From Epilithonimonas vandammei (lineage in GTDB: Bacteria; Bacteroidota; Bacteroidia; Flavobacteriales; Weeksellaceae), in the NCBI RefSeq assembly GCF_003860525.1, contig NZ_CP034161.1:2418001-2482000 (forward strand): a stretch of DNA of 64,000 bases. The letters run 5' to 3'. Below are positions 1 to 64,000 of this stretch, piece after piece. Numbering within the stretch: position 1 is the stretch's first letter; each line of letters begins with the position of its first letter. The notes beneath the pieces were generated by a model. It was given only the letters and a program-made list of their open reading frames with translations. It was not told the origin of the DNA and did not search any database. The translations under genes were made by a program, and so were the position numbers.

Positions 1-168
1 AGTAATTCAGAATATCGCTGTAATGATTCATAATCGTTTTCATCAGTACTGAAAAAGCTTTGAATCCCGACTCTTCCACTTCTTTAAACCAATGGGCAAG
101 TTTGAGCATTGCCACAGATTTTTGAATCTTTTGATTGTAAATTTTTCGGAGTCCATCAGCTAAATTAT
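1..168 (-). pseudogene. Truncated ISAon1-type transposase (C-terminal part)
   Basis: The minus strand reads the C-terminal half of the same DDE transposase found in the two elements to the right: NLADGLRKI, then AMLKLAHWFKEVEESGFKAF, then a match to the NHYNDILNYF region at the window edge. The reading frame stops matching at about base 165, exactly where the terminal repeat of the next ISAon1-type copy begins (ggatca..atcaaaagttgggg). So this is an older copy that was cut by a later insertion of its own relative. The part encoding its N-terminal half is not found on the far side of that insertion, so the copy is truncated rather than merely interrupted. Its C-terminal end lies outside the window. 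It cannot make an active transposase. Confidence 0.75.
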
Positions 169-191
169 GGATCAGTATCAAAAGTTGGGGA

Positions 192-460
192 CTACGCAAA
201 AATTTGGGATAATCTGAAAAGGAAAAAAGCTTTGTCTTTGACCCCTCTGAGTTGAAGTCTGAAGTTTTTGATTTTAGCATTGAAAGATTCTGCGGAAGCG
301 TTGGTACTTCTTATTTCAAAATAATTGAGAATATCGTTATAATGGTTGGTGATGGTGTTTTTAAGTGTTGTAAAAGATTTAAAACCTGATTCTTCAACAT
401 CTTTAAACCAATGGGCAAGTTTGAGCATTGCAACGGATTTTGTGATGTTTTGATTATAAT
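192..460 (-). pseudogene. ISAon1-type transposase copy A, C-terminal piece
   Basis: This piece encodes the last 90 or so residues of the DDE transposase, from YNQNITKSVAMLKLAHWF to the end FLFRLSQIFA. It carries the motif around the catalytic glutamate, STNASAESFNAKIKNF, which matches the intact copy B closely. The reading frame continues past 460 into the IS3 element, but that part is foreign. The matching N-terminal piece is at 1813-2489, and the two together would make a protein of about 316 residues, against 314 in copy B. As it stands the gene is interrupted and not functional. Confidence 0.8.
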
Positions 461-665
461 TGGTAAGTGGTCTACTTTTTTGACAGTTTGTAAATATAGT
501 TTTTTCATTTGAAATTTGCATGCGCCAACCGAAACGGAATCGGGCTCTGCTGAGGAGCAACCTGAGAGGGATAGGTTGGCCGACGAAATATAGTTTTCAA
601 GGGCACTGCTTTTTGCGGTGCTTTTTTCTGAATTATATTTCAGAAGTTCATGCCTTAAAAAAACC

Positions 666-1484
666 TTATGCTGCCTCATATTCCGATGGGGTTTTAAAGT
701 CCAGTGCTTCGTGCGGACGTTCATAATTGTAGTCTTCTATCCAGCGTTCCGTAAGGTCTTTTACATCCTGAAGGGAGAAAAAAAGGTTGGCGTCCAGCAC
801 ATCTTCTCTGTAGGTTTTGTTGAAACGCTCGATAATGGCATTCTGCTGTGGCTTTCCTTTTTGGATTTTAACCCATTCAATGTTGTTTTTATCCAGCCAA
901 TCCTGGAAAAGGCCCGAGGTAAACTCCGGGCCGTTGTCCGTGCGTATTCCCTTGGGCTTGCCGTGCTTCTCAATCATGCGCTCCAAAAAATGGATGACCG
1001 CTCTGGACGGCATGGATGTACGCGCATCAATCCCCAGACATTTTCTGTTGTACTGATCAACAATATTCAGCGTTCGAAATCGGGATCCCCTCGCCAGTGC
1101 GTCACTCATAAAGTCCATTGCCCATTCCTCATTACGCTCCAAAGGTACAGCGATGGGATTGGCAGGATTGTCAAACCGTTTCCTTTTCATTCTTTTGTAA
1201 AGCGAAAAACCATACTTCTGATAGACCCTTCGGATTTGCGAAGAACCGTACCCCGGGTACTTTTTACGAACCTTCACGATGACTTTCTTGCGTCCCAGCC
1301 TGCTGGTTCCCAATATCGAGGTGATGGCTTCTCGAAGTTTTTCATCTTTTTCGGGCATCCGTTTTTTATAATATTTTGAGGTTCTTGAGCGTCCCATTAC
1401 GCGGCACACCTTAGCATAACTTATCTCCGGTCTTTTCTCCCGAATATAAGCAATACAACGCTCCTTCTGATAAGGTGTTACCAC
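666..1484 (-). CDS. IS3-family transposase OrfB (integrase core)
   Basis: OrfB carries the catalytic DDE integrase (rve) domain of IS3 transposases. An N-terminal helix-turn-helix-like region (residues 1-90, HTH_21-like: PEISYAKVCRVMGRSRTSKY) is followed by the catalytic core: first Asp in WAMDFMSDAL, second Asp in IRTDNGPEFTS, and Glu in NAIIERFNKTYREDVL, then the conserved tail DYNYERPHEALDFKTPSEY. The longest reading starts at a GTG codon that overlaps the end of OrfA. The more likely route is a -1 ribosomal frameshift at AAAAAAG (1484-1490) that fuses OrfA to OrfB, as established for IS3 family members. The frame is intact, so this element may be active. Confidence 0.92.
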   Translation of the reverse strand: MVTPYQKERCIAYIREKRPEISYAKVCRVMGRSRTSKYYKKRMPEKDEKLREAITSILGTSRLGRKKVIVKVRKKYPGYGSSQIRRVYQKYGFSLYKRMKRKRFDNPANPIAVPLERNEEWAMDFMSDALARGSRFRTLNIVDQYNRKCLGIDARTSMPSRAVIHFLERMIEKHGKPKGIRTDNGPEFTSGLFQDWLDKNNIEWVKIQKGKPQQNAIIERFNKTYREDVLDANLFFSLQDVKDLTERWIEDYNYERPHEALDFKTPSEYEAA

Positions 1485-1744
1485 TTTTTTGAGTTGACCT
1501 CCTTTAAAATATCGATGGAAATCTGCTGGTCCGCCACAATGCGCTTGAGACGGGCATTCTCCGCTTCAAGTTCCTTGACGCGCTGGAGTTCCGAAAGACT
1601 CATTCCTCCATACTTGCTCTTCCAGTTGTAAAATGTTTGTTCGGAGATACCGTATTCCCGGCAGATCTCCGCCACTTTCTTGCCTTCCTGCTGGCTCTGG
1701 AGCATCCTGATAATCTGAGGCTCCGTAAATCTTGATTTTTTCAT
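1478..1744 (-). CDS. IS3-family transposase OrfA (helix-turn-helix)
   Basis: OrfA is the 88-residue DNA-binding subunit of the IS3-family transposase. It has the HTH_Tnp_1 layout: RFTEPQIIRML, then GKKVAEICREYGISEQTFYN, then WKSKYGGMSLSE, followed by a leucine-zipper-like coiled coil (VKELEAENARLKRIVADQQ) and the ending ILKEVNSKKW, which is characteristic of the IS407/IS1404 type. It starts at an ATG at 1744. The last codons contain AAAAAAG, from which a -1 shift leads straight into OrfB, so the full transposase is expected to be an OrfA-OrfB fusion while free OrfA acts as a regulator. That role is known for the family and not shown here. Confidence 0.92.
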   Translation of the reverse strand: MKKSRFTEPQIIRMLQSQQEGKKVAEICREYGISEQTFYNWKSKYGGMSLSELQRVKELEAENARLKRIVADQQISIDILKEVNSKKW

Positions 1745-1812
1745 TGCTTTTTTTCCAAAGTTAAAGTTAATACTCCAATTTTAACCTGTCTGAAAAAAGC
1801 AGCCATGTACCA

Positions 1813-2489
1813 ATTTTCCTTAATTTATCCGATAAGTTGTAGGCTACTTCCAAATCCGGGTATTCTTGAAAGACAATTCCTGCTCTTATATTTTGACTTT
1901 CCGTCCATTTTTCTCTGCTTTTGTAAAGAAAATAGCGGCTTCTTGCCAAGAGTTGTTTTCGGGTATCGCCATTGCTAAAAACTTGGATTTCTGGTTTTAC
2001 TTTCTTTTCTTTAGCTTGTTTCAGGATTTCATTTTCTGAATCAATAGCTTCCCAACGGTGTTTTATTCTAATCTCCTGAACGGCTTCTGTGGCGAGTTTT
2101 TGTACGTGGAATCGGTCGATAACCTGCATCGCATTAGGAAAGCATCTTTTGGCAACGAGTTTCATAGAACCTGCCATATCCAAGGTAATCTCTTTTACTT
2201 TCAGTCTTAATTTTCGATCGATTTTAAGTAGTTTATCAATAGTTTCGTCGCTTTTGGTTCCTTTGATAATGGCAACAATACTCCCTTTCCTTCCTTTAGC
2301 TTGCTTGGAAGTGAGCACGGTGTAAAGTTCGCCCTGAGACAGTGCTACTTCATCCAATGAGAGCTGTGAGAGGCAGTTTTCGGGATAGAGAATATAATCT
2401 TCGGCGTGTTGTTTTTGATTCCAATCTTTAAATTCGCTGAGGGACTTTCTGTAATGTCTTCGGAATTTTTTCCCGTTAACCCCATACAT
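1813..2489 (-). pseudogene. ISAon1-type transposase copy A, N-terminal piece of the DDE ORF
   Basis: Starts MYGVNGKKFRRHYRKSLSEF and contains the first two catalytic aspartates (QLSLDEVALSQ and ITLDMAGSMKL, followed by QVIDRFHVQKLA), as in DDE transposases of the ISL3 type. It is collinear with copy B up to NLSDKLRKI, where the IS3 element begins. The remaining 90 residues are at 192-460. The open frame runs a few codons into the IS3 end (to 1767), which is not part of the protein. A poly-A8 run separates it from the N-terminal region ORF, as in copy B. Confidence 0.85.
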
Positions 2490-2517
2490 TTCTCCAATCG
2501 TTTCTAAAGGAAGTGCT

Positions 2518-2871
2518 TTAGTATCGGCTGATTTTTTTTAAGAACTCGGCAAAATCCTGCGTCATTCGGGTTCCTTTAGCGATAAGATTCCAATCTCTTT
2601 GCAAGATTTTGCCTGATTTTGTGTCCGTCCATCTTCTGCGTTTGATATGAAGCTTTACGGATTTACCACGAAGCGGAAAGTCATCTACAGTTATTTCGTC
2701 GTGAAAACCTTTGGATTGAAACTGTAAAGATGAAAATTCTTTGGGGATTGTATCTTTCTCTTCAAAATAAAGGTGAAGCACTTTATCTTTTTCTTCAAAT
2801 TTTATAATATCGAAATATTCGATTAAGTATTCCGGAAGTAATAATTTGAGGAGTTCGCTATCATTTAACAT
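2518..2871 (-). CDS. ISAon1-type transposase N-terminal region protein (copy A)
   Basis: This 117-residue protein is the N-terminal DNA-binding part of the ISAon1-type transposase. It is about 85% identical by eye to the copy B version (3933-4286), sharing LKLLLPEYL, DDFPLRGK, RRRWTDTKSGKILQRDWNL and the end FLKKISRY. The mixture of acidic N-half and basic C-half (HIKRRRWTDTKSGKILQRDW) suits a terminal-repeat binding domain. Its stop codon lies just after a run of eight A residues (minus strand), and the other frame beyond it is open into the DDE ORF, so a frameshift product is likely. It belongs to a broken element but this ORF itself is intact. Confidence 0.8.
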   Translation of the reverse strand: MLNDSELLKLLLPEYLIEYFDIIKFEEKDKVLHLYFEEKDTIPKEFSSLQFQSKGFHDEITVDDFPLRGKSVKLHIKRRRWTDTKSGKILQRDWNLIAKGTRMTQDFAEFLKKISRY

Positions 2872-2959
2872 AGTTCAAATTTATCCTTTTTTATTTTTCT
2901 CCCCAACTTTTGATCTTGATCCATAAAAGTTACCATGGATCAAGATCAAAAATTGGGGA

Positions 2960-3904
2960 CTAGGCAAAAAGTTTGGATAATCTGAAAAGGAAAAATGCTT
3001 TGTCTCTCACGCCTCGAAGTTGCATTCTGAAGTTCTTTATTTTCGCATTGAAACTTTCTGCGGACGCATTTGTACTCCTTTCGTCAAAATAATTGAGAAT
3101 ATCGTTATAATGGTTGGTGATGGTGTTTTTAAGTGTTGTAAAAGATTTAAAACCTGATTCTTCAACATCTTTAAACCAATGAGCAAGTTTGAGCATGGCA
3201 ACAGATTTTGTAATATTTTGGTTGTAGATTTTTCTTAAACCGTCCGCTAAATTGTAGGCGACTTCTAAATCGGGGTATTCTCGGAATAAAATTCCTGCTC
3301 TGAGTCTTTGGTTTTGTGTCCATTTTTCACAGCTTTTATACAAAAAATAACGGCTTCTTGCCAAGAGTTGCTTTCGGGTATCCTTGTTTTCAAAAACTTC
3401 GATTTCGGGTTTTGTTTTCTTGTCTTTGGCTTGTTTTAGGATTTCATTTTCTAAATCAATCGCTTCCCATCGGTGTTTTATTCTGAGTTCTTGAACGGCT
3501 TCAATAGCGAGTTTCTGAACATGGAAACGGTCAATAACCTGCACTGCATTTGGGAAACTTATTTTAGAAATCAGTTTCATAGAACCTGCCATATCCAGAG
3601 TCACTTCTTTTACTTTATGCCTTAATTTTCTACCTATTTTCATAAGTTTTTCAATTACATTTTCGCTTTTTGTTCCTTTAATAATGGCAACAACACTCCC
3701 TTTTCTACCTCTTGCTGTTTTGGAGGTAAGTACGGTGTAAAGTTCTCCTTCGGATAAAGCGACTTCATCTAATGATAAATTTTCAGAACAATTTTCGGAA
3801 AATAGAATGTAATCTTCTGCATGGGGTTTCTGTTTCCAGTTTTTAAAATCACTTAACGATTTTTTGTATTGCCTTCGGAATTTTTTGCCATTTACCCCGT
3901 ACAT
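2960..3904 (-). CDS. ISAon1-type DDE transposase (copy B)
   Basis: The 314-residue catalytic part of an ISL3-like transposase. Visible catalytic context: first Asp in NLSLDEVALSEGELYTVL, second Asp in VTLDMAGSMKL followed by VQVIDRFHVQKLAIEAVQE, and Glu in NASAESFNAKIKNFRM. The N-terminus MYGVNGKKFRR is not a natural beginning: the same frame is open upstream through SADTKALPLETIGE to a run of eight A residues at the end of the preceding ORF, so the active protein is probably made as a fusion by slippage there. The frame is complete, unlike copy A. Confidence 0.88.
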   Translation of the reverse strand: MYGVNGKKFRRQYKKSLSDFKNWKQKPHAEDYILFSENCSENLSLDEVALSEGELYTVLTSKTARGRKGSVVAIIKGTKSENVIEKLMKIGRKLRHKVKEVTLDMAGSMKLISKISFPNAVQVIDRFHVQKLAIEAVQELRIKHRWEAIDLENEILKQAKDKKTKPEIEVFENKDTRKQLLARSRYFLYKSCEKWTQNQRLRAGILFREYPDLEVAYNLADGLRKIYNQNITKSVAMLKLAHWFKDVEESGFKSFTTLKNTITNHYNDILNYFDERSTNASAESFNAKIKNFRMQLRGVRDKAFFLFRLSKLFA

Positions 3905-3932
3905 TTCGCCGATGGTTTCTAAAGGAAGGGCT

Positions 3933-4286
3933 TTAGTATCGGCTGATTTTTTTTAAGAACTCTGCAAAATCTTGTGTCATGCGAGTGCCTTTTGCGATGA
4001 GATTCCAATCTCGTTGTAATATTTTTCCAGATTTTGTGTCTGTCCATCTTCTACGTTGGATATGAAGTTTTACGGGTTTTCCTCGAAGCGGAAAATCATC
4101 CACCGTAATTTCTTCATGAAAGCCTTTAGATTGTAGATGAAGTGAGGAAAACTCTTTCGGAATGGTATTCTTTTCTTCAAAATAAATATGAAGCTGTCCT
4201 TCTTTTTCCTCAAATTTTACAATATCGAAATACGCCACTAAATATTCGGGCAGTAATAACTTTAATAATTCTGGACTTGTAAACAC
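3933..4286 (-). CDS. ISAon1-type transposase N-terminal region protein (copy B)
   Basis: A 117-residue partner of the DDE ORF, beginning MFTSPELLKLLLPEYLVAYF and ending FAEFLKKISRY. In related elements this part is annotated separately as the N-terminal region of the ISAon1 transposase. The basic stretch LHIQRRRWTDTKSGKILQRD is likely to contact DNA. The stop lies 28 bases before the ATG of the DDE ORF. The last lysine codons are written in eight consecutive A residues (T8 at 3945-3952 on the plus strand), an arrangement kept in both copies. Confidence 0.82.
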   Translation of the reverse strand: MFTSPELLKLLLPEYLVAYFDIVKFEEKEGQLHIYFEEKNTIPKEFSSLHLQSKGFHEEITVDDFPLRGKPVKLHIQRRRWTDTKSGKILQRDWNLIAKGTRMTQDFAEFLKKISRY

Positions 4287-4337
4287 AAGACAAAACTAAG
4301 AATTATTAAACTTCTCCCCAACTTTTGTTACTGATCC

Positions 4338-4770
4338 GTGTTTTATCTTAATTATTTATCGATCCAATCAAAAAAATCACAAAAATGTTTCACTAAAAAC
4401 CAAGGAAAGCCGCTCCAATACGCAATCTAACGATTACACATTTTACAAAAAGTGGTAATATAACATAAATGACATTTTGAATATTATTTTCCATCAAGGG
4501 ATGAGGTGTCTACTAAGCTAAGGAGGGTTCGCTCCGATATGCACAACGGAATTAAAGATGGCCAAATTGGTTTGCCCCTGATTATTTATCGTTCCAATCA
4601 GATTAAGACTTTTAAACCCGCTTAATATATTGATGAGCGCTATTCTTTTTCTATCTTCCAAATTTCCAATCTGGTAATTATCTAAATGTAGTAACATTAA
4701 GTTTAAAATTAAAAGCTATTTTATTATTATTTCATTTCTGAAAACTATTTTTTTTCAATAAAGTAACAAA
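4338..4770. other. Gene-free stretch with decayed coding remnants
   Basis: No intact gene lies between the ISAon1 copy and the M1 peptidase gene. It holds the flavin reductase remnant (separate entry), an open tail on the minus strand reading PWFLVKHFCDFFDWIDK before a stop at about 4350, and a diverged direct repeat: attatttatcgatccaatca near 4350 and attatttatcgttccaatca near 4582 (one mismatch in 20). The repeat and the broken frames suggest deletions in former chromosomal genes next to the IS pile. Confidence 0.5.
4518..4697 (-). pseudogene. Flavin reductase family remnant (N-terminal part)
   Basis: The minus strand from ATG 4697 reads MLLHLDNYQIG, then RKRIALINILSGFKSLNLIG, then TNLAIFNSVVHIGANPP, and stops at 4518. 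The order SGFKS..NLIGT..G.TNLAIF.SV.HIGANPP is the N-terminal signature of the flavodoxin-reductase-like FMN-binding split-barrel family (Flavin_Reduct) as seen in flavobacteria. A full protein would have about 200 residues; here it stops after 59, and further similarity is broken by frameshifts. It is read as a pseudogene beside an insertion sequence cluster. The family call rests on motif recognition only. Confidence 0.55.
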
Positions 4771-4797
4771 AAAAACTCTGAAAAAAATTCAGAGTTT
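4771..4797 (-). terminator. Intrinsic terminator of the M1 peptidase gene
   Basis: Stem ACTCTGAA / TTCAGAGT (4775-4782 with 4788-4795), small A-rich loop, and on the minus strand a run of T residues follows. It lies just behind the stop of the 4806-7175 gene. Confidence 0.8.
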
Positions 4798-4805
4798 TAA
4801 AGTTA

Positions 4806-7175
4806 TTAGCGACTCGAGGCCTGCATTGGATTGACTTTACCATTTGATGCGCCCCTAGCTGCTTCTTTTTGTTTCTGTTTGAAAACCTGAAACTTACTCG
4901 CTGCAGGATCTGTAGGAGATGCTGCCCACCAGTTATTAGACGTATCGATATCCGCCGTTTCCCTCATTGGATCTAGCTGCACAGATTTTAATTTCTTTTC
5001 GAAATAATAGGTTTTGGAAACTTTCTGCTCATTCATTCTCCAAATCTGAACGCCAACTTTGTCTTTCAGCTTTGTTCCGTCTTCGAAGGTAAACTCTAGA
5101 ATAATTGGCATTACCAATCCGCCTTTATTAGAAAAATCGATTTGATAAGCTGTTACATTATTTTCCTTGCGGATATCTTTTTTCTCAACTTTATCAAAAT
5201 TTTCATTAATTGTTGTATAAGTTTTAGAGACATCCACCTTTTCCTGACCACGGTCATATCTGTAATAGAAATCCTGAACATCTTTATCGGAATCAACGTA
5301 GAATTTAATGTTTTTGTCTTCTCTGTTTCTGACTTTGGAAATATCATCAAAATCATTCAAAACTGGTTTATCAACATTATATCTTACAGTTTCAGACTTT
5401 GGAATCGCATCAAAATCCGGTGTTGCAACCGTTACTTTATCTATAGCGATATCGACAGGATCTGTTCCATAAAACCAACCTCTCCAGAACCAGTCCAGAT
5501 CTTCGCCACTGGCATCTTCCATTGTTCTGAAAAAATCTGCCGGCTCAGGATGGCGGAAAGCCCATCTCTTTGCATAAGTTTTGAATGCTTTATCAAACAA
5601 TTCTCTTCCCATAATGGTTTCACGGAGAATGTTAAGTCCGGTTGCCGGCTTAGAATAGGCATTGGGTCCGAATCTTGCAATGTTTTCAGAATTGGACATT
5701 ATAGGTTCCAACTCATCTTTTGGAAGTTTCATGTAATCGACAATTGTCCAAGCGGGTCCTCTTTTTGAAGGAAATTTATTGTCCCATTTTTCTTCGGTAA
5801 GATATTCTACAAATGTGTTCAGCCCCTCATCCATCCAGCTCCATTGCCTCTCATCAGAATTGATAATCATTGGGAAGAAATTGTGTCCTACTTCGTGAAT
5901 AATCACACCGAGCATTCCGTTTTTAGTTGCTTCAGAATATGTTCCGTCTTTCTCCGTTCTACCGTAGTTAAAACAGATCATCGGATACTCCATTCCATTC
6001 GCTGCTTCTACAGATTGAGCTACCGGATACGGATAAGGAATTGTAAATTCTGAATAAGTTTTGATGGTATGCGCCACGGCTTTTGTAGAAAATTTTCTGT
6101 AAAGTCCGTAAGCTTCTTTGCCATAGAAACTCATTGCCATTACCTTATTGTTATTTTCTGGAATAGTAACACGCATCCCGTCCCACACGAATTTTCTGGA
6201 AGATGTCCAGGCAAAATCCCTAACATCGTTTGCCTCGAAAATCCAGGTTTTTCTTTCTTTTGACCGCTTTTTTTCTGCATTTTTTGCTTCGTCTAGAGTA
6301 ACAATTTCTACAGGTTCATTAGAAGATTCTGCTTTTCTATATCTCGAAAGCTGATCTGATGTAAGCACCTGACTGTAGTTTTTACACTCACCTGTGCCGC
6401 CAACTATGTGATCCGCTGGAACATTGATCTTGACTTTGTAATTTCCGAATACCAAAGCAAACTCGCCTCTTCCTGTAAACTGATGATTTTGCCAGCCTTG
6501 GAAATCACTGTACACACACATCCTTGGAAACCACTGTGTTATAGTATATAGATCATTACCATCTTCCGGAAAATTTTCGTAACCGCCTCTTCCTCCTTTT
6601 TCTAAACGATTTGGGATATTATAATTCCAACTGATCTTGAATACGAGCTTATCTCCTTTGTTTAAAGCTTTAGGAAGATCGATGCGCATCATCGTTTTAT
6701 TTACCACATAACTCAAAGCATTGCCTGATGCATCCGTTACTTTTTCCAGATTTACGCCATATCCGTTATCTTTCACAGGCACTTCAGACGGTCTCAGCTT
6801 TTCAACAACAGAAAATTTCCCTAGTGTGGACGAAAAAGGATAATCTGCGTTTTTCACAGAAGATTGCTGGTTTTCATCCAGCTGTAGCCAGATATAGTCT
6901 AAATCATCCGGAGAATTATTGTAGTAAGTGATAGTTTCAGAACCTCTCAGATTTCTTTTATCTTCATCCAGATAAGCTTCTATGTCATAATCTGCGCGCT
7001 GCTGCCAGTAAGATTGTCCTGGTGATCCGGAAGCAGTTCTGTAAACATTGGGAGTAGGAAGTATGGTTCCAAGTTGTTCAAATTTATTTCCGTGGTTACT
7101 TCCCGGATTATTCTGGATGTTCTGTGCAGAAAGCATTGCCGAGCAGAATAATAGTCCAAAAACCTTTGCGTTCAT
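4806..7175 (-). CDS. M1 family metallopeptidase, secreted
   Basis: A 789-residue zinc aminopeptidase-like protein. A signal peptide is visible at residues 1-18 (MNAKVFGLLFCSAMLSAQ). An N-terminal beta-rich domain (about 55-300) is followed by the catalytic gluzincin domain: exopeptidase-like motif NGMEYP (about 393-398), zinc motif HEVGH (427-431) and the third zinc ligand Glu 18 residues later in WMDEGLNTF (about 450). That is the HEXXH-X18-E pattern of family M1. The C-terminal 250 residues are lysine- and asparagine-rich. It is probably exported to the periplasm or cell surface and trims peptides. HupE-like and DUF6702 genes follow upstream, a grouping I recognise from other flavobacteria. 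Substrate is not evident. Confidence 0.93.
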   Translation of the reverse strand: MNAKVFGLLFCSAMLSAQNIQNNPGSNHGNKFEQLGTILPTPNVYRTASGSPGQSYWQQRADYDIEAYLDEDKRNLRGSETITYYNNSPDDLDYIWLQLDENQQSSVKNADYPFSSTLGKFSVVEKLRPSEVPVKDNGYGVNLEKVTDASGNALSYVVNKTMMRIDLPKALNKGDKLVFKISWNYNIPNRLEKGGRGGYENFPEDGNDLYTITQWFPRMCVYSDFQGWQNHQFTGRGEFALVFGNYKVKINVPADHIVGGTGECKNYSQVLTSDQLSRYRKAESSNEPVEIVTLDEAKNAEKKRSKERKTWIFEANDVRDFAWTSSRKFVWDGMRVTIPENNNKVMAMSFYGKEAYGLYRKFSTKAVAHTIKTYSEFTIPYPYPVAQSVEAANGMEYPMICFNYGRTEKDGTYSEATKNGMLGVIIHEVGHNFFPMIINSDERQWSWMDEGLNTFVEYLTEEKWDNKFPSKRGPAWTIVDYMKLPKDELEPIMSNSENIARFGPNAYSKPATGLNILRETIMGRELFDKAFKTYAKRWAFRHPEPADFFRTMEDASGEDLDWFWRGWFYGTDPVDIAIDKVTVATPDFDAIPKSETVRYNVDKPVLNDFDDISKVRNREDKNIKFYVDSDKDVQDFYYRYDRGQEKVDVSKTYTTINENFDKVEKKDIRKENNVTAYQIDFSNKGGLVMPIILEFTFEDGTKLKDKVGVQIWRMNEQKVSKTYYFEKKLKSVQLDPMRETADIDTSNNWWAASPTDPAASKFQVFKQKQKEAARGASNGKVNPMQASSR

Positions 7176-7213
7176 TCTATCAGAAAATTTATTAATATTT
7201 ATTTACTATTAAC

Positions 7214-7221
7214 CAAATGTA
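7214..7221 (-). promoter_or_regulatory. -7 box before the M1 peptidase gene
   Basis: On the minus strand TACATTTG fits the Bacteroidota -7 consensus TAnnTTTG and lies about 40 bases before the start codon. I do not see a good TTG element 18 bases further upstream. Confidence 0.4.
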
Positions 7222-7255
7222 AGAAATTGTTATGAAAAATTAGGGAAAATGCACA

Positions 7256-7834
7256 TCAGAATGGCCATCTTTCTAAAGTCATCTTCAGAGAAAGTGCAAA
7301 AACAGCAGAAGAAATGAAAAGGATCCAATCTTTTCTATTTACTCTAAACAGTTTCAACAAAAAGAAAAGAATGACTACAATAACAATAACCAAAAGGATC
7401 TGACCGAGTTCCAGACCAATGTTAAAACCAAGCAAAGGAACAAACAGACTCTGCTCTTTTGCAATCATCATTCTAGCTGTATTGGCAAAACCCATTCCGT
7501 GGATTAGACCAAAAATCAGTGCCAAGTAATAATTAACCTTCATCAGATTGTTCTGCTTGCCTTTCATCAGAATATTATCCAAAGCAGTAATTACGATTGT
7601 AAGCGGAATCAGAAACTCGACCCACTTGCTGGGAACTCTAAGAATATCTAGCGAACTAAGCGCCAATGTGATAGAATGTCCTATTGTAAAAGCCGTTACC
7701 AGAATCAGGATTTTTTTGAAATCGTTGTAAGCATAAACGGCAATCAGCGCCAAAATAAACAACTGATGATCTAGGGCATCCAATGAAATAATATGTTCCC
7801 AGCCCAGCTTCAGATAAAAAATAAAATCCTGCAT
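7256..7834 (-). CDS. HupE/UreJ-like membrane protein
   Basis: A 192-residue integral membrane protein with about six hydrophobic segments: LFILALIAVYAY, ILILVTAFTIGHSITLALS, FLIPLTIVITAL, YYLALIFGLIHGMGF, LLGFNIGLELGQILLVIVIVV and a C-terminal WILFISSAVFALSL. The motifs DALDHQLF, GHSITLALS and GLIHGMGFA..GFNIGLELGQ are characteristic of the HupE/UreJ_2 group, whose histidines are thought to bind nickel or another metal in the membrane. No hydrogenase or urease gene is nearby; in flavobacteria this gene instead sits with an M1 peptidase and a DUF6702 gene, as here. It is 80 bases upstream of the peptidase gene on the same strand and divergent from DUF6702. Confidence 0.88.
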   Translation of the reverse strand: MQDFIFYLKLGWEHIISLDALDHQLFILALIAVYAYNDFKKILILVTAFTIGHSITLALSSLDILRVPSKWVEFLIPLTIVITALDNILMKGKQNNLMKVNYYLALIFGLIHGMGFANTARMMIAKEQSLFVPLLGFNIGLELGQILLVIVIVVILFFLLKLFRVNRKDWILFISSAVFALSLKMTLERWPF

Positions 7835-7897
7835 TTTGTTATTATTAAAAAAGGTTTACGAAAATAATGATTAATTTCGAGTTCAAAATATTTTTAG

Positions 7898-8401
7898 ATG
7901 AAGAGATTTGCGTCGGTCTTAGTTCTTTTTTCGTTGATTTTATCCTTACTGTCTTTCAAATTTCATCCGTATCACGTTGGATCTATGGAATTTAATTATA
8001 ACAAGAAATCTTCAACTTTCGAGATCACAGGCAGATTTTTTATGGATGATTTAGAAAATGCTGTCAATAAAAAATATGGTAAAAATCTGCACTTTATGGA
8101 CAAGAAGTCCGAAAAAGAAATGCAGCTGATTCTTAAAAATTATGCTTCAGAATATCTTAAACTGAAAGTCAATAATCAATTAACAAACGTAAATTTTATT
8201 GGTTTTGAGGAAGATAAAGAAAGTGTCGAGATTTTTCTGGAGTCCGAACCAGTCGCTAATCCAAAGAAAATAGAAACAGCAGTAAGCTTTCTTTACAATA
8301 TTTTTGATGACCAGATGAACATCATCCATATCACTATAAATGGTAACAGGAAGAGTGAAAAGCTCACTTTTCCGGATCGTTACCTCTATCAGCAGTTTTA
8401 A
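7898..8401 (+). CDS. DUF6702 family protein, exported
   Basis: A 167-residue protein with an N-terminal hydrophobic signal segment (MKRFASVLVLFSLILSLLSF) followed by KFHPYHVGSMEFNYN. The histidine pair in HPYHVG and the pattern FEITGRFFMDDLENAVNKKYG are what I recognise as DUF6702. The mature part is predicted as beta-rich, about 145 residues, without further membrane segments. It is divergent from the HupE-like gene with 63 bases between the starts, so the two may share regulation. Function is unknown; association with an M1 peptidase and a HupE-like protein is a recurring context. Confidence 0.8.
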   Translation: MKRFASVLVLFSLILSLLSFKFHPYHVGSMEFNYNKKSSTFEITGRFFMDDLENAVNKKYGKNLHFMDKKSEKEMQLILKNYASEYLKLKVNNQLTNVNFIGFEEDKESVEIFLESEPVANPKKIETAVSFLYNIFDDQMNIIHITINGNRKSEKLTFPDRYLYQQF

Positions 8402-8413
8402 AATCCAATTTTA

Positions 8414-8421
8414 TACTTTTG
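8414..8421 (+). promoter_or_regulatory. -7 box before the response regulator gene
   Basis: TACTTTTG (within TATACTTTTG) matches TAnnTTTG and lies 12 bases before the ATG at 8434. No convincing -33 TTG is visible, which would fit an activator-dependent or weak promoter. Confidence 0.45.
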
Positions 8422-8433
8422 TAAGGATTAGTT

Positions 8434-9135
8434 ATGAAAAAAATTATTCTGATAGAAGATGAATCCAGCGTTGTTTCCTTTATCAAAAAAGGATTACAGG
8501 AATTGGGTTATGAGATTACCGTAGCTTTGGACGGCGCCACAGGCATTAAATTGGTCGATGACAATGATTTTGATATAATTATTCTCGATATAATGTTGCC
8601 GGACATCAATGGTCTAGAAGTTTGTAAAGAAATCAGGAAGCAAAATAAAACCGTACCTATTCTATTTTTAACCGCTTTAGATTCTTCCGAGAATATAGTC
8701 CTAGGTCTAGAAAGTGGTGGCGACGATTATCTTGTGAAGCCTTTCAAATTCATAGAACTGGTCGCAAGAATAAAATCTCTTCTTAGAAGAAGCGGACACA
8801 GCAACGGATCGGAATCCAACGAAATTGATGATGAAAATACTTATCAATTCTCTGATTTAACAGTTAATGATTATACCAAAAAAGTAACCCGCTCGGGAGC
8901 AGAAATTTCGCTTACCTCAACAGAATACAAGCTTCTACTCTATTTTATGAATAATCCGGAAAAAGTGATTTCCAGAGCCGAAATATTGGAAGCAGTTTGG
9001 GGCGTTAACTATGAATTAGGAACCAATGTTGTGGACGTTTACGTTAATTATCTAAGAAAAAAGCTAGACACTCAGGATGACGATAAACTGATTCACACGG
9101 TAATAGGAATGGGTTACGTTCTAAAAAAATCATAA
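8434..9135 (+). CDS. OmpR/PhoB-type response regulator
   Basis: A 233-residue two-component response regulator. Receiver domain at residues 1-115: acidic pocket in LIEDESS (Glu8-Asp9), phosphoacceptor Asp52 in IIILDIMLPD, Thr in FLTALDS and Lys in YLVKPF. Winged-helix Trans_reg_C domain at about 130-233 with TSTEYKLLLYFMNNP, ISRAEILEAVWG and VDVYVNYLRKKLD, ending VIGMGYVLKK. The histidine kinase gene follows after three bases. The phased repeats at 10803-10866, in front of the next transcription unit, have the spacing expected for binding sites of this class, so they are a candidate target. Confidence 0.95.
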   Translation: MKKIILIEDESSVVSFIKKGLQELGYEITVALDGATGIKLVDDNDFDIIILDIMLPDINGLEVCKEIRKQNKTVPILFLTALDSSENIVLGLESGGDDYLVKPFKFIELVARIKSLLRRSGHSNGSESNEIDDENTYQFSDLTVNDYTKKVTRSGAEISLTSTEYKLLLYFMNNPEKVISRAEILEAVWGVNYELGTNVVDVYVNYLRKKLDTQDDDKLIHTVIGMGYVLKKS

Positions 9136-9138
9136 ACA

Positions 9139-10530
9139 GTGCTGAAGGGAAATCCGACCAATCAAACAAAAACAATGCTTCTTTTGATGCTGGTTTTTAC
9201 AGTTGTCATTCTACTGTTCAGTGGATTGGTATATTTTTCTATTGTTAATTTTTCACATCAGCGTTTTTATGAATTACTGAAAATCCGAGCAACGACGATT
9301 GTCCAAATCGAGAAAAGTAAAGAACATCTTGATATTCCAGAAAATCATGTTCTGAATAGCTTGAATGACGAAGAACTTCCGATGGAGAAAGATTATGTTT
9401 TCGAAGTTCCGAAAGATTCTAACTACAGTCACATTTCTAATCAAATTCATATTCCAGATAGTTTTTTCAAAAGCATTGTAAAAAAAGGAGAATCCAATTA
9501 TAATGACAAAGAATTCTATTATATAGGAAAATCTTTTACTTCAAATAATAAAACTTACATTGCAATAGCTTCGGCACAAAATCATTATGTAGTTCATTAT
9601 TTGGGCTATCTGAAGAGAACTTTGATAACTTGTATGATCTTGGCTTTGTTCTTTTCTATGATTTTTTCTTTTTATTTATCGAAGACACTTTTCCGCCCAA
9701 TTCTTAAAATCACAGGAAAAGTAAAAGAAATCAGTTCAGAGAATCTGCATCTTAGGTTGGAATCTCAGCCAGGAAATAAAGAATTGAATGAACTGGTCGA
9801 TACTTTCAACGATATGTTGAACAGGATTGAAACCTCTTTTGAAACCCAAAATCACTTGATTGGAAATGTTTCGCACGAACTCAGAACACCTTTGACTTCA
9901 ATTATGGGCGAAGCTGATGTGGCGTTATCTATCCCAAGATCAAAAGAACATTACCAGGAAACGCTTCAGATAATTCTGAATGAAGCTGAAAAACTGGATA
10001 AGAAAATCAAAGCTTTGCTAATGATTGCCCAAACTGGATTTGATGGGAAAATTCAGAAAATGGATAAAGTGAGAATGGATCAGTTACTTTGGGATGTAAT
10101 TGAAACTGCTACAAGAATCAATGCTAAGAATAATGTTTTGATGGATATCAGTATGTTACCGGACAATCCCAAAAAACTGAAAGTTCAAGGTAACGAACAG
10201 CTCCTGCACCTTGCAATGGCAAACATCATCAACAATGGTTGCAAGTATTCTAATTTTCAACAAGTTAAAGTGTCACTAGGCGCTACAGACAATCACGTTT
10301 ATATTATTATTAAAGACAGTGGAATCGGGATTCCTGATTCTGAAATGGATAAAATCTACGATCCGTTTTTCCGCGCCTCTAATACGAAAAACTACGAAGG
10401 TTACGGAATTGGTTTACCTCTAGCAAGAAACATTGTCAGAATCCATAACGGCGAATTAATTGTGAACTCTAAGGAAAATGTTGGAACTACGGTTCAAATC
10501 CGTTTTCCAATTTATGTTCCGAATGAATAA
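9139..10530 (+). CDS. Sensor histidine kinase with HAMP domain
   Basis: A 463-residue membrane sensor kinase, partner of the regulator just upstream. Two transmembrane segments (about 13-35 LLLMLVFTVVILLFSGLVYF and 155-180 TCMILALFFSMIFSFYLS) enclose a sensor region of about 120 residues. A HAMP linker (180-235) leads into HisKA with the H-box LIGNVSHELRTPLTSIM (His about 247) and HATPase_c with N-box NIINNGCKYSN, G1 DSGIGIP and G2 GYGIGLPLARN. The longest reading begins at a GTG (9139); an ATG at 9175 just before the first membrane segment is an alternative. The sensed signal is unknown. Confidence 0.94.
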   Translation: MLKGNPTNQTKTMLLLMLVFTVVILLFSGLVYFSIVNFSHQRFYELLKIRATTIVQIEKSKEHLDIPENHVLNSLNDEELPMEKDYVFEVPKDSNYSHISNQIHIPDSFFKSIVKKGESNYNDKEFYYIGKSFTSNNKTYIAIASAQNHYVVHYLGYLKRTLITCMILALFFSMIFSFYLSKTLFRPILKITGKVKEISSENLHLRLESQPGNKELNELVDTFNDMLNRIETSFETQNHLIGNVSHELRTPLTSIMGEADVALSIPRSKEHYQETLQIILNEAEKLDKKIKALLMIAQTGFDGKIQKMDKVRMDQLLWDVIETATRINAKNNVLMDISMLPDNPKKLKVQGNEQLLHLAMANIINNGCKYSNFQQVKVSLGATDNHVYIIIKDSGIGIPDSEMDKIYDPFFRASNTKNYEGYGIGLPLARNIVRIHNGELIVNSKENVGTTVQIRFPIYVPNE

Positions 10531-10802
10531 AACGCTGAATATTTGCATCCCGACTTATCTATAATTTCTTAATTATTTTTATTTGGATCGATGAACCAGC
10601 TTGTTGGTTTTGAGCGGAAATCTTTTTTTGCTGATACAAATGTTCTATCTAAAGAAAATGGTTCTGCGAAAGATTTGTAGCCCTTCGACTTTCGCTCAGG
10701 ATAAACTCTAGGCGGATTAAGCTGCCCAAATCATTATTAAATCACTCAAAATTCGTTATTTGAAATTTTGATTTTATTCTAAAATTAATTTCCTAAATTG
10801 AA
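10531..10802. other. Gene-free stretch behind the kinase gene
   Basis: No ORF of interest is seen on either strand. It contains a short copy resembling the local palindromic repeat (cttcgactttcgctcaggat near 10683, compare 18073) and is otherwise AT-rich. The promoter region with phased repeats follows directly. Confidence 0.4.
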
Positions 10803-10881
10803 ATTCTAATCTCATTTTAATCTCTTTAATTACATTTTAATTTCGTTCCAAAAGGATTCTAATTTGGTCATAATAGTTTTG
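10803..10881 (+). promoter_or_regulatory. Promoter with helically phased ATTYTAATYTC repeats
   Basis: Four copies of an 11-base word start at 10803 (ATTCTAATCTC), 10814 (ATTTTAATCTC), 10834 (ATTTTAATTTC) and 10856 (ATTCTAATTTG). The steps are 11, 20 and 22 bases, close to whole turns of the helix, so all face the same side. A -7 box TAGTTTTG (10874-10881, consensus TAnnTTTG) follows, with no TTG at the -33 position. This is the layout of a promoter that depends on an activator of the OmpR/PhoB class binding direct repeats. The nearest candidate activator is the response regulator encoded at 8434-9135. The binding is an inference. Confidence 0.5.
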
Positions 10882-10921
10882 TATCATCAAAAAGAAACAA
10901 AACCAATTAAATCAAAATATT

Positions 10922-11413
10922 ATGATCAAAACCATTTTAATTGCAACAGATTTTTCTTTAGAATCTCTGGATATTCTAAAAAAAGTTTTAAAAAACAAAA
11001 ATGATCAAAACGATGAAAATCAATACAACATCCTTTTCGTAACTGGTTACGATATGGGAGATTCTATTAGAAATCTTTTGTTTAATTCCAAGAGTTCCAT
11101 CTTCAGCAAAATAAGACCGCAGGAATTTTGCGATGCTTACAGCATTATCAACAACAAATATCCGAATCTGATCAACAAAATCACTTGCGACATTTTTACT
11201 GGAAGTTTCCAAAGAACTTTTAACAATTATGTGGAAGCTACGGAAATCCACGAAGCTTATTACTCATCTTCAAAAAGTAATAATCTAAGCAAAGGTCAGT
11301 TTGATATTACGCCGTATGTCAAAAAATGTAAGCATTTGGAAGCTGTGGAAATTATGACCCAAGCTCCGCAATTTGTTCATGAAACAGGCAGACTTGCCGA
11401 AGTTTTCTCTTAG
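10922..11413 (+). CDS. UspA-like protein, divergent
   Basis: A 163-residue cytoplasmic protein. The first 25 residues, MIKTILIATDFSLESLDILKKVL, have the beta-strand, DFS and helix pattern that begins universal stress proteins. The remainder (for example DMGDSIRNLLFNSKS, KYPNLINKITCDIFTGSF) is not a clear match, and the ATP-binding glycine motif (G-2x-G-9x-G) of many UspA proteins is not visible, so I call it only UspA-like. It is the first gene behind the phased-repeat promoter and 48 bases before a YoaK-type membrane protein gene, probably cotranscribed with it. Confidence 0.55.
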   Translation: MIKTILIATDFSLESLDILKKVLKNKNDQNDENQYNILFVTGYDMGDSIRNLLFNSKSSIFSKIRPQEFCDAYSIINNKYPNLINKITCDIFTGSFQRTFNNYVEATEIHEAYYSSSKSNNLSKGQFDITPYVKKCKHLEAVEIMTQAPQFVHETGRLAEVFS

Positions 11414-11461
11414 AATCTGATTCTCGGGAAATTTATTACTCAATCATTAAATTAAATCACA

Positions 11462-12310
11462 ATGTTAAGAAATTATAGTAACAGCAGAACGTTGGGAGAC
11501 AACATCAGACTGGGGACGCTGACTGCATTCACTGCAGGGACTATAAATATAGCATCTCTATTGATATTTTTGTCTTTTACATCCAACGTAACAGGACATT
11601 ATGCGATTTTCGCAGCAGAAATAAGCCAAGGAAACTGGGCACAGGTTGCTGTAGTTGCAGGATGGATTTTCCTATTCTTCTTCGGAGGATTTGTAGCGAA
11701 TCTAAGTGTTATCAACTTCAACAAAAAAAGTAAATATTTTGCTCACGCATTGCCAATTGTTCTGGAGATTCTTTGTCTTTTGGCTGTAGGACTCTATGGA
11801 CAATTTTACTACGAAAAAACATTAGCGGAAACCGAAGCTTTGGTAGCCTTGATGTTATTCGCCACAGGCTTGCAAAACGGTTTAACGGCGAGTATCTCAA
11901 ACTTCTCTGTAAAAACAACGCACCTTACCGGAACCACTACAGATTTGGGAATTTTGGCATCGATGTTTACTCAGAAAAAATTCAGAAAAAGCCCTGAGCT
12001 GATGGGAAAAGCTAAACTTCTATTGAGCATAATGACAGCTTACGTTTTAGGAGCAATTTTCTCCGGATTAACCTATTACAGTTTGGAATTCCGTGTGTTT
12101 TATGTCATCAGCGTGTGTCTTTTGGTTGTTATTGGATATGACTTTTATAAAATTAATGTCAGACATTTCCAGACAGAATATCGATATTACAAAATCTATC
12201 ACAAACCAACCTTCATTGCATTTTTGTACTACAAAATCCATAATAAAGACGAGAAAAGGACTGTAAGTAGACCTAATACTAATGCAAAATTGGCCTTTAG
12301 CGACAAATAA
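11462..12310 (+). CDS. YoaK family (DUF1275) membrane protein
   Basis: A 282-residue membrane protein with about six hydrophobic segments. The family hallmarks are present: RLGTLTAFTAGTINIASLL near the N-terminus, FTSNVTGHYAIFA, VALMLFATGLQNGL and TTHLTGTTTDLGILAS. DUF1275 proteins are of unknown transport function; the LTGTTTDLG motif is the strongest signature. The C-terminal 50 residues (KIYHKPTFIAFLYYK..) are basic and cytoplasmic, longer than in typical members. It is probably cotranscribed with the UspA-like gene under the phased-repeat promoter and is followed by a strong terminator. Confidence 0.87.
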   Translation: MLRNYSNSRTLGDNIRLGTLTAFTAGTINIASLLIFLSFTSNVTGHYAIFAAEISQGNWAQVAVVAGWIFLFFFGGFVANLSVINFNKKSKYFAHALPIVLEILCLLAVGLYGQFYYEKTLAETEALVALMLFATGLQNGLTASISNFSVKTTHLTGTTTDLGILASMFTQKKFRKSPELMGKAKLLLSIMTAYVLGAIFSGLTYYSLEFRVFYVISVCLLVVIGYDFYKINVRHFQTEYRYYKIYHKPTFIAFLYYKIHNKDEKRTVSRPNTNAKLAFSDK

Positions 12311-12367
12311 TTATTCCTCTAAAAACACTTTACCATAAATCAATTTTTTGTAATAGTTCTTTATTAA

Positions 12368-12397
12368 AAAACCGCCGGAGAAATTCTCCGGCGGTTT
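12368..12397. terminator. Bidirectional terminator between the YoaK gene and trxB
   Basis: A 13-base stem, AAACCGCCGGAGA paired with TCTCCGGCGGTTT, with a tiny loop, A residues before and T residues after. It separates two converging genes and can serve both. Confidence 0.92.
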
Positions 12398-12422
12398 TGA
12401 TTTTATAATATTGAGTTTACAA

Positions 12423-13391
12423 TTATTGCTCAACCCAAGTATGTTTTTCTCCTGCTAATTCACCAAGATATTTTTCTGCATCCATTGCTGCCATACAACC
12501 ACTTCCAGCAGCTGTAATCGCTTGTCTATAATGGTGATCCTGAACATCTCCAGCCGCGAAAACCCCAGGAAGATTGGTTCTTGCAGATTTTCCTTCTGTG
12601 ATGATATATCCATTCTCATCAAGGTCAACTTGACCTTTAAAAAGATCTGTATTTGGTTTGTGTCCAATAGCAATGAAAATCCCGTGAACATCTATGGTAG
12701 AAACCTCATCTGTTAAATTATTAACAACCTTTGCTCTTTCTACCAAAGCGTTTTCACCTTCGATTCCGATTAATTCATGGTTGTATTTAACTTCAATATT
12801 AGAAGTACTCAAAACTCTATCAACCATCACTTTTGAAGCACGGAAATGGTCTTTTCTTACCAACAGAGTTACTTTGTTACAAATTTTAGAAAGATAAGTT
12901 GCTTCTTCTGCAGCTGTATCTCCAGCTCCAACTACGATAACATCTTTTCCTCTGTAGAAAAATCCGTCACAAGTTGCACACGCAGAAACTCCTCCACCTG
13001 CATATTTTTTCTCATCAGCTAAGCCCAGATATTTTGCAGTCGCACCTGTAGAGATAATCACACTTTTTGCCAAAATCTCACGAGAACCTGTGCTCAGTTT
13101 ATGAATTCCGCCTCTTACTTTGGAAAATTCAACTTTGGAAATCATTTCGTAGTGAACTTTCGTCTCAAAACGTTCCGCCTGCTTTTGGAGCTGAAGCATC
13201 ATTTCCGGTCCTGTGATTCCGTCCGGATATCCTGGGAAATTCTCTACTTCTGTAGTTGTCGTCAATTGTCCACCTGGTTCTAGTCCGGTGAAAAGTTCCG
13301 GTTTCAGACTTGCTCTTGCTGCGTAAATTGCTGCTGTAAAACCAGCTGGTCCAGAACCTATAATGACACAATCTAAAATATTGTTTTCCAT
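12423..13391 (-). CDS. trxB: Thioredoxin-disulfide reductase
   Basis: A 322-residue FAD- and NADPH-dependent enzyme that reduces oxidised thioredoxin in the cytoplasm. FAD-binding motif IGSGPAGFTAAIYAAR (11-26), redox-active CATC at 138-141 within SACATCDGFFYRGK, NADPH-binding GAGDTAAEEATYL (about 155-167), and the C-terminal FAD motif FAAGDVQDHHYRQAITAAGSG. Length and motif order match bacterial low-molecular-weight TrxB. It is monocistronic: convergent with the YoaK gene across a strong terminator, with a promoter box about 70 bases upstream of the start. Confidence 0.97.
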   Translation of the reverse strand: MENNILDCVIIGSGPAGFTAAIYAARASLKPELFTGLEPGGQLTTTTEVENFPGYPDGITGPEMMLQLQKQAERFETKVHYEMISKVEFSKVRGGIHKLSTGSREILAKSVIISTGATAKYLGLADEKKYAGGGVSACATCDGFFYRGKDVIVVGAGDTAAEEATYLSKICNKVTLLVRKDHFRASKVMVDRVLSTSNIEVKYNHELIGIEGENALVERAKVVNNLTDEVSTIDVHGIFIAIGHKPNTDLFKGQVDLDENGYIITEGKSARTNLPGVFAAGDVQDHHYRQAITAAGSGCMAAMDAEKYLGELAGEKHTWVEQ

Positions 13392-13461
13392 TTTTATTAT
13401 TGAATTATTTTATTTTTAAGGATATAAATTGGTTCAAATTTCTTGTCGAAATTGGAGTTTT

Positions 13462-13469
13462 CAAATATA
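13462..13469 (-). promoter_or_regulatory. -7 box before trxB
   Basis: Minus strand TATATTTG (consensus TAnnTTTG) lies about 70 bases before the trxB ATG. The -33 element is not clear. Confidence 0.4.
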
Positions 13470-13568
13470 AATTCTTTGATTGAAAACTCGGATACAAATT
13501 TCGGGAATTAATTATTCAAATCCTATCTAAACTGTCAATGAGATTTATTAGACTATTGAATAATAGAA

Positions 13569-14606
13569 TTAAACTGAAACCTTCAGCTCATCCACTTTTA
13601 TGATTTTATAAACCATTTCTTTATAGATTTCCTCATCTTCCATTTGTCTTACACCGAGACCTTTGGATTTCAAATCCATTTCACGAAGAATAGAAATTAC
13701 TCTTGTTGCGTGTTTCAAAGGATAAAATCTTGCTGCTTCTGAGTAATCTTTGATAGCATAAGGATTCACGCCCATTGTAGTAGCAATTGTTTGAGGAGAT
13801 TGTCCATTAAGAGTGTGATAAATAATAATATTGGAAAAGAAGTTGTAAAGCGCACCAAAAGCCATTTGAATGGGATTGGATTTTTTGTTCTTTCCCATAT
13901 AATAAGCAATACTGAAAGCTTTTGCTTGGTCTTTCGTTGCCAGAGCTTTCTGAAGCTCGAAGATGTTGAAATCTTTACTGATTCCTACGTGTTCTTCAAT
14001 AATTTTTCCGTCGAGAACTGCTCCGTCTTTTAGAACGATTTTCAGTTTATTAAGTTCATTCGCAATTCTGGAAAGATCATTCCCAAGATACTCTGCCAAA
14101 AGATGGCTGATGTTGGGCGCAGATTTGATTCCCATTACAGACATTTCCCCTTGAATCCAAGTTGGAAGCTGATAATCTTTCATCTTCTCACTCGTGAAAA
14201 GCATTCCGGATTTGGCCAAAGTTTTCGCTACTTTCTTTCTGGCATCCAACTTTTTATGTTTATGAGCAAAAACCAAAATGGTAGAAGGAACTGGATTTTC
14301 CAGATAAGTTTCCAAAGCTTTAGATTCTTCTTCATTCAGTTTCATATCCTGCGCTTCTTTCACGATAATGAGCTGTTTGTCACCCATCATCGGATATTGC
14401 CTCGCCAAAGAAAGCACTTCCAGATAATTAGTATCTCGACCATATGCAACCGTTTGGTTGAAGGCTATTTCGTCCTCTTCCAAAACATCTTGCTCAAAAT
14501 GCTTGACAGCCAAATCGATATAAAAAGCCTCGTCGCCCTGAAAAAAATAAACCGGTAAGAGTTCTTTATTTTTAATATTTTTGAGGATAATATCTATTTC
14601 TTTCAT
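13569..14606 (-). CDS. holA: DNA polymerase III subunit delta
   Basis: A 345-residue clamp-loader subunit that opens the beta sliding clamp. The N-terminal domain I shows the delta signature: LLPVYFFQGDEAFYIDLAVK (17-36), QTVAYGRDTNYLEVLSLARQYPM and KQLIIVKEAQDMKLNEEE. Domain II has ISHLLAEYLGNDLSRIANELNKLKI, domain III ISKDFNIFELQKALATKDQAKAFSI and the helical C-terminus ILREMDLKSKGLGVRQ. Order and length fit HolA. Its start is only eight bases from the start of a divergent HsdR-N-like gene, so the two probably share a compact promoter region that overlaps coding sequence. Confidence 0.93.
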   Translation of the reverse strand: MKEIDIILKNIKNKELLPVYFFQGDEAFYIDLAVKHFEQDVLEEDEIAFNQTVAYGRDTNYLEVLSLARQYPMMGDKQLIIVKEAQDMKLNEEESKALETYLENPVPSTILVFAHKHKKLDARKKVAKTLAKSGMLFTSEKMKDYQLPTWIQGEMSVMGIKSAPNISHLLAEYLGNDLSRIANELNKLKIVLKDGAVLDGKIIEEHVGISKDFNIFELQKALATKDQAKAFSIAYYMGKNKKSNPIQMAFGALYNFFSNIIIYHTLNGQSPQTIATTMGVNPYAIKDYSEAARFYPLKHATRVISILREMDLKSKGLGVRQMEDEEIYKEMVYKIIKVDELKVSV

Positions 14607-14614
14607 CTTAAAGT

Positions 14615-15049
14615 ATGCAAGTTCCGAAACTAAATTTTGAACATCAGTTCGATTTTAAAATCAAACAAGACAAAGATACATTTTTTATCTATGATTTGGT
14701 TCGGAAAAGCTGGCTTGTACTGACGCCGGAAGAATGGGTAAGGCAGCATTGGCTTCATTATTACAGATTTATAAAAAAGAAAAATCTGTCGTCATTGATC
14801 CTTGAACAAAAACTGGAACTGAACGGAACTACAAAGCGAATAGACCTTCTCATCACCGAAAAAACAAAACCAAAAATATTACTGGAACTCAAAGCGCCAA
14901 GTATTGCTTTGAAAGAAATCCACTTTGAGCAAGTCGCACGTTACAACAGTTTAATTGGTGCAGAACAAATCATCATCAGCAATGGTTTGCATCATATTTT
15001 TGCTGATTATAGAGATGGGAAATATCAGTTTTTGAATGCTAAGGTTTGA
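14615..15049 (+). CDS. HsdR N-terminal domain protein (stand-alone nuclease-fold)
   Basis: A 144-residue protein that resembles the small HSDR_N_2 family, a PD-(D/E)XK nuclease fold related to the N-terminal domain of type I restriction R subunits. Visible: DLVRKSWLVLTPEEWVRQHW near the N-terminus, the catalytic-type Asp in KRIDLLITEK, and Glu-x-Lys in ILLELKAPSIAL, followed by FEQVARYNSLIGAEQIIISNG. No helicase domain, HsdM or HsdS gene is near, so it is not a restriction system. The family is very common as a single gene beside holA in Bacteroidota, which suggests a housekeeping DNA-related role, not established. Confidence 0.85.
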   Translation: MQVPKLNFEHQFDFKIKQDKDTFFIYDLVRKSWLVLTPEEWVRQHWLHYYRFIKKKNLSSLILEQKLELNGTTKRIDLLITEKTKPKILLELKAPSIALKEIHFEQVARYNSLIGAEQIIISNGLHHIFADYRDGKYQFLNAKV

Positions 15050-15053
15050 AAAA

Positions 15054-16061
15054 TTACAAATTAAAATCCCTCTTCGGATTGAAAAGATAAATCAAAAAGA
15101 AAAACAAAACGGAAACCGCCAAAAAGTATTGGTAATAATGAACTGCAGATTGTGAACTTATCGTAGTTTTGGTGGAACTTGAGGACTTGTGAAGTTCGGT
15201 TATAAGATTATTAATGGCGTTATCAAGATTGTTCCCGTCGAGATAATTACCTCCGGTTGAATTAGCTATATTTTTAAGTGCTTTCGTTTGTAACTTTGAA
15301 ACAACCGTTTCTCCATACATATCGGACTTGTAACCCATCAATTGTCCAAAATAATATTCAGGAATTGGCGCGCCTTCTTCCGTTCCCACACCAATCGTCG
15401 TTACTCTGATTCCTTCTTTTTTGGCAAGATTAATGGCTTCATCCTCGTGACCTTCGTTATCCTCACCATCACTTATTAAGACAATATTCCGGGAACCTTT
15501 GCTGATATTTTTGAATTTCTGAGCTGCGATTTGGATTGGTTTCAGAAAATCGGTTCCTTGGTTTTGGATAACACTGGTTTCGATTCCGGAAAGATAAGTC
15601 TCAGCGGCAGAATAATCACTGGACAAAGGCATTACAGAATAAGCATCGCCTGCAAAAACAATGATTCCTACTCTATCATTGGTCATCTTTTGAAGAGAAT
15701 TAATAATGATATTTTTTGCTTCTTCCAATCGACTCGGTTGGATATCCTGAGCATTCATCGAGTTGGAAACATCTAAAACGAAAATCGTACTGTTCACATT
15801 TTGCTGCACACTGATTTCTTCTTTTCCTCCCAAAAGGTCGATAATTGAAAGTATTAAGAATAAAAATCCAAGTAAGTATAAAACTGGAAACAACTTTGCA
15901 AAACCCGAAGTTTTTTCAAACAAAACATCCTGAAATCTATCTTCTGCAAAAACATTTCTTCTTTTGCTTTTCCAACGGATATAATGAATGATGAAGTAGC
16001 CAATGACAGGCAACAACAGAAGCAACAACAGATACCAGTAATTTCCTAAATACCAATTCAT
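15054..16061 (-). CDS. VWA domain membrane protein (BatB-like)
   Basis: A 335-residue protein: two membrane segments near the N-terminus (WYLLLLLLLPVIGYFIIHYI and PVLYLLGFLFLILSIIDLL), then a von Willebrand A domain facing the periplasm (about 90-290) with MIDAS motif FVLDVSNSMNAQDIQPSRLE, GIIVFAGDAYSVMPL and ISDGEDNEGHEDEA, and a final membrane segment (YFLAVSVLFFFLIYLF). This is the layout of BatB of Bacteroides aerotolerance clusters. It starts four bases after the BatA gene stops. BatC, BatD and BatE genes, which often follow, are absent here: the next gene is on the other strand. Confidence 0.88.
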   Translation of the reverse strand: MNWYLGNYWYLLLLLLLPVIGYFIIHYIRWKSKRRNVFAEDRFQDVLFEKTSGFAKLFPVLYLLGFLFLILSIIDLLGGKEEISVQQNVNSTIFVLDVSNSMNAQDIQPSRLEEAKNIIINSLQKMTNDRVGIIVFAGDAYSVMPLSSDYSAAETYLSGIETSVIQNQGTDFLKPIQIAAQKFKNISKGSRNIVLISDGEDNEGHEDEAINLAKKEGIRVTTIGVGTEEGAPIPEYYFGQLMGYKSDMYGETVVSKLQTKALKNIANSTGGNYLDGNNLDNAINNLITELHKSSSSTKTTISSQSAVHYYQYFLAVSVLFFFLIYLFNPKRDFNL

Positions 16062-16065
16062 CAGC

Positions 16066-17055
16066 TTAATTCAAAATTTTAAAAATTACCCATCTCAACA
16101 ACGCATCCAGCAATAGAAGACCTAAAGCTATCCAAAGAAAAATCCTGAAATACTCTTCATAATTATACAATTTTGAAGATTTGACATCAGATTTCTCCAA
16201 TTGATTAATCTCATCATAAACATTCTGAAGACTGCTGTTGGAAGTCGCACGAAAATATTTACCACCAGTTAACTGTGCAATATCCATCAATGTATTTTCA
16301 TCGATTTCGGTTTTTTGTTCAGTGAAAACAATGTCTCCAAAAATGTTAGTTCCTGTTGGAAAAGCAGCGAAACCATTGCTCCCAATCCCAACTGTATAAA
16401 CTTTGATGCTATTATTTTTTGCCAGTTCTGCAGCGATCTGTGGTGGCATTGCATTCAGAACGGTGTTTACACCATCGGTCATCAAAATGATGATTTTACT
16501 TTTGGCTTTACTTTTTTTCAGGTGATTGACAGCAACGGAAAGTCCTTCTCCAATTGCGGTTCCGGGTTGCAATTCCAGAGGATTTAATTGATTTAATTCA
16601 TCAATCACAACTTGGTGGTCGGTTGTCAAAGGAACTTTGGTATAAGCTTCTCCCGAATAAGCCACCAAACCAATCCTGTCATTTTCTCTTTTATTAACGA
16701 AATCAATTGCGATTTTTTTCAACGCTGTTAATCTGTCTGGGTCAAGGTCTTTCGCCATCATACTCAAAGAAACGTCCACTGAAAGCATAATATCAATTCC
16801 CTTGGACTCGTCTCTGTCTTGAGAAATGGTGTAAGTTCTCGGTCTTGCCAAAGCAATAATCAAAGCGGAAAGAATGAAATATTTCGAAATCTTCAGAAAA
16901 GTCATTACCAGCGAAATATTTCCGCTCGGCTGCATATTCTTCACCGAAGGCACAACAATTCCTCTACTCTTTTTCTTGCCCGAATCCAATATCAATAATG
17001 GAATGAACAAAATAAAAAGCAGTAAAAACCACGGACTGTAAAACTCGAAATTCAT
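16066..17055 (-). CDS. VWA domain membrane protein (BatA-like)
   Basis: A 329-residue protein with N-terminal membrane segment (WFLLLFILFIPLLIL), a second one before the VWA domain (ISKYFILSALIIALA), a VWA domain with MIDAS motif MLSVDVSLSMMAKDLDPDRL, LVAYSGEAYTKVPLTTD and LMTDGVNTVLNAMPP, and a C-terminal membrane anchor (IFLWIALGLLLLDALLRW). This matches BatA, thought to act with MoxR and DUF58 proteins as a metal-dependent chaperone-like complex in the envelope. It lies in the MoxR-to-BatB operon. Confidence 0.9.
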   Translation of the reverse strand: MNFEFYSPWFLLLFILFIPLLILDSGKKKSRGIVVPSVKNMQPSGNISLVMTFLKISKYFILSALIIALARPRTYTISQDRDESKGIDIMLSVDVSLSMMAKDLDPDRLTALKKIAIDFVNKRENDRIGLVAYSGEAYTKVPLTTDHQVVIDELNQLNPLELQPGTAIGEGLSVAVNHLKKSKAKSKIIILMTDGVNTVLNAMPPQIAAELAKNNSIKVYTVGIGSNGFAAFPTGTNIFGDIVFTEQKTEIDENTLMDIAQLTGGKYFRATSNSSLQNVYDEINQLEKSDVKSSKLYNYEEYFRIFLWIALGLLLLDALLRWVIFKILN

Positions 17056-17094
17056 TTATTTGGTTGTCGGTTGATTGTTGTTGGTTATTGGTTT

Positions 17095-18048
17095 TTATTT
17101 AAATTTTCTATTTTTAGATTTGTCTGCATCTGAAAGTTCTGTAATAGAAACATTACGAAGATTTTCTGCTTCTATATCTTTTGTAGAACGTTTTACAAAG
17201 TCTCTGATTGCTGTAAAATCTTTAGCCATTAATTCTTTTGTAGGAATGGTTTTCGCAAATTTCACAAGGTCGCCACGTAAGAATATATCTTCCAAAATTT
17301 TTTCATTTTCCTGAGAAATCGCATTCGTGTTTTTCATATAATCTATCAAATCGTCTGTCAGCAAAACATCCGCAGGAATCTGATATTGTTTCGTAATGAA
17401 AGTTCTCGTAATATCAATCAATTCCACATAGAAAGCGCGGAAATTTCCATTCTCGATGTAATTTTTCTTTCTGAGTTTTTCCAAATCCTTCAATGTTTGA
17501 TTCGTCGTAACAACAGGGCTTGATTTGCGTTTCCTTCCGTATTTTATAATTCCGATAATTAAAACAATGATGGCGATAATCATCAATGCAACAAGAACAT
17601 AAAACTTATACAAATCCCAATAATCTTGGACATTCAGTTCCACTTCTTTGTTCTTCATAATGTCATTAATCTGGTCACCTTTCTTGGCTGTATTAATGAC
17701 TTCAACTTCGTAAGGAATGGTTTTAAGGATTTTATCTCCAACTTTTACCTGAATTTCCGGAATTGTAAATTTTCCTTCTTCAAAAACAGCGAACTTTACC
17801 GAGCGCAGATAGATGTCTTTTTGCTTGGCAATACTGTCATTGACCATTTCGAAATGAAAAGGTAACAACTCGTTCCTTGGCGAAGCCTGAACATCTTGTC
17901 CGTTCAAATCCAAAATCTGAATCTTGAAAACCGCCACTTCGCCCAATGCCAAAGTGGTTTTGTCCAGATTCGATGATAAGGTTTGCGAGAAAAAAATTGC
18001 GCAAAAAAAACTGAATATGAGTAAAAATGTTTTTTTCAAAATTTTCAT
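17095..18048 (-). CDS. Membrane protein of the MoxR/Bat operon (BatD-like role)
   Basis: A 317-residue protein with signal peptide (MKILKKTFLLIFSFFCAIFFSQ), an extracytoplasmic beta-sandwich region (about 25-135) with the pattern LDKTTLALGEVAVFKIQILDLNG, a transmembrane segment (about 147-170 FYVLVALMIIAIIVLIIGII) and a cytoplasmic helical tail that includes NFRAFYVELIDITRTFITKQYQIPADVLLTDDLIDYM. The oxygen-tolerance/BatD-like topology and the place between DUF58 and BatA support a part in the same complex. The cytoplasmic tail resembles DUF4381-type proteins found in MoxR operons. I cannot assign a precise family. Confidence 0.65.
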   Translation of the reverse strand: MKILKKTFLLIFSFFCAIFFSQTLSSNLDKTTLALGEVAVFKIQILDLNGQDVQASPRNELLPFHFEMVNDSIAKQKDIYLRSVKFAVFEEGKFTIPEIQVKVGDKILKTIPYEVEVINTAKKGDQINDIMKNKEVELNVQDYWDLYKFYVLVALMIIAIIVLIIGIIKYGRKRKSSPVVTTNQTLKDLEKLRKKNYIENGNFRAFYVELIDITRTFITKQYQIPADVLLTDDLIDYMKNTNAISQENEKILEDIFLRGDLVKFAKTIPTKELMAKDFTAIRDFVKRSTKDIEAENLRNVSITELSDADKSKNRKFK

Positions 18049-18072
18049 TTATTATTAAAACTCTTCGACAAT

Positions 18073-18154
18073 CCTTCGACAAGCTCAGGATGACAAGAGT
18101 GACAACTCTAATACTAATTGTTTTATGCAATGTCAGGCTGAGCTTGTCGAAGCC
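18073..18154. repeat. Inverted REP-like repeat inside the MoxR/Bat operon
   Basis: Arms CCTTCGACAAGCTCAGGATG (18073 on) and TCAGGCTGAGCTTGTCGAAG (18133 on) pair over about 22 bases with one internal mismatch and a loop of about 35 bases. The core CTTCGACAAGCTCAG / CTGAGCTTGTCGAAG is a widespread intergenic repeat in flavobacterial genomes. It lies between the DUF58 gene and the next gene of the operon and could form a strong RNA hairpin there. Confidence 0.7.
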
Positions 18155-18172
18155 TCTCATTTTTTCATTTTT

Positions 18173-19033
18173 TTATTTTCTGAAATATTGATACAAAAAT
18201 TTGCTGTAATCATCAGAAGTTTTGATATCTAAAAAATGGGCGGAAGAGTTCTCGAACTCCTCCTTAATATGTCGCATTTTCCGTTTCTGTTGTTCTGCAA
18301 ATTCATAACGCCACCTTGCGCTGGAAGTATTTGCCCAGACTTGTTTTCCGGTTTCAGCATCACGGAAAAGGGCATAACCAACATCAGGAATCTCCATATC
18401 TTTTTCATCAAAAACCCGAAGTCCCAAAACCTGATGTTTTCTTGCAGTGACATTCAGGATTTTCTGGTCAAAGTCATCTTCAAAATCAGAAAAAACAAAA
18501 ACCAAAGATTTCCTTTTGAAAACACTCATCATATAATTGAAAGCCGCATTAAGGTCCGATTCTGCAGGAACATAATCCGCAGTCAAAATATTGCTGATAA
18601 TCGACAGAACATGTTTTCTTCCTTTTTGTGGCGGAACGACTTTCAGAACTTTGTCTGCGTACAAAATTAATCCCACTTTATCATTAGTTCCAGCTGCCGA
18701 AAATCCTAGAGAAGCGCAAATTTCTGCAACATACTCTCTTTTCAATTGATTTTTGGTTCCATAATCCATTGATGCGGAAACGTCAACAACCAACATCATT
18801 GTCAGCTCCCGTTCTTCCTCCATTACTTTTACGAATGGTTCTCGGAAACGTGCCGTTTTGTTCCAGTCGATTCGACGTGTATCATCTCCGAACTGATATT
18901 GTCGAACCTCAGAAAATGTCATTCCCTGACCTTTGAAAGCGCTGTGATATTGTCCCATAAGCGATGCTTCCGTTTTCTTTCGAGTCCGGATTTCTATCTG
19001 CTTTACTTTTTTGACAATGTCTTTAATCTGCAT
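18173..19033 (-). CDS. DUF58 domain protein
   Basis: A 286-residue cytoplasmic protein with the DUF58 core: GMTFSEVRQYQFGDDTRRIDWNKTARFREPFVKVMEEERE followed, in shorter pieces, by LTMMLVVDVSASMDYG (a VWA-like MIDAS), GLILYADKVLKVVPPQ and FVFSDFEDDFD. DUF58 proteins work with MoxR AAA+ ATPases. Its start overlaps the end of the preceding gene (19023-19733) by 11 bases, so translation is coupled even though that gene is not a usual member of this operon. Next in the operon is the signal-peptide membrane protein at 17095-18048, after the repeat. Confidence 0.93.
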   Translation of the reverse strand: MQIKDIVKKVKQIEIRTRKKTEASLMGQYHSAFKGQGMTFSEVRQYQFGDDTRRIDWNKTARFREPFVKVMEEERELTMMLVVDVSASMDYGTKNQLKREYVAEICASLGFSAAGTNDKVGLILYADKVLKVVPPQKGRKHVLSIISNILTADYVPAESDLNAAFNYMMSVFKRKSLVFVFSDFEDDFDQKILNVTARKHQVLGLRVFDEKDMEIPDVGYALFRDAETGKQVWANTSSARWRYEFAEQQKRKMRHIKEEFENSSAHFLDIKTSDDYSKFLYQYFRK

Positions 19034-19733
19034 TTTTTTTATTTAATCTTTTTAATATTTTATCAAAAAAATCTCTACAATTATTTTTTGTAATTGATGA
19101 ATTAAGATAACTATTAGTTTTGAATGTATTGATATAACTTTCCAAACCATCTACTGCTTTAAACCAATTTTTTCTGCCTCTTACGATTATTATTAAAGCC
19201 TTTCTATCCATTGCATTTTTAACAATTTCAAAATTATAGATTTGAGAATGTAAATATCCATTTTTCAGAAAATTCGATTTATCTCTTTTTGAAAAATCTT
19301 TATATCTAGAAGAAGAATATGGGAAAAAATTAACAATACTAATTTTTTCAGCAATTGTTCTTTTTCCAAATTTCTCAATCAAATTACCCAACTTTTTGTT
19401 CCAATAATCTGAATATTGAATATATTCATCTTCAAAACAATACATTTTCTGATTTCCTTGATAACTATCTTTAATTTCAGAATGAAACTTATCATAGTAA
19501 CCTTTTTTAAGTTCCTCTTCATCAAATCCTGGATTATTCAATAAAATTAAAATTTCAGAATTCTCTACATTTCCCAAAAAAGGAAATGGTAATATATATT
19601 CTTTTATTTGAAATACTTCTTTATTTTTACAATTAAACTCATTAATAATATTTCTGTCTTCTTTTAGAATAAAATTTTTTTCATCTTTATAAGAATTATA
19701 ATTTTCAGTGATTTCAATCCAAGGATTTTTCAT
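19023..19733 (-). CDS. Unknown protein inside the MoxR operon (possible UDG-like fold)
   Basis: A 236-residue protein I do not recognise with certainty. It is hydrophilic, AT-rich and has no signal peptide. The pieces SEILILLNNPGFDEEE, EKISIVNFFPYSSSRYK and MDRKALIIIVRGRKNWFKAV occur in the order and spacing of the strand motifs of uracil-DNA-glycosylase-like proteins (a GxNPG-type loop, a central strand and a late strand), but the catalytic residues of known UDG families are not evident. Its ATG follows the stop of the upstream gene directly (19734), and it overlaps DUF58 by 11 bases, so it is a coupled member of the operon. The fold idea is a weak inference. Confidence 0.45.
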   Translation of the reverse strand: MKNPWIEITENYNSYKDEKNFILKEDRNIINEFNCKNKEVFQIKEYILPFPFLGNVENSEILILLNNPGFDEEELKKGYYDKFHSEIKDSYQGNQKMYCFEDEYIQYSDYWNKKLGNLIEKFGKRTIAEKISIVNFFPYSSSRYKDFSKRDKSNFLKNGYLHSQIYNFEIVKNAMDRKALIIIVRGRKNWFKAVDGLESYINTFKTNSYLNSSITKNNCRDFFDKILKRLNKKNAD

Positions 19734-20462
19734 TTAGAAATAAACTTTTTCTATGAGTTTGAAGATTGAAATTTTGAGCAAATCTCTAATTTCATTATCC
19801 GACAAATTTTTGTTTCTCAGGTCCTCAGAATAAACTTCGTTACAGTGTTCAAATTGTTTTTTGCTCATTCCCATATCTGTAAACCAATCAAGATTTAAAC
19901 TCTGATATCTTTCTTTATGATTCGAAATTAAATCATAAAGATGATTATAAGAATTAATGTCTTCCAAATTCTCCAATCTATCTTTTTCAATTATTCTATC
20001 ATTTGGTTTGTTATTTAAATCAATGATAAAAAACTTAGATTGCTTTATATATTCTTCATCGTCATTTTCAAGAAAACTTACAATTAATTTTTCAAAACTA
20101 AATTGTGGCAAATAAACTTGTTCAAGATTTAAAATCAATTGATTTTTGAAGAGTTTATAATTCTCTTCAAAATTTTCTTCATCAGATTCAAAATAATAAT
20201 TTTCAGTTTCTTGATTATGAATTAATAGATTGTAAATATTAATATTCCCTACGAAATCCTTGTATTTACTTGGATTAAGTTTTGAATTCCCTTTTCTGTA
20301 TTTAAATCCTTCATCTAATTTTTTTTCAAGATGATTTCCAAAATAATGCAATTGAGCAAGAAATAATAGATTTTTCTCCAAATTTTCCACAGAATAATCT
20401 ACAAAGAATTTATCAAAAATTCGATGATTCAAAATCTTTTCTTCAGGATAAAATAAAGTCAT
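19734..20462 (-). CDS. Unknown acidic protein inside the MoxR operon
   Basis: A 242-residue, strongly acidic and asparagine/glutamate-rich protein with no signal peptide or membrane segment. Starts MTLFYPEEKILNHRIFDKFF and ends ISIFKLIEKVYF; long amphipathic helices are likely. No family is recognised. It stops exactly where the 236-residue gene begins, so the two form a pair, probably made together. It begins 112 bases after the end of the MoxR gene, across an imperfect inverted repeat (20486-20567). Both genes are more AT-rich than their neighbours, which suggests they were gained as a unit. Confidence 0.5.
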   Translation of the reverse strand: MTLFYPEEKILNHRIFDKFFVDYSVENLEKNLLFLAQLHYFGNHLEKKLDEGFKYRKGNSKLNPSKYKDFVGNINIYNLLIHNQETENYYFESDEENFEENYKLFKNQLILNLEQVYLPQFSFEKLIVSFLENDDEEYIKQSKFFIIDLNNKPNDRIIEKDRLENLEDINSYNHLYDLISNHKERYQSLNLDWFTDMGMSKKQFEHCNEVYSEDLRNKNLSDNEIRDLLKISIFKLIEKVYF

Positions 20463-20485
20463 TAATATTTCTAATTTTCTTTGAC

Positions 20486-20567
20486 GGTTATCGGTTGATA
20501 GTTTTCAAATCATCTCTTTTCTTAATATATAATAATTCGACAACTGACCACTATCAACTGATAAACC
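20486..20567. repeat. Imperfect inverted repeat between MoxR gene and the cassette
   Basis: Arm ggttatcggttgatag (20486-20501) pairs with ctatcaactgataaacc (20551-20567) with one bulge and one mismatch, loop about 50 bases. Similar words (gttgatagttttt) recur at 24241 and in other gaps, so it is probably a small dispersed repeat. Confidence 0.5.
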
Positions 20568-20574
20568 TAATTGT

Positions 20575-21579
20575 TTAAGGAGCTTGAACCTTACTAAGAA
20601 TTCTATTGACGATTTCGTCCTGAGTTACTTCTTCTGCTTCCGCTTCAAAGCTCAATCCGATTCTGTGTCTCAAAACATCTTTGGCGATTTCTTTCACATC
20701 TTCCGGAATCACAAACGCTCTTCCTTTGATGAAAGCATAAGCTCTCGATGCAATTGCCAAATTGATACTTGCTCTAGGCGACGCTCCAAAACTGATGTAA
20801 TTTTTTATATCAGACAATCCATACTTTTCAGGATAACGGGTTGCGAAAACCATATCCAGAATATATTTCTCGATTTTCTCATCCAGATAAATTTGATTGA
20901 TGATTTTCTTTGCTTCCACAATCTGATCTAAACTAATAACCTGGCGGATTTGCGGAATATCCTGCGTGGAAATCATCCGCATCACTTTTCTCTCATCTTC
21001 AAATTCCGGATAATCGATTTTACACTTAAGCATAAAACGATCCGTTTGCGCTTCCGGTAAAAGATAAGTTCCTTCTTGGTCGATTGGGTTTTGTGTCGCT
21101 AAAACTAAGAAAGGTTTTGGCAAAGGCATTGTCTCGTCTCCTATTGTCACTTGTTTTTCCTGCATAACTTCCAGCAAAGCCGACTGAACTTTGGCTGGAG
21201 CTCTGTTAATCTCATCCGCTAAAACAAAATTAGCGAAAACGGGACCTTTCTTGATGGAAAAATCGTTGTCTTTGACATTATAAATCATCGTTCCTACAAC
21301 ATCTGCAGGCAACAAATCCGGCGTAAACTGAATTCTTGAAAACTTTCCGTGAACCGCTTCTGCCAAGGTTTTGATTGCAAGTGTCTTTGCTAAACCGGGT
21401 ACGCCTTCCAGGAGCACATGTCCATTTCCCAAAAGTCCTATCAATAGACGGTCTATCATATATTCCTGACCGATAATAGCGCGGTTTATTTCTTGTTTTA
21501 GAATATTAAAAAAGTAATTCTGTTCTTTTACTTTCTCTGTAAGCTGTCTGATATCTTCTGCTTGATTCAATTCTGACAT
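20575..21579 (-). CDS. MoxR family AAA+ ATPase
   Basis: A 334-residue AAA+ ATPase. Walker A in HVLLEGVPGLAKTLAIKTLA (about 54-73), Walker B with LADEINRAPAKVQSALLEVM, sensor-type VLATQNPIDQEGTYLLPEAQ and the MoxR lid region with FGASPRASINLAIASRAYAF and VIPEDVKEIAKDVLRHRIGL. MoxR ATPases act as chaperones with VWA proteins; the DUF58, BatA-like and BatB-like genes downstream on the same strand are the expected partners. Two unrelated genes separate it from DUF58. Confidence 0.95.
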   Translation of the reverse strand: MSELNQAEDIRQLTEKVKEQNYFFNILKQEINRAIIGQEYMIDRLLIGLLGNGHVLLEGVPGLAKTLAIKTLAEAVHGKFSRIQFTPDLLPADVVGTMIYNVKDNDFSIKKGPVFANFVLADEINRAPAKVQSALLEVMQEKQVTIGDETMPLPKPFLVLATQNPIDQEGTYLLPEAQTDRFMLKCKIDYPEFEDERKVMRMISTQDIPQIRQVISLDQIVEAKKIINQIYLDEKIEKYILDMVFATRYPEKYGLSDIKNYISFGASPRASINLAIASRAYAFIKGRAFVIPEDVKEIAKDVLRHRIGLSFEAEAEEVTQDEIVNRILSKVQAP

Positions 21580-21791
21580 AGTTAATCTTAATAATTGTTC
21601 AAATTTCTAATAAAAACTAGCATCAGCAAACACAATAACTGCTAATCTTGCGTTAAATATTTGTTAAAAAGATTGAGGTTGGAGGTTATAAGTCGGAAGT
21701 CTTAAGCAAACTGCTTTAGTTTTTGTTAATAAATTTGGAACATTTGTCGTTTATAAAGAATTAGTTTAAATTTGATATAAATTTGAATAAT

Positions 21792-22034
21792 ATGAATTTA
21801 GAAGCACGAAAATTATCTTTGGTTCAAGAATTTCTGAGAATAGACAATGAAAATATCATTGGTGCTTTGGAAAAATTCCTTCATAAAAGTAAATCCGATT
21901 TTTTTGAACAAAATTTAAAACCAAAATCTTTACAACAGTTTTACCAAGAAATTGACCAAGCTTTGGAAGATGAAAAAAACAGTAATTTAGTTTCTATAAA
22001 TGACCTAAAAGACAAAATCCAGAAATGGAGTTAA
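21792..22034 (+). CDS. Antitoxin of a ParDE/RelBE-like pair
   Basis: An 80-residue acidic helical protein: MNLEARKLSLVQEFLRIDNENIIGALEKFLHK, here in pieces, ending INDLKDKIQKWS. This is the pattern of small antitoxins in Bacteroidota that precede ParE-type toxins: an N-terminal helix-turn segment for DNA binding and a C-terminal tail that wraps the toxin. I chose the ATG at 21792 over an upstream TTG (21783), because the TTG lies inside a -7 box-like word TAAATTTG (21778-21785). It overlaps the toxin gene by 10 bases, a typical coupled arrangement. Confidence 0.72.
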   Translation: MNLEARKLSLVQEFLRIDNENIIGALEKFLHKSKSDFFEQNLKPKSLQQFYQEIDQALEDEKNSNLVSINDLKDKIQKWS

Positions 22035-22327
22035 AGATTTTTTGGTCACAACTTGCAGAAGACCAATTGATAGATATTTTTCAAGCTGGTGTCAAAATTG
22101 CAAAGAAAATCGTGACTGATATTGTTGATAAAACAATTGACATTGACAAAAATCCAAAAATAGGACAAACCGAAGAGCTTTTGAAAGATAGAAAACAAGA
22201 ATTTCGGTATTTGGTTTCGAGCAATTATAAAATAATTTACTACATCAATTTGGAAACTCAAAGAATTGTGATTGCCAATGTTTTTGACACAAGGCAAAAT
22301 CCAGAAAAACTGAGTGAAACAAAATAA
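22025..22327 (+). CDS. RelE/ParE family toxin
   Basis: A 100-residue protein with the ParE/RelE fold pattern: IFWSQLAEDQLIDIFQAGVK, then a helix with AKKIVTDIVDKTIDIDKNPKIGQ, then EFRYLVSSNYKIIYYINLE and IVIANVFDTRQNPEKL. The order helix-helix-then four strands ending in VFDTRQNP is diagnostic for the ParE branch, whose members poison gyrase, though the target cannot be told from sequence. The pair sits between the MoxR operon and a DinB gene and is probably self-regulated through the antitoxin. Confidence 0.85.
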   Translation: MELKIFWSQLAEDQLIDIFQAGVKIAKKIVTDIVDKTIDIDKNPKIGQTEELLKDRKQEFRYLVSSNYKIIYYINLETQRIVIANVFDTRQNPEKLSETK

Positions 22328-22345
22328 AAATTTCAATAAAATTAA

Positions 22346-22825
22346 ATGAATTATCATTTTGCCAATCATAGACAAGTCAGAAAAAATCTGCTTGACCTAT
22401 TACAAAATACTTCAGAAAAAGACCTTCTCACGATTCCTGACGGATTTAATAATAATATCTACTGGAATATCGCGCATTGTATTGCTCAGCAACAATTGCT
22501 TTGTTACTATCTCAGCGGAAACCAGTTCCGAATTGACAAATATTGGGTAGAAACTTATAAAAAGGGAACATTTGCTAACGTAGATGTGAAACAGTCTGAA
22601 ATGGAAGATTTAGCTTATCTATTAATTGAAACTTCAAAAATTTTGATGAAGGATTTTGACAATGATTTTTTCTCAGATTACACACCTTATTCCACAAGTT
22701 TTGGGATTGATTTGAAAAATATTCAGGATGCGATTGTTTTTAATAATATGCACGAGAGTATTCATTACGGTTACATTTTGGCTCAGAAAAGAGCTTTGAT
22801 TGGAGAAGGACTCAGCAGTTTATAA
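22346..22825 (+). CDS. DinB family protein
   Basis: A 159-residue four-helix-bundle protein of the DinB_2 type. It begins HFANHRQVRKNLLDLLQ and carries the three histidine positions expected for metal binding, in YWNIAHCIAQQQLLCY, and in NNMHESIHYGYILAQKRAL near the C-terminus. DinB-like proteins are thiol-dependent or metal-binding enzymes of mostly unknown substrates. It begins 18 bases after the toxin gene and may be read through from it, but is probably independent. Confidence 0.82.
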   Translation: MNYHFANHRQVRKNLLDLLQNTSEKDLLTIPDGFNNNIYWNIAHCIAQQQLLCYYLSGNQFRIDKYWVETYKKGTFANVDVKQSEMEDLAYLLIETSKILMKDFDNDFFSDYTPYSTSFGIDLKNIQDAIVFNNMHESIHYGYILAQKRALIGEGLSSL

Positions 22826-22839
22826 ATGATGAATTATAA

Positions 22840-23283
22840 ATGATTTCTTTTAATCTTCGATTTCTTTTTCCGATTGTAATTTTAGGGTTGTTATCATTTT
22901 CAAAATCAGAGAATGAACGATTCAAGTATTATAAGCCAATCAGTAAAACTCAAGAAATCGAATTGTTTTATCTGACTTGGGAAGACTCCAATTTGCCCAA
23001 TTTCATCAAAACATCAGACTACAAAAAATTCGTGGACAAAGCGGAATTGATAAATTACTGTTTCTACGTCGATTCCAAAGATCCTGAAAAAAGGAAATTC
23101 AAAATCCCTCTTACTACAGATAAACTTATCAAAAAAATCCCCTTAAAACTGAAAGGTAAACTATTTAAAACCAAGCAGTTTGATAGTACTTTCCCAACTC
23201 CACTTTTTGAAGACCTCCGAAAAACAGGCGATTTAAAATTCAAAACGGAGAATGATGAATTTTTGGTTTTTGTTTTGGAATAA
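22840..23283 (+). CDS. Unknown protein with N-terminal membrane segment
   Basis: A 147-residue protein with a hydrophobic N-terminus (LRFLFPIVILGLLSFSKS) that may be a signal or an anchor, then a basic, hydrophilic body (DSTFPTPLFEDLRKTGDLKF) ending FLVFVLE. I do not recognise a family. It starts 14 bases after the DinB gene. The long inverted repeat at 23289-23391 follows directly behind its stop. Confidence 0.55.
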   Translation: MISFNLRFLFPIVILGLLSFSKSENERFKYYKPISKTQEIELFYLTWEDSNLPNFIKTSDYKKFVDKAELINYCFYVDSKDPEKRKFKIPLTTDKLIKKIPLKLKGKLFKTKQFDSTFPTPLFEDLRKTGDLKFKTENDEFLVFVLE

Positions 23284-23288
23284 GAACT

Positions 23289-23391
23289 AAACCACATAGT
23301 CACATAGATTTTATAAAATTGATTATGATATAATATAATTTCTATTTTGACTTTAAGAAAATCTTATTTTTCCTATATGACTATGTGGTTT
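23289..23391. repeat. Inverted repeat with 13-base perfect arms
   Basis: AAACCACATAGTC (23289-23301) and GACTATGTGGTTT (23379-23391) are perfect complements 77 bases apart. The left arm is followed by acatag and the right preceded by ctatat, extending partial pairing. Related words (ctctgtgtttctgtg) occur at 32117. It is probably a dispersed intergenic repeat that can also end transcription of the gene before it. Confidence 0.65.
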
Positions 23392-23467
23392 TCATAATTT
23401 CATTGTCATAATAAGTTCAAACTAGAACTTTACAATTTTCTTAAGATAAAACTAAAATCAAAAACCT

Positions 23468-23475
23468 TACTTTTG
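23468..23475 (+). promoter_or_regulatory. -7 box before rlmB
   Basis: TACTTTTG fits TAnnTTTG and lies 18 bases before the ATG at 23494. It decides the start: the longer reading of the gene would begin with the TTG inside this box. Confidence 0.55.
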
Positions 23476-23493
23476 CAAAACAAAATCTCATTA

Positions 23494-24246
23494 ATGAATC
23501 AAGAGAAAAAAGACGATTTCATCTTCGGTCTTAGACCCGTTTTAGAAGCCTTAGAAGCAGGAAAAACTATTGACAAAATTTTTGTTCAAAATGCTTTGCA
23601 AGGCGAAATCTATATAGAACTCAAACAACTTTTATCAAAACATAACATTCGCCCAAACTACGTTCCTGTAGAAAAACTGAATCGTTTTACGAGAAAAAAC
23701 CATCAAGGTGTAGTTGCATTCATATCTGATGTTCCTTTTCATAAAATCGAAGATGTTTTACCGCAACTTTTCGAGGAAGGAAAAACGCCTTTTATCCTGG
23801 TTCTTGACCGTTTGACCGATGTGAGAAACTTCGGTGCAATCTGCAGAACTGCCGAATGTGTGGGCGTTCACGCCGTTGTAATTCCGGAAAAAGGAGCTGC
23901 ACCGATTAATTCTGATGCTATTAAAACATCGGCAGGAGCAATTTACAATATCAAAATCTGCAAAGAAAAAAATCTGGCTCATACTGTTGATTTTCTGCAA
24001 CAAAGCGGTGTTTCCGTTTTTGCGGCGACAGAAAAGGCGCAGAAATTGATTTATGACGTCGATTTTAAAGAACCTTGCGCCATCGTAATGGGAAATGAAG
24101 AAACCGGAATTTCTAAAGAAGTACTTCATCACGCAGATGAAAAAATTAAACTTCCGATAGAAGGTAAAACACAGTCTCTGAATGTCTCTGTAGCGTGTGG
24201 TGCTATTCTTTATGAAGCTGTGAGACAAAAAACAGTTGTTGGTTGA
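23494..24246 (+). CDS. rlmB: 23S rRNA (guanosine-2'-O-)-methyltransferase RlmB-like
   Basis: A 250-residue SPOUT-class rRNA methyltransferase. N-terminal substrate-binding domain (IFGLRPVLEALEAGKTIDKIF, then NRFTRKNHQGVVAFISDVPF), followed by the SpoU catalytic domain with motif 1 LDRLTDVRNFGAICRTAECV, motif 2 CAIVMGNEETGIS and motif 3 IKLPIEGKTQSLNVSVACGA, the knot that binds S-adenosylmethionine. RlmB methylates G2251 of 23S rRNA (E. coli numbering); TrmH-family members look alike, so the exact site is inferred. Start at ATG 23494 because the upstream TTG lies in a promoter box. Confidence 0.92.
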   Translation: MNQEKKDDFIFGLRPVLEALEAGKTIDKIFVQNALQGEIYIELKQLLSKHNIRPNYVPVEKLNRFTRKNHQGVVAFISDVPFHKIEDVLPQLFEEGKTPFILVLDRLTDVRNFGAICRTAECVGVHAVVIPEKGAAPINSDAIKTSAGAIYNIKICKEKNLAHTVDFLQQSGVSVFAATEKAQKLIYDVDFKEPCAIVMGNEETGISKEVLHHADEKIKLPIEGKTQSLNVSVACGAILYEAVRQKTVVG

Positions 24247-24318
24247 TAGTTTTTTGTTTATAGAAATTAGCTTATCAATTATCATTCATCAAACATCATT
24301 TATTATTAAATATCGATT

Positions 24319-25362
24319 ATGAAAAAATTAACGGCGCTTGCGCTTATCGCAATAACACTAACTGCCTGTAAAAAGGAAACGAAAACCATAACAAGAGTAG
24401 ATCCTAAAACAGGAAAAACTGAAACGGTGACGGTAGAAGTTTCACCAGAAGAAGCTGCAAAACCGAAAGCGATTGCCGATAGCAGCGGCATTTATAAACA
24501 AAAATTCATCTTGGAAAAAGGCACGACTTATCCATTGGTTTCTTACCAAAGAGAAATCCAGTCTTTTACATCACCGGACGGAAAAACGATGAACGGAACC
24601 AATGAAACGACAGATGAAATGTCTGTAACCGTGAATGACTTTAAGGATAATCTATACGACCTTACCCTTAACCTGATTGGGAAAAGAATGTCCAGTTCGG
24701 CTAATGGGAAAACAGTGGTGATCGACACGAAACAAGCGGCTCCAAAAGAAGAAGGCCTTAAAATGAATTATCTGGTGAGCAAAGGTCTGGCAGGAAATAA
24801 GCTGAACGTAAAAATGGATGCTTACGGAAACATTAGATCTGTGACAGGATTTGAGTCCGTATACAATAATCTGAGAAAAGCTGTTGCGGGAACAATCAAA
24901 GATAAAAAACAGCAGGACGCGCTAATTGAAAACTTCAAAGCCGGCTTTAATGAGGCGATGATGAAAGAACAACTGAGTAAAAACCTAAAGCTTTTTCCTG
25001 CAAAAGGTGCAAAAATCGGTGAAAAATGGACCACTTCTGAGGATATTGACCCGAGCGGAAAATTGAAACAAACTTTGACTTTCACTTTGTTAAAAGTTGA
25101 AGACGGAAAAGCAGAAATCGATGTAAAAGGTACAATTCCGTCAAAATCCGACAAGCAATCCAAAGACGGAATGACACATACAATGAGTATGGGCGGTTCT
25201 GAAAGCGGAAAAATAATCGTAGATGAAAATACCGGCTGGCTACTGAACCAAAATCTTTCTGTTAAAACCAATCAGAAAGAAAGTCTATCCGACGGTAAGC
25301 AAACCCAAAGTATGACCAAAAACTCTACAACTTCTATAATAATTAATCCGTCTTATAAATAA
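24319..25362 (+). CDS. DUF6263-like lipoprotein
   Basis: A 347-residue exported lipoprotein. Signal peptide with lipobox: MKKLTALALIAITLTACKKE, Cys17 being the lipidation site. After a linker of low complexity (TKTITRVDPKTGKTETVTVE) comes a beta-rich domain of about 290 residues with repeated strands (YPLVSYQREIQSF, MSVTVNDFKDNLYDLTLNLI, KLFPAKGAKIGEKWTTSEDI, GGSESGKIIVDENTGWLLNQ). The last pattern and the overall layout fit DUF6263, a family of unknown function. It is followed after ten bases by a DUF4834 gene. Confidence 0.75.
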   Translation: MKKLTALALIAITLTACKKETKTITRVDPKTGKTETVTVEVSPEEAAKPKAIADSSGIYKQKFILEKGTTYPLVSYQREIQSFTSPDGKTMNGTNETTDEMSVTVNDFKDNLYDLTLNLIGKRMSSSANGKTVVIDTKQAAPKEEGLKMNYLVSKGLAGNKLNVKMDAYGNIRSVTGFESVYNNLRKAVAGTIKDKKQQDALIENFKAGFNEAMMKEQLSKNLKLFPAKGAKIGEKWTTSEDIDPSGKLKQTLTFTLLKVEDGKAEIDVKGTIPSKSDKQSKDGMTHTMSMGGSESGKIIVDENTGWLLNQNLSVKTNQKESLSDGKQTQSMTKNSTTSIIINPSYK

Positions 25363-25371
25363 AATTAGGAA

Positions 25372-25602
25372 ATGAAATACATTTTCGAATTCATATTAGC
25401 AACCATCATCATATTCTTCGTTTGGAATATTTTGAAACGATTGTTTTTCAATGCTTTTTATAAAAATTTTCCAAATTTCAAACCGGGAAATCATCAAAGT
25501 CAGAATCCTAAAACAGATTCTAAAAAAATGCCGAATCAGAAAATAAAATGGGATGCGGAAACTGTGGATTATGAGGAAATAAAGGAAGAGAAAAAATCCT
25601 AG
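25372..25602 (+). CDS. DUF4834 family small membrane protein
   Basis: A 76-residue protein with an N-terminal membrane segment (IFEFILATIIIFFVWNILKR) followed by a hydrophilic tail, ending KWDAETVDYEEIKEEKK. The tail motif with WDAETVDYEEI is the hallmark of DUF4834, a family restricted to Bacteroidota with no known function. It begins ten bases after the DUF6263-like gene and is followed by a terminator, so the two form an operon. Confidence 0.8.
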   Translation: MKYIFEFILATIIIFFVWNILKRLFFNAFYKNFPNFKPGNHQSQNPKTDSKKMPNQKIKWDAETVDYEEIKEEKKS

Positions 25603-25628
25603 TTAAAATCTTTATTAAAATAAACATA

Positions 25629-25665
25629 AAACCTTTCAGATTATGAAGTCTGAAAGGTTTTTTTA
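25629..25665 (+). terminator. Terminator behind the DUF4834 gene
   Basis: AAACCTTTCAGA pairs with TCTGAAAGGTTT (12 bases) around a nine-base loop, followed by T7. Strong intrinsic terminator on the plus strand. Confidence 0.9.
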
Positions 25666-25769
25666 TTATTAAATTTGGAAATTAAAATTTACAACCAATT
25701 TACAAGTGTTTTTATTAGAAAGCATTGATTTTGAATTCAATAAAAAAGTTTAATATCTAACATCTGAAT

Positions 25770-28307
25770 ATGTTCAAAAATAAGAAGAATCTAATTTTTA
25801 TCTTGGCGAGTTTCGTCATTTTTATTTTGTTGGCAGTTGTTTACGCAAACCCTGTCATTTCTGGGAAACGTTTGATGCAACACGATATCGTTTTTTACAA
25901 AGGTGGCGCAGAAGAACTTCTGCAATACAGAGCGAATAATGAAAACGAAACCTATTGGAGCGACGCGATGTTTGGTGGAATGCCGACCTATCAAACGGGA
26001 GCACAATTCCGTGGCGACGTCATCAAGAAAATCGATGATTTGTTCTTGTTTCTTCCAAAACCAGCGAATTATTTATTCTTATTATTTGCAGGATTTTTCT
26101 TTTTGGGATTAGTCGCTGTCAGAAACTGGAAATACGCTTTGCTAGGCGCAACTTTTTTCGGATTATCGACTTATTTTTACATTATTATTGCCGCTGGACA
26201 CAATGGAAAAGTACATACGATTGCTTACTTTGCACCACTTTTAGCGGGAATTATTCTGGTGTATTTTAGGAAAAAATATATTCTTGGATTCATTGTTACC
26301 GCGCTTTTTGCTGGTTTACAGATTTGCGCGAATCACCCTCAGATGACTTATTATCTGTTCCTGGGATTAGGATTCTTATTCCTGTCGGAACTCATCAGAG
26401 CGATCAAAGGAAAAATCGAATGGAAACATTTTCTGATTTCATCCGGACTTGTCGGGTTGGCAGTCATCATTGGTGTTGGAATGAATTCCCAGAGAATTAT
26501 GGCCAATGCCGAATATGTGAAAGAAACCGTGCGTGGAAAACAAATCCTGAATACAGGTTCCCACACCGCGGGAAAATCAGGAATGGACAAAGAAAGCATC
26601 ACGATGTGGAGCTACGGAAAATTGGAAACGCTTAACTTGTTCATTCCGAGATTGATGGGCGGTGGAAGCCAAGAAGAAGGTTCTGACAAAATAATGGCAC
26701 ACATCCAAGAACTGGCTCAGGAAAATATCAAATCCCAGCAAGAATATGAGATGATGGTGAAAGGTTTCGGTAGTCCGACTTATTGGGGCGACCAGCCAAG
26801 CACGTCGGGGCCGGCTTATCAGGGAGCTGTGGTGTGTTTTCTCGCCATTCTTGGATTTTTCTTTGCCGGAAAAAAGTACAGATATTGGATTTTAGGCGCA
26901 TCGATTTTGACTGTTTTCTTAGCCTGGGGAAGTAATTTTCCAATTCTTACCGATTTCTTTATTGATTATGTCCCGATGTATAACAAATTCCGTGCGCCAT
27001 CTTCGATTTTGGTCGTCGTAGAATTTCTCTTTCCTTTGATTGCAATTCTTGGACTTTATCGATTTTTTACCAGTGAAAAACTAACTGAAGAATACAAGAA
27101 AAAGACATTGTTATATGTTTCCGGAACAGTCTTAGGAATCACACTTATCCTGACACTTTTTGGGAAAGGTATTTTAGGCTTTTACACCGCTAATGAAAAG
27201 ACATATCTTCCGCCATATATTCTGGATTATCTGGTAGATGAGCGTTACAAAATGTTTCAGAGCGATGCTATTAAAGCATTCTTCTATGTTCTGATTACGG
27301 CAGCAGCTTTATTCTTCGCACTAAAGAAAAAAATCAATATAAATATCGCTTTATTAATTATTGGTTTTGTGAGTTTATTTGATCTTTGGACGGTTAACAG
27401 AAGATATCTGAACGATGATAATTTTGTAGATAAAACCTTCGCAGACAATCCTTTCCAGACAGAAAATTCGGAATATCTAATGAGCAAAGCCGGAAATGAC
27501 GCCTTCGTCCAAAGTCTTTTACAACAGACCGAAGTGAATAAAGCGTTACAAACCATTGCTGAAAAAGACAGAGATCATTACAGGATTTTTAACAACGTAT
27601 TATCGACGTTTAGCGAAACCAACACTTCTTTTTTCAAATCATCAATCGGTGGTTATCACGCTGTGAAACTGAGAAGATATGATGACCTTATCAACAAATA
27701 TTTCTCTACAACCGACCAAGTAAAAACCGTCAGAATCCTGAATATGCTGAACACCAAATATTTCATTGTCGGTGACCAGCAAAAACCACAAATCACGCCA
27801 AATCCAGAAGCGAATGGCAATGCTTGGTTTGTTTCTGACATCAAATTCGTGAATAATCCTAACGAGGAATTGAACGAAACTGGAAATATTGACACCAAAA
27901 ATATTGCTGTGATTTCAAAAGATGATAAAGCTTATTTTAACGGAAAAAATCTGGTAAAAGATTCAACTGCTTATCTGGATTTGAAAACTTATCAACCCAA
28001 CGAATTATCTTTTGAATCGGCTTCTAAAACACCTCAACTGGCTGTATTTTCAGAGATTTATTATCCTCACGGTTGGAATGTTTATTTGGATGGAAACAAA
28101 GTGGATTATATCAAAGCTAACTACTTATTGAGAGCACTTTATGTTCCAGCCGGAAAACATAAAATTGAAATGAAATTTGAGCCGGCTGTGATTGAAAAAG
28201 GGAAATTATTCTCAATGATAAGTTTTGGATTATTCATTTTGTTGAGTTTGATTGGCGGTTATTTTTTGGTAAAGAATTCTAGGAAGTCTGAAATTGCAAA
28301 GTCATAA
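25770..28307 (+). CDS. YfhO family membrane protein
   Basis: An 845-residue integral membrane protein with about a dozen transmembrane segments in residues 1-560 and one at the end, plus a large extracytoplasmic region (about 560-800). Early segments: LIFILASFVIFILLAVVYA, YLFLLFAGFFFLGLVAV, LLGATFFGLSTYFYIIIAAG, and the motif AAGHNGKVHTIAYFAPL. The C-terminal beta domain has VFSEIYYPHGWNVYLDG and LLRALYVPAGKHKIEMKFEP, a YfhO signature. YfhO proteins belong to the GT-C-like group and are linked to glycosylation of cell-wall polymers or lipids. It is a single-gene unit flanked by terminators. Confidence 0.9.
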   Translation: MFKNKKNLIFILASFVIFILLAVVYANPVISGKRLMQHDIVFYKGGAEELLQYRANNENETYWSDAMFGGMPTYQTGAQFRGDVIKKIDDLFLFLPKPANYLFLLFAGFFFLGLVAVRNWKYALLGATFFGLSTYFYIIIAAGHNGKVHTIAYFAPLLAGIILVYFRKKYILGFIVTALFAGLQICANHPQMTYYLFLGLGFLFLSELIRAIKGKIEWKHFLISSGLVGLAVIIGVGMNSQRIMANAEYVKETVRGKQILNTGSHTAGKSGMDKESITMWSYGKLETLNLFIPRLMGGGSQEEGSDKIMAHIQELAQENIKSQQEYEMMVKGFGSPTYWGDQPSTSGPAYQGAVVCFLAILGFFFAGKKYRYWILGASILTVFLAWGSNFPILTDFFIDYVPMYNKFRAPSSILVVVEFLFPLIAILGLYRFFTSEKLTEEYKKKTLLYVSGTVLGITLILTLFGKGILGFYTANEKTYLPPYILDYLVDERYKMFQSDAIKAFFYVLITAAALFFALKKKININIALLIIGFVSLFDLWTVNRRYLNDDNFVDKTFADNPFQTENSEYLMSKAGNDAFVQSLLQQTEVNKALQTIAEKDRDHYRIFNNVLSTFSETNTSFFKSSIGGYHAVKLRRYDDLINKYFSTTDQVKTVRILNMLNTKYFIVGDQQKPQITPNPEANGNAWFVSDIKFVNNPNEELNETGNIDTKNIAVISKDDKAYFNGKNLVKDSTAYLDLKTYQPNELSFESASKTPQLAVFSEIYYPHGWNVYLDGNKVDYIKANYLLRALYVPAGKHKIEMKFEPAVIEKGKLFSMISFGLFILLSLIGGYFLVKNSRKSEIAKS

Positions 28308-28323
28308 TTTAGAAAAAAAATAA

Positions 28324-28360
28324 AAAAAAAGCAACTCAATTTCGAGTTGCTTTTTGCTTT
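28324..28360. terminator. Bidirectional terminator between YfhO and rhomboid genes
   Basis: AAAAAAGCAACTC pairs with GAGTTGCTTTTT around a six-base loop. A-run before and T-run after allow function on both strands; it separates two converging genes. Confidence 0.9.
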
Positions 28361-28365
28361 TATAG

Positions 28366-29007
28366 TTAGCCAATTTTTTTGTTCACAAAAATCTGGTAGG
28401 CCAGGTAAATGAGTGGCAAAGACATAATTCCCAGATAAAGTGCATTTTGTATGGCAAACTCCGGGTAAATGGCAACAGCATAAACCAATCCGAAAAACGC
28501 GCCACCAAGATGCGCTGCGTGACCAATGTTATCATTCATCCTCGGATTCAGCATCATATAAACAGAATAGCCAAAATATAAAGCTCCGAAAAGATAACCC
28601 GGTAAAAAATTGACTTCAATTTCTTTTGGAGCCAATGCTACTGCTGCGAACAACACACCGGAAACACCGCCACTTGCTCCAATTGCAGAATAGAACGGAA
28701 CATTTTTATAGACATACAGACAGAATAAATTCCCTAAAACAATAGATGCCAGATAAATGATGAGGAAACCGCTGACACCAAAACCCATGATCGCAATGGG
28801 TGCAAAGAAATAAAGCGTAAGCATATTGAAAAACAAATGCATAAAGTCTGCGTGCAGAAAACCTGCAGAAATCAGCCTGATGTACTCCTTTCTTCTTTGG
28901 ATAGCTCCGACTTCGAATTTATATTTCTGAAACAACTCGGGTTTCTGAAAACCAATGTAACTCGTGATACAGGTAATCGCTATAACGATGATTAATATCG
29001 TATTCAT
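28366..29007 (-). CDS. Rhomboid family intramembrane serine protease
   Basis: A 213-residue membrane protease with six hydrophobic segments. Conserved sites: LHADFMHLFFNMLTLYFFAP (His and Asn of helix 2), nucleophile Ser in SAIGASGGVSGVLFAAVAL and catalytic His in NIGHAAHLGGAFFGLVYA. The GxSG and H..H..G pattern is complete, so it should be active. It would cut transmembrane substrates within the cytoplasmic membrane. It lies 30 bases behind parC on the same strand and may be read through from it. Confidence 0.93.
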   Translation of the reverse strand: MNTILIIVIAITCITSYIGFQKPELFQKYKFEVGAIQRRKEYIRLISAGFLHADFMHLFFNMLTLYFFAPIAIMGFGVSGFLIIYLASIVLGNLFCLYVYKNVPFYSAIGASGGVSGVLFAAVALAPKEIEVNFLPGYLFGALYFGYSVYMMLNPRMNDNIGHAAHLGGAFFGLVYAVAIYPEFAIQNALYLGIMSLPLIYLAYQIFVNKKIG

Positions 29008-29037
29008 TTTATTATTGTGTTCTAATTAAGTTTTAAT

Positions 29038-31614
29038 TTAGTTGACCTCTTCATCAAAAAGACTGCCAATGGTTCCGCCTTCCTCATCCACATCATCTTC
29101 ACTTTTTTCCTCATGTTCAGGTTCTTCTTCCATCATTTCCGGTGGTTCCGGAATGGAGATATTGATAGTTTTTACTTTATCTTTTGTGAGCTGATTTCCT
29201 ATCGCTTTGATACCTTTTACCGCAATGAATTCGTCCAAATCGACCGTTTCTGGATCTTTTTGCTTGTCCTTGATCTTTGGAAAAACAATTTCAGCAATCG
29301 CGCCTGAATGGGTTGTTACAAACTCTAAAAATGACTTGGGATGGTCATTCGTAAAAAACGACTGTACGTTGGAAGTAGCTTCCAGCAGAAACCTTTTTAC
29401 GAAATACTTATCTTTTTCACCATCAAAATAAATGCAGGTGATTGGCTGTTCCGAGTTCCATTTTTCCAGAATCAGATAATCATCATCGAAACGGTTCATC
29501 AGATCGAACGAAACCAGTTTAGCTTCACCTTGGGAATTGATGATCAGAATTTTATCATCGCCTTTGAAATTTCCCAGCAAGCTTCCTCTTCCGTCGGCAT
29601 TCAGCCGCCTTACAGAATCATCGAACCAGATTTTCCGTGGCGCAAGTGTAGATACGCCTTCTTCCTTCATATCTACCTTTTTCACAGCATATTTTGTTAC
29701 AAGATTCCCTTTGGAATCCCTTCCTTTGATGGCAAGATCGGAAAAATCAATATCTATTTTATTTTTTCTCACTCTTGCATTAGGCTTTAGCAATACGGAA
29801 ACAATTTCCGCTTCACCGTTAGGATTGGCTGTAAAATACAGCATTTCTGATCCTTTTTTATCGGAAGCCAGCTTATAATCTGTGTTTCTTGTAACGCCGG
29901 TTACAGAAAAGCGTTTCATATAATAAGGACCTTCTCTTCCTTCCCGATAGATCATATTGTAAACCGTACGTTTGTCATTCTTTTTCCAGACTGCAACGTG
30001 TACAATATTTTTGCCAATAAATGTCTTGGACTCCACTTTCACCACTTTCATTGTTCCGTCTTTCTGGAAGGTGATGATATCATCAATATCCGAACAGTCG
30101 AACAGATATTCGTCTTTTTTGAGTGAAGTTCCTATGAAGCCCTCTTCCCTGTTGACATAGAATTTTTCATTCGCAACGGCAACTTTGGTAGCATCGATTG
30201 TATCAAAAATTCTGATTTCGGTTTTACGCTCTTTTCCTTTACCATATTTTTTCTGAATATTGGTATAATAATCTATGGCATATGTAATCAAATTAGCAAG
30301 ATGATGCTTCACCTGCTCTATCTTGCCTTCCAAAGCCAGAATATTCTCCTTAAACTTATCCAGATCGAATCTCGAAATTCTTTTAATTCTTATTTCTGTA
30401 AGCCTAACTATATCTTCTTCTGTAACAGATCTCAACAGATGTTTCGTGTGTGGTTTCAAACCTTCGTCGATGGTCCTGATGACCTCATCCCAGGATTTGA
30501 CTTCCTCGATATCGTGATAAATACGGTTTTCTATAAAAATCCTTTCAAGTGAAGAAAAATGCCAGCTTTCCTGCAGTTCGTGCAACTCTATTTCCAACTC
30601 TTTCTTTAGTAAAGAAACCGTGTGATCCGTATTGTGTTTCAAAATATCAGAAACTGAAAGAAACATTGGCTTATCGCCGACGATTACACAAGCGTTGGGT
30701 GAAATCGGGACTTCACAATCTGTAAATGCATACAACGCATCTATGGTTTTGTCTGGAGAAACATCGGGATGGAGATGAATATTAATTTCTACAACATCAG
30801 AAGTATTATCCTCAATCTTTTTAATCTTGATTTTCCCTCTTTCATTGGCTTTCAGAATACTGTCTATCAGATCACTTGTATTCTTGGAAAAAGGTAGTTC
30901 GGTAATGGTTAATGTATGTTTGTCTTTCTGCGAAATCCTTGCTCTCGCACGGATTTTACCTCCTCTTTTCCCGTCATTATAAGCAGAAACATCCAGCATT
31001 CCCGCAGTTAAAAAATCCGGAAAGAGTTCGAACTTTTTCCCTTTCAAATAAAGAATGGATGCAGTAATAAGCTCATTAAAGTTATGAGGCATTATTTTGG
31101 TAGACAGACCGACACCAATTCCTTCTACCCCCTGTGCGAGCAACAGCGGAAACTTAACCGGAAGATCAATGGGTTCATTGTTTCTACCATCATAGGATTT
31201 TGTCCAATGCGTAGTTTTCGGGTTAAAAACTACTTCTAAAGCAAAAGGTGTGAGCCTTGCCTCAATATATCTTGCAGCCGCTGCGGAATCTCCTGTATAA
31301 ATATTTCCCCAGTTTCCCTGCGTGTCTATAAGAAGTTCCTTTTGTCCAATCTGAACCATTGCATCTGTGATAGAAGCATCCCCATGAGGGTGATATTTCA
31401 TTGTATTCCCTACAATATTTGCCACTTTATTATAACGCCCGTCTTCCAACTCCCGCATAGAATGCATGATTCTTCTCTGAACCGGCTTGAAGCCGTCATA
31501 AATGGATGGAATTGCCCTGTCTAGAATGACATAAGATGCGTAATCCAGAAACCAGTCTTTATATAAACCGGAAACTTTTTTGAGGCTTTCTTCGTGATGC
31601 GTACTTTCTTCCAT
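29038..31614 (-). CDS. parC: DNA topoisomerase IV subunit A
   Basis: An 858-residue type IIA topoisomerase A subunit that cuts and rejoins DNA to unlink daughter chromosomes. N-terminal: SYVILDRAIPSIYDGFKPVQ and RRIMHSMRELEDGRYNKVAN; winged-helix region with KYHPHGDASITDAMVQIGQ; catalytic tyrosine 116 in AAARYIEARLTPFA. Middle coiled-coil with SLLKKELEIELHELQESWHF. The C-terminal domain from about 520 has GyrA-like blades (DDIITFQKDGTMKVVKVES, SFDLMNRFDDDYLIL) but not a clear GyrA box, which favours ParC. An acidic tail ends the protein (EEEPEHEEKSEDDVDEEGG). The start codon overlaps the upstream stop by one base (TAATG). parE is 550 bases upstream across a small gene. Confidence 0.93.
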   Translation of the reverse strand: MEESTHHEESLKKVSGLYKDWFLDYASYVILDRAIPSIYDGFKPVQRRIMHSMRELEDGRYNKVANIVGNTMKYHPHGDASITDAMVQIGQKELLIDTQGNWGNIYTGDSAAAARYIEARLTPFALEVVFNPKTTHWTKSYDGRNNEPIDLPVKFPLLLAQGVEGIGVGLSTKIMPHNFNELITASILYLKGKKFELFPDFLTAGMLDVSAYNDGKRGGKIRARARISQKDKHTLTITELPFSKNTSDLIDSILKANERGKIKIKKIEDNTSDVVEINIHLHPDVSPDKTIDALYAFTDCEVPISPNACVIVGDKPMFLSVSDILKHNTDHTVSLLKKELEIELHELQESWHFSSLERIFIENRIYHDIEEVKSWDEVIRTIDEGLKPHTKHLLRSVTEEDIVRLTEIRIKRISRFDLDKFKENILALEGKIEQVKHHLANLITYAIDYYTNIQKKYGKGKERKTEIRIFDTIDATKVAVANEKFYVNREEGFIGTSLKKDEYLFDCSDIDDIITFQKDGTMKVVKVESKTFIGKNIVHVAVWKKNDKRTVYNMIYREGREGPYYMKRFSVTGVTRNTDYKLASDKKGSEMLYFTANPNGEAEIVSVLLKPNARVRKNKIDIDFSDLAIKGRDSKGNLVTKYAVKKVDMKEEGVSTLAPRKIWFDDSVRRLNADGRGSLLGNFKGDDKILIINSQGEAKLVSFDLMNRFDDDYLILEKWNSEQPITCIYFDGEKDKYFVKRFLLEATSNVQSFFTNDHPKSFLEFVTTHSGAIAEIVFPKIKDKQKDPETVDLDEFIAVKGIKAIGNQLTKDKVKTINISIPEPPEMMEEEPEHEEKSEDDVDEEGGTIGSLFDEEVN

Positions 31615-32108
31615 TAATCTTTATTATCTTCTTGATAAATTTCTTTATTGCTTCTAACAACTTTATTTAGTGAGAATATCAAATCTTTCAGTTCATTTTT
31701 ACGCAGATAAGTGACATCATATTTCAACACAATTACCTTGTTTTTTTTACTTGAGACATAGATATATAATCTTTTAAAAATATAAAAATTGATTACATTA
31801 TATTTTAACAACTTGTATTTCGGAAATTCATCCTTCTTATTTTCCTTAAAAAATATATAACGAATGTGATTATTTCTGAAATTGAGTGTTTCGCCATCAC
31901 TATCATACTCAAAAATAGGTTTTCCAAACAGATAAAGAAGCAGATAAAGCAAAAGCGGAATAACCACTAGAATCCAAGCTTTTTTTCCTAAAACATCAAA
32001 CTTATTGATTTCTAGAACAAACCCAATCCAACCTAGTATAAAAATAATCCCAACTAAGGAATAGATAAAACTATATAAAGGTTTTCTACTTCTGTTACTT
32101 AATCTCAT
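31614..32108 (-). CDS. Unknown membrane protein between parE and parC
   Basis: A 164-residue protein with two membrane segments close together (PLYSFIYSLVGIIFILGWIG and KAWILVVIPLLLYLLLYLFG) and a cytoplasmic or extracytoplasmic domain rich in lysine and tyrosine (FFKENKKDEFPKYKLLKYNV). The topology resembles PH-like-domain membrane proteins (a two-helix anchor followed by FEYDSDGETLNFRNNHIRYI strands), but I do not recognise a family. Its stop overlaps the parC start (TAATG), so it is translationally coupled to parC. Such a gene is not a usual part of topoisomerase IV operons. Confidence 0.6.
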   Translation of the reverse strand: MRLSNRSRKPLYSFIYSLVGIIFILGWIGFVLEINKFDVLGKKAWILVVIPLLLYLLLYLFGKPIFEYDSDGETLNFRNNHIRYIFFKENKKDEFPKYKLLKYNVINFYIFKRLYIYVSSKKNKVIVLKYDVTYLRKNELKDLIFSLNKVVRSNKEIYQEDNKD

Positions 32109-32162
32109 CCTTTAGGCGTCTCTGTGTTTCTGTGTTTTTATATTGTGTTTATTTTATTTGAA

Positions 32163-34046
32163 CTAATTATCTAGCTCTTGTATTATTTCTTTTCTTTCTA
32201 TATCCGTTTCTTCCACCACCAGATTATCTAGAATAAACAATTGCCGGTCTGGTGTATTTTTTCCCATGTAGAATTCTAGTATCTGATCTATTGTAAGATC
32301 TTTTCCTACAACTACAGGCTCCAGTCTGATATCTTTACCTATAAAATTCTTAAATTCATCTGGAGAGATCTCTCCTAATCCTTTGAACCTTGTGATTTCC
32401 GGATTTTTCCCCAAGTCATTCAGCGCTTTCAGTCTTTCCTGATCTGAATAACAATATCTGGTTTCCTTTTTATTTCTTACACGGAAAAGCGGCGTCTGCA
32501 AAATGTACAAATGGCCGTTCTTGATAAGATCTGGGAAAAATTGCAAAAAGAAGGTAATCATCAGCAAACGGATGTGCATCCCGTCCACATCTGCATCTGT
32601 AGCTATAATAACATGATTATACCTTAAATCCTCAAGACTTTCTTCGATATTGAGCGCAGCCTGAAGAAGATTAAATTCTTCATTCTCGTAAACTACTTTT
32701 TTTGTCAGTCCGTAGCAGTTCAGTGGTTTTCCCTTCAGAGAAAAAACAGCCTGAGTTTCCACATCCCTGGATTTAGTTATGGATCCTGATGCCGAATCTC
32801 CTTCGGTAATAAAAATCATCGTTTCCGATTTTCTAGCCGCTTTCTGATCATTGTAATGCTGTCTGCAATCTCTCAGCTTTTTATTATGAAGTGATACTTT
32901 CTTTGCTCTTTCCCTGGCCAGTTTCTGAATGCCGGACAGTTCTTTTCTTTCTCTTTCGGAAATGATAATTTTTTTAAGAATCGCTTCTGCAGTTTCTGGG
33001 TTTTTATGAAGAAAATTATCCAGCTTATTTTTCAGAAAATCTATGATAAATGTTCTTACAGTAATGCCTCCTGGTTCAATCTCATTGGATCCGAGCTTTG
33101 TTTTGGTCTGAGATTCGAAAACAGGTTCTATAACCTTGATGGAAACTGCTGCAATGATTGATTTCCGGATGTCTGCTGCCTCAAAATTCTTATTATAAAA
33201 TTCCCTGATTGTTTTTACGAATGCTTCCCGAAAAGCATTAAGATGTGTTCCGCCCTGTGTAGTATTTTGTCCGTTTACAAATGAAAAGTAGGTTTCTGTC
33301 TGCGACTTGTCCGAGTGTGTGATAGCAACTTCAATATCTTCCTCTTTTAGATGTACGATGGGATAAAGAATATCACTTTCCAATTCTTCTTCTAAAAGAT
33401 CTTTGAGTCCGTTTTCCGAAAAAAACTTCTCTCCATTGAAAACAATCGTTAATCCTGGATTGAGATAAGCATAGTTTCGGAGCATCCGTTCCACATATTC
33501 TTTTCGGAATTTGAAATTGAGAAAAATCTCGCTATCAGGAATAAAACTGATTTCGGTTCCGTTTCTGTCGGATGAATCTGTCTCGGGAAAATTTTCTTTG
33601 ATGACACCTCTGGAAAATTCGGCCATTTTCATACGACCGTCTCTTACAGATTTTACTCTGAAAAAATCTGACAGTGCATTCACCGCTTTAGTCCCGACTC
33701 CGTTAAGACCTACCGATTTTTTAAACGCTTTACTGTCATACTTTCCGCCGGTATTCATTTTAGAAACCGCATCTATAACTTTTCCCAAAGGAATCCCTCG
33801 CCCGAAATCACGGATGGAAACTTTTCCGTCATCCATTTTGATCTCAATCCGTTTTCCAGCCTTCATCACAAACTCATCAACAGAGTTGTCTATAATTTCT
33901 TTGAGAAGGATATAAATCCCGTCATCTGCAGAAGAACCATCTCCCAATTTTCCGATATACATCCCGGGACGCAAGCGTATATGTTCTTGCCAGTCAAGCG
34001 TTCGGATATTGTCTTCGGAATAATTTACAGGATTGATTTCACTCAT
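32163..34046 (-). CDS. parE: DNA topoisomerase IV subunit B
   Basis: A 627-residue ATPase subunit of topoisomerase IV. GHKL ATPase domain at 1-220 with [60 protein letters not shown] and [20 protein letters not shown]; transducer domain with [26 protein letters not shown] domain with [20 protein letters not shown] and [17 protein letters not shown]; and the C-terminal [14 protein letters not shown]-like stretch ([17 protein letters not shown]). Length and lack of the GyrB insertions favour ParE. It is the first gene of the parE - membrane protein - parC - rhomboid series. Confidence 0.94.
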
Positions 34047-34167
34047 AATTGCTGAATTTCTATAACGTCTAAGCCTTTAAGAATCGGTAACTCACAAATT
34101 TAGCGAAATGAAATTTAATCTGAAAATTTTGATAATATTTTTTAGTTGTTATTTACTTAAAATCAAA

Positions 34168-34191
34168 AAAGCCAGAACGATGTCTGACTTT
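34168..34191 (-). terminator. Terminator behind the AIM24-like gene
   Basis: AAAGCCAGA pairs with TCTGACTTT with one mismatch around a six-base loop; on the minus strand T6 follows. It lies just behind the stop at 34214. Confidence 0.75.
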
Positions 34192-34213
34192 AAAAATTTA
34201 TTATCAATTGGTA

Positions 34214-34990
34214 TCAATTACCGTCAATGAGATCTCCCAGTTTCCCCAAAATACTTCCTTCTTCTCTTCTTGTGCCACTGCCATACTGAAGAATTTTTCC
34301 GGCAAGACGGCTGATTGGCAAAGTTTGTACCCAAACTTTTCCAGGTCCTCTTAGTTCTGCAAAAAATAAACCCTCACCTCCGAACAGCGTATTTTTTATA
34401 CCTCCTACAAATTGGATATCATAAGAAACTGACTGCGTAAAAGCAACAATACAGCCAGTATCGATCTTAAGTATTTCTCCATGCATCAGCTCTTTTTCCA
34501 TCACATAACCGCCGCTATGCACAAAACACATTCCGTCTCCTTCCAGCTTTTGCATAATGAAACCTTCCCCCCCGAAAAGTCCGGTTCCCAATTTTCTCTG
34601 AAACTCGATCCCGATAGAAACACCTTTTGCAGCGCAAAGGAAACTATCTTTCTGACAAATGATTTTTTCTCCAAATTCGGACAGGTTGAGAGGAATGATT
34701 TTCCCAGTGTATGGTGCAGCAAAGGAAACCTGTCTTTTCTGAGAAGAAGTATTGGTAAATACCGTCATAAAAAGACTTTCCCCTGTAAGCATTCTTTTTC
34801 CGGCTGTGAAAAGTTTATTCATAAACCCGGAATTACTTCCATCTCCGAAAAGTGTTTCCATTTGGATTCCCTCATTCATCATCATAAAACTGCCCGGTTC
34901 TGCAATGACTGCTTCCTGTGGATCCAGTTCAATCTCTACACACTGAAGTTCTTCTCCGTAGATTTTATAATCTATTTCGTGATTTCTCAT
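34214..34990 (-). CDS. TIGR00266/AIM24 family protein
   Basis: A 258-residue all-beta cytoplasmic protein of the TIGR00266 family, related to AIM24. Family marks: VEIELDPQEAVIAEPGSFMM, LTGESLFMTVFTNTS, GEKIICQKDSFLCAAKGVSI, GTGLFGGEGFIMQKLEG, FVHSGGYVMEKEL and FGGEGLFFAELRGPGKVWVQ followed by TLPISRLA. The two GLFGGEG / LFGGEG repeats are the clearest signature. The biochemical role is unknown. It is monocistronic, with its own terminator. Confidence 0.93.
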   Translation of the reverse strand: MRNHEIDYKIYGEELQCVEIELDPQEAVIAEPGSFMMMNEGIQMETLFGDGSNSGFMNKLFTAGKRMLTGESLFMTVFTNTSSQKRQVSFAAPYTGKIIPLNLSEFGEKIICQKDSFLCAAKGVSIGIEFQRKLGTGLFGGEGFIMQKLEGDGMCFVHSGGYVMEKELMHGEILKIDTGCIVAFTQSVSYDIQFVGGIKNTLFGGEGLFFAELRGPGKVWVQTLPISRLAGKILQYGSGTRREEGSILGKLGDLIDGN

Positions 34991-35035
34991 TTATTTTATT
35001 TTTAAGAATTAGTTTTCCTAAAGCTTAAAACGTTA

Positions 35036-35063
35036 CAAAAAAAGCTTCCTGTTTCGGAAACTT
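35036..35063 (-). terminator. Terminator behind the T9SS-sorted protein gene
   Basis: On the minus strand AAGTTTCC and GGAAGCTT pair (one G-T) around a six-base loop, followed by T7. It lies just behind the stop at 35068. Confidence 0.7.
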
Positions 35064-35067
35064 AGTT

Positions 35068-35868
35068 TTATTTTTTGATGAGTTTTTTGGAGATCACATT
35101 TTTATCCGAATAAACATTAATGATATACTCGCCGTTAGAAAGATCTTTGATGTTGATTTCCTGAGATTTTACTTCTTTCACAATTTTTCCGGTCATATCA
35201 AAAACTCTTACATTGTCTATATTTTTGATTCCTGAAATCTTAACCAATTCAGTTGCAGGATTCGGGAAAACCCTGAGCGACAAAGCAGGAGATTCTGAGA
35301 TTGCCATTCCTGAGTTATCTTTTATTTCAATATCATCAATTCCCATATAGAAAATATCCTCGCAATCATAATGTCTGAAGACCAGCTTAACATTTTGCCC
35401 TGCATAAGATGAAATATCAATGTTGATAACTTTAGCTACATTAACATATCCTGCATCAAAGGTTTCTTCGAAAACAGGTGTTTCCGATCCGGTGAAAACA
35501 GAATTTGCAGGAATTACATAAACCGCATAATGCTCCTCAAACAAATCCGCATCGCCCGCTGCCGCTTTGAACGACAAATTAAGAGAATTAGAATTCGGAA
35601 GTGTAATGGAAGGGCTTTCCAGAAGGTTATCCGGAGTAAAAGCCTCAAGATACCAGGAAAATGAAACAGCAAGATTACCTGTGAAATTTGGGAGCTCATT
35701 CAGCCCGGCATTCAGGATTTCCCAAGATTCGCCATCACCGTCTTTATCATAAACTTTCCAAAGCGCAACGGATGCATCATTCTCAAAATCTTCTTTAAAA
35801 ACACTTGTCTGTGCATTACTAAATATAGCCGTTCCTAAAACAGAAGCAAAAAGTAATTTTTTAATCAT
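35068..35868 (-). CDS. T9SS type A sorting domain protein with jelly-roll domain
   Basis: A 266-residue secreted protein. Signal peptide MIKKLLFASVLGTAIFSNAQ (1-20). A choice-of-anchor J-like jelly-roll domain follows (about 22-185): VFKEDFENDASVALWKVYDK, SWEILNAGLN, FSWYLEAFTPDNLLESPSI, LNLSFKAAAGDADLFEEHYA and IFYMGIDDIEIKDN. The last 75 residues are a type A C-terminal signal of the type IX secretion system: LRVFPNPATELVKISG, VRVFDMTGKIVKE and LSNGEYIINVYSDKNVISKK. It is therefore expected to be exported across the outer membrane and attached to or released from the surface. Ligand or substrate unknown. Confidence 0.92.
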   Translation of the reverse strand: MIKKLLFASVLGTAIFSNAQTSVFKEDFENDASVALWKVYDKDGDGESWEILNAGLNELPNFTGNLAVSFSWYLEAFTPDNLLESPSITLPNSNSLNLSFKAAAGDADLFEEHYAVYVIPANSVFTGSETPVFEETFDAGYVNVAKVINIDISSYAGQNVKLVFRHYDCEDIFYMGIDDIEIKDNSGMAISESPALSLRVFPNPATELVKISGIKNIDNVRVFDMTGKIVKEVKSQEINIKDLSNGEYIINVYSDKNVISKKLIKK

Positions 35869-35904
35869 AATCCTTTATTTTTTAATTTTCGCTAAAATAC
35901 AAAT

Positions 35905-35928
35905 AAAAAACTCCCGACAAATCGGGAG
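35905..35928 (-). terminator. Terminator behind ychF
   Basis: CTCCCGA (35911-35917) pairs with TCGGGAG (35922-35928), loop of four; on the minus strand T6 follows. It ends the ychF transcript. Confidence 0.85.
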
Positions 35929-35955
35929 CTGTAACTTTATTATATCATCTATGAA

Positions 35956-37047
35956 TTACACATTGAATCTGAAGTGCATCACATCGCCATCTTTTACGAT
36001 GTATTCTTTTCCTTCCACTCTCATTTTTCCAGCTTCTTTCACTTTAGATTCTGAGCCATAGTTCACAAAATCTTCATAACCAATAACTTCCGCACGGATA
36101 AATCCTTTTTCGAAATCTGTATGGATTACACCAGCCGCTTGTGGCGCAGTCCAGCCCTGCCCAATAGTCCAGGCTCTTACTTCCTTTACTCCAGCGGTAA
36201 AATAAGTTTGCAACTTTAGAAGATCGTAAGCTTTTCTGATCAATCGGTTTACACCCGGCTCTTCCAGACCAAGCTCATCCAGAAACATCTCTCTTTCTTC
36301 GAAGGTTTCCAGCTCGTTGATATCAGCTTCTATCTGAGCTGCCAGAACTACAACTTCCGCTCCTTCATTTTTTGCCATTTCCTCGATTTTTGCGATCCAG
36401 TCATTTCCGTTTTTAATAGAGTTTTCATCTACATTACAAACGTAAAGAACAGGTTTATTTGTGAGCAATTGGACTTCTCCGATAATTGATTTTGTGAAAT
36501 CGTCCATAGGAAATTCTCTAGCGTTTTTTCCATCTTCTACAAATTTCTGAAGATTCTGAAGTGTTTCGTAAGTCAGGATATCTTCTTTTTTTCCAGATTT
36601 GATAAACTTTTTCGCTTTTTCTACAGCTTTGCCAATAGTTTCAAGATCTTTAAGCTGAAGTTCTATATCAATGATTTCTTTGTCCCTCATAGGATCTACA
36701 GAACCTTCTACGTGTACGATATTACCGTTATCAAAACATCTCAAAACGTGAATAATCGCCTCACACTCACGGATATTCGCCAGAAACTGATTTCCAAGAC
36801 CTTCTCCTTTACTGGCTCCTTTTACCAAACCGGCAATATCCACAATTTCTACCACCGCTGGCAATACTCTTTCCGGATTTACAAGTTTTTCTAACTCGAA
36901 CAATCTTTTGTCCGGAACGGAAACTGTTCCCAAGTTAGGTTCAATAGTACAAAACGGATAGTTTGCAGACTGTGCCTTGGCGTTGCTAAGACAGTTAAAA
37001 AGAGTTGATTTTCCTACATTTGGAAGACCTACGATTCCACATTTCAT
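35956..37047 (-). CDS. ychF: Redox-regulated ATPase YchF (Obg-like)
   Basis: A 363-residue P-loop protein of the OBG family that prefers ATP. G1 GIVGLPNVGKSTLFNCLSNA (4-23), switch region YPFCTIEPNLGTVSVPDKRL, G3 VDIAGLVKGASKGEGLGNQF, the altered G4 site VLYVCNVDENS (about 200-210) typical of YchF, a coiled-coil insertion and the C-terminal TGS domain with LLKLQTYFTAGVKEVRAWTI and the ending EYIVKDGDVMHFRFNV. It binds ribosomes and is involved in stress responses. Monocistronic with a terminator behind it. Confidence 0.97.
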   Translation of the reverse strand: MKCGIVGLPNVGKSTLFNCLSNAKAQSANYPFCTIEPNLGTVSVPDKRLFELEKLVNPERVLPAVVEIVDIAGLVKGASKGEGLGNQFLANIRECEAIIHVLRCFDNGNIVHVEGSVDPMRDKEIIDIELQLKDLETIGKAVEKAKKFIKSGKKEDILTYETLQNLQKFVEDGKNAREFPMDDFTKSIIGEVQLLTNKPVLYVCNVDENSIKNGNDWIAKIEEMAKNEGAEVVVLAAQIEADINELETFEEREMFLDELGLEEPGVNRLIRKAYDLLKLQTYFTAGVKEVRAWTIGQGWTAPQAAGVIHTDFEKGFIRAEVIGYEDFVNYGSESKVKEAGKMRVEGKEYIVKDGDVMHFRFNV

Positions 37048-37213
37048 AACGAAATTTTTTTTTATTTATTAATGTTATGCAAGCTTTTCGGCTCGATCAT
37101 CTAAAAAGCAATATTTAATTTTTTTTAATGCTAAAATTTCAAATCATTAACACTGATTTTCAGAGTGCGCAAAGATACTGATTTTGTTTTGGAAATTTTG
37201 TTTTTTGTTTCTA
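37048..37213. other. Gap between divergent ychF and DUF721 genes, ychF side
   Basis: AT-rich spacer between the ychF start and the promoter at 37214. Apart from likely ychF promoter sequence, nothing is seen in it. The reading frames on both strands across 37131-37529 are shadows over the repeat-rich leader. Confidence 0.4.
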
Positions 37214-37431
37214 TTGGATGTAAGACAAGTTTTATATTTTTGCGTAAGCTTCCTATGTTGCGAAGCTGTGTGAGGGCGAAGGCAATTGTCGGAGCTCTTT
37301 TTATAAAAACTTCCGAAGTTTTTATAAAAAAGCGACTTGCCGAAGACCGACCCGAAGTTTGCGAAATGATGGCGCGAGCGAAGCGAGCGCCAGAGATGAG
37401 CAACTGAGGGACACACCCAAATAATAACCCA
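37214..37431 (+). promoter_or_regulatory. Promoter and structured leader of the DUF721 gene
   Basis: A well-formed Bacteroidota promoter: TTG (37214-37216), 18 bases, TATTTTTG (37235-37242). The predicted transcript would have a leader of about 180 bases before the ATG at 37432. The leader is unlike the surroundings: GC-rich patches, a 33-base palindrome (37298-37330; arms TTTTTATAAAAACTTC and its complement around one central base), and a direct repeat gcgagcgaagcgagcg near 37375. The palindrome could end or pause transcription. No protein reading is convincing. Whether this is a regulatory leader, a small RNA or a repeat insertion is open. Confidence 0.5.
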
Positions 37432-37728
37432 ATGAGCAGAAAAAAACGTGAATTCCATTCTTCTGAACTTCTTAGTTCTTTTGCAAAAATATACGGTTTC
37501 GAAGATAAATTAAAAGCTTTCGAAATCAAAGATTTTTTGGAAAATTACCTTTCTGAGGATCTTTTTTCCGAGATAGAAACGGTGAATCTGAAAGAAAAAG
37601 TTTTGGTTTTGCGCATAAAATCGCCACTGCTGAAAAATGATTTCAGAATGAGGAAATCCTTTTTCCTGAAGAAGTTCCGAGAAGTTTTAAAAGACGAATC
37701 GCTGATTAATGATTTGCTGATTTTGTAG
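37432..37728 (+). CDS. DUF721 (DciA-like) protein
   Basis: A 98-residue basic protein of the DUF721 family, which includes DciA, the helicase-loading partner of DnaB in bacteria without DnaC. The KH-like core is visible: EIETVNLKEKVLVLRIKSPL, followed by LKNDFRMRKSFFLKKFREVL. It is short and lacks a long extension, as usual in Bacteroidota. Its 3' end overlaps that of the converging Gcr-type gene by 23 bases. The loader role is inferred from the family. Confidence 0.85.
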   Translation: MSRKKREFHSSELLSSFAKIYGFEDKLKAFEIKDFLENYLSEDLFSEIETVNLKEKVLVLRIKSPLLKNDFRMRKSFFLKKFREVLKDESLINDLLIL

Positions 37729-39733
37729 CAATTTCTTCAATCATTTTTTTACTTTTTTCATCCAGCCTGGATCTGAGAGGAAAGAAAAAACGGAATGGGT
37801 TTCTGATAAAGTATCTGAAAATCTCTCTGAAAATTTCTTTAGCCTCATTAATCTCTACTTTTCTTGACCTGAAAGCCAACAGCATAGATAATCCGAAACT
37901 GACTGCAAAGTTGAAAAATCCGATAACAAAAACGGTCACAAACGATATCCAAAATGTATATGAGCTCACTACAAAATCTTTTCCGTAAAGTCCCAAAGCA
38001 AAGTTACCGGCTGCAAAAGTTATGTGGCGGATATCCAGATCCAGCCCCAGAAAAAGACCGATTGGAGCAGTTGCTCCAAGAAAAACACCAAACCAGAAAT
38101 TGGAAATGATACCTGCCCAGTTTTTGGAATAATAAATCGATAATTGCTTGGCAAATCGTGGTCCAAAAAAATAATTAATCGATGGATTTTTAGCAATTCT
38201 TTTAGGAATCTGATAAAAAACCGAATTATTGCTAATATTACCGGAAATAACGCCAGAAATAAAGAGAAAAACACCAGCTATACAAGCATGCAAAATAGCT
38301 TTTGACTGAAAGGGATCCAAATCATGTAACAATTTTGTTGACTTTTCGAATGCAAAATTCTGTTTAAAAAGTATTTCGAGTCCATATATCATTGCTAATG
38401 CGACAGGGAAAGACATCAACACATTTCCAATAAACGCAATAAACTGCGATCTGAAAAGCTGTGAAACAACATGCGCAAATTCTGTATAAGTATTTGTGCT
38501 ATCACCTTCCGAGAGCACCTTCGCCATTGTGGCTGCGGTCATAGCAGGTTGTTTGGTTGCCAGGGTAAAATGCATCAAGTAGATCATCACAAATCCCATC
38601 GCATAATTCATAGAAAACAAAAATGCGTGGGCAAAATCACTGGTTGGGATATAACTGTAAAGCATTTTCAAAATACATAGCGCTCCGACAATAACGCCAC
38701 CCCCAGAAGCTTTCCAGAACATCTTCATATAACCTTTGAAAGTAGAAGTGATGTAATGCGTACCTGTTTCCGCCGTATGATTGGTTATGAGATGCGACAT
38801 CAGACGGGTGCTGTCCGAAACAAGATCCCGAAGATTGTTCTTATGAGACTTATATCTGAGTATATTGAAAAAAAGCTGCTTAGAATTAATCAGGTAATCT
38901 TTTTCTGTATCTACCACAAAAAGCTTAATCGTATCAGCCATTCTTTGGAGCTGTTGCCTGATTTTCAGTAATGACTGATTGGTCTTGCTGGAAATCCCAT
39001 ATTTTGAGGAATTTTTAAATGCAATATTTATAAATTCCAAACACTGATCTAGATAAACTTTCGTTTGTTTATACAAGACATCCGTTGAGGACATCTGGAA
39101 ATCAGGATTATCTTTAAACTCAGAATTAAGTACATCCAACTCGTTCTGAAGCGCAAGGAAGGGGTTATCGAAATTGCGATATTCTGGAGCCATTTTCATT
39201 ACTTCTACATCCAGAGCATTGCCTATCACACGCCAAGCAAGAATATTGACTGAGAAGAGAAGCTCTTTCTTGACTTTAGGATTTCTAATAAAATCATCGA
39301 TTTTAAGCAATCTAAATAACTCATCCATTTTATCCTCCGGTGAATTCTGAAAGAAGCTCAGATCCTTTTTTGGCGTTACCAAAACATTATCTACAAGATA
39401 CCAGACCGTTTTTTCATTTTCAATGGGAGGAAGAACTTTATTAAGCAATCTTTTTTTAAACTCTGGGAAAAAAGCATTTTCAGAAAGGATATCGGCTTCT
39501 GTAAGAGAAAGATTAAATGACCTGTCTTTAAAGATATTTCTCAGGTATGTCGTCAGATTATTAGTGATGGTTTTATTATCCTTCAGATAAGCCGTAAAAA
39601 CGCCCAATTCTTCTTTTTTAAGACTTGTTATAATTTCTGACAAAGGATCCAAAGACAATGTTTCATTTTCTTCTGCAAAATACTTTTTCAGAATTGTACT
39701 GAAAGTGTCTTTTTTAAATAATCTGATTCCCAT
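37706..39733 (-). CDS. Gcr-family membrane protein (annotated as site-specific recombinase)
   Basis: A 675-residue protein of the family PF10136 (SpecificRecomb, gonococcal Gcr-like). The N-terminal half is helical and soluble (ILKKYFAEENETLSLDPLSE, LLKIRQQLQRMADTIKLFVV). The C-terminal half has about seven membrane segments (GGGVIVGALCILKMLYSYIP, AMGFVMIYLMHFTLATKQPA, SQFIAFIGNVLMSFPVALAM, LHACIAGVFLFISGVISGNI and others) with the marker motifs LMHFTLATKQPAMTAATMA and SGVISGNISNN. No tyrosine- or serine-recombinase active site is seen, and the topology makes a DNA recombinase unlikely. It overlaps DUF721 at the 3' end and is 17 bases downstream of mtgA on the same strand. Confidence 0.85.
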   Translation of the reverse strand: MGIRLFKKDTFSTILKKYFAEENETLSLDPLSEIITSLKKEELGVFTAYLKDNKTITNNLTTYLRNIFKDRSFNLSLTEADILSENAFFPEFKKRLLNKVLPPIENEKTVWYLVDNVLVTPKKDLSFFQNSPEDKMDELFRLLKIDDFIRNPKVKKELLFSVNILAWRVIGNALDVEVMKMAPEYRNFDNPFLALQNELDVLNSEFKDNPDFQMSSTDVLYKQTKVYLDQCLEFINIAFKNSSKYGISSKTNQSLLKIRQQLQRMADTIKLFVVDTEKDYLINSKQLFFNILRYKSHKNNLRDLVSDSTRLMSHLITNHTAETGTHYITSTFKGYMKMFWKASGGGVIVGALCILKMLYSYIPTSDFAHAFLFSMNYAMGFVMIYLMHFTLATKQPAMTAATMAKVLSEGDSTNTYTEFAHVVSQLFRSQFIAFIGNVLMSFPVALAMIYGLEILFKQNFAFEKSTKLLHDLDPFQSKAILHACIAGVFLFISGVISGNISNNSVFYQIPKRIAKNPSINYFFGPRFAKQLSIYYSKNWAGIISNFWFGVFLGATAPIGLFLGLDLDIRHITFAAGNFALGLYGKDFVVSSYTFWISFVTVFVIGFFNFAVSFGLSMLLAFRSRKVEINEAKEIFREIFRYFIRNPFRFFFPLRSRLDEKSKKMIEEIATKSANH

Positions 39734-39750
39734 ATTACTTACAAAAATAA

Positions 39751-40398
39751 TTATTTCAGAACAATATTATTCATCTGCCGCATAATCCAACTGTGTTTTT
39801 TTCGAAGATAGGCGCTCGGGTTTTTCGGGTCATATTTTTTTGGATTTGGCAATACAGCAGCAATCCAAGCAGCCTCGCTCTTGTTTAGATCTTTTGCAGG
39901 CTTGTTGAAGTAATATTGGGAAGCTGCTTCTACTCCGAAAACGCCTTGTCCCATTTCAATAGAATTGAGATACCTTTCCAGAATCACATCTTTTCCCCAT
40001 ATCTTCTCTATTATGAAAGTATAAACAGCCTCCAGTCCTTTGCGGAACCAGCTTCTACCCTGCCAAAGAAATATATTCTTTGCCGTTTGTTGGGAAATTG
40101 TGCTGCCACCTCTTACTACCTTTCCTGTTTTATCATTTTTCTTCATGGCCTTTTCGATTTGTTTATAATCGAAACCATTATGTTTAAAGAACAATTGATC
40201 TTCCGACGCAATTACAGCTTTTTTCACATTGTTGCCCATCTCATCATAACTGATGTAGTCACGGTGTAACTTTCCGTATTTTATCAGACCGTCTAATTGT
40301 GTCCAAGTAATTGGGGGATTAAAAAAGATGCCGTAAATGATAAAGATAATATTAGCTATTATTAAAATAAAAAACAGTTTTTTGATAAACTTCCACAT
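39751..40398 (-). CDS. mtgA: Monofunctional biosynthetic peptidoglycan transglycosylase
   Basis: A 215-residue GT51 enzyme that polymerises lipid II into glycan strands. One N-terminal membrane anchor (FFILIIANIIFIIYGIFF), then the catalytic motifs of family 51: AVIASEDQLFFKHNGFDYKQ (motif 1, with the catalytic Glu), GGSTISQQTAKNIFLWQGRS (motif 2), KGLEAVYTFIIEKIWGKDVI followed by LERYLNSIEMGQGVFGVEAA (motifs 3 and 4) and KSEAAWIAAVLPNPKKYDP (motif 5). No transpeptidase domain, hence monofunctional. Probably cotranscribed with the Gcr-type gene. Confidence 0.95.
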   Translation of the reverse strand: MWKFIKKLFFILIIANIIFIIYGIFFNPPITWTQLDGLIKYGKLHRDYISYDEMGNNVKKAVIASEDQLFFKHNGFDYKQIEKAMKKNDKTGKVVRGGSTISQQTAKNIFLWQGRSWFRKGLEAVYTFIIEKIWGKDVILERYLNSIEMGQGVFGVEAASQYYFNKPAKDLNKSEAAWIAAVLPNPKKYDPKNPSAYLRKKHSWIMRQMNNIVLK

Positions 40399-40608
40399 GG
40401 GTTAAAGAAATATTCAGCGAAAATAAGACAATTATTTTTTTCCTGTCTGTTGAAATTGAAAACTTGAAAGATAAATTTCTTGATTTTAGAATTTCTGAGA
40501 TTATCTTGGTATGACACCAATCATTGCAGGACCTAGCAATTTTTGAAAGCAAATCGTAATCAATAGAACTAAATTAATTTTTTCAGATTGATTTGGCTAC
40601 AATCACAA

Positions 40609-40640
40609 AAAAACTCACAACCAGAATGATTGTGAGTTTA
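40609..40640. terminator. Hairpin behind the tRNA-Arg remnant
   Basis: AAACTCACAA pairs with TTGTGAGTTT around a ten-base loop, with A-runs before it. On the minus strand T-rich sequence follows, so it is placed to end transcription of the tRNA gene. It marks the chromosomal side of the junction. Confidence 0.75.
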
Positions 40641-40642
40641 AG

Positions 40643-40687
40643 TGAGCGCGTCAGGATTCGAACCTGAGACCGTCTGCTTAGAAGGCA
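40643..40687 (-). other. 3' part of a tRNA-Arg(TCT) gene, probable att site
   Basis: The minus strand reads the anticodon loop CTTCTAA (anticodon TCT), stem GCAGA, a short variable loop, the T arm TCAGG-TTCGAAT-CCTGA and the acceptor half CGCGCTC followed by the discriminator A. The 5' half should follow above 40687, but only three bases of the anticodon stem (TGC) agree; then the sequence changes to unrelated DNA. A cut in the anticodon stem with an intact 3' end is the classic product of a tyrosine integrase that uses a tRNA 3' end as attachment site: the intact tRNA is then at the far end of the island. No integrase gene is in the window. Confidence 0.75.
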
Positions 40688-40860
40688 TTTACTAGCGCCT
40701 TAAACCCTGTGTAAACGTTTATTTATACTAATTTTTTAATTGTTTTTTGACGGTATTTTATTTAAAATGTTACTCTTAATGTTGCAACAAATATATAAAT
40801 AAAAATGATTTTTTGAACATTATTCTGTAAGTCAAAACACATTTTTTCTGATACCAAATA

Positions 40861-40883
40861 ATTAATTTTATTATAAAATTAAT
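40861..40883. repeat. 23-base perfect palindrome
   Basis: Arms ATTAATTTTAT and ATAAAATTAAT around one central base. AT-rich, 170 bases inside the island from the tRNA remnant, in a stretch (40688-40937) with no gene. It could be a protein binding site but nothing else supports this. Confidence 0.4.
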
Positions 40884-40937
40884 GGTAAATCATTGCGATA
40901 TTAAACCTTCGGCTTTACAAATTATGAGACAACATGT

Positions 40938-41300
40938 TCAAAAATAGTCAAAAAACTCATCTTTAAGTTCTTTGGGTTCAATTGAAATTATTCGTTCTGT
41001 ATGGATCAAAAATTCTTGATAAAAATCTTAGGTTGGAACCAATGTGACTTCAACTTTATATTGATCATGGCTATATTCCAAAACTTTTTGAGGAGTGTAT
41101 AATGGAAGAGAGTTTATATATTTTCTCTGTTCTGGATCAAAAAAACAGACTAATTTTTATAGGTTCTTCCCTACCGTTGACACAATTCCGAAGATGTTTT
41201 TAAACAAATCGTCGACCTGCGCTCGAAATAAGATCACAAAACAACTAAACATCCTTTTTGATAAGCTCCGAATATCCTTTTTTACTACCACAAAAAATAC
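40938..41300 (-). pseudogene. WYL-domain regulator remnant
   Basis: The minus strand shows a decayed C-terminal half of a WYL-domain protein: FRAQVDDLFKNIFGIV, then after a frameshift IKISLFFDPEQRKYINSLPL, YTPQKVLEYSHDQYKVEVTL, VPT-stop-DFYQEFLIHTER and IISIEPKELKDEFFDYF. The order of a DPEQ..Y..SLPLH-like strand, V.L...DF...L..H..R, and ISPKELK is the WYL C-terminal extension (WCX) pattern. At least one in-frame stop and one frameshift are present, and the N-terminal helix-turn-helix is missing. WYL regulators are frequent in defence islands and mobile regions, which fits the place next to the tRNA junction. Confidence 0.6.
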
Positions 41301-41433
41301 AAATGTTCATCTTATAATTTTTAAATAATCTAAATAGTCGCTCCTTAAAATAGCATCAACAGACTGAAAATCAATAAAGTAATTGTAATTTTTCTTGTTT
41401 TTCTTTGCAGGATTTCGTATCTTGGAGCATTAA

Positions 41434-42791
<1,358 letters not shown>

Positions 42792-42919
42792 GGAGTGACT
42801 ATATAGTTGAAATAAAAAATCGGTAGTGTCCTACTAACTGTGTAAGTAGAAAAGTTATTCTGAAAAATTTTGAGCCCTCAAAGCTCAAAAAATTTTTCGG
42901 AAACCTAACGAAGTGGTGA

Positions 42920-43150
42920 TAAGTTTGCTTTTTAATAATAGTTTAGATAAAAAGTTAAAAAATTACATTTACAAACATATTGGAAAAAGCAGTAGGAAAA
43001 AGTCAGAGAAGTGGTTGATACAAAAATATCGTGTCGAACAATAAGTCCCTACTGCTTGTTTTCTGGAAACCGAATAGAATGCTGTTTATAAAGAGAAAAA
43101 CTCTTATCACACTGGTTCATAAGAAAACAAAATTCCAATACATTTAAAGT
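42920..43150 (+). ncRNA. Candidate bridge RNA of the IS110 element
   Basis: The non-coding 5' part of the element contains a 10-base perfect stem, AAGCAGTAGG (42987-42996) with CCTACTGCTT (43048-43057), enclosing about 50 bases, and a smaller hairpin AAGAG-AAAAA-CTCTT (43091-43105). A long internal loop held by a stem is what target- and donor-binding loops of IS110 bridge RNAs look like. Upstream, aaaaagtta (about 42955) is complementary to taacttttt in the right flank (about 44185), weak because both are AT-rich. The RNA is inferred from family knowledge and structure; its ends are not known. Confidence 0.45.
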
Positions 43151-43156
43151 AATTGT

Positions 43157-44128
43157 ATGGTAAATTTAGAAAAGAAAGTAGTAGGAATTGACGTAAGCTC
43201 AAAGTTTTTGACCATAAGTTTCAAAAACGCACAAAACCAAGAAATCGTAATGAATATTGGCAATTTGAAAAAAGATATTTTAAGCTGTCTGAAAAAGTTA
43301 GACCAAAAGGATTATAAAATTGTAGTAGAAGCCACCGGTTCTTACAGTAGCAAAATCCTTTACTATGCTTATTCAAAGGGATTTGATGTTTATCAGGTAA
43401 ATCCTTTGACGATTAAAAAATATGCAGAAGTAAGAAACTTAATCAGTAAAACTGATGATGAAGATGCTAAATTAATCCGGGATTTTGGAGAGAAAATGGA
43501 AATTTGTCCTTTTGAACCCAAAAAAGAGAATCTTGAATTTTTAGAACAGGAACTCAATCTTTTGCAGGATTTGGAACAGGAGAAAGCGAGATTTTCATTA
43601 AAATTAAAATCTCTGCGCCAAAAAGCAAGACTCAATAAAGAGGTGGTAAAACATTATGAAACATTGATTAATAATTTGCAAAAAGAGATAGAAAAACTTT
43701 TGAAACGATTGCCAAAACTGGAAGATGAGGAATTGCAAGAGAATAAAACTCTGCTCAAGAGCATTAATGGAATTGGAGAGAAAACCTCGCTCTTATTGCT
43801 GGTTGCAACGAACCATTTCAAGAGTTTTGAACACTCAAAATCGGTAAGTAAATACTTTGGAGTTGCTCCAAGAATGTATCATTCCGGAAACAAAAAAATA
43901 ACAATCGGCAAATGTCGAACAACCAAAGAATATATCCGAAGTGTCTTATTCATCTGCTCTTGGAGTGCGGTAAAATGCAATCCGCAATGCAAAGCCTTAT
44001 ATGAAAGGATTTTGGAAAAAGGGAAATGTAAAAAATTAGCTTTAATAGCAGTTTGCAACAAACTGCTACGACAAGCCTTTGGAATAATAAAATCTAAAAA
44101 CAAATATCAACTGGATTTTGCAAAATAA
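43157..44128 (+). CDS. IS110-family transposase
   Basis: A 323-residue recombinase of the DEDD type. N-terminal RuvC-like domain (DEDD_Tnp_IS110): Asp in KVVGIDVSSKFLTISF, Glu in KIVVEATGSYSSKIL, Asp pair in SKTDDEDAKLIRDFGEK. A coiled-coil (LNLLQDLEQEKARFSLKLKS) links to the C-terminal Transposase_20 domain with LLKSINGIGEKTSLLLLVAT, SVSKYFGVAPRMYHSGNKK (the Ser of SGNK is the conserved nucleophile) and EYIRSVLFICSWSAVKCNP. The gene is intact, so the element may be active and would need a bridge RNA. Confidence 0.93.
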   Translation: MVNLEKKVVGIDVSSKFLTISFKNAQNQEIVMNIGNLKKDILSCLKKLDQKDYKIVVEATGSYSSKILYYAYSKGFDVYQVNPLTIKKYAEVRNLISKTDDEDAKLIRDFGEKMEICPFEPKKENLEFLEQELNLLQDLEQEKARFSLKLKSLRQKARLNKEVVKHYETLINNLQKEIEKLLKRLPKLEDEELQENKTLLKSINGIGEKTSLLLLVATNHFKSFEHSKSVSKYFGVAPRMYHSGNKKITIGKCRTTKEYIRSVLFICSWSAVKCNPQCKALYERILEKGKCKKLALIAVCNKLLRQAFGIIKSKNKYQLDFAK

Positions 44129-44219
44129 CTAAAAAAATGAACCTAAAAATTTTGGAATATAACATAGAATGTTCGGCGAAGCCAAATAACTTTTTACTAT
44201 TTTTAAACATTATACAGTT

Positions 44220-44846
44220 ATGACCAGTAAAGAAGATTTATTAAACAACAAGGATTTCTACAAATCCTTCAAAAACGGAGAAGATTTAACCTCGTTCTTC
44301 AAAGAACTGCACAAAAAAGCAGTAGAACATATGCTGGATGCTGAATTAGACAGCCATCTTGACAATGAAAAACACGAAAAAACCACCAATGGAAACTACC
44401 GAAACGGACACGGAACTAAGAAGATTAAGTCATCCTTTGGCGAATCCGAAATTAAAGTTCCCCGTGATAGAGAAGGGAGTTTTGAACCTGCTTTAGTTCC
44501 CAAAAGACACAATATCATCGATGGTTTGGAGAATATCATTATCTCGTTTTATGCTAAAGGAATGAGCGTTTCGGATATTGAAGAACAAATTCGTGAAATG
44601 TATGATTTTGAAGTTTCTACTTCCCTACGCATAAATTCTAATCTTTTTGCCCACATTGAAAAACTGGCTAAACAAGAAAATAGAAGTTTGAATAATTTTA
44701 TTGAAACCACTCTTTTTAATGCTTTGGATTACAGAGAAGCCAACGCAATAACAAAAACCGGGATAAAAGAATCCCGAAAAGAAAGAACTTCATTAAAAAA
44801 GTATTCTAGCACGGAGGAAGTATTTCAAGATGTAGAAGATAAATAG
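44220..44846 (+). CDS. Chimeric ORF: IS256 transposase N-terminus fused to an RHH antitoxin
   Basis: A 208-residue open frame from two sources. Residues 1-135 are the N-terminal part of an IS256 (Mut) transposase: LTSFFKELHKKAVEHMLDAE, TTNGNYRNGHGTKKIKSSFG, VPRDREGSFEPALVPKRHN, GMSVSDIEEQIREMYDFEVS. From about 137 the frame continues as a ribbon-helix-helix antitoxin: LRINSNLFAHIEKLAKQENR, SLNNFIETTLFNALDYREAN, ending STEEVFQDVEDK. The join is in frame after VSTS, about six residues into the antitoxin. The antitoxin part keeps its whole RHH core and tail, so the fusion could still bind DNA, but no cognate toxin gene follows. It may be an accident of recombination. Confidence 0.7.
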   Translation: MTSKEDLLNNKDFYKSFKNGEDLTSFFKELHKKAVEHMLDAELDSHLDNEKHEKTTNGNYRNGHGTKKIKSSFGESEIKVPRDREGSFEPALVPKRHNIIDGLENIIISFYAKGMSVSDIEEQIREMYDFEVSTSLRINSNLFAHIEKLAKQENRSLNNFIETTLFNALDYREANAITKTGIKESRKERTSLKKYSSTEEVFQDVEDK

Positions 44847-44913
44847 TGGTCGATCATTCCCTCTCGTCTTGTTTTGAGGTCGTTTGACACTCTTTCTTTG
44901 TTTAAGGCATCAA

Positions 44914-45030
44914 ATGGGTGTATTAATTGGAAAAATTGAAATTTGGGCTTATTTGGAGCTTAAGAAGGGAAATCAAAATCTGTATAACTTTGTAAATAAA
45001 TTTAAAGACATGACAACAATAAGTTTTTAA
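44914..45030 (+). CDS. Very small ORF behind the chimera
   Basis: A 38-residue reading from ATG 44914: MGVLIGKIEIWAYLELKKGN, then QNLYNFVNKFKDMTTISF. It overlaps the 3' end of the converging oxidoreductase gene by four bases. I recognise nothing in it; it may be the remnant of a longer gene or not a gene at all. Confidence 0.2.
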   Translation: MGVLIGKIEIWAYLELKKGNQNLYNFVNKFKDMTTISF

Positions 45031-45578
45031 ATTGTATTTAATTCCTGCAATTTTTCTATTAGCCTATTGGCGTGGTCTTTCGCTTTATTCTTTACTTCAT
45101 TTTCTGTATATCCCGCAGCCACAGATGTGCCGTAACAATAAATCGGATCAATGTAATTCATCTGTGTATGGTAAGCCGTTTGTTCTAAATTTTTGCAAAA
45201 TTCATACACGCGAAAATGTTGGAAACCTAAGGTTCTATAACTGCTTTCCGACGAACCAGCAGTGAAGCTGGGCACAAAGTTTTTACCTTTCAACTTGTCG
45301 CCTTTTGAGCCATACGCAAATTGATGTTCAAATACTTCGTCAAACCAATGTTTCAATATCGCTGGCATACTATACCAATAAAACGGATATTGAAAAACGA
45401 TTGTCTGATGTCGCAATAGTGCTTCTTGTTCGGCTTTTACATTGATTTTGTAGTCGGGATACAACTCGTGAATATTTCTGATTTCTAATTCCAAATCACT
45501 TTTTTGTAATTCTTCGATAATCGTTTTGTTGGCAAAGGACTTATCGAAATTTGGGTGTGCTAAAATAACTAATGACAT
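45027..45578 (-). CDS. NAD(P)H-dependent oxidoreductase (flavodoxin-like)
   Basis: A 183-residue FMN-dependent quinone-reductase-type enzyme (Flavodoxin_2). FMN site at the N-terminus: LVILAHPNFDKSFANKTIIE; then LRHQTIVFQYPFYWYSMPAI and LKHWFDEVFEHQFAYGSKGD, the core signature of the YwrO/KefF/MdaB group; then KNFVPSFTAGSSESSYRTLG. It reduces quinones or other electrophiles with NAD(P)H in the cytoplasm. It is divergent from an HxlR-type regulator with 86 bases between the starts, a familiar redox-sensing pair. It lies in the replaced middle of the IS256 element. Confidence 0.9.
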   Translation of the reverse strand: MSLVILAHPNFDKSFANKTIIEELQKSDLELEIRNIHELYPDYKINVKAEQEALLRHQTIVFQYPFYWYSMPAILKHWFDEVFEHQFAYGSKGDKLKGKNFVPSFTAGSSESSYRTLGFQHFRVYEFCKNLEQTAYHTQMNYIDPIYCYGTSVAAGYTENEVKNKAKDHANRLIEKLQELNTI

Positions 45579-45594
45579 ACTATAATAATTTTAG

Positions 45595-45647
45595 TTGCAA
45601 AACTAATTTTAGGAAATTAAATTTGCAATAACTATCAAAATCGATAG
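45595..45647. promoter_or_regulatory. Likely operator region between oxidoreductase and HxlR genes
   Basis: Two inverted repeats in the 86-base divergent gap: TTGCAAAA..ATTTGCAA (arms TTGCAA at 45595-45600 and 45623-45628, part of a longer AT-rich dyad) and CTATC-AAAATC-GATAG (45632-45647). HxlR-type regulators commonly bind such dyads next to their own gene. Which one is used is not known. Confidence 0.45.
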
Positions 45648-45664
45648 GCTGATAAAATAGTAAG

Positions 45665-46051
45665 ATGAAAACAGAATGTATAGGCGATTTCGTAAAATTG
45701 AACGGTAAAACTTATCCCTGCACAGTAAGTTTAACTATGGATTTAGTTGGCGGAAAATGGAAAGCCGTAATCCTTTACCATTTAAAAGATGACGAAAAGA
45801 GGTATAATGCACTTCGTAAGGAAATTCCTTCTATTACCGAAATGACTTTGAGTTTACAGTTGAAGCAATTGGAAAAAGACGGTCTTGTGTCAAGAAAAGT
45901 TCACGGTAAAAAACCGCCTGTAAAAGTCATTTACAGTTTAACCGATTTCGGTAAAAGTATTATTCCTGTTTTGGAAGCTGTTACAAAATGGGGAAATAGA
46001 GTTGTAGAAGAAAAAGGAGAATTTATTTCTGCTGAACGTCCTATCTATTAA
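45665..46051 (+). CDS. HxlR family transcriptional regulator
   Basis: A 128-residue winged-helix regulator. Characteristic order: Cys in YPCTVSLTMDLVGGKWKAVI (about 20-39), LYHLKDDEKRYNALRKEIPS, ITEMTLSLQLKQLEKDGLVS, RKVHGKKPPVKVIYSLTDFG and a C-terminal dimer helix (VLEAVTKWGNRVVEEKGEF). The N-terminal Cys20 before the helix is the redox- or electrophile-sensing cysteine in HypR/QorR-like members, which fits the divergent quinone-reductase-type gene. It probably represses that gene and itself. Confidence 0.93.
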   Translation: MKTECIGDFVKLNGKTYPCTVSLTMDLVGGKWKAVILYHLKDDEKRYNALRKEIPSITEMTLSLQLKQLEKDGLVSRKVHGKKPPVKVIYSLTDFGKSIIPVLEAVTKWGNRVVEEKGEFISAERPIY

Positions 46052-46097
46052 AGTTAAAAATCCCCTATTTAAACAACATTTTCTCCTATTTCTTTCC

Positions 46098-46780
46098 TAA
46101 ACTGCAAAGTCATTAACAAAACCATTTATTTAGCCGTAGGCTTGAACCGTGAAGGAAGAAAAGAAGTTTTGGGAATGTGGCTTGGAAAGAACGAAAGTTC
46201 CAGCTTTTGGATGAGTGTTTTAACCGATTTAAAAGCTCGTGGTGTTGAAGATATTTTGATTACCGCTACCGATAATTTAAATGGATTTACCCAGACCATC
46301 CGCTCCGTTTTCCCTGAATCCCAAACCCAAATCTGCGTAGTCCACCAGATAAGAAATGCTTGTAAATACGTGGTTTGGAAGGACAGAAAAGCGTTTTCTG
46401 CCGATATGAAACACATTTATACTGCGCCTACAAAAGAAGCCGCCAAAGCAGCCCTGGAAGATTTTGCAACCAAATGGGAAAGTAAATATTTGTACGCCAT
46501 TCAATCCTGGAGAAACAATTGGGACGAACTCACCGTATTTTTTGATTTCCCAATCGAAATCCGAAAAATCATTTACACCACCAATTTAATTGAAAACCTC
46601 AATGGAAAAATCCGAAAATACACTAAAAATAAAATGTCTTTTCCTACGGATGATGCTGTTTTAAAGTCGGTGTATCTTGCTCTAAAAGAAGCTACCAAAA
46701 AATGGACAATGCCTATCCATAATTGGGGATTGGTTTTAAACCAATTTATGCTTATTTTTGAAAAAAGGCTCAGATTATAA
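46098..46780 (+). pseudogene. IS256-family transposase, C-terminal part
   Basis: From [20 protein letters not shown] the frame runs through [20 protein letters not shown], the second catalytic Asp in [20 protein letters not shown], the typical [15 protein letters not shown], and the Glu region [20 protein letters not shown] followed by NGKIRK. The beginning, including the first catalytic Asp, is missing; the N-terminal 135 residues are at 44220-44624. The frame has no proper start of its own. Inactive. Confidence 0.85.
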
Positions 46781-46907
46781 AATCCAAGCCTAACTTTTCT
46801 ACTTACACACTTTACGGGATAGTGTCTTTTTGCTTTAAAATACACTCTTCTATTAGCTTTATTTTTCCACTCCGGGCATTTTGAAGCGGGCTCGCGCTCC
46901 TTATATT

Positions 46908-47490
46908 TTAGATCCAATTACCATTTACTTTAGCTTGCAATTTAGCAGAGTTAGCGCCATGGGAAATTAAAAATTGTTTAACATTATTAGCTCTTCTCTC
47001 AGATAGATTTTGGTTGTAACTTTCAGAGCCTCTCGTATCAGTTGCACCAATTACCTCATATGAACCATTATTAGAATTGATATAGCTAATTGCGCTGTTC
47101 AAGATCGGCGAATTATTAGGTTTAATTCTGTCACAGTTAAGATCAAATTCAATACCGTTCATAACTGTTTCATCTGCTGACACTACACCGTTTCCATTTT
47201 TGTTAAGTGGACAACCATTATTCTCCACAGGTCATGAGACAAAGCTTTGTCAATACTGAAATAAGCAGAATAGCCTACAAGCGTATTACCATTTTGAATT
47301 GATTTTAAATCTGCATTTGCATTAATGGAACACCTCCTCCAAAAGATAGAGACCAGCTGTTGTAAGTTGGAGATGTATTTGTTGTTATTGTTGTTGGTTC
47401 CACAGCATTTGTTGTCTGCATCGTTTCCTGTCAAAACATCATGGCCGGACATACCCAGGCCATGGACAAAATTGTTAATTTTGATTTCAT
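46908..47490 (-). pseudogene. OmpA-family outer membrane protein, decayed
   Basis: From ATG 47490 the minus strand reads a signal peptide (MKSKLTILSMAWVCPAMMF) that ends at a TGA where the cleavage-site alanine is expected, then QETMQTTNAVEPTTITTNTS and TYNSWSLSFGGGVPLMQ, a frameshift, NADLKSIQNGNTLVGYSAYF and SIDKALSHD. Most of the beta-barrel is deleted; in another frame the C-terminal OmpA peptidoglycan-binding domain follows: FDLNCDRIKPNNSPILNSAI, YEVIGATDTRGSESYNQNLS, ERRANNVKQFLISHGANSA. At least one stop, two frame changes and a deletion are present. The gene once encoded an OmpA porin of the kind common in Chryseobacterium-like bacteria. Confidence 0.75.
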
Positions 47491-47680
47491 CTTATTCGAT
47501 CTTTGATCTGTTGAAAACCAAATCGAGGGGTGATATGATGGTTAAAGATCTTTTGAACATCATAAGAAACAGGTCAGAATGCTGGCCTACCTCATCTCTA
47601 GTTTACATTGGTTTACTCGGGTAATGATGTTGATAAAGTGCAACTATAAAACTGGCTTCAGAAAAGGTTGAACGGAAAAA

Positions 47681-49230
47681 AATGAGGCTGTCTCAAAAGG
47701 ACAGTCTTTTTTTGTGCTTTGTTTAAAAATCCGATTTTTGAAGTTTTCTATTTTTGATTTTTTGAAAAACAAAGCTAAAAAAGTCAAAAAACAGTCTTTT
47801 TCAGGCTGCTTTTGTCATTTTTTTGAGATTGTGGGCAATGGCGAGAATGCCGATTTCTACTTCGACCTTGGTTTTTCCTCGAAGCATAAAACGTTTAAAG
47901 TTTTTGTTGTGTTTGAGCTCTGCAAAAACAGGTTCAACATCGTGACATCGCTGTTTTCGGAGTTTAATGCCTTTCTTGGTATTGAGAAGTTTAAAAGCCT
48001 TTTCTCTGATTTTTGCCAGCTTCGGATTGTTTTGAGAAGTGGTTATTTGTCCCGATTTTTGATCTTTTCTGAAGTAATTGTATTTAACATAAGGTTTTAT
48101 TTTATTGTTTTTCAGTAGGTTATAGTTTTCTTCCGAACCGTAGCCTGCATCGGCAACGAGCTCTTTCGGAACTTTATGATAGCTGTCTTCAAAACCTTTT
48201 AAATGAGACTCCAATGTTTTGGTATCCGTAGGATTGGGATGGATGGAATAATGTAAAATAAATTGTTTATTCGTAGAAATCTGTAGATTATAGGCCGCTT
48301 TGAGTTGTCCGTTTCGCATATGATCCTCTTTCATCCGCATAAAAGTAGCATCTGTATCGGTCTTGGAATAAGAGTTTCTGGCTTGTAAAATCGCCTGTTG
48401 TTTTTTGTATTTATCCAAATTGTTTGCCCAGTTTTTCTTGGCATAATTCAGTTTCTGACGAACTTTCGAAGGTATTTTTTTATCCTTCAACACCTCGTTG
48501 ATCTTGTCTATGGTTTGTGTTACTTTTTCGGAATCAATCTCCTTAAAATCGATGTTTTCAGTGTTTTGAAGTTCTTCTTTTGCCACACTTTCTGCATAAT
48601 TCCAAAGTTCTTCCAGTTGATCGGCTATCCTTTCTTGATGCTTCTTGATGGCTCTTCCCCAAACAAAAGTATAGCGGTTGGCATTGGCCTCTATCTTGGT
48701 TCCATCTACAAAAGTGGTTTCCAGGCTTACCAAGCCTTCCTTCTCCAAGAGCAAAACAATTTGTGTAAAGATGGCTTTTACTTCACCCTTTAATCGCTCG
48801 CTTCGAAACCTGTTCAAAGTATTATGATCAGGACGGCTCATCGCCGAAAGCCACATGAAATGGATGTTTTCTTTCAATGCCTGTTCCATTTTCCGGCTTG
48901 AATAAATGTTACTCAAATAACCATAAATCAATACTTTCAAAAGCATTTTCGGGTGGTAAGATGAAGTTCCTCCCGGTTTGTAGGTTTTGATTAAATTTTT
49001 AATATCCAAACCATCGATGATGTTTGAAACTATTTTCACAGGATGCTTGTCATCAATCAACTCCGACAAATTCGGAGGAAAAAGCAAATTTTCTTTGGGA
49101 TTGTAATCTTTAAAGACTACTTTTGACTTAGTTAACACACAGCAAATTACGAAATTTGCAACTATTAGGAAAGCCGAGGCTTTCCTTTTTTGCATAAAAA
49201 AGGCTATCTCGCTTTTGAGACAGCCTCATT
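47681..49230 (-). mobile_element. IS1182-family insertion sequence
   Basis: About 1,550 bases with inverted ends AATGAGGCTGTCTCAAAA and its complement (TTTTGAGACAGCCTCATT). It is flanked by GAAAAA on both sides (47675-47680 and 49231-49236), which reads as a six-base target duplication. It holds one transposase gene (47801-49195) on the minus strand. The right end lies 41 bases from the stop of the kdp histidine kinase gene. Confidence 0.88.
47801..49195 (-). CDS. IS1182-family transposase
   Basis: A DDE transposase of about 440-464 residues. DUF772-type N-terminal domain: LSELIDDKHPVKIVSNIID, GGTSSYHPKMLLKVLIYGYL, SNIYSSRKMEQALKENIHFM, SRPDHNTLNRFRSERLK. Catalytic core: Asp in ETTFVDGTKIEANANRYTFV, Asp in PKELVADAGYGSEENYNLLK, Glu in QRCHDVEPVFAELKHNKNFK, then IGILAIAHNLKKM. 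The first 20 or so residues of the longest frame (MQKRKASAFLIVANF..) look unnatural; translation probably begins near the GTG-TTA at about 49140, giving LTKSKVVFKDYNPKENLLFP. Intact. Confidence 0.92.
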   Translation of the reverse strand: MQKRKASAFLIVANFVICCVLTKSKVVFKDYNPKENLLFPPNLSELIDDKHPVKIVSNIIDGLDIKNLIKTYKPGGTSSYHPKMLLKVLIYGYLSNIYSSRKMEQALKENIHFMWLSAMSRPDHNTLNRFRSERLKGEVKAIFTQIVLLLEKEGLVSLETTFVDGTKIEANANRYTFVWGRAIKKHQERIADQLEELWNYAESVAKEELQNTENIDFKEIDSEKVTQTIDKINEVLKDKKIPSKVRQKLNYAKKNWANNLDKYKKQQAILQARNSYSKTDTDATFMRMKEDHMRNGQLKAAYNLQISTNKQFILHYSIHPNPTDTKTLESHLKGFEDSYHKVPKELVADAGYGSEENYNLLKNNKIKPYVKYNYFRKDQKSGQITTSQNNPKLAKIREKAFKLLNTKKGIKLRKQRCHDVEPVFAELKHNKNFKRFMLRGKTKVEVEIGILAIAHNLKKMTKAA

Positions 49231-49271
49231 GAAAAATAATATAATGCTGGTGGGCAAAAACGGAATGGGTT

Positions 49272-50996
49272 TTATACTGCACTTAATTCGAATGTAAATA
49301 TGCTTCCTGCTCCGTACTCGCTTTTCACTTTCAGTGTTCCACCCTGTGTTTCAATAAATTCTTTACTGATACTTAAACCAAGCCCAGTACCTTCTTTTTT
49401 TGTTCCCGGTATTCTAAAATAGCGTTCAAAAACCTTAGAAACATATTGAGGTTCAATCCCCTGCCCCGTATCCGTTACCGAAAAAATGATCTTATCTGTT
49501 TCTCTTTTGACTTCGATAATGATTTCTGAATTTTCATAAGAATAGCGAACCGCATTCGATAAAAGGTTATTCAGTACCCAAGAGGTTTTTTCCAGATCCG
49601 CAGATACCAATTTTAGATCTGAATCAATTCTGGTGATCAAGCGTATGTTCTTTTGCTCAGCCGATGCCCTGTTGGCTTCTGTTGCATAATCGACAATGTC
49701 AGAAATTTTGGAAGGTTTGATATTTAATTTGATGGAACCGCTTTCCAACTGTGCAATATCAAGCAGTTCGCCTGTAATTTTCAAAAGGCGGTTGGTATCA
49801 TCTTTTATCCCATTGACCAAATTGAGCTGATCTGGGTTCAAAAGCCCTACCTTATCATTTTCAAGTAGCTGCAGCCCCATTTTTATAGAGGAAATTGGAG
49901 TTTTAAATTCGTGAGAGACTGTTCCTATGAAATTGGTTTTGGCAACATCCAATTCCTTCAGCGGCGTTACATTATGAAGCATAATAACCTGCCCTATAAA
50001 CTGAGTACTTTGCTCACCTGTAGGTAAAATGTTAATATCAACAATATCTTTTTCGAAGTAGCTCTCTTTACCGTAAGCATAAATTTTCATCACTTCATTT
50101 TTTGTCCTGTTTTCAGGTTCTATAATATCTTTAATGATAGTCCTTACCAGATCATTGGTAACCGCAACATCCTGAATCAGTTTTCCTAAGCAGTTTTCTC
50201 TTTTGAGTCCTGTAATAGTAAGAGCTTCATCATTTATAAAAAGAATTTTCCGGTTCTCATCTATTCCAATAACTGGATCACTCATATTATCAATCAGGGT
50301 TTCAATCCTTTTTTTGCCTTTCAGTATTTTTTCAATCTTACTTTCGGAAAACTCCTGTATTTTTTCTGCCATCGTATTAAAAGATCTGGCAAGCTCACCA
50401 AACTCACTGCTGCTTTCAAAATGAACCCGCTCCTTGTAATTCTGGTTAGCAATCTGTTTGATACTTACCGTTAGCTGACGAATTGGATCCGCAATATTGG
50501 AGGGCAAATTGACCATTAAAATAAAGGCCATAATAAAACAAAGCATTCCAACAATTGAAATCATCGTAATTGCATTCTGCGCCGTATCATCTGCTATTGA
50601 GCTTTTATGCTGAATAGCTGCCATATTAAGCTGCATCAGTTCGGTCAGGTCTTTCCTGATGGATGATTTTAAAGCTGAATTTTCAGGATTTTTTTTTAGT
50701 GCAACGAAATGTGTTACGACTTTCTCTGTAGCCTCTTTTTCTCCAGGCTCGGTTACATTCTTTCTCTGTTTTTCAAGATGCTTTTCAAAAACGTCGAAAG
50801 CTAAGGGATCTGAATTTACTTCTTCTAGGGCAAGAAGCATATTTCTGGAATATTCAAGTGTATTATAGTTGGCAACCAGAATATTGTTGGTGTCTTTTTT
50901 TAACTGATTAATGTACCAGGCGCTGAGGATAGATAATACAATAATCATAACGAATAAAAGACCGACACCTATATTGAGTTTTGTTTTTATTTTCAT
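49272..50996 (-). CDS. HAMP-PAS sensor histidine kinase of the kdp cluster
   Basis: A 574-residue membrane histidine kinase. Membrane segment 1 (about 9-30, VGLLFVMIIVLSILSAWYI), an extracytoplasmic helical sensor of about 110 residues, membrane segment 2 (about 143-166), HAMP (to about 220), PAS (about 235-345: LIDNMSDPVIGIDENRKILF), HisKA with FIGTVSHEFKTPISSIKMGL and HATPase_c with NNLLSNAVRYSYENSEIII, VTDTGQGIEPQYVSKVFERY and GTGLGLSISKEF. It overlaps the KdpD sensor gene by one base (TAATG). In this cluster it presumably supplies the kinase activity that the short KdpD lacks and phosphorylates the NtrC-like regulator. That is inferred from place. Confidence 0.9.
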   Translation of the reverse strand: MKIKTKLNIGVGLLFVMIIVLSILSAWYINQLKKDTNNILVANYNTLEYSRNMLLALEEVNSDPLAFDVFEKHLEKQRKNVTEPGEKEATEKVVTHFVALKKNPENSALKSSIRKDLTELMQLNMAAIQHKSSIADDTAQNAITMISIVGMLCFIMAFILMVNLPSNIADPIRQLTVSIKQIANQNYKERVHFESSSEFGELARSFNTMAEKIQEFSESKIEKILKGKKRIETLIDNMSDPVIGIDENRKILFINDEALTITGLKRENCLGKLIQDVAVTNDLVRTIIKDIIEPENRTKNEVMKIYAYGKESYFEKDIVDINILPTGEQSTQFIGQVIMLHNVTPLKELDVAKTNFIGTVSHEFKTPISSIKMGLQLLENDKVGLLNPDQLNLVNGIKDDTNRLLKITGELLDIAQLESGSIKLNIKPSKISDIVDYATEANRASAEQKNIRLITRIDSDLKLVSADLEKTSWVLNNLLSNAVRYSYENSEIIIEVKRETDKIIFSVTDTGQGIEPQYVSKVFERYFRIPGTKKEGTGLGLSISKEFIETQGGTLKVKSEYGAGSIFTFELSAV

Positions 50997-52162
50997 TACG
51001 AAAGAATTACTAGATCTATATTTTCCTGAGACAATTTATTGAGCAGCGTGTTAAACGTATCGCTGGCCAGAATGACCTTCCAAAGGTTTAAATGAGGCTT
51101 ACCGATACAAACTGTTGTGATTTTTCTTTCCTCACACTGTTGCATAATCGCCTGAGCCACTTTGATACTTTCAACTTTTATGATTTCTGCGCCTAATTCC
51201 GTTGCTAATTTAAAATTATTGATTAAATGGCGCTGCTTATCCAAAGCTATTTTGTCTGAACTTTCGCTTGGAATCTGTACATAAAGAAGGTACCACTGGC
51301 TATGATAATAGTTGGCGAGTCTTGCTGTTTTTCGGATGACATTCTTTGCCGTCTTCTCATTAGAACTGATGCAGGCCAAAAACCGCTCTTTCTTTACAGC
51401 CTTGTGGATTACTACTTCTGCTTCAACTTTTCTGGTAACCTGGGAAGCAACTTCTTTTAGAGCCAATTCTCTTAACTGCAAGATACTTTCAGATTTAAAA
51501 AAATTGTTCAGTGCTGCACCAATTTTGGTCTGGTCGTAGATTTTCCCAGCTTTCAAACGATCGATAAGCTCTTCAGCAGTCAAATCTATGTTAACCACCT
51601 CGTCTGCTTCTGATAGCACAGAATCGGGAATCCGTTCTTTGACCTCGATACCAGTGATACTTTTTACTTCATCATTAAGACTCTCAATATGCTGAATATT
51701 AACTGCACTGATGACGTTGATTCCTGAATCAAGTATTTCCATAACATCCTGCCAGCGTTTATCATTTTTGCTACCTTCAATATTGGTATGCGCCAATTCA
51801 TCGACAATTACCACTTCAGGTCTCAGGTTCAATACAGCCTGAACATCCAATTCTTCAAGCTCTTTTCCTCTGTAGAATAATTTTCTTCTTGGAATAACAG
51901 GTAATCCATCAAGCAGAGCGTGGGTTTCTTTACGGTGATGGGTTTCTATGTACCCTATCTTCACATCAATTCCATTTTCTAAAAGTGCGTGAGCCTCCTG
52001 AAGCATACGGTATGTTTTTCCGACACCGGCACTCATTCCTATATAGACCTTGAACTTACCCCTTCTTGATTTTTTAATCAGGTTAAGAAAATCTTCTGCA
52101 GAACTTCCGTCTTGAGACATCATATAGTTTTTTATTTTTTTTAATTTAATCTTTGTTGACAT
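50996..52162 (-). CDS. kdpD: KdpD sensor protein without kinase domain
   Basis: A 388-residue cytoplasmic protein with only the N-terminal parts of classical KdpD (about 900 residues in E. coli): the KdpD domain (about 30-240) with Walker A in VYIGMSAGVGKTYRMLQEAH, DVKIGYIETHHRKETHALLD, a Walker B-like VVIVDELAHTNIEGSKNDKR and INVISAVNIQHIESLNDEVK, then a universal-stress-protein domain (about 255-388) with FLACISSNEKTAKNVIRKTA. The membrane and kinase parts are absent; a separate kinase is encoded right behind it with a one-base overlap. An ATG at about 52123 (MMSQDGSS) is an alternative start. It is expected to sense K+ or ATP status. Confidence 0.92.
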   Translation of the reverse strand: MSTKIKLKKIKNYMMSQDGSSAEDFLNLIKKSRRGKFKVYIGMSAGVGKTYRMLQEAHALLENGIDVKIGYIETHHRKETHALLDGLPVIPRRKLFYRGKELEELDVQAVLNLRPEVVIVDELAHTNIEGSKNDKRWQDVMEILDSGINVISAVNIQHIESLNDEVKSITGIEVKERIPDSVLSEADEVVNIDLTAEELIDRLKAGKIYDQTKIGAALNNFFKSESILQLRELALKEVASQVTRKVEAEVVIHKAVKKERFLACISSNEKTAKNVIRKTARLANYYHSQWYLLYVQIPSESSDKIALDKQRHLINNFKLATELGAEIIKVESIKVAQAIMQQCEERKITTVCIGKPHLNLWKVILASDTFNTLLNKLSQENIDLVILS

Positions 52163-52256
52163 TTCAAACTTCTATTCGTTTTTCCAATGCTCTGATTTTG
52201 TTACCATATTTTAAGGAAAGTTAGAACATTTATATCCAATTTCATAACTATCGGAA

Positions 52257-52288
52257 GAATCCCTGACGTGTTTCTTCGGCAGGGATTC
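52257..52288 (-). terminator. Hairpin between porin and kdpD genes
   Basis: GAATCCCTG pairs with CAGGGATTC (9 bases) around 14 bases. There is no T-run on the minus strand, so it may be an mRNA-stabilising or attenuating hairpin that separates transporter and sensor genes within the operon. Confidence 0.5.
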
Positions 52289-52308
52289 GCAGTTAAATAT
52301 GGAGACAA

Positions 52309-53400
52309 TTAAAAACTTACCGCCAGTGAAGTCACTGCCATTAAGCTGTTTGATTTTAAATTATTATCTCTATTGATAAAGATGTCATCCTTACTGTTTA
52401 GATTTTTAAGTTCTGTTCTCCAAACCAGATTGGGAAGAATCCAATAATCCGCATTCACAGAATAACCAAATGCTTTGAATCCGTTTGCTGTTCCTGTTGC
52501 AATCATTACACCTTTTTCATCGCTGTAATATTCGCCCCTTACAGCAATGCTGAATTTCTCTGTCGGAGAATATTTAGCAATTACAACCGGAGAATACCAA
52601 ATATTATAATGGTCGCTTCCTTTTGCTTTTTGCTCTGCACCGATATCGAAACCTGTAATTAAGGCGAACTTTTTACTGATCTGGAAACTTCCGTATAAGT
52701 TATGAAAATATCTCATTTGTCTGATGCTGTCCGGTTTATCATTTCCGATGAAAGAACTGCTGTTTAAAGTGATCTTTTCAGACGGCTTGTATGTTAATTG
52801 ATGTCCAAAGGCCACCGTAGAATTTCCGTCAACACGCTGGATTCTCTGCCAGCCGTTTAGAACTAAACCACTGACAAACCATTTTCCGTTATCGCTGGTG
52901 TAAGAGATTTTTGCCCCACTTTCGAAATAAGGAGAATTGTCTGCCAACATACTTCTTGTCAACGTAAAGCAATCTTTGCTGATGGCACTTTCAAAACCGA
53001 TGTGTGATGGCATTACACCAGCATCAATCCAGAGATTTTTGTTTTTTGATATTTTTACCCCAACATTGGCTTCATAAACATTTTTCAAAACTCCAGGTTC
53101 TGCGGCGTAGTTTGAATTCATATAAGTTCCTACTCCCAATGCTATATTAGCTCTTAATCTTTCCGTTTCGTAGTTTGCCTTTACAAATCCCAAATTAAGG
53201 TTCACCTCATTGTTTCTGTTGTGGCTGTACACAAATCCGGGTCTTGTATTGTTTTCAGGATTATTAAAATCGTACTGATAATACACTTCTGCATAACCAG
53301 AAATTATTAAAGGGTTTTTAGTTTCAGTTTCTTCCTGAGCGTGCAGTGTAGAAACTGCGCCAAGCATTGCAAATGCCAGTAATGATAGTTTTCTTTTCAT
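52309..53400 (-). CDS. Outer membrane porin of the kdp cluster (OmpL/BBP2-like)
   Basis: A 363-residue protein with signal peptide (MKRKLSLLAFAMLGAVSTLHAQ) and a beta-barrel: alternating strands such as LIISGYAEVYYQYDFN, VNLNLGFVKANYETERLRAN, IALGVGTYMNSNYAAEPGVL, FALITGFDIGAEQKAKGSD, FSIAVRGEYYSDEKGVMIAT and the final SLMAVTSLAVSF ending in an aromatic residue. The pattern fits the BBP2 (OmpL-like) putative porin family. Its place directly behind kdpC, with 15 bases between, suggests it admits K+ through the outer membrane when the Kdp pump is made. Such a gene is recurrent in Bacteroidota kdp clusters as far as I know. Confidence 0.8.
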   Translation of the reverse strand: MKRKLSLLAFAMLGAVSTLHAQEETETKNPLIISGYAEVYYQYDFNNPENNTRPGFVYSHNRNNEVNLNLGFVKANYETERLRANIALGVGTYMNSNYAAEPGVLKNVYEANVGVKISKNKNLWIDAGVMPSHIGFESAISKDCFTLTRSMLADNSPYFESGAKISYTSDNGKWFVSGLVLNGWQRIQRVDGNSTVAFGHQLTYKPSEKITLNSSSFIGNDKPDSIRQMRYFHNLYGSFQISKKFALITGFDIGAEQKAKGSDHYNIWYSPVVIAKYSPTEKFSIAVRGEYYSDEKGVMIATGTANGFKAFGYSVNADYWILPNLVWRTELKNLNSKDDIFINRDNNLKSNSLMAVTSLAVSF

Positions 53401-53415
53401 TTCTAAATATATAAT

Positions 53416-53976
53416 TTACTTCAAACCGTCTAATGTGATATTAAGTTTTAAAACATTGATTTTTTCAGTTCCGAACATTCCAAGAAAAGGAGATTCGATA
53501 TTGTTTTCAATCAGTGAATTGACTTTGCGGATGTCAACCTTTCTGATGTCAGCAATTCTTTGAGCCTGAACTTTAGCCGCTTGAACAGATATATTCGGGT
53601 CGAGGCCAGCTCCACTCGCTGTTACAATATCTGAAGGAATATCCGATTTTTTAACTGTCGGATTGTGCTTCATAAAGTTCTCTATTCTTCCTTCAACTTC
53701 TTTCAGGTAATCAGGATTTGAAGGTCCTTTGTTGCTGCCTCCCGCTCCTGCTGCATTATAATCTACAGCTGAAGGACGTGACCAGAAATATTCGTCCTTG
53801 TCAAATTTTTGTCCAACATTGGCGTAGAATTTCTTACCGTTGTGTTCGATGATTTCTCCTTTTCCATTATTGGGAGCAGCTTGTGCAATTCCGAAAATGA
53901 AAAGCGTGTAGAATCCTGAAAAAAATACAGCACAGAATAATGTTAATCTGATGGCTGGTAATATATTTTGTTTCAT
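53416..53976 (-). CDS. kdpC: Potassium-transporting ATPase subunit C
   Basis: A 186-residue protein with one N-terminal membrane segment (LTLFCAVFFSGFYTLFIFGI) and the KdpC periplasmic domain: KFDKDEYFWSRPSAVDYNAA, GAGGSNKGPSNPDYLKEVEG, PSDIVTASGAGLDPNISVQA followed by AKVQAQRIADIR and the C-terminal NVLKLNITLDGLK. All conserved blocks are present and the length is normal. KdpC stabilises the KdpA-KdpB complex. The gap to kdpB is 82 bases, larger than elsewhere in the operon, with the AT-rich direct repeat ttgataattgaaa twice. Confidence 0.96.
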   Translation of the reverse strand: MKQNILPAIRLTLFCAVFFSGFYTLFIFGIAQAAPNNGKGEIIEHNGKKFYANVGQKFDKDEYFWSRPSAVDYNAAGAGGSNKGPSNPDYLKEVEGRIENFMKHNPTVKKSDIPSDIVTASGAGLDPNISVQAAKVQAQRIADIRKVDIRKVNSLIENNIESPFLGMFGTEKINVLKLNITLDGLK

Positions 53977-54058
53977 AATTTTAATAATTGATAATTGAAA
54001 GTTGATAATTGAAATCTAAAATCTATATTATTACAATTTTTATTTTTCAATTTTACAT

Positions 54059-56080
54059 TTATATAAAAACTGATACGATTAAGTCTATGATTTTAATTCC
54101 GATAAATGGAATGATTACTCCTCCTAAACCGTAAATTAAAAGGTTTCTTCTTAATAATGCACTTGCTCCGATTGGTTTGTAAGCCACACCTTTCAAAGCT
54201 AACGGAATCAACATCGGGATTACAATTGCGTTGAAGATTACGGCTGAAAGAATCGCTGATTCAGGTGAATGAAGTCCCATAATATTAAGACCTTGCAATG
54301 CCGGAATTGATGCAATAAATAATGCCGGAACAATCGCAAAATACTTCGCTACGTCATTCGCAATACTGAAAGTTGTCAACGTTCCACGGGTCATTAATAA
54401 CTGTTTTCCGATTTCTACCACTTCAATTAATTTGGTTGGGTCGTTATCCAAATCCACCATATTTCCAGCTTCTTTTGCAGCCTGAGTTCCGCTATTCATC
54501 GCAACGCCTACGTCGGCTTGTGCAAGAGCCGGTGCATCGTTGGTTCCGTCGCCCATCATTGCAACCAATCTTCCATCAGCTTGCTCTTTTTTGATGTAAT
54601 TCATTTTATCTTCAGGTTTTGCTTCTGCGATAAAATCGTCTACTCCAGCTTTTTCAGCAATAAATTTAGCTGTCAGAGGATTATCTCCGGTTACCATTAC
54701 GGTTTTAATACCCATTTTTCTCAATCGGTCAAAACGTTCTTTGATTCCAGGTTTGATAATATCCTGTAATTCTATAACCCCAAGTGCTTTTTCATTTTCT
54801 GAAACCACGAGCGGCGTACCACCGTTTTGCGAAATTTCTCTGACTCTCTCTGCAACTTCGGGTGGGAAAGTATTGCCCGCATTTGTAACAATATTTTTAA
54901 TTGCGTCAGTTGCACCTTTTCTAATTCGCGTGTTTTCATAATCAATACCTGAGCTTCTGGTTTCTGCCGTAAACGTGATGAATTCAGGATTTTTCACTTC
55001 ATAACTCAGAGGATTAATTCCTGCCAATTCAATAATTGATTTCCCCTCAGGTGTTTCATCAGCCATAGAGCTTAGGACAGCTGCTTTTATTAGAGCTCTT
55101 TCATCCACCCCATTTGCCGGATAAAAATTTGTCGCTTTTCTGTTTCCGATGGTAATTGTTCCGGTTTTATCCAATAATAAAACATCAATATCACCCGCAG
55201 TTTCCACTGCTTTACCACTTTTAGTAATCACGTTGGCTCTTAAAGCTCTGTCCATTCCCGCAATACCGATGGCTGATAACAGACCACCAATCGTAGTTGG
55301 AATAAGACAAACAAATAGTGAGATGAATGCTGCAATGGTAATTGGTGTATTGGCGTAATCACCGAATGGTTTTAATGTCACAGTAACAATGATAAATACT
55401 AAGGTAAATCCTGCCAATAAAATGGTTAAAGCAATTTCATTCGGTGTTTTCTGTCTTGATGCACCTTCTACCAAAGCAATCATTTTATCAAGAAAGCTTT
55501 CTCCCGGTTCCGTCGTTACTTTCACTTTTATTTTATCAGAAAGAACTTTTGTACCTCCTGTTACACTGCTTTTATCACCACCGGCTTCACGGATGACGGG
55601 AGCAGATTCTCCGGTGATGGCGCTTTCGTCAATCGTTGCCAAACCTTCGATAATTTCGCCATCGGACGGAATGATATCTCCTGTTTCACAAACAAAGACA
55701 TCTCCTTTTCTTAGTTGGTTGGATGGCACTATTTTAACTTCATTACTTGAAGTCAGCATTTTTGCAGGTGTTTCTTCTCTTGTTTTTCTCAAAGAATCTG
55801 CCTGAGCTTTACCTCTTGCTTCGGCAATAGCTTCGGCGAAGTTGGCGAAAAGTAAAGTGATGAATAATATAAATGTTACAATAATATTATAGATCAAACT
55901 TCCCTGACTTTGCTCACCCATTGCGATCCACAGACAAACACCTGCCATTACCAAAGTCCCTATGTACACCATAAACATCACCGGATTTCGGAACATCTTT
56001 GCCGGGTGCAGTTTTATAAATGATTGTTTCAGCGCTTCATTGACTAATTCTGCCTGAAACAAGTTGTTATTTCCTTTCAT
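54059..56080 (-). CDS. kdpB: Potassium-transporting P-type ATPase subunit B
   Basis: A 673-residue P-type ATPase that powers K+ uptake. Actuator motif [13 protein letters not shown] (about 152-164), phosphorylation site Asp304 in [20 protein letters not shown], nucleotide-binding region with [13 protein letters not shown], hinge [20 protein letters not shown] and [20 protein letters not shown]. Membrane segments at about 33-75, 220-270 and four to five after 580, including [18 protein letters not shown]. Length and motifs fit KdpB (about 680 residues). It starts 17 bases after kdpA ends. Confidence 0.98.
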
Positions 56081-56097
56081 TATAATATAGATAAGAA

Positions 56098-57795
56098 TTA
56101 AAGTGAAAAATATTCAGCGATTGGACCTAATGCTAACGCCGGAAAGAATGACAACGCTGCTACAATTGCAATCACCGCAAACACCATTAAACCGAATGTT
56201 GCTGTATCTGTTTTGAGCGTTCCTGCACTTTCAGGGATATATTTTTTAGCAGCAAGACTTCCTGCGATGGCAACCGGGCCAATAATTGGTAAATATCTGG
56301 CCATCAGCATTACGATTCCGCACGCGATATTCCAGAATGGGTTGTTATCAGCCAAACCTTCGAAACCACTTCCATTGTTGGCACTTGATGACGTAAATTC
56401 ATATAACATTTCACTGAAACCGTGGAAGCCCGGATTGTTCAACCAACTTCCGTATTCATCTGGATTGTGTGCAACCATATAACTTGAGATTGCAGTTCCT
56501 ACAAGAATTAGGAAAGGGTGAAGCAATGCGATGATCATTGCGATTTTCATTTCTCTGGCCTCGATTTTCTTCCCTAAGAATTCAGGTGTTCTTCCTACCA
56601 TTAATCCACTGATGAAAACGGCGAGGATGATGAATATATAAAAGTTTAAAAAACCTACACCTACACCTCCGTAGAACGCATTGACCATCATTCCGAGCAT
56701 TGTGTTCATTCCGGAAAGCGGTGTCAGAGAATCGTGCATTGCGTTGACAGAACCGTTGCTGGTAACCGTTGTATTAATTGCCCAATAAGCAGAAGCGGCG
56801 GGTCCGAAACGAACTTCTTTGCCTTCCATACTACCAAAATCCTGAGCAATTCCCATTTTTTCGATAGCTGGGTTTCCATTAATTTCATTAATAACTGTTG
56901 GCGTTAACAATAACAGAAATCCTACGGTCATTACCCCGAAAATAGTCCACGCCAATTTTTTTCTTCTTAAAACATAACCCATCGCAAATACCATTGCAAT
57001 CGGAATCAACATAATAGAAACTGTTTCGACAATATTGGTAAAGTAATTTGGGTTTTCTAAAGGATGCGCAGAGTTAGGACCAAAAAATCCACCGCCATTG
57101 GTTCCTAGTTGCTTGATGGCAACGAATCCTGCTACCGGACCACGGCTTACCTCAACTTTATCACCCTGTAATGTTGTAATCGGGTCTTTTCCTTCGAAAG
57201 TCATTGGTGTTCCGTTAAAAGCCAATAATGAAGCTACAACTACAGCGATTGGGAATAAAACTCTTGTGCAAGTTCTGATAAATAAAAAGTAAAAATTTCC
57301 TAACTTATCCGCTGTTCTTTCCTTCATAGCCAGGAAAACCATACCTGCAATAGCAATACCGCAGCCTGCGGAGATAAACTGCCACAGCATCAATGTCAAT
57401 TGCCCCAAATAAGACAACCCTGATTCTCCGGAATAATGCTGAAGATTAGTATTGGTCACAAAACTTACTGCCGTATTGAAAGCCAGATCGCCGCTCATTG
57501 ACGGGTTATTATCCGGATTTAGAGGAAGCCAGCTCATATTGGTCAAAACAAACATCGAAATGAGAAACCATACCACATTGATGGTCAGCAATGCTGAAAG
57601 GTGCTGTTTCCAGTTCATTTCTGAATTTGGATCTATTCCGGAAATTCTGTAAAATAGTTTGTCGATTGGATCAAAAAGTCCGTCCAAAAAGGTTTTTTCT
57701 TTGGTAAAGATCTTTCCAATATATCTCCCCAGAGGAATTGCCAGCAAAACCACTAAGGCATACATCAGCAAAATTCCTGTAATTTCTGTATTCAT
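56098..57795 (-). CDS. kdpA: Potassium-transporting ATPase subunit A (channel-like)
   Basis: A 565-residue membrane protein of the superfamily of K+ transporters with four pore regions. Pore-loop motifs are visible in order: [59 protein letters not shown] and [20 protein letters not shown]. About ten membrane segments. Together they form the K+ selectivity filter. Length matches KdpA (about 557 in E. coli). Three bases after the small 60-residue gene, so tightly coupled. Confidence 0.98.
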
Positions 57796-57798
57796 TTT

Positions 57799-57981
57799 TT
57801 ATTTAATAATTTTAGTATAATGTCTATTTATTTGTGAGGTGCTTTGGTGCAGTGTTGATGATGTTAAGGCAATACCTTTAACGAAAATGATCAGATAAAT
57901 GAAGGCTGCTACAAAGGCTATCCAAAAGAGTAAGGTCAGCCATTCCATCAATTTTCTTTTCGCTTGAGGTCCTATTATCAT
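57799..57981 (-). CDS. Small membrane protein between kdpF and kdpA
   Basis: A 60-residue protein with one membrane helix (WLTLLFWIAFVAAFIYLIIF) between a basic N-terminus (GPQAKRKLMEW) and a polar tail (SSTLHQSTSQINRHYTKIIK). It begins one base after the kdpF stop and ends three bases before kdpA. It is not KdpF itself, which is the ORF before it. I do not recognise a family; its place suggests an accessory subunit or regulator of the Kdp pump. Confidence 0.65.
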   Translation of the reverse strand: MIIGPQAKRKLMEWLTLLFWIAFVAAFIYLIIFVKGIALTSSTLHQSTSQINRHYTKIIK

Positions 57982-57982
57982 T

Positions 57983-58060
57983 TCAGAATTTTTCCGGTTT
58001 CACTAAGACATAGCAGATGTAAACAAATACTGCGATGGCTATGATAAATAATGCTGTCAT
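57983..58060 (-). CDS. kdpF: Potassium-transporting ATPase subunit F
   Basis: A 25-residue peptide, MTALFIIAIAVFVYICYVLV plus KPEKF: one membrane helix followed by the (R/K)PE(R/K)F ending that is diagnostic for KdpF. KdpF binds in the membrane between KdpA and KdpB and stabilises the complex. The ATG overlaps the stop of the preceding 26-residue ORF (ATGA). It is too short for most gene finders. Confidence 0.88.
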   Translation of the reverse strand: MTALFIIAIAVFVYICYVLVKPEKF

Positions 58061-58137
58061 ATTTTTTCAAAATATTTTACGGTTAGAAAAAAAAGTACAA
58101 AAAGTACTGCGCCTGTGAGTGTTAGGATGAGTGTCAT
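58057..58137 (-). CDS. Tiny membrane peptide before kdpF (26 residues)
   Basis: MTLILTLTGAVLFVLFFLTV followed by KYFEKI: one membrane helix and a short basic end. Its stop overlaps the kdpF start by four bases (ATGA), which argues that it is translated. It resembles KdpF in size and topology but lacks the PEKF ending. It may be a second KdpF-like subunit or a leader ORF. Confidence 0.5.
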   Translation of the reverse strand: MTLILTLTGAVLFVLFFLTVKYFEKI

Positions 58138-58144
58138 TTTTTTA

Positions 58145-58252
58145 TTATAAGATTTTGATTGCAAGACTTACTACGACCATAGAACCATATAGCACTAGTA
58201 GAATGTGCCAGGGTTTACAGTGCTTTACGAATTTTAGTTTCCAGTTTTTCAT
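58145..58252 (-). CDS. Tiny membrane peptide at the head of the kdp operon (35 residues)
   Basis: MKNWKLKFVKHCKPWHILLV followed by LYGSMVVVSLAIKIL: basic N-terminus with C/H/W residues and one membrane helix. It ends seven bases before the next tiny ORF. It is the first possible product of the kdp transcript. Unknown; could be a sensor-type leader peptide or a small subunit. Confidence 0.4.
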   Translation of the reverse strand: MKNWKLKFVKHCKPWHILLVLYGSMVVVSLAIKIL

Positions 58253-58282
58253 AATGTCAAATTTTTGTTATGCCAGAATAAT

Positions 58283-58298
58283 CACAATAAGAAGTCCA
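58283..58298 (-). promoter_or_regulatory. Possible sigma-54-type promoter of the kdp operon
   Basis: Minus strand TGGACT-TCTTA-TTGTG has the TGG and TTG elements at the correct spacing of the -24/-12 consensus TGGCAC-N5-TTGCW, but the -12 GC is GT. It lies about 30 bases before the first tiny ORF. It is worth noting because the adjacent regulator is of the sigma-54-activating type. Confidence 0.3.
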
Positions 58299-58368
58299 CA
58301 ATCCAAAAAAAACAACAATTAACTGTAAATCAGAATAATAAAAATAAAACCTATGAAATAGAAAAAGA

Positions 58369-58395
58369 AATACCCTTTCATTTTGAAAGGGTATT
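58369..58395 (-). terminator. Terminator behind the NtrC-like regulator gene
   Basis: AATACCCTTTCA pairs with TGAAAGGGTATT (12 bases) around three bases. It separates the regulator gene (stop 58438) from the kdp operon, so the regulator is its own transcription unit. Confidence 0.85.
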
Positions 58396-58437
58396 AATAG
58401 TGTTTTGATAATGATGGATAATTTAAATTAAATTTAC

Positions 58438-59787
58438 CTATGTGTTGATTCCGTACTCTGATAATTTCCTGTATAATGTTGTCAGGGCTATATTAAGGAG
58501 ACGTGCAGTTTCTGTTTTATTACCGCCGGTGTAATTTAATACTTTCTGAATGTGAATTTTCTCTGCACTTGCCAATTCAAAAGCAGATAAGGTTTTGTTT
58601 TTAATCCCTTCTTCGCTGATATTTTGAAGTTCCTGCGGGAGCACCTCAATCTCAAGTCGGCTGTTGTCACAAAGGATAACGCTTCGCTCGATAACGTTTC
58701 GAAGTTCGCGAATATTTCCTTTCCAGGAATGTCTTTTCAATGCTTCCAGATAATCATCGGAAAATCCGGTGATCTTTTTTCCTACTTTGGAAGAAAAGGT
58801 GTGGAGAAAACTATTGGCCAGATCTTTAATATCACTGGTACGTTCTCTCAATGGAGGAAGATGGATGGTGAAGATGTTGATCCTGTAATAAAGATCCTCT
58901 CTGAAATTTCCGGTTTGAATTTCCTCTTCCAAATTACGGTTGGTCGCTGCAATAATTCTGACATCAATTTTAGTGGGCTTGCTATCTCCCACTTTTAAAA
59001 ATTCTCCTGATTCTAATACACGCAGAAGTTTGGCCTGCAAGTCTAAAGGCATTTCGCCAATTTCGTCCAGAAAAACGGTTCCTTTATTGGCTTCTTCAAA
59101 AATCCCCTTGGAATCTTTAAACGCTCCTGTAAAGGCTCCGGCTTTATGCCCGAATAATTCGTTCTCCAGAAGCTCTTTACTAAATGCAGAGCAGTTGACC
59201 GCTATAAAATTATTTTTTATTCTTGTGCTCGCATTATGAATGGCATTGGCAAAAACTTCCTTTCCTGTTCCTGTTTCGCCCGTCAATAAAACGGTAGCAT
59301 CTGTCACTGCTACTTTTTTTCCCGATTCTATAGCTGAATTGATCTTTTTTGAATGACCGATAATGGAATCAAAAGAATGCTTGCTGTTCAGCTGTTTTTC
59401 AAGCTGTAAGATCCTCTTGTTGAGAACAGACTTTTCAAGAGCCTTATAGACCAAAGGAATGATCTTATTGTTATCATCTCCTTTGGTTATATAATCGAAA
59501 GCACCGTTTTTCATTGCCTGTACTCCGTCAGGAATATTCCCGTATGCCGTCAGAAGAATTACTTCTATGGCAGGATATTTTTCATTGATCAGCTTTGAAA
59601 AATCGACACCGCTCCCGTCAGGTAGTTTTACATCACAGATGACAACATCAATATCACTGTATTCAAGTCTTTTGCTGGCATTTGCCAGATCTGATGCCTG
59701 AAATATTTCAAAGCCTTCTAAGCTCAGAATTTTTGAGAGTAAAACTCTTATTTTTTCTTCATCGTCAATGACCAGTATGTTATTCAC
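58438..59787 (-). CDS. NtrC-type (sigma-54) response regulator of the kdp cluster
   Basis: About 449 residues. Receiver domain (1-120) with acidic residues in ILVIDDEEKI, phosphoacceptor Asp in VVICDVKLPDGSG and Lys in FDYITKGDD; AAA+ activator domain with Walker A in LLTGETGTGKEVFANAIHNA, the sigma-54-contacting GAFTGA loop in LFGHKAGAFTGAFKDSKGIF, Walker B in GTVFLDEIGEMPLDLQAKLL and VRIIAATNRNLEEE; C-terminal Fis-type HTH with YTGGNKTETARLLNIALTTL. The longest frame begins further upstream (59850) with an unlikely sequence (MHLKCKCRLKDN); I prefer the GTG at 59787 giving NNILVIDDEEK. It replaces the usual KdpE. Confidence 0.92.
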   Translation of the reverse strand: MNNILVIDDEEKIRVLLSKILSLEGFEIFQASDLANASKRLEYSDIDVVICDVKLPDGSGVDFSKLINEKYPAIEVILLTAYGNIPDGVQAMKNGAFDYITKGDDNNKIIPLVYKALEKSVLNKRILQLEKQLNSKHSFDSIIGHSKKINSAIESGKKVAVTDATVLLTGETGTGKEVFANAIHNASTRIKNNFIAVNCSAFSKELLENELFGHKAGAFTGAFKDSKGIFEEANKGTVFLDEIGEMPLDLQAKLLRVLESGEFLKVGDSKPTKIDVRIIAATNRNLEEEIQTGNFREDLYYRINIFTIHLPPLRERTSDIKDLANSFLHTFSSKVGKKITGFSDDYLEALKRHSWKGNIRELRNVIERSVILCDNSRLEIEVLPQELQNISEEGIKNKTLSAFELASAEKIHIQKVLNYTGGNKTETARLLNIALTTLYRKLSEYGINT

Positions 59788-59852
59788 TGTTTTTATTTTA
59801 ATTACAAATTTAATATTATCTTTAAGTCTGCACTTACATTTTAAATGCAAAA

Positions 59853-59880
59853 ATCAGCAGACTTTCGAAAACCTGCTGAT
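59853..59880 (-). terminator. Terminator behind the 44-residue ORF
   Basis: ATCAGCAG pairs with CTGCTGAT around 12 bases; on the minus strand T5 follows. It ends a transcript that arrives from above 59918. Confidence 0.75.
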
Positions 59881-59917
59881 GTTATAATTGAACATTCAAT
59901 ACTGCTGCTCACTATTA

Positions 59918-60052
59918 TTACATATATTGAAATATAGCAGCAGCTAAAAAAACACCGATAATGGTGGCGATATGCATTCCGGCAAATTGAAGGTTATGTC
60001 TTTTATTGACTTTGGACCATTCTTTCCAGCTTCCTTTTCTTCGTATTTTCAT
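59918..60052 (-). CDS. Small membrane protein (44 residues) next to IS5 copy 2
   Basis: MKIRRKGSWKEWSKVNKRHN then LQFAGMHIATIIGVFLAAAI and FQYM: strongly basic N-terminus and one membrane helix. A terminator lies just behind it and IS5 copy 2 begins 12 bases before its start, so its promoter or an upstream gene was probably cut off. Unknown function; the topology is like that of the small kdp ORFs. Confidence 0.5.
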   Translation of the reverse strand: MKIRRKGSWKEWSKVNKRHNLQFAGMHIATIIGVFLAAAIFQYM

Positions 60053-60161
60053 AATCCTGATTTAGTCGCTCCTTAAAATAGCATCAACAGACTGAAAATC
60101 AATAAAGTAATTGTAATTTTTCTTGTTTTTCTTTGCAGGATTTCGTATCTTGGAGCATTAA

Positions 60162-61519
<1,358 letters not shown>

Positions 61520-61782
61520 GGAGTGACTAAATAAAGAAAATCCCTTTCAATTTTTCATTTCATCAATAGAATGCAGCAATTATATATTGAGTTTAAGGTT
61601 TTCATTTTCAAAAATGGAAGGTAATAAAAGTCTCCGAATTTAGCCGTATCACCTATTCTTGGTTTTGCAAAGATATTTTTCTAAACAGTCAAGTTGCGAC
61701 CAACAACTTTTTTTGACGTCTATTTTTTGACTGTCATCTTTTGATAGTCAACTCTATTATGTTTGCAGAAATATCTAATATT

Positions 61783-62127
61783 ATGCTTACAGAATCTAAA
61801 AACAAAAGAAAAGAAAATCCTCTTAACGAGGCTATTGGGAAAGACGTTCAGAAGTTTTTCCGTTTACTGGAACTTCATCAGGATTTAAGAGAACCTTTTA
61901 TTCAGGAATTGTGTTCTAAAACAAAATGCAAACAGATTTTTAATATTAACTATCCCGTTCTCATCCCTATTTTATCAGGAAAAGAAGGTAAAATTAATGG
62001 ATACAAAAGGTATTATTCCGAACCTTACAATTTCAATGGGAAGTTATACATGTTGGTTAATCACTGGTTTGTATCCAACAAATCTCATTTTTCAAAATGG
62101 CAGAGAATAGTATTACCAATTGCTTAA
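61783..62127 (+). CDS. Unknown protein, first gene of the terminal operon
   Basis: A 114-residue hydrophilic protein (MLTESKNKRKENPLNEAIGK, EPFIQELCSKTKCKQIFNIN, YMLVNHWFVSNKSHFSKWQR). No membrane segment, no family recognised. The longer readings from TTG 61741 or ATG 61759 cross the word TATGTTTG (61757-61764), which fits a -7 box, so I prefer ATG 61783; ATG 61759 remains possible. The region just upstream has a dyad (ttgactgtcatcttttgatagtcaac) that could be an operator. The next gene starts 19 bases after its stop. Confidence 0.55.
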   Translation: MLTESKNKRKENPLNEAIGKDVQKFFRLLELHQDLREPFIQELCSKTKCKQIFNINYPVLIPILSGKEGKINGYKRYYSEPYNFNGKLYMLVNHWFVSNKSHFSKWQRIVLPIA

Positions 62128-62146
62128 TATAATTAATACCAAAGTT

Positions 62147-63118
62147 ATGAAAACAAAATTTGTTGTGGAATGTAGTTTCCTAAATCACAACCGTTTTTTG
62201 GATAAAGAATTTGAGAATAAAGGTCGCACTAAGGATTTTGAAGAGGCCGAAAACTATCTCTTTGAAGTGATTAATAACGCTGTAAGGATGAATAAGCTCC
62301 AACTGTATTATCCTGAAAGTAAGCGCATGGTTTTTGAAAAATTTAGTCCTGGAGAAAGTCTTGCAGAGGTATTTAAGCATAAGATTCGTTATCCGTCATC
62401 CCCAAAAGGTAACGAGTGTATCAAACTCTTTTACATAGAAGGCAATAAAAAATATAGCATCATCGAAATTAAAAATCTGGATTATGATGAGATTGTTGAG
62501 ATGGTAAAAAGCAATAGAAAAATTTCGGGAGCGGTCATATACGAACGTGCAAAAAAAATGAATAGTTTCTACAGCGGGGCAACCTCGTTCTTCGATCTTC
62601 ATTTTGACTTCAACGCGCATTATGACTTACTTCAAGAACAAGAAAAGTTTCAAAAACTGTACAACCGCAACCTCGGGATCCTAAGAGTTTCTGATGATAT
62701 TAAGGTTCTAAAAAATTATAGCCTAGGTGAACTTTTCAGCTATGTTACCGCTGCTTGCAATACCAATTTCTCAGATGGTAGCTGCATGGTGAAAATTAAT
62801 AAAAAAGAAGAAGCTTTTGCATTATTACATTTTATGAAAAAAATTCTGAATGTCTGTTTTGAAATGAATTATGTTCACATCATTGAAGAAGGTAATGACC
62901 TATTTTTTCTTCTGATAAAACCAAAAAGTTTCCGAATACTTCAGCCATCAGATCAAGGTGTTTTACAATTGACCAAGGACAGAAAAGTGATAAGAGTAAC
63001 GAATGAATCTGCTATATCAGACTTGCCATATTATCCCAAAATGTCTGACTGGTACGAGCGTGATAGCAGCGAAGACCTTGATAATTATTCTATAAAACAA
63101 ATAATGGACATTATATGA
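62147..63118 (+). CDS. Unknown protein, second gene of the terminal operon
   Basis: A 323-residue cytoplasmic protein beginning MKTKFVVECSFLNHNRFLDK. I chose this ATG over an upstream TTG (62120) inside the end of the previous gene. Charged helices dominate the first half (EEAENYLFEVINNAVRMNKL, IEIKNLDYDEIVEMVKSNRK); the second half has LGELFSYVTAACNTNFSDG and MKKILNVCFEMNYVHIIEEG. No family recognised and no catalytic motif evident. It overlaps the next gene by four bases (ATGA), so the two are translationally coupled. Confidence 0.6.
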   Translation: MKTKFVVECSFLNHNRFLDKEFENKGRTKDFEEAENYLFEVINNAVRMNKLQLYYPESKRMVFEKFSPGESLAEVFKHKIRYPSSPKGNECIKLFYIEGNKKYSIIEIKNLDYDEIVEMVKSNRKISGAVIYERAKKMNSFYSGATSFFDLHFDFNAHYDLLQEQEKFQKLYNRNLGILRVSDDIKVLKNYSLGELFSYVTAACNTNFSDGSCMVKINKKEEAFALLHFMKKILNVCFEMNYVHIIEEGNDLFFLLIKPKSFRILQPSDQGVLQLTKDRKVIRVTNESAISDLPYYPKMSDWYERDSSEDLDNYSIKQIMDII

Positions 63119-64000
63119 AAAATCAAATCACTTATGTTGTAAAAGCCCTTTACAACGAAAAAGAAAATGGTAGAAAGTATCTCCACCAGAAAAAATTCTA
63201 TTCGTCTAGTGACTTACTAAAAAATAGAAATTCTGCCCAATCGTATTTTAATCTCATAATTAAACTATTGCAAGATTGTAATCTTCTGGAAATAGAATAC
63301 CGGACAAATACCATCTTTGCAGCATCCAAACTATATCACAGGAAAATAAATTCGGTATCTTTTGTTGAAAATCACAGGAAAGCACAAGGGATCCGATTTG
63401 GTTTTAAAGTAAATAATGATACGGCGAAACAATTTAATCTTAATTCTAAAGCGTTTTATGAGCTCGATTTCGTAGATCATTCTTCGAAAGAAAGAAATCA
63501 GAAAACTAATGATAACCAACGGGTAGAGAGTAGAATTTTACAAACATTATATCCTGCAAAAATAGATCTTCTTAAAAAAAGCGATTTTAATTTTGACGTT
63601 TCTCATATCACGAAGCTTGTCAAAGAACAAGATATTTTTGAGTTACAAATGGTTAAAAACTTAGATGACATCAGCCTTATTTTCGAATCGGTCTGTGCTT
63701 TTCTAAACTCCGAAAAGGGTGGCTATCTCCTGTTCCGAAACTTAGATGAACGGCAGAAACAGATTAAACCACAAGAATTTGAAAATATAGTGGATATTAT
63801 TAAAAATCAAGTTTTCTACCAATATAAAAAGTATCTCTTTCATACCTCAATTCCCGGAATTTATTTCTTCGAAGATGCTGTTGGAACCGTTATTCCCATC
63901 ATCAAAGTGAATCCGGTTGCCAACCAAAACGCTACCTACAAGTCCAACAACCTGTCATATAAATTTATCCGGCACAAAGTTTTTGGTAATTTGGAAAGTT
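63115..64000 (+). CDS. Unknown protein with AlbA_2/Schlafen-like stretch (runs off the window)
   Basis: Open to the window end; 295 residues are visible, starting MKNQITYVVKALYNEKENGR. Residues 1-140 are mixed and unrecognised. At 168-207 the order LVKEQDIFELQMVKNLDD, then FESVCAFLNSEKGGYLLF resembles the AlbA_2 (Schlafen-like) domain: an E..xxFEhKxxx strand followed by h..hhAFhNs.GG.hhF. This fold occurs in putative DNA- or RNA-binding regulators and in antiviral effectors. The similarity is by eye and moderate. It starts at an ATG that overlaps the stop of the gene before it. The C-terminal half lies outside the window. Confidence 0.55.
   Translation, partial: MKNQITYVVKALYNEKENGRKYLHQKKFYSSSDLLKNRNSAQSYFNLIIKLLQDCNLLEIEYRTNTIFAASKLYHRKINSVSFVENHRKAQGIRFGFKVNNDTAKQFNLNSKAFYELDFVDHSSKERNQKTNDNQRVESRILQTLYPAKIDLLKKSDFNFDVSHITKLVKEQDIFELQMVKNLDDISLIFESVCAFLNSEKGGYLLFRNLDERQKQIKPQEFENIVDIIKNQVFYQYKKYLFHTSIPGIYFFEDAVGTVIPIIKVNPVANQNATYKSNNLSYKFIRHKVFGNLES

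Follow-up and report, generated by a model that had tools for sequence, protein, structure and literature searches.

A 36-kb genomic island, probably inserted by a tyrosine integrase, in the sole tRNA-Arg(TCT) gene of an Epilithonimonas bacterium

Several described systems resemble the locus reported here. Islander tRNA-integrated islands have a tyrosine integrase, a split tRNA gene, a target regenerated by the island and a displaced 3' fragment at the far end, and a crossover at an anticodon-centred subsite, subsite A, has been described for them (PMC4383910, in excerpt). In ICEKp1 and similar elements the tRNA's own terminator is displaced to the far end, and stem-loops between the tRNA and int have been proposed to attenuate tRNA-int transcripts (PMC13023037, in excerpt). 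The Riemerella anatipestifer 10K island has a tyrosine integrase beside an Arg-tRNA, where integration and excision have been shown experimentally (PMC6764341, in excerpt). The ICECleSHZ29 family of Chryseobacterium, from the same bacterial group as the genome studied here, uses the 3' end of tRNA-Met(CAT) or tRNA-Glu, with the target linked to the integrase type (PMC12561888, in excerpt). Finally, the Cellulophaga phage phi46:1 (KC821611) encodes an integrase 34% identical to the one reported here, and its genome carries the 3' half of a tRNA, which begins near the anticodon and has matching repeat pairs of the GTTAAC type on either side (by eye).

The Epilithonimonas locus (genome G000) has all of the features named for Islander islands, including the anticodon-centred crossover, and does not differ in principle from the excerpted description (PMC4383910), except that here the donor of each tRNA half can be read from two compensated T-stem pairs. 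In comparison with the excerpted account of ICEKp1 (PMC13023037), it belongs to a Flavobacteriales integrase family, has a single strong hairpin between tRNA and int, its CCACA loop mostly conserved, and has no recognised conjugation genes. The Riemerella 10K island differs in its 53-bp perfect repeat of another sequence (PMC6764341, in excerpt), and members of the ICECleSHZ29 family are ICEs whose 17-bp repeats lie at the 3' end of the tRNA (PMC12561888, in excerpt). The hairpin of phi46:1 is weaker and lacks the CCACA loop, and phi46:1 is a phage, whereas the island ORFs scanned include no recognised virion gene. The event is of a known, well-documented kind, here resolved to the base, and the conserved loop is the only part for which no described match was found.

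The analysis window is the 64-kb stretch G000:C1:2418001-2482000 of a genome consisting of a single contig of 3,276,391 bp; coordinates without a prefix refer to this window. The minus strand of 40643-40687 is the 3' 45 nt of tRNA-Arg(TCT), cut in the anticodon stem. Read from 40687 to 40643, it gives TGCCTTCTAAGCAGACGGTC followed by the T arm, the acceptor 3' strand and the discriminator A. The anticodon loop, 3' anticodon stem, variable region, T arm, acceptor strand and discriminator are kept, and three anticodon-stem pairs in, at 40688, the likeness to the tRNA ends (by reading). This departure point bears out an earlier reading of the sequence alone (the sequence-only reading), in which a 3' fragment of tRNA-Arg(TCT) was said to be broken inside the anticodon stem. 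ARAGORN found no intact tRNA in the 64-kb window, and an Rfam search of 38000-64000 at E <= 1 did not report the fragment. A chance match was considered and rejected: the fragment 44-mer occurs once in the window and never in shuffles, and it occurs once genome-wide with up to three mismatches allowed.

To the left of the fragment is a hairpin at 40611-40639 (minus strand, by reading), the native tRNA terminator, which has moved away from the functional tRNA together with the fragment. Beyond it is a flanking chromosome gene at 39751-40398 (minus strand), which we take to be mtgA and which is found near the tRNA in 15/19 relative loci compared. Both the hairpin and the gene match the sister genome G011 (97% nucleotide identity over 7.9 kb), in agreement with the proposal that ordinary chromosome with a correctly placed tRNA terminator lies on this side.

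The 20-bp att core (40668-40687, minus strand) is identical at both island ends and has exactly two copies in the genome, one in the fragment and the other in an intact tRNA-Arg(TCT) at G000:C1 2494994-2495068 (minus strand). This intact gene lies 36,352 bp to the right of the fragment on the same strand and belongs to a tRNA-Ser/tRNA-Pro/tRNA-Arg group. Its 3' end is adjoined, on the same strand, by an ORF for a 417-aa tyrosine integrase (G000:C1 2493630-2494883, minus strand, equivalent to L010 12630-13883), which matches Pfam Phage_integrase (E 7.4e-9) and a PHROG integrase (E 3.4e-19). The island occupies 40688-64000 of the window and runs on to G000:C1:2494993. Over the whole repeat, the fragment and the intact copy are identical at 42/46 positions (20/20 in the core), and the four mismatches of the intact copy to the 45 bases form two compensated T-stem pairs. 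The sequence-only reading had predicted, to the right, an intact tRNA-Arg(TCT) repeating the 45 bases with an integrase gene nearby. The tRNA was found 36.35 kb away, within the few hundred kilobases allowed for a second copy, with the integrase adjoining it; the repeat is not exact. Fragments with the same breakpoint are present in 2/23 genus genomes, G000 and G015 (E. caeni), and both of these carry an integrase of the same family beside the intact tRNA; thus, the same fragment was not seen in relatives without an island. Composition shows no contrast and gives the island no support, as its G+C content (35.7%) equals that of the left flank (35.7%), with 37.1% in the right flank.

The sister G011, the closest relative among the loci compared (97.3-100% amino acid identity over six flanking genes), has an empty site, in which one intact tRNA-Arg joins both flanks with mtgA alongside. 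No match to the integrase was found in G011. Its locus is 97.3% identical at the nucleotide level to window positions 32818-40687 and 96.3% identical to the far side of the intact tRNA of G000, the two matches overlapping by the common core, and the flanks are collinear with G011 across the junction for 7.9 kb on the left and about 5.4 kb on the right. Intact gene and fragment on one replicon, an integrase between them near one end, an identical core and an empty site are the features by which tRNA-integrated islands are recognised, and all are found here. The intact tRNA, the integrase and the empty site together support the suggestion that the fragment is the mark of an integrase recombining at a tRNA 3' end.

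The two halves of the tRNA can be assigned by their T stems. The fragment and the G011 tRNA agree in their T stem (TCAGG/CCTGA) and in having the native terminator, whereas the intact tRNA-Arg of G000 has the T stem AAAGG/CCTTT and a different terminator hairpin. Across 23 genus genomes, AAAGG is found in 11 and TCAGG in 10, with both only in G000; no copy of the core was found in G001. As the T stem of the fragment is that of G011 and the intact copy differs, the 3' half of the intact copy appears to have come with the island, with the crossover in the core. On the simplest reading, the host gene would have been of the TCAGG type, the island would have brought AAAGG, and the crossover would have fallen inside the 20 identical bases TGCCTTCTAAGCAGACGGTC. 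The compensated T-stem difference tells the host-kept half from the island-supplied half and makes the locus a clean natural record of integration.

A parallel island is seen in E. caeni, which has a 50%-identical integrase beside the same tRNA-Arg(TCT). Here mtgA is 56 kb from the tRNA, and the fragment that comes after it has the same end base as in G000; the cores are 56,230 bp apart, the two ends of this segment being the parts that were read. The E. caeni fragment was not matched by the first pattern search because it has three mismatches to the search pattern and two were allowed. A further tRNA-Arg(TCT) remnant is present in G004 (L060, G004:C3:298544 region) besides its AAAGG gene. It has seven more nucleotides at its 5' part and a changed T arm, and adjoins a gene resembling rtcB (by eye); no integrase of the G000 family was found in G004.

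Repeats are also found near the island ends. At the left end, a repeat pair with a period of 12 bp, AATGTTAC-N4-AATGTTGC, is located at 40766-40785 (plus strand), and at the right end a partner pair is located at L010 13898-13917, just upstream of int and about 103 bp from the right core. The pattern AATGTTRC-N4-AATGTTRC has one match in the 64-kb window, located 79 bp inward of the left core, and another in the 19.5-kb L010, with 0 in shuffles in both cases, counts that are descriptive as the repeat patterns were written after sight of the sequences. E. caeni has its own version of the repeat, ATRTTGTC-N4-ATGTTGTC, found once in each of two stretches with its island ends. These paired repeats are candidate integrase arm sites.

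As judged from sequence comparison, it is very probable (roughly 0.96) that a tyrosine integrase brought about the insertion of a genomic island of 36,352 bp at the one tRNA-Arg(TCT) gene of this Epilithonimonas genome. The attP of the island, with its integrase and accessory DNA, would have recombined with the tRNA within the 20-bp anticodon-arm core. The native 3' half and its terminator would thereby have been displaced to the left edge, as the fragment at 40643-40687, while the native 5' half, at the right edge, would have been rejoined to a 3' half and a terminator hairpin that the island carried. This would leave the genome with one tRNA-Arg(TCT) gene, a chimaera dependent on island DNA. 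Both ends of the island, the empty site, the source of each half, the integrase at the rebuilt tRNA, the paired end repeats and the E. caeni parallel can be followed in the sequences; the adjoining integrase presumably performed the insertion, and the island may still be able to excise.

To the right of the fragment, the sequence-only reading had placed pseudogenes, insertion sequences and transferred-looking genes. This side was found to hold a kdp operon and the remnant of an OmpA-domain gene, as well as insertion sequences and a split transposase gene of the IS256 type. An IS5-family insertion sequence at 41335-42801 (plus strand, right end approximate) is 99.8% identical over 1471 bp to a second copy at 60063-61529 (plus strand). 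An IS110-family transposase (43157-44128, plus strand) is followed by a split IS256-type (mutator) transposase, its first part at 44220-44846 and its last part at 46142-46780 (both plus strand), with a flavodoxin-fold oxidoreductase (45027-45578, minus strand) and an HxlR-family regulator (45665-46051, plus strand) between them. In the first part, the IS256-type N-terminus runs into an unrelated C-terminus resembling an antitoxin (by eye). The OmpA-domain remnant (46908-47228, minus strand) and an IS1182-family transposase (47801-49195, minus strand), similar DNA to which is also found beside kdp in G005, precede the kdp block (49272-59850, minus strand), composed of a histidine kinase, a KdpD-like sensor, a porin-like protein, KdpC, KdpB, KdpA and a sigma-54-type regulator. 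Two ORFs at 61741-63118 (plus strand) have no match in Pfam, PADLOC or PHROGs. Further island genes encode a WYL-domain regulator, a type IIG/ISP restriction-modification enzyme, a CAAX protease, a histidine kinase and several unknowns. A tandem array of 6.1 copies of a 34-bp unit is located within the island near the integrase (L010 12050-12257). Scans against Pfam or NCBIfam, which covered 27 distinct ORFs of the island, recognised no relaxase or conjugation genes and no virion genes, and in a PHROGs scan of six proteins the integrase alone was matched.

The kdp block is 89.7-96.6% identical at the nucleotide level to G005 (Epilithonimonas bovis), compared with 74.5-84% for five G005 chromosome blocks around mtgA and the tRNA. 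Against G011, identity is 95% over the porin-KdpC-B-A part and about 74-76% over the sensor and regulator parts. KdpB genes above the family cut-off are found in 19/23 genus genomes, G011 among them, and the island kdpB is the only such copy in G000. Thus, kdp is foreign to the locus but not to the genus, the block having been exchanged among genus members. It is an evenly balanced question whether the island is composite, that is, whether the tRNA integration is real and much of the cargo (the IS elements and the kdp block) was transposed later into a smaller island. The kdp block and IS1182 lie between the two nearly identical IS5 copies, and the stretch in common with G005 ends at 60064, where IS5 copy 2 starts, as a composite origin would have it. 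Such a history would add to integrase-mediated insertion.

That the fragment is instead a decayed duplicate tRNA-Arg, the outer copy of a tandem pair broken by IS insertions, is very improbable. The sister G011 is single-copy, the break falls exactly at the core end, as it does in E. caeni, and no recognised IS touches the fragment, the first beginning at 41335. Tandem tRNA-Arg/tRNA-Pro pairs, about 255-335 bp apart, do occur in 7/23 genus genomes (G003, G007, G014, G016, G017, G021 and G022), and insertion sequences are nearby; however, the T stem is the same within each tandem pair (L011-L014, L016, L017, L025) and different here. Still more improbable is a chromosomal rearrangement through repeats that moved half the tRNA, with the integrase there by coincidence: near-identical IS5 copies lie within the segment, and mtgA and tRNA-Arg(TCT) are apart in G005 (L052/L053) and G010 (L029/L054) with no match to this integrase at the tRNA there, but the compared flanks are collinear with G011 across the junction, the integrase is directly 3' of the rebuilt tRNA, and matching repeats are present at both ends. 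The separations of mtgA and tRNA in G005 and G010 are other rearrangements at the same locus.

Matches to the integrase to which the insertion is attributed were found in 4/23 genus genomes and 53/296 family genomes (E <= 0.001), and with a five-row profile in 8/395 order genomes (E <= 1e-20). In 24 of the 31 integrase-relative loci examined, an intact tRNA (Arg-TCT, Arg-TCG, Met, Thr, Leu, Ala or Cys) is found just upstream, so that the integrase is 3' of the tRNA. In six of the remaining seven the integrase is 3' of a tRNA 3' fragment (by eye), and the seventh is L102. The aligned catalytic boxes of the G000 integrase are R252, K277, Y356-x-x-K359, H389 and Y398. The usual tyrosine-recombinase motif is H-x-x-R, and in the G000 integrase and its family Y-x-x-K is found in its place, with the K replaced by R in L110. 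The integrase of L104, whose ORF contains a stop, differs in the first box and is gapped in the rest. The plasmid collection contained no integrase relative at E <= 1e-5. Five relatives (L154-L158) are on IMG/VR contigs, and thus some elements of the integrase family are classed as viral.

A hairpin is located between the tRNA and the integrase (L010 13957-13993, minus strand), with a changing stem and a mostly conserved CCACA loop in the loci of relatives. This element hairpin lies directly 3' of the tRNA and has 8-13 pairs, usually with T residues after it. When 23 loci were aligned, pairing held in 203/206 cells of the first nine levels of the stem, and each level showed several types of pair. 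The stem was taken as the best one per sequence, a choice that favours pairing. CCACA is in the loop in 19 of the 23. In a wider set, 43 tRNAs were called integrase-linked by script, and in 26 of these CCACA lies within the loop or at its edge. Thirteen of the 43, none with CCACA, were set aside as upstream neighbours within the 330-bp limit. CCACA is thus found in 26/30 tRNAs directly before an integrase match, or, without three loci found through the hairpin pattern (L121, L138 and L144), in 23/27, many of these 27 being the discovery loci again. CCACA is present in each of the four loci that are new among the 27 (L163, L164, L167 and L168), of which two belong to other bacterial families, and in six of seven distinct loci with a tRNA fragment (the exception is L157). 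Among controls without an integrase match, CCACA was found in 0/102 tRNAs and in 0/46 of those with a comparable hairpin, although the control is narrow, as 83 of the 102 are tRNAs for Arg, Pro or Ser. The hairpin with a CCACA-like loop spans tRNA-Arg, -Met, -Thr, -Leu, -Ala, -Cys and -Asn targets. Five hairpins fold at z -4.2 to -5.3, and Rfam at E <= 1 gave no family for the int-side hairpin in the five loci searched.

By analogy with ICEKp1, the hairpin probably ends tRNA transcription and holds int down. The rewriting of the stem with pairing kept, together with the CCACA-like loop kept in most loci, suggests, more tentatively, that the hairpin is not just a spare terminator but an element dedicated to regulation or to recombination, one that could be recognised as RNA or as extruded DNA. 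Such an element would end tRNA transcription before int while the island is integrated, and might be sensed or relieved on excision; we regard this as possible but less likely than not. No description of the conserved CCACA loop was found in the open-licence literature searched, and a conserved loop with a changing stem in an integrase family is possibly new. As it is common to much of the integrase family, the hairpin is a simple target for studying how int stays quiet beside a highly transcribed tRNA.

A search with the hairpin pattern gave matches in 84/296 genomes, at about 109 places versus about 43 for the reversed control (hand count). Of 30 places examined, six (L121, L122, L124, L126, L138 and L144) have an ARAGORN tRNA or an integrase match adjoining. 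The other 24 have neither, 10 of them being variants of one repeat without the extended stem; thus, the short hairpin pattern alone is not specific. In one genome, two hairpins are 46 kb apart (L122 and L112, at G246:C1:3120238 and 3166066), one behind an intact tRNA-Leu and the other behind a tRNA-Leu 3' end, as if two elements had accreted in tandem at a single tRNA.
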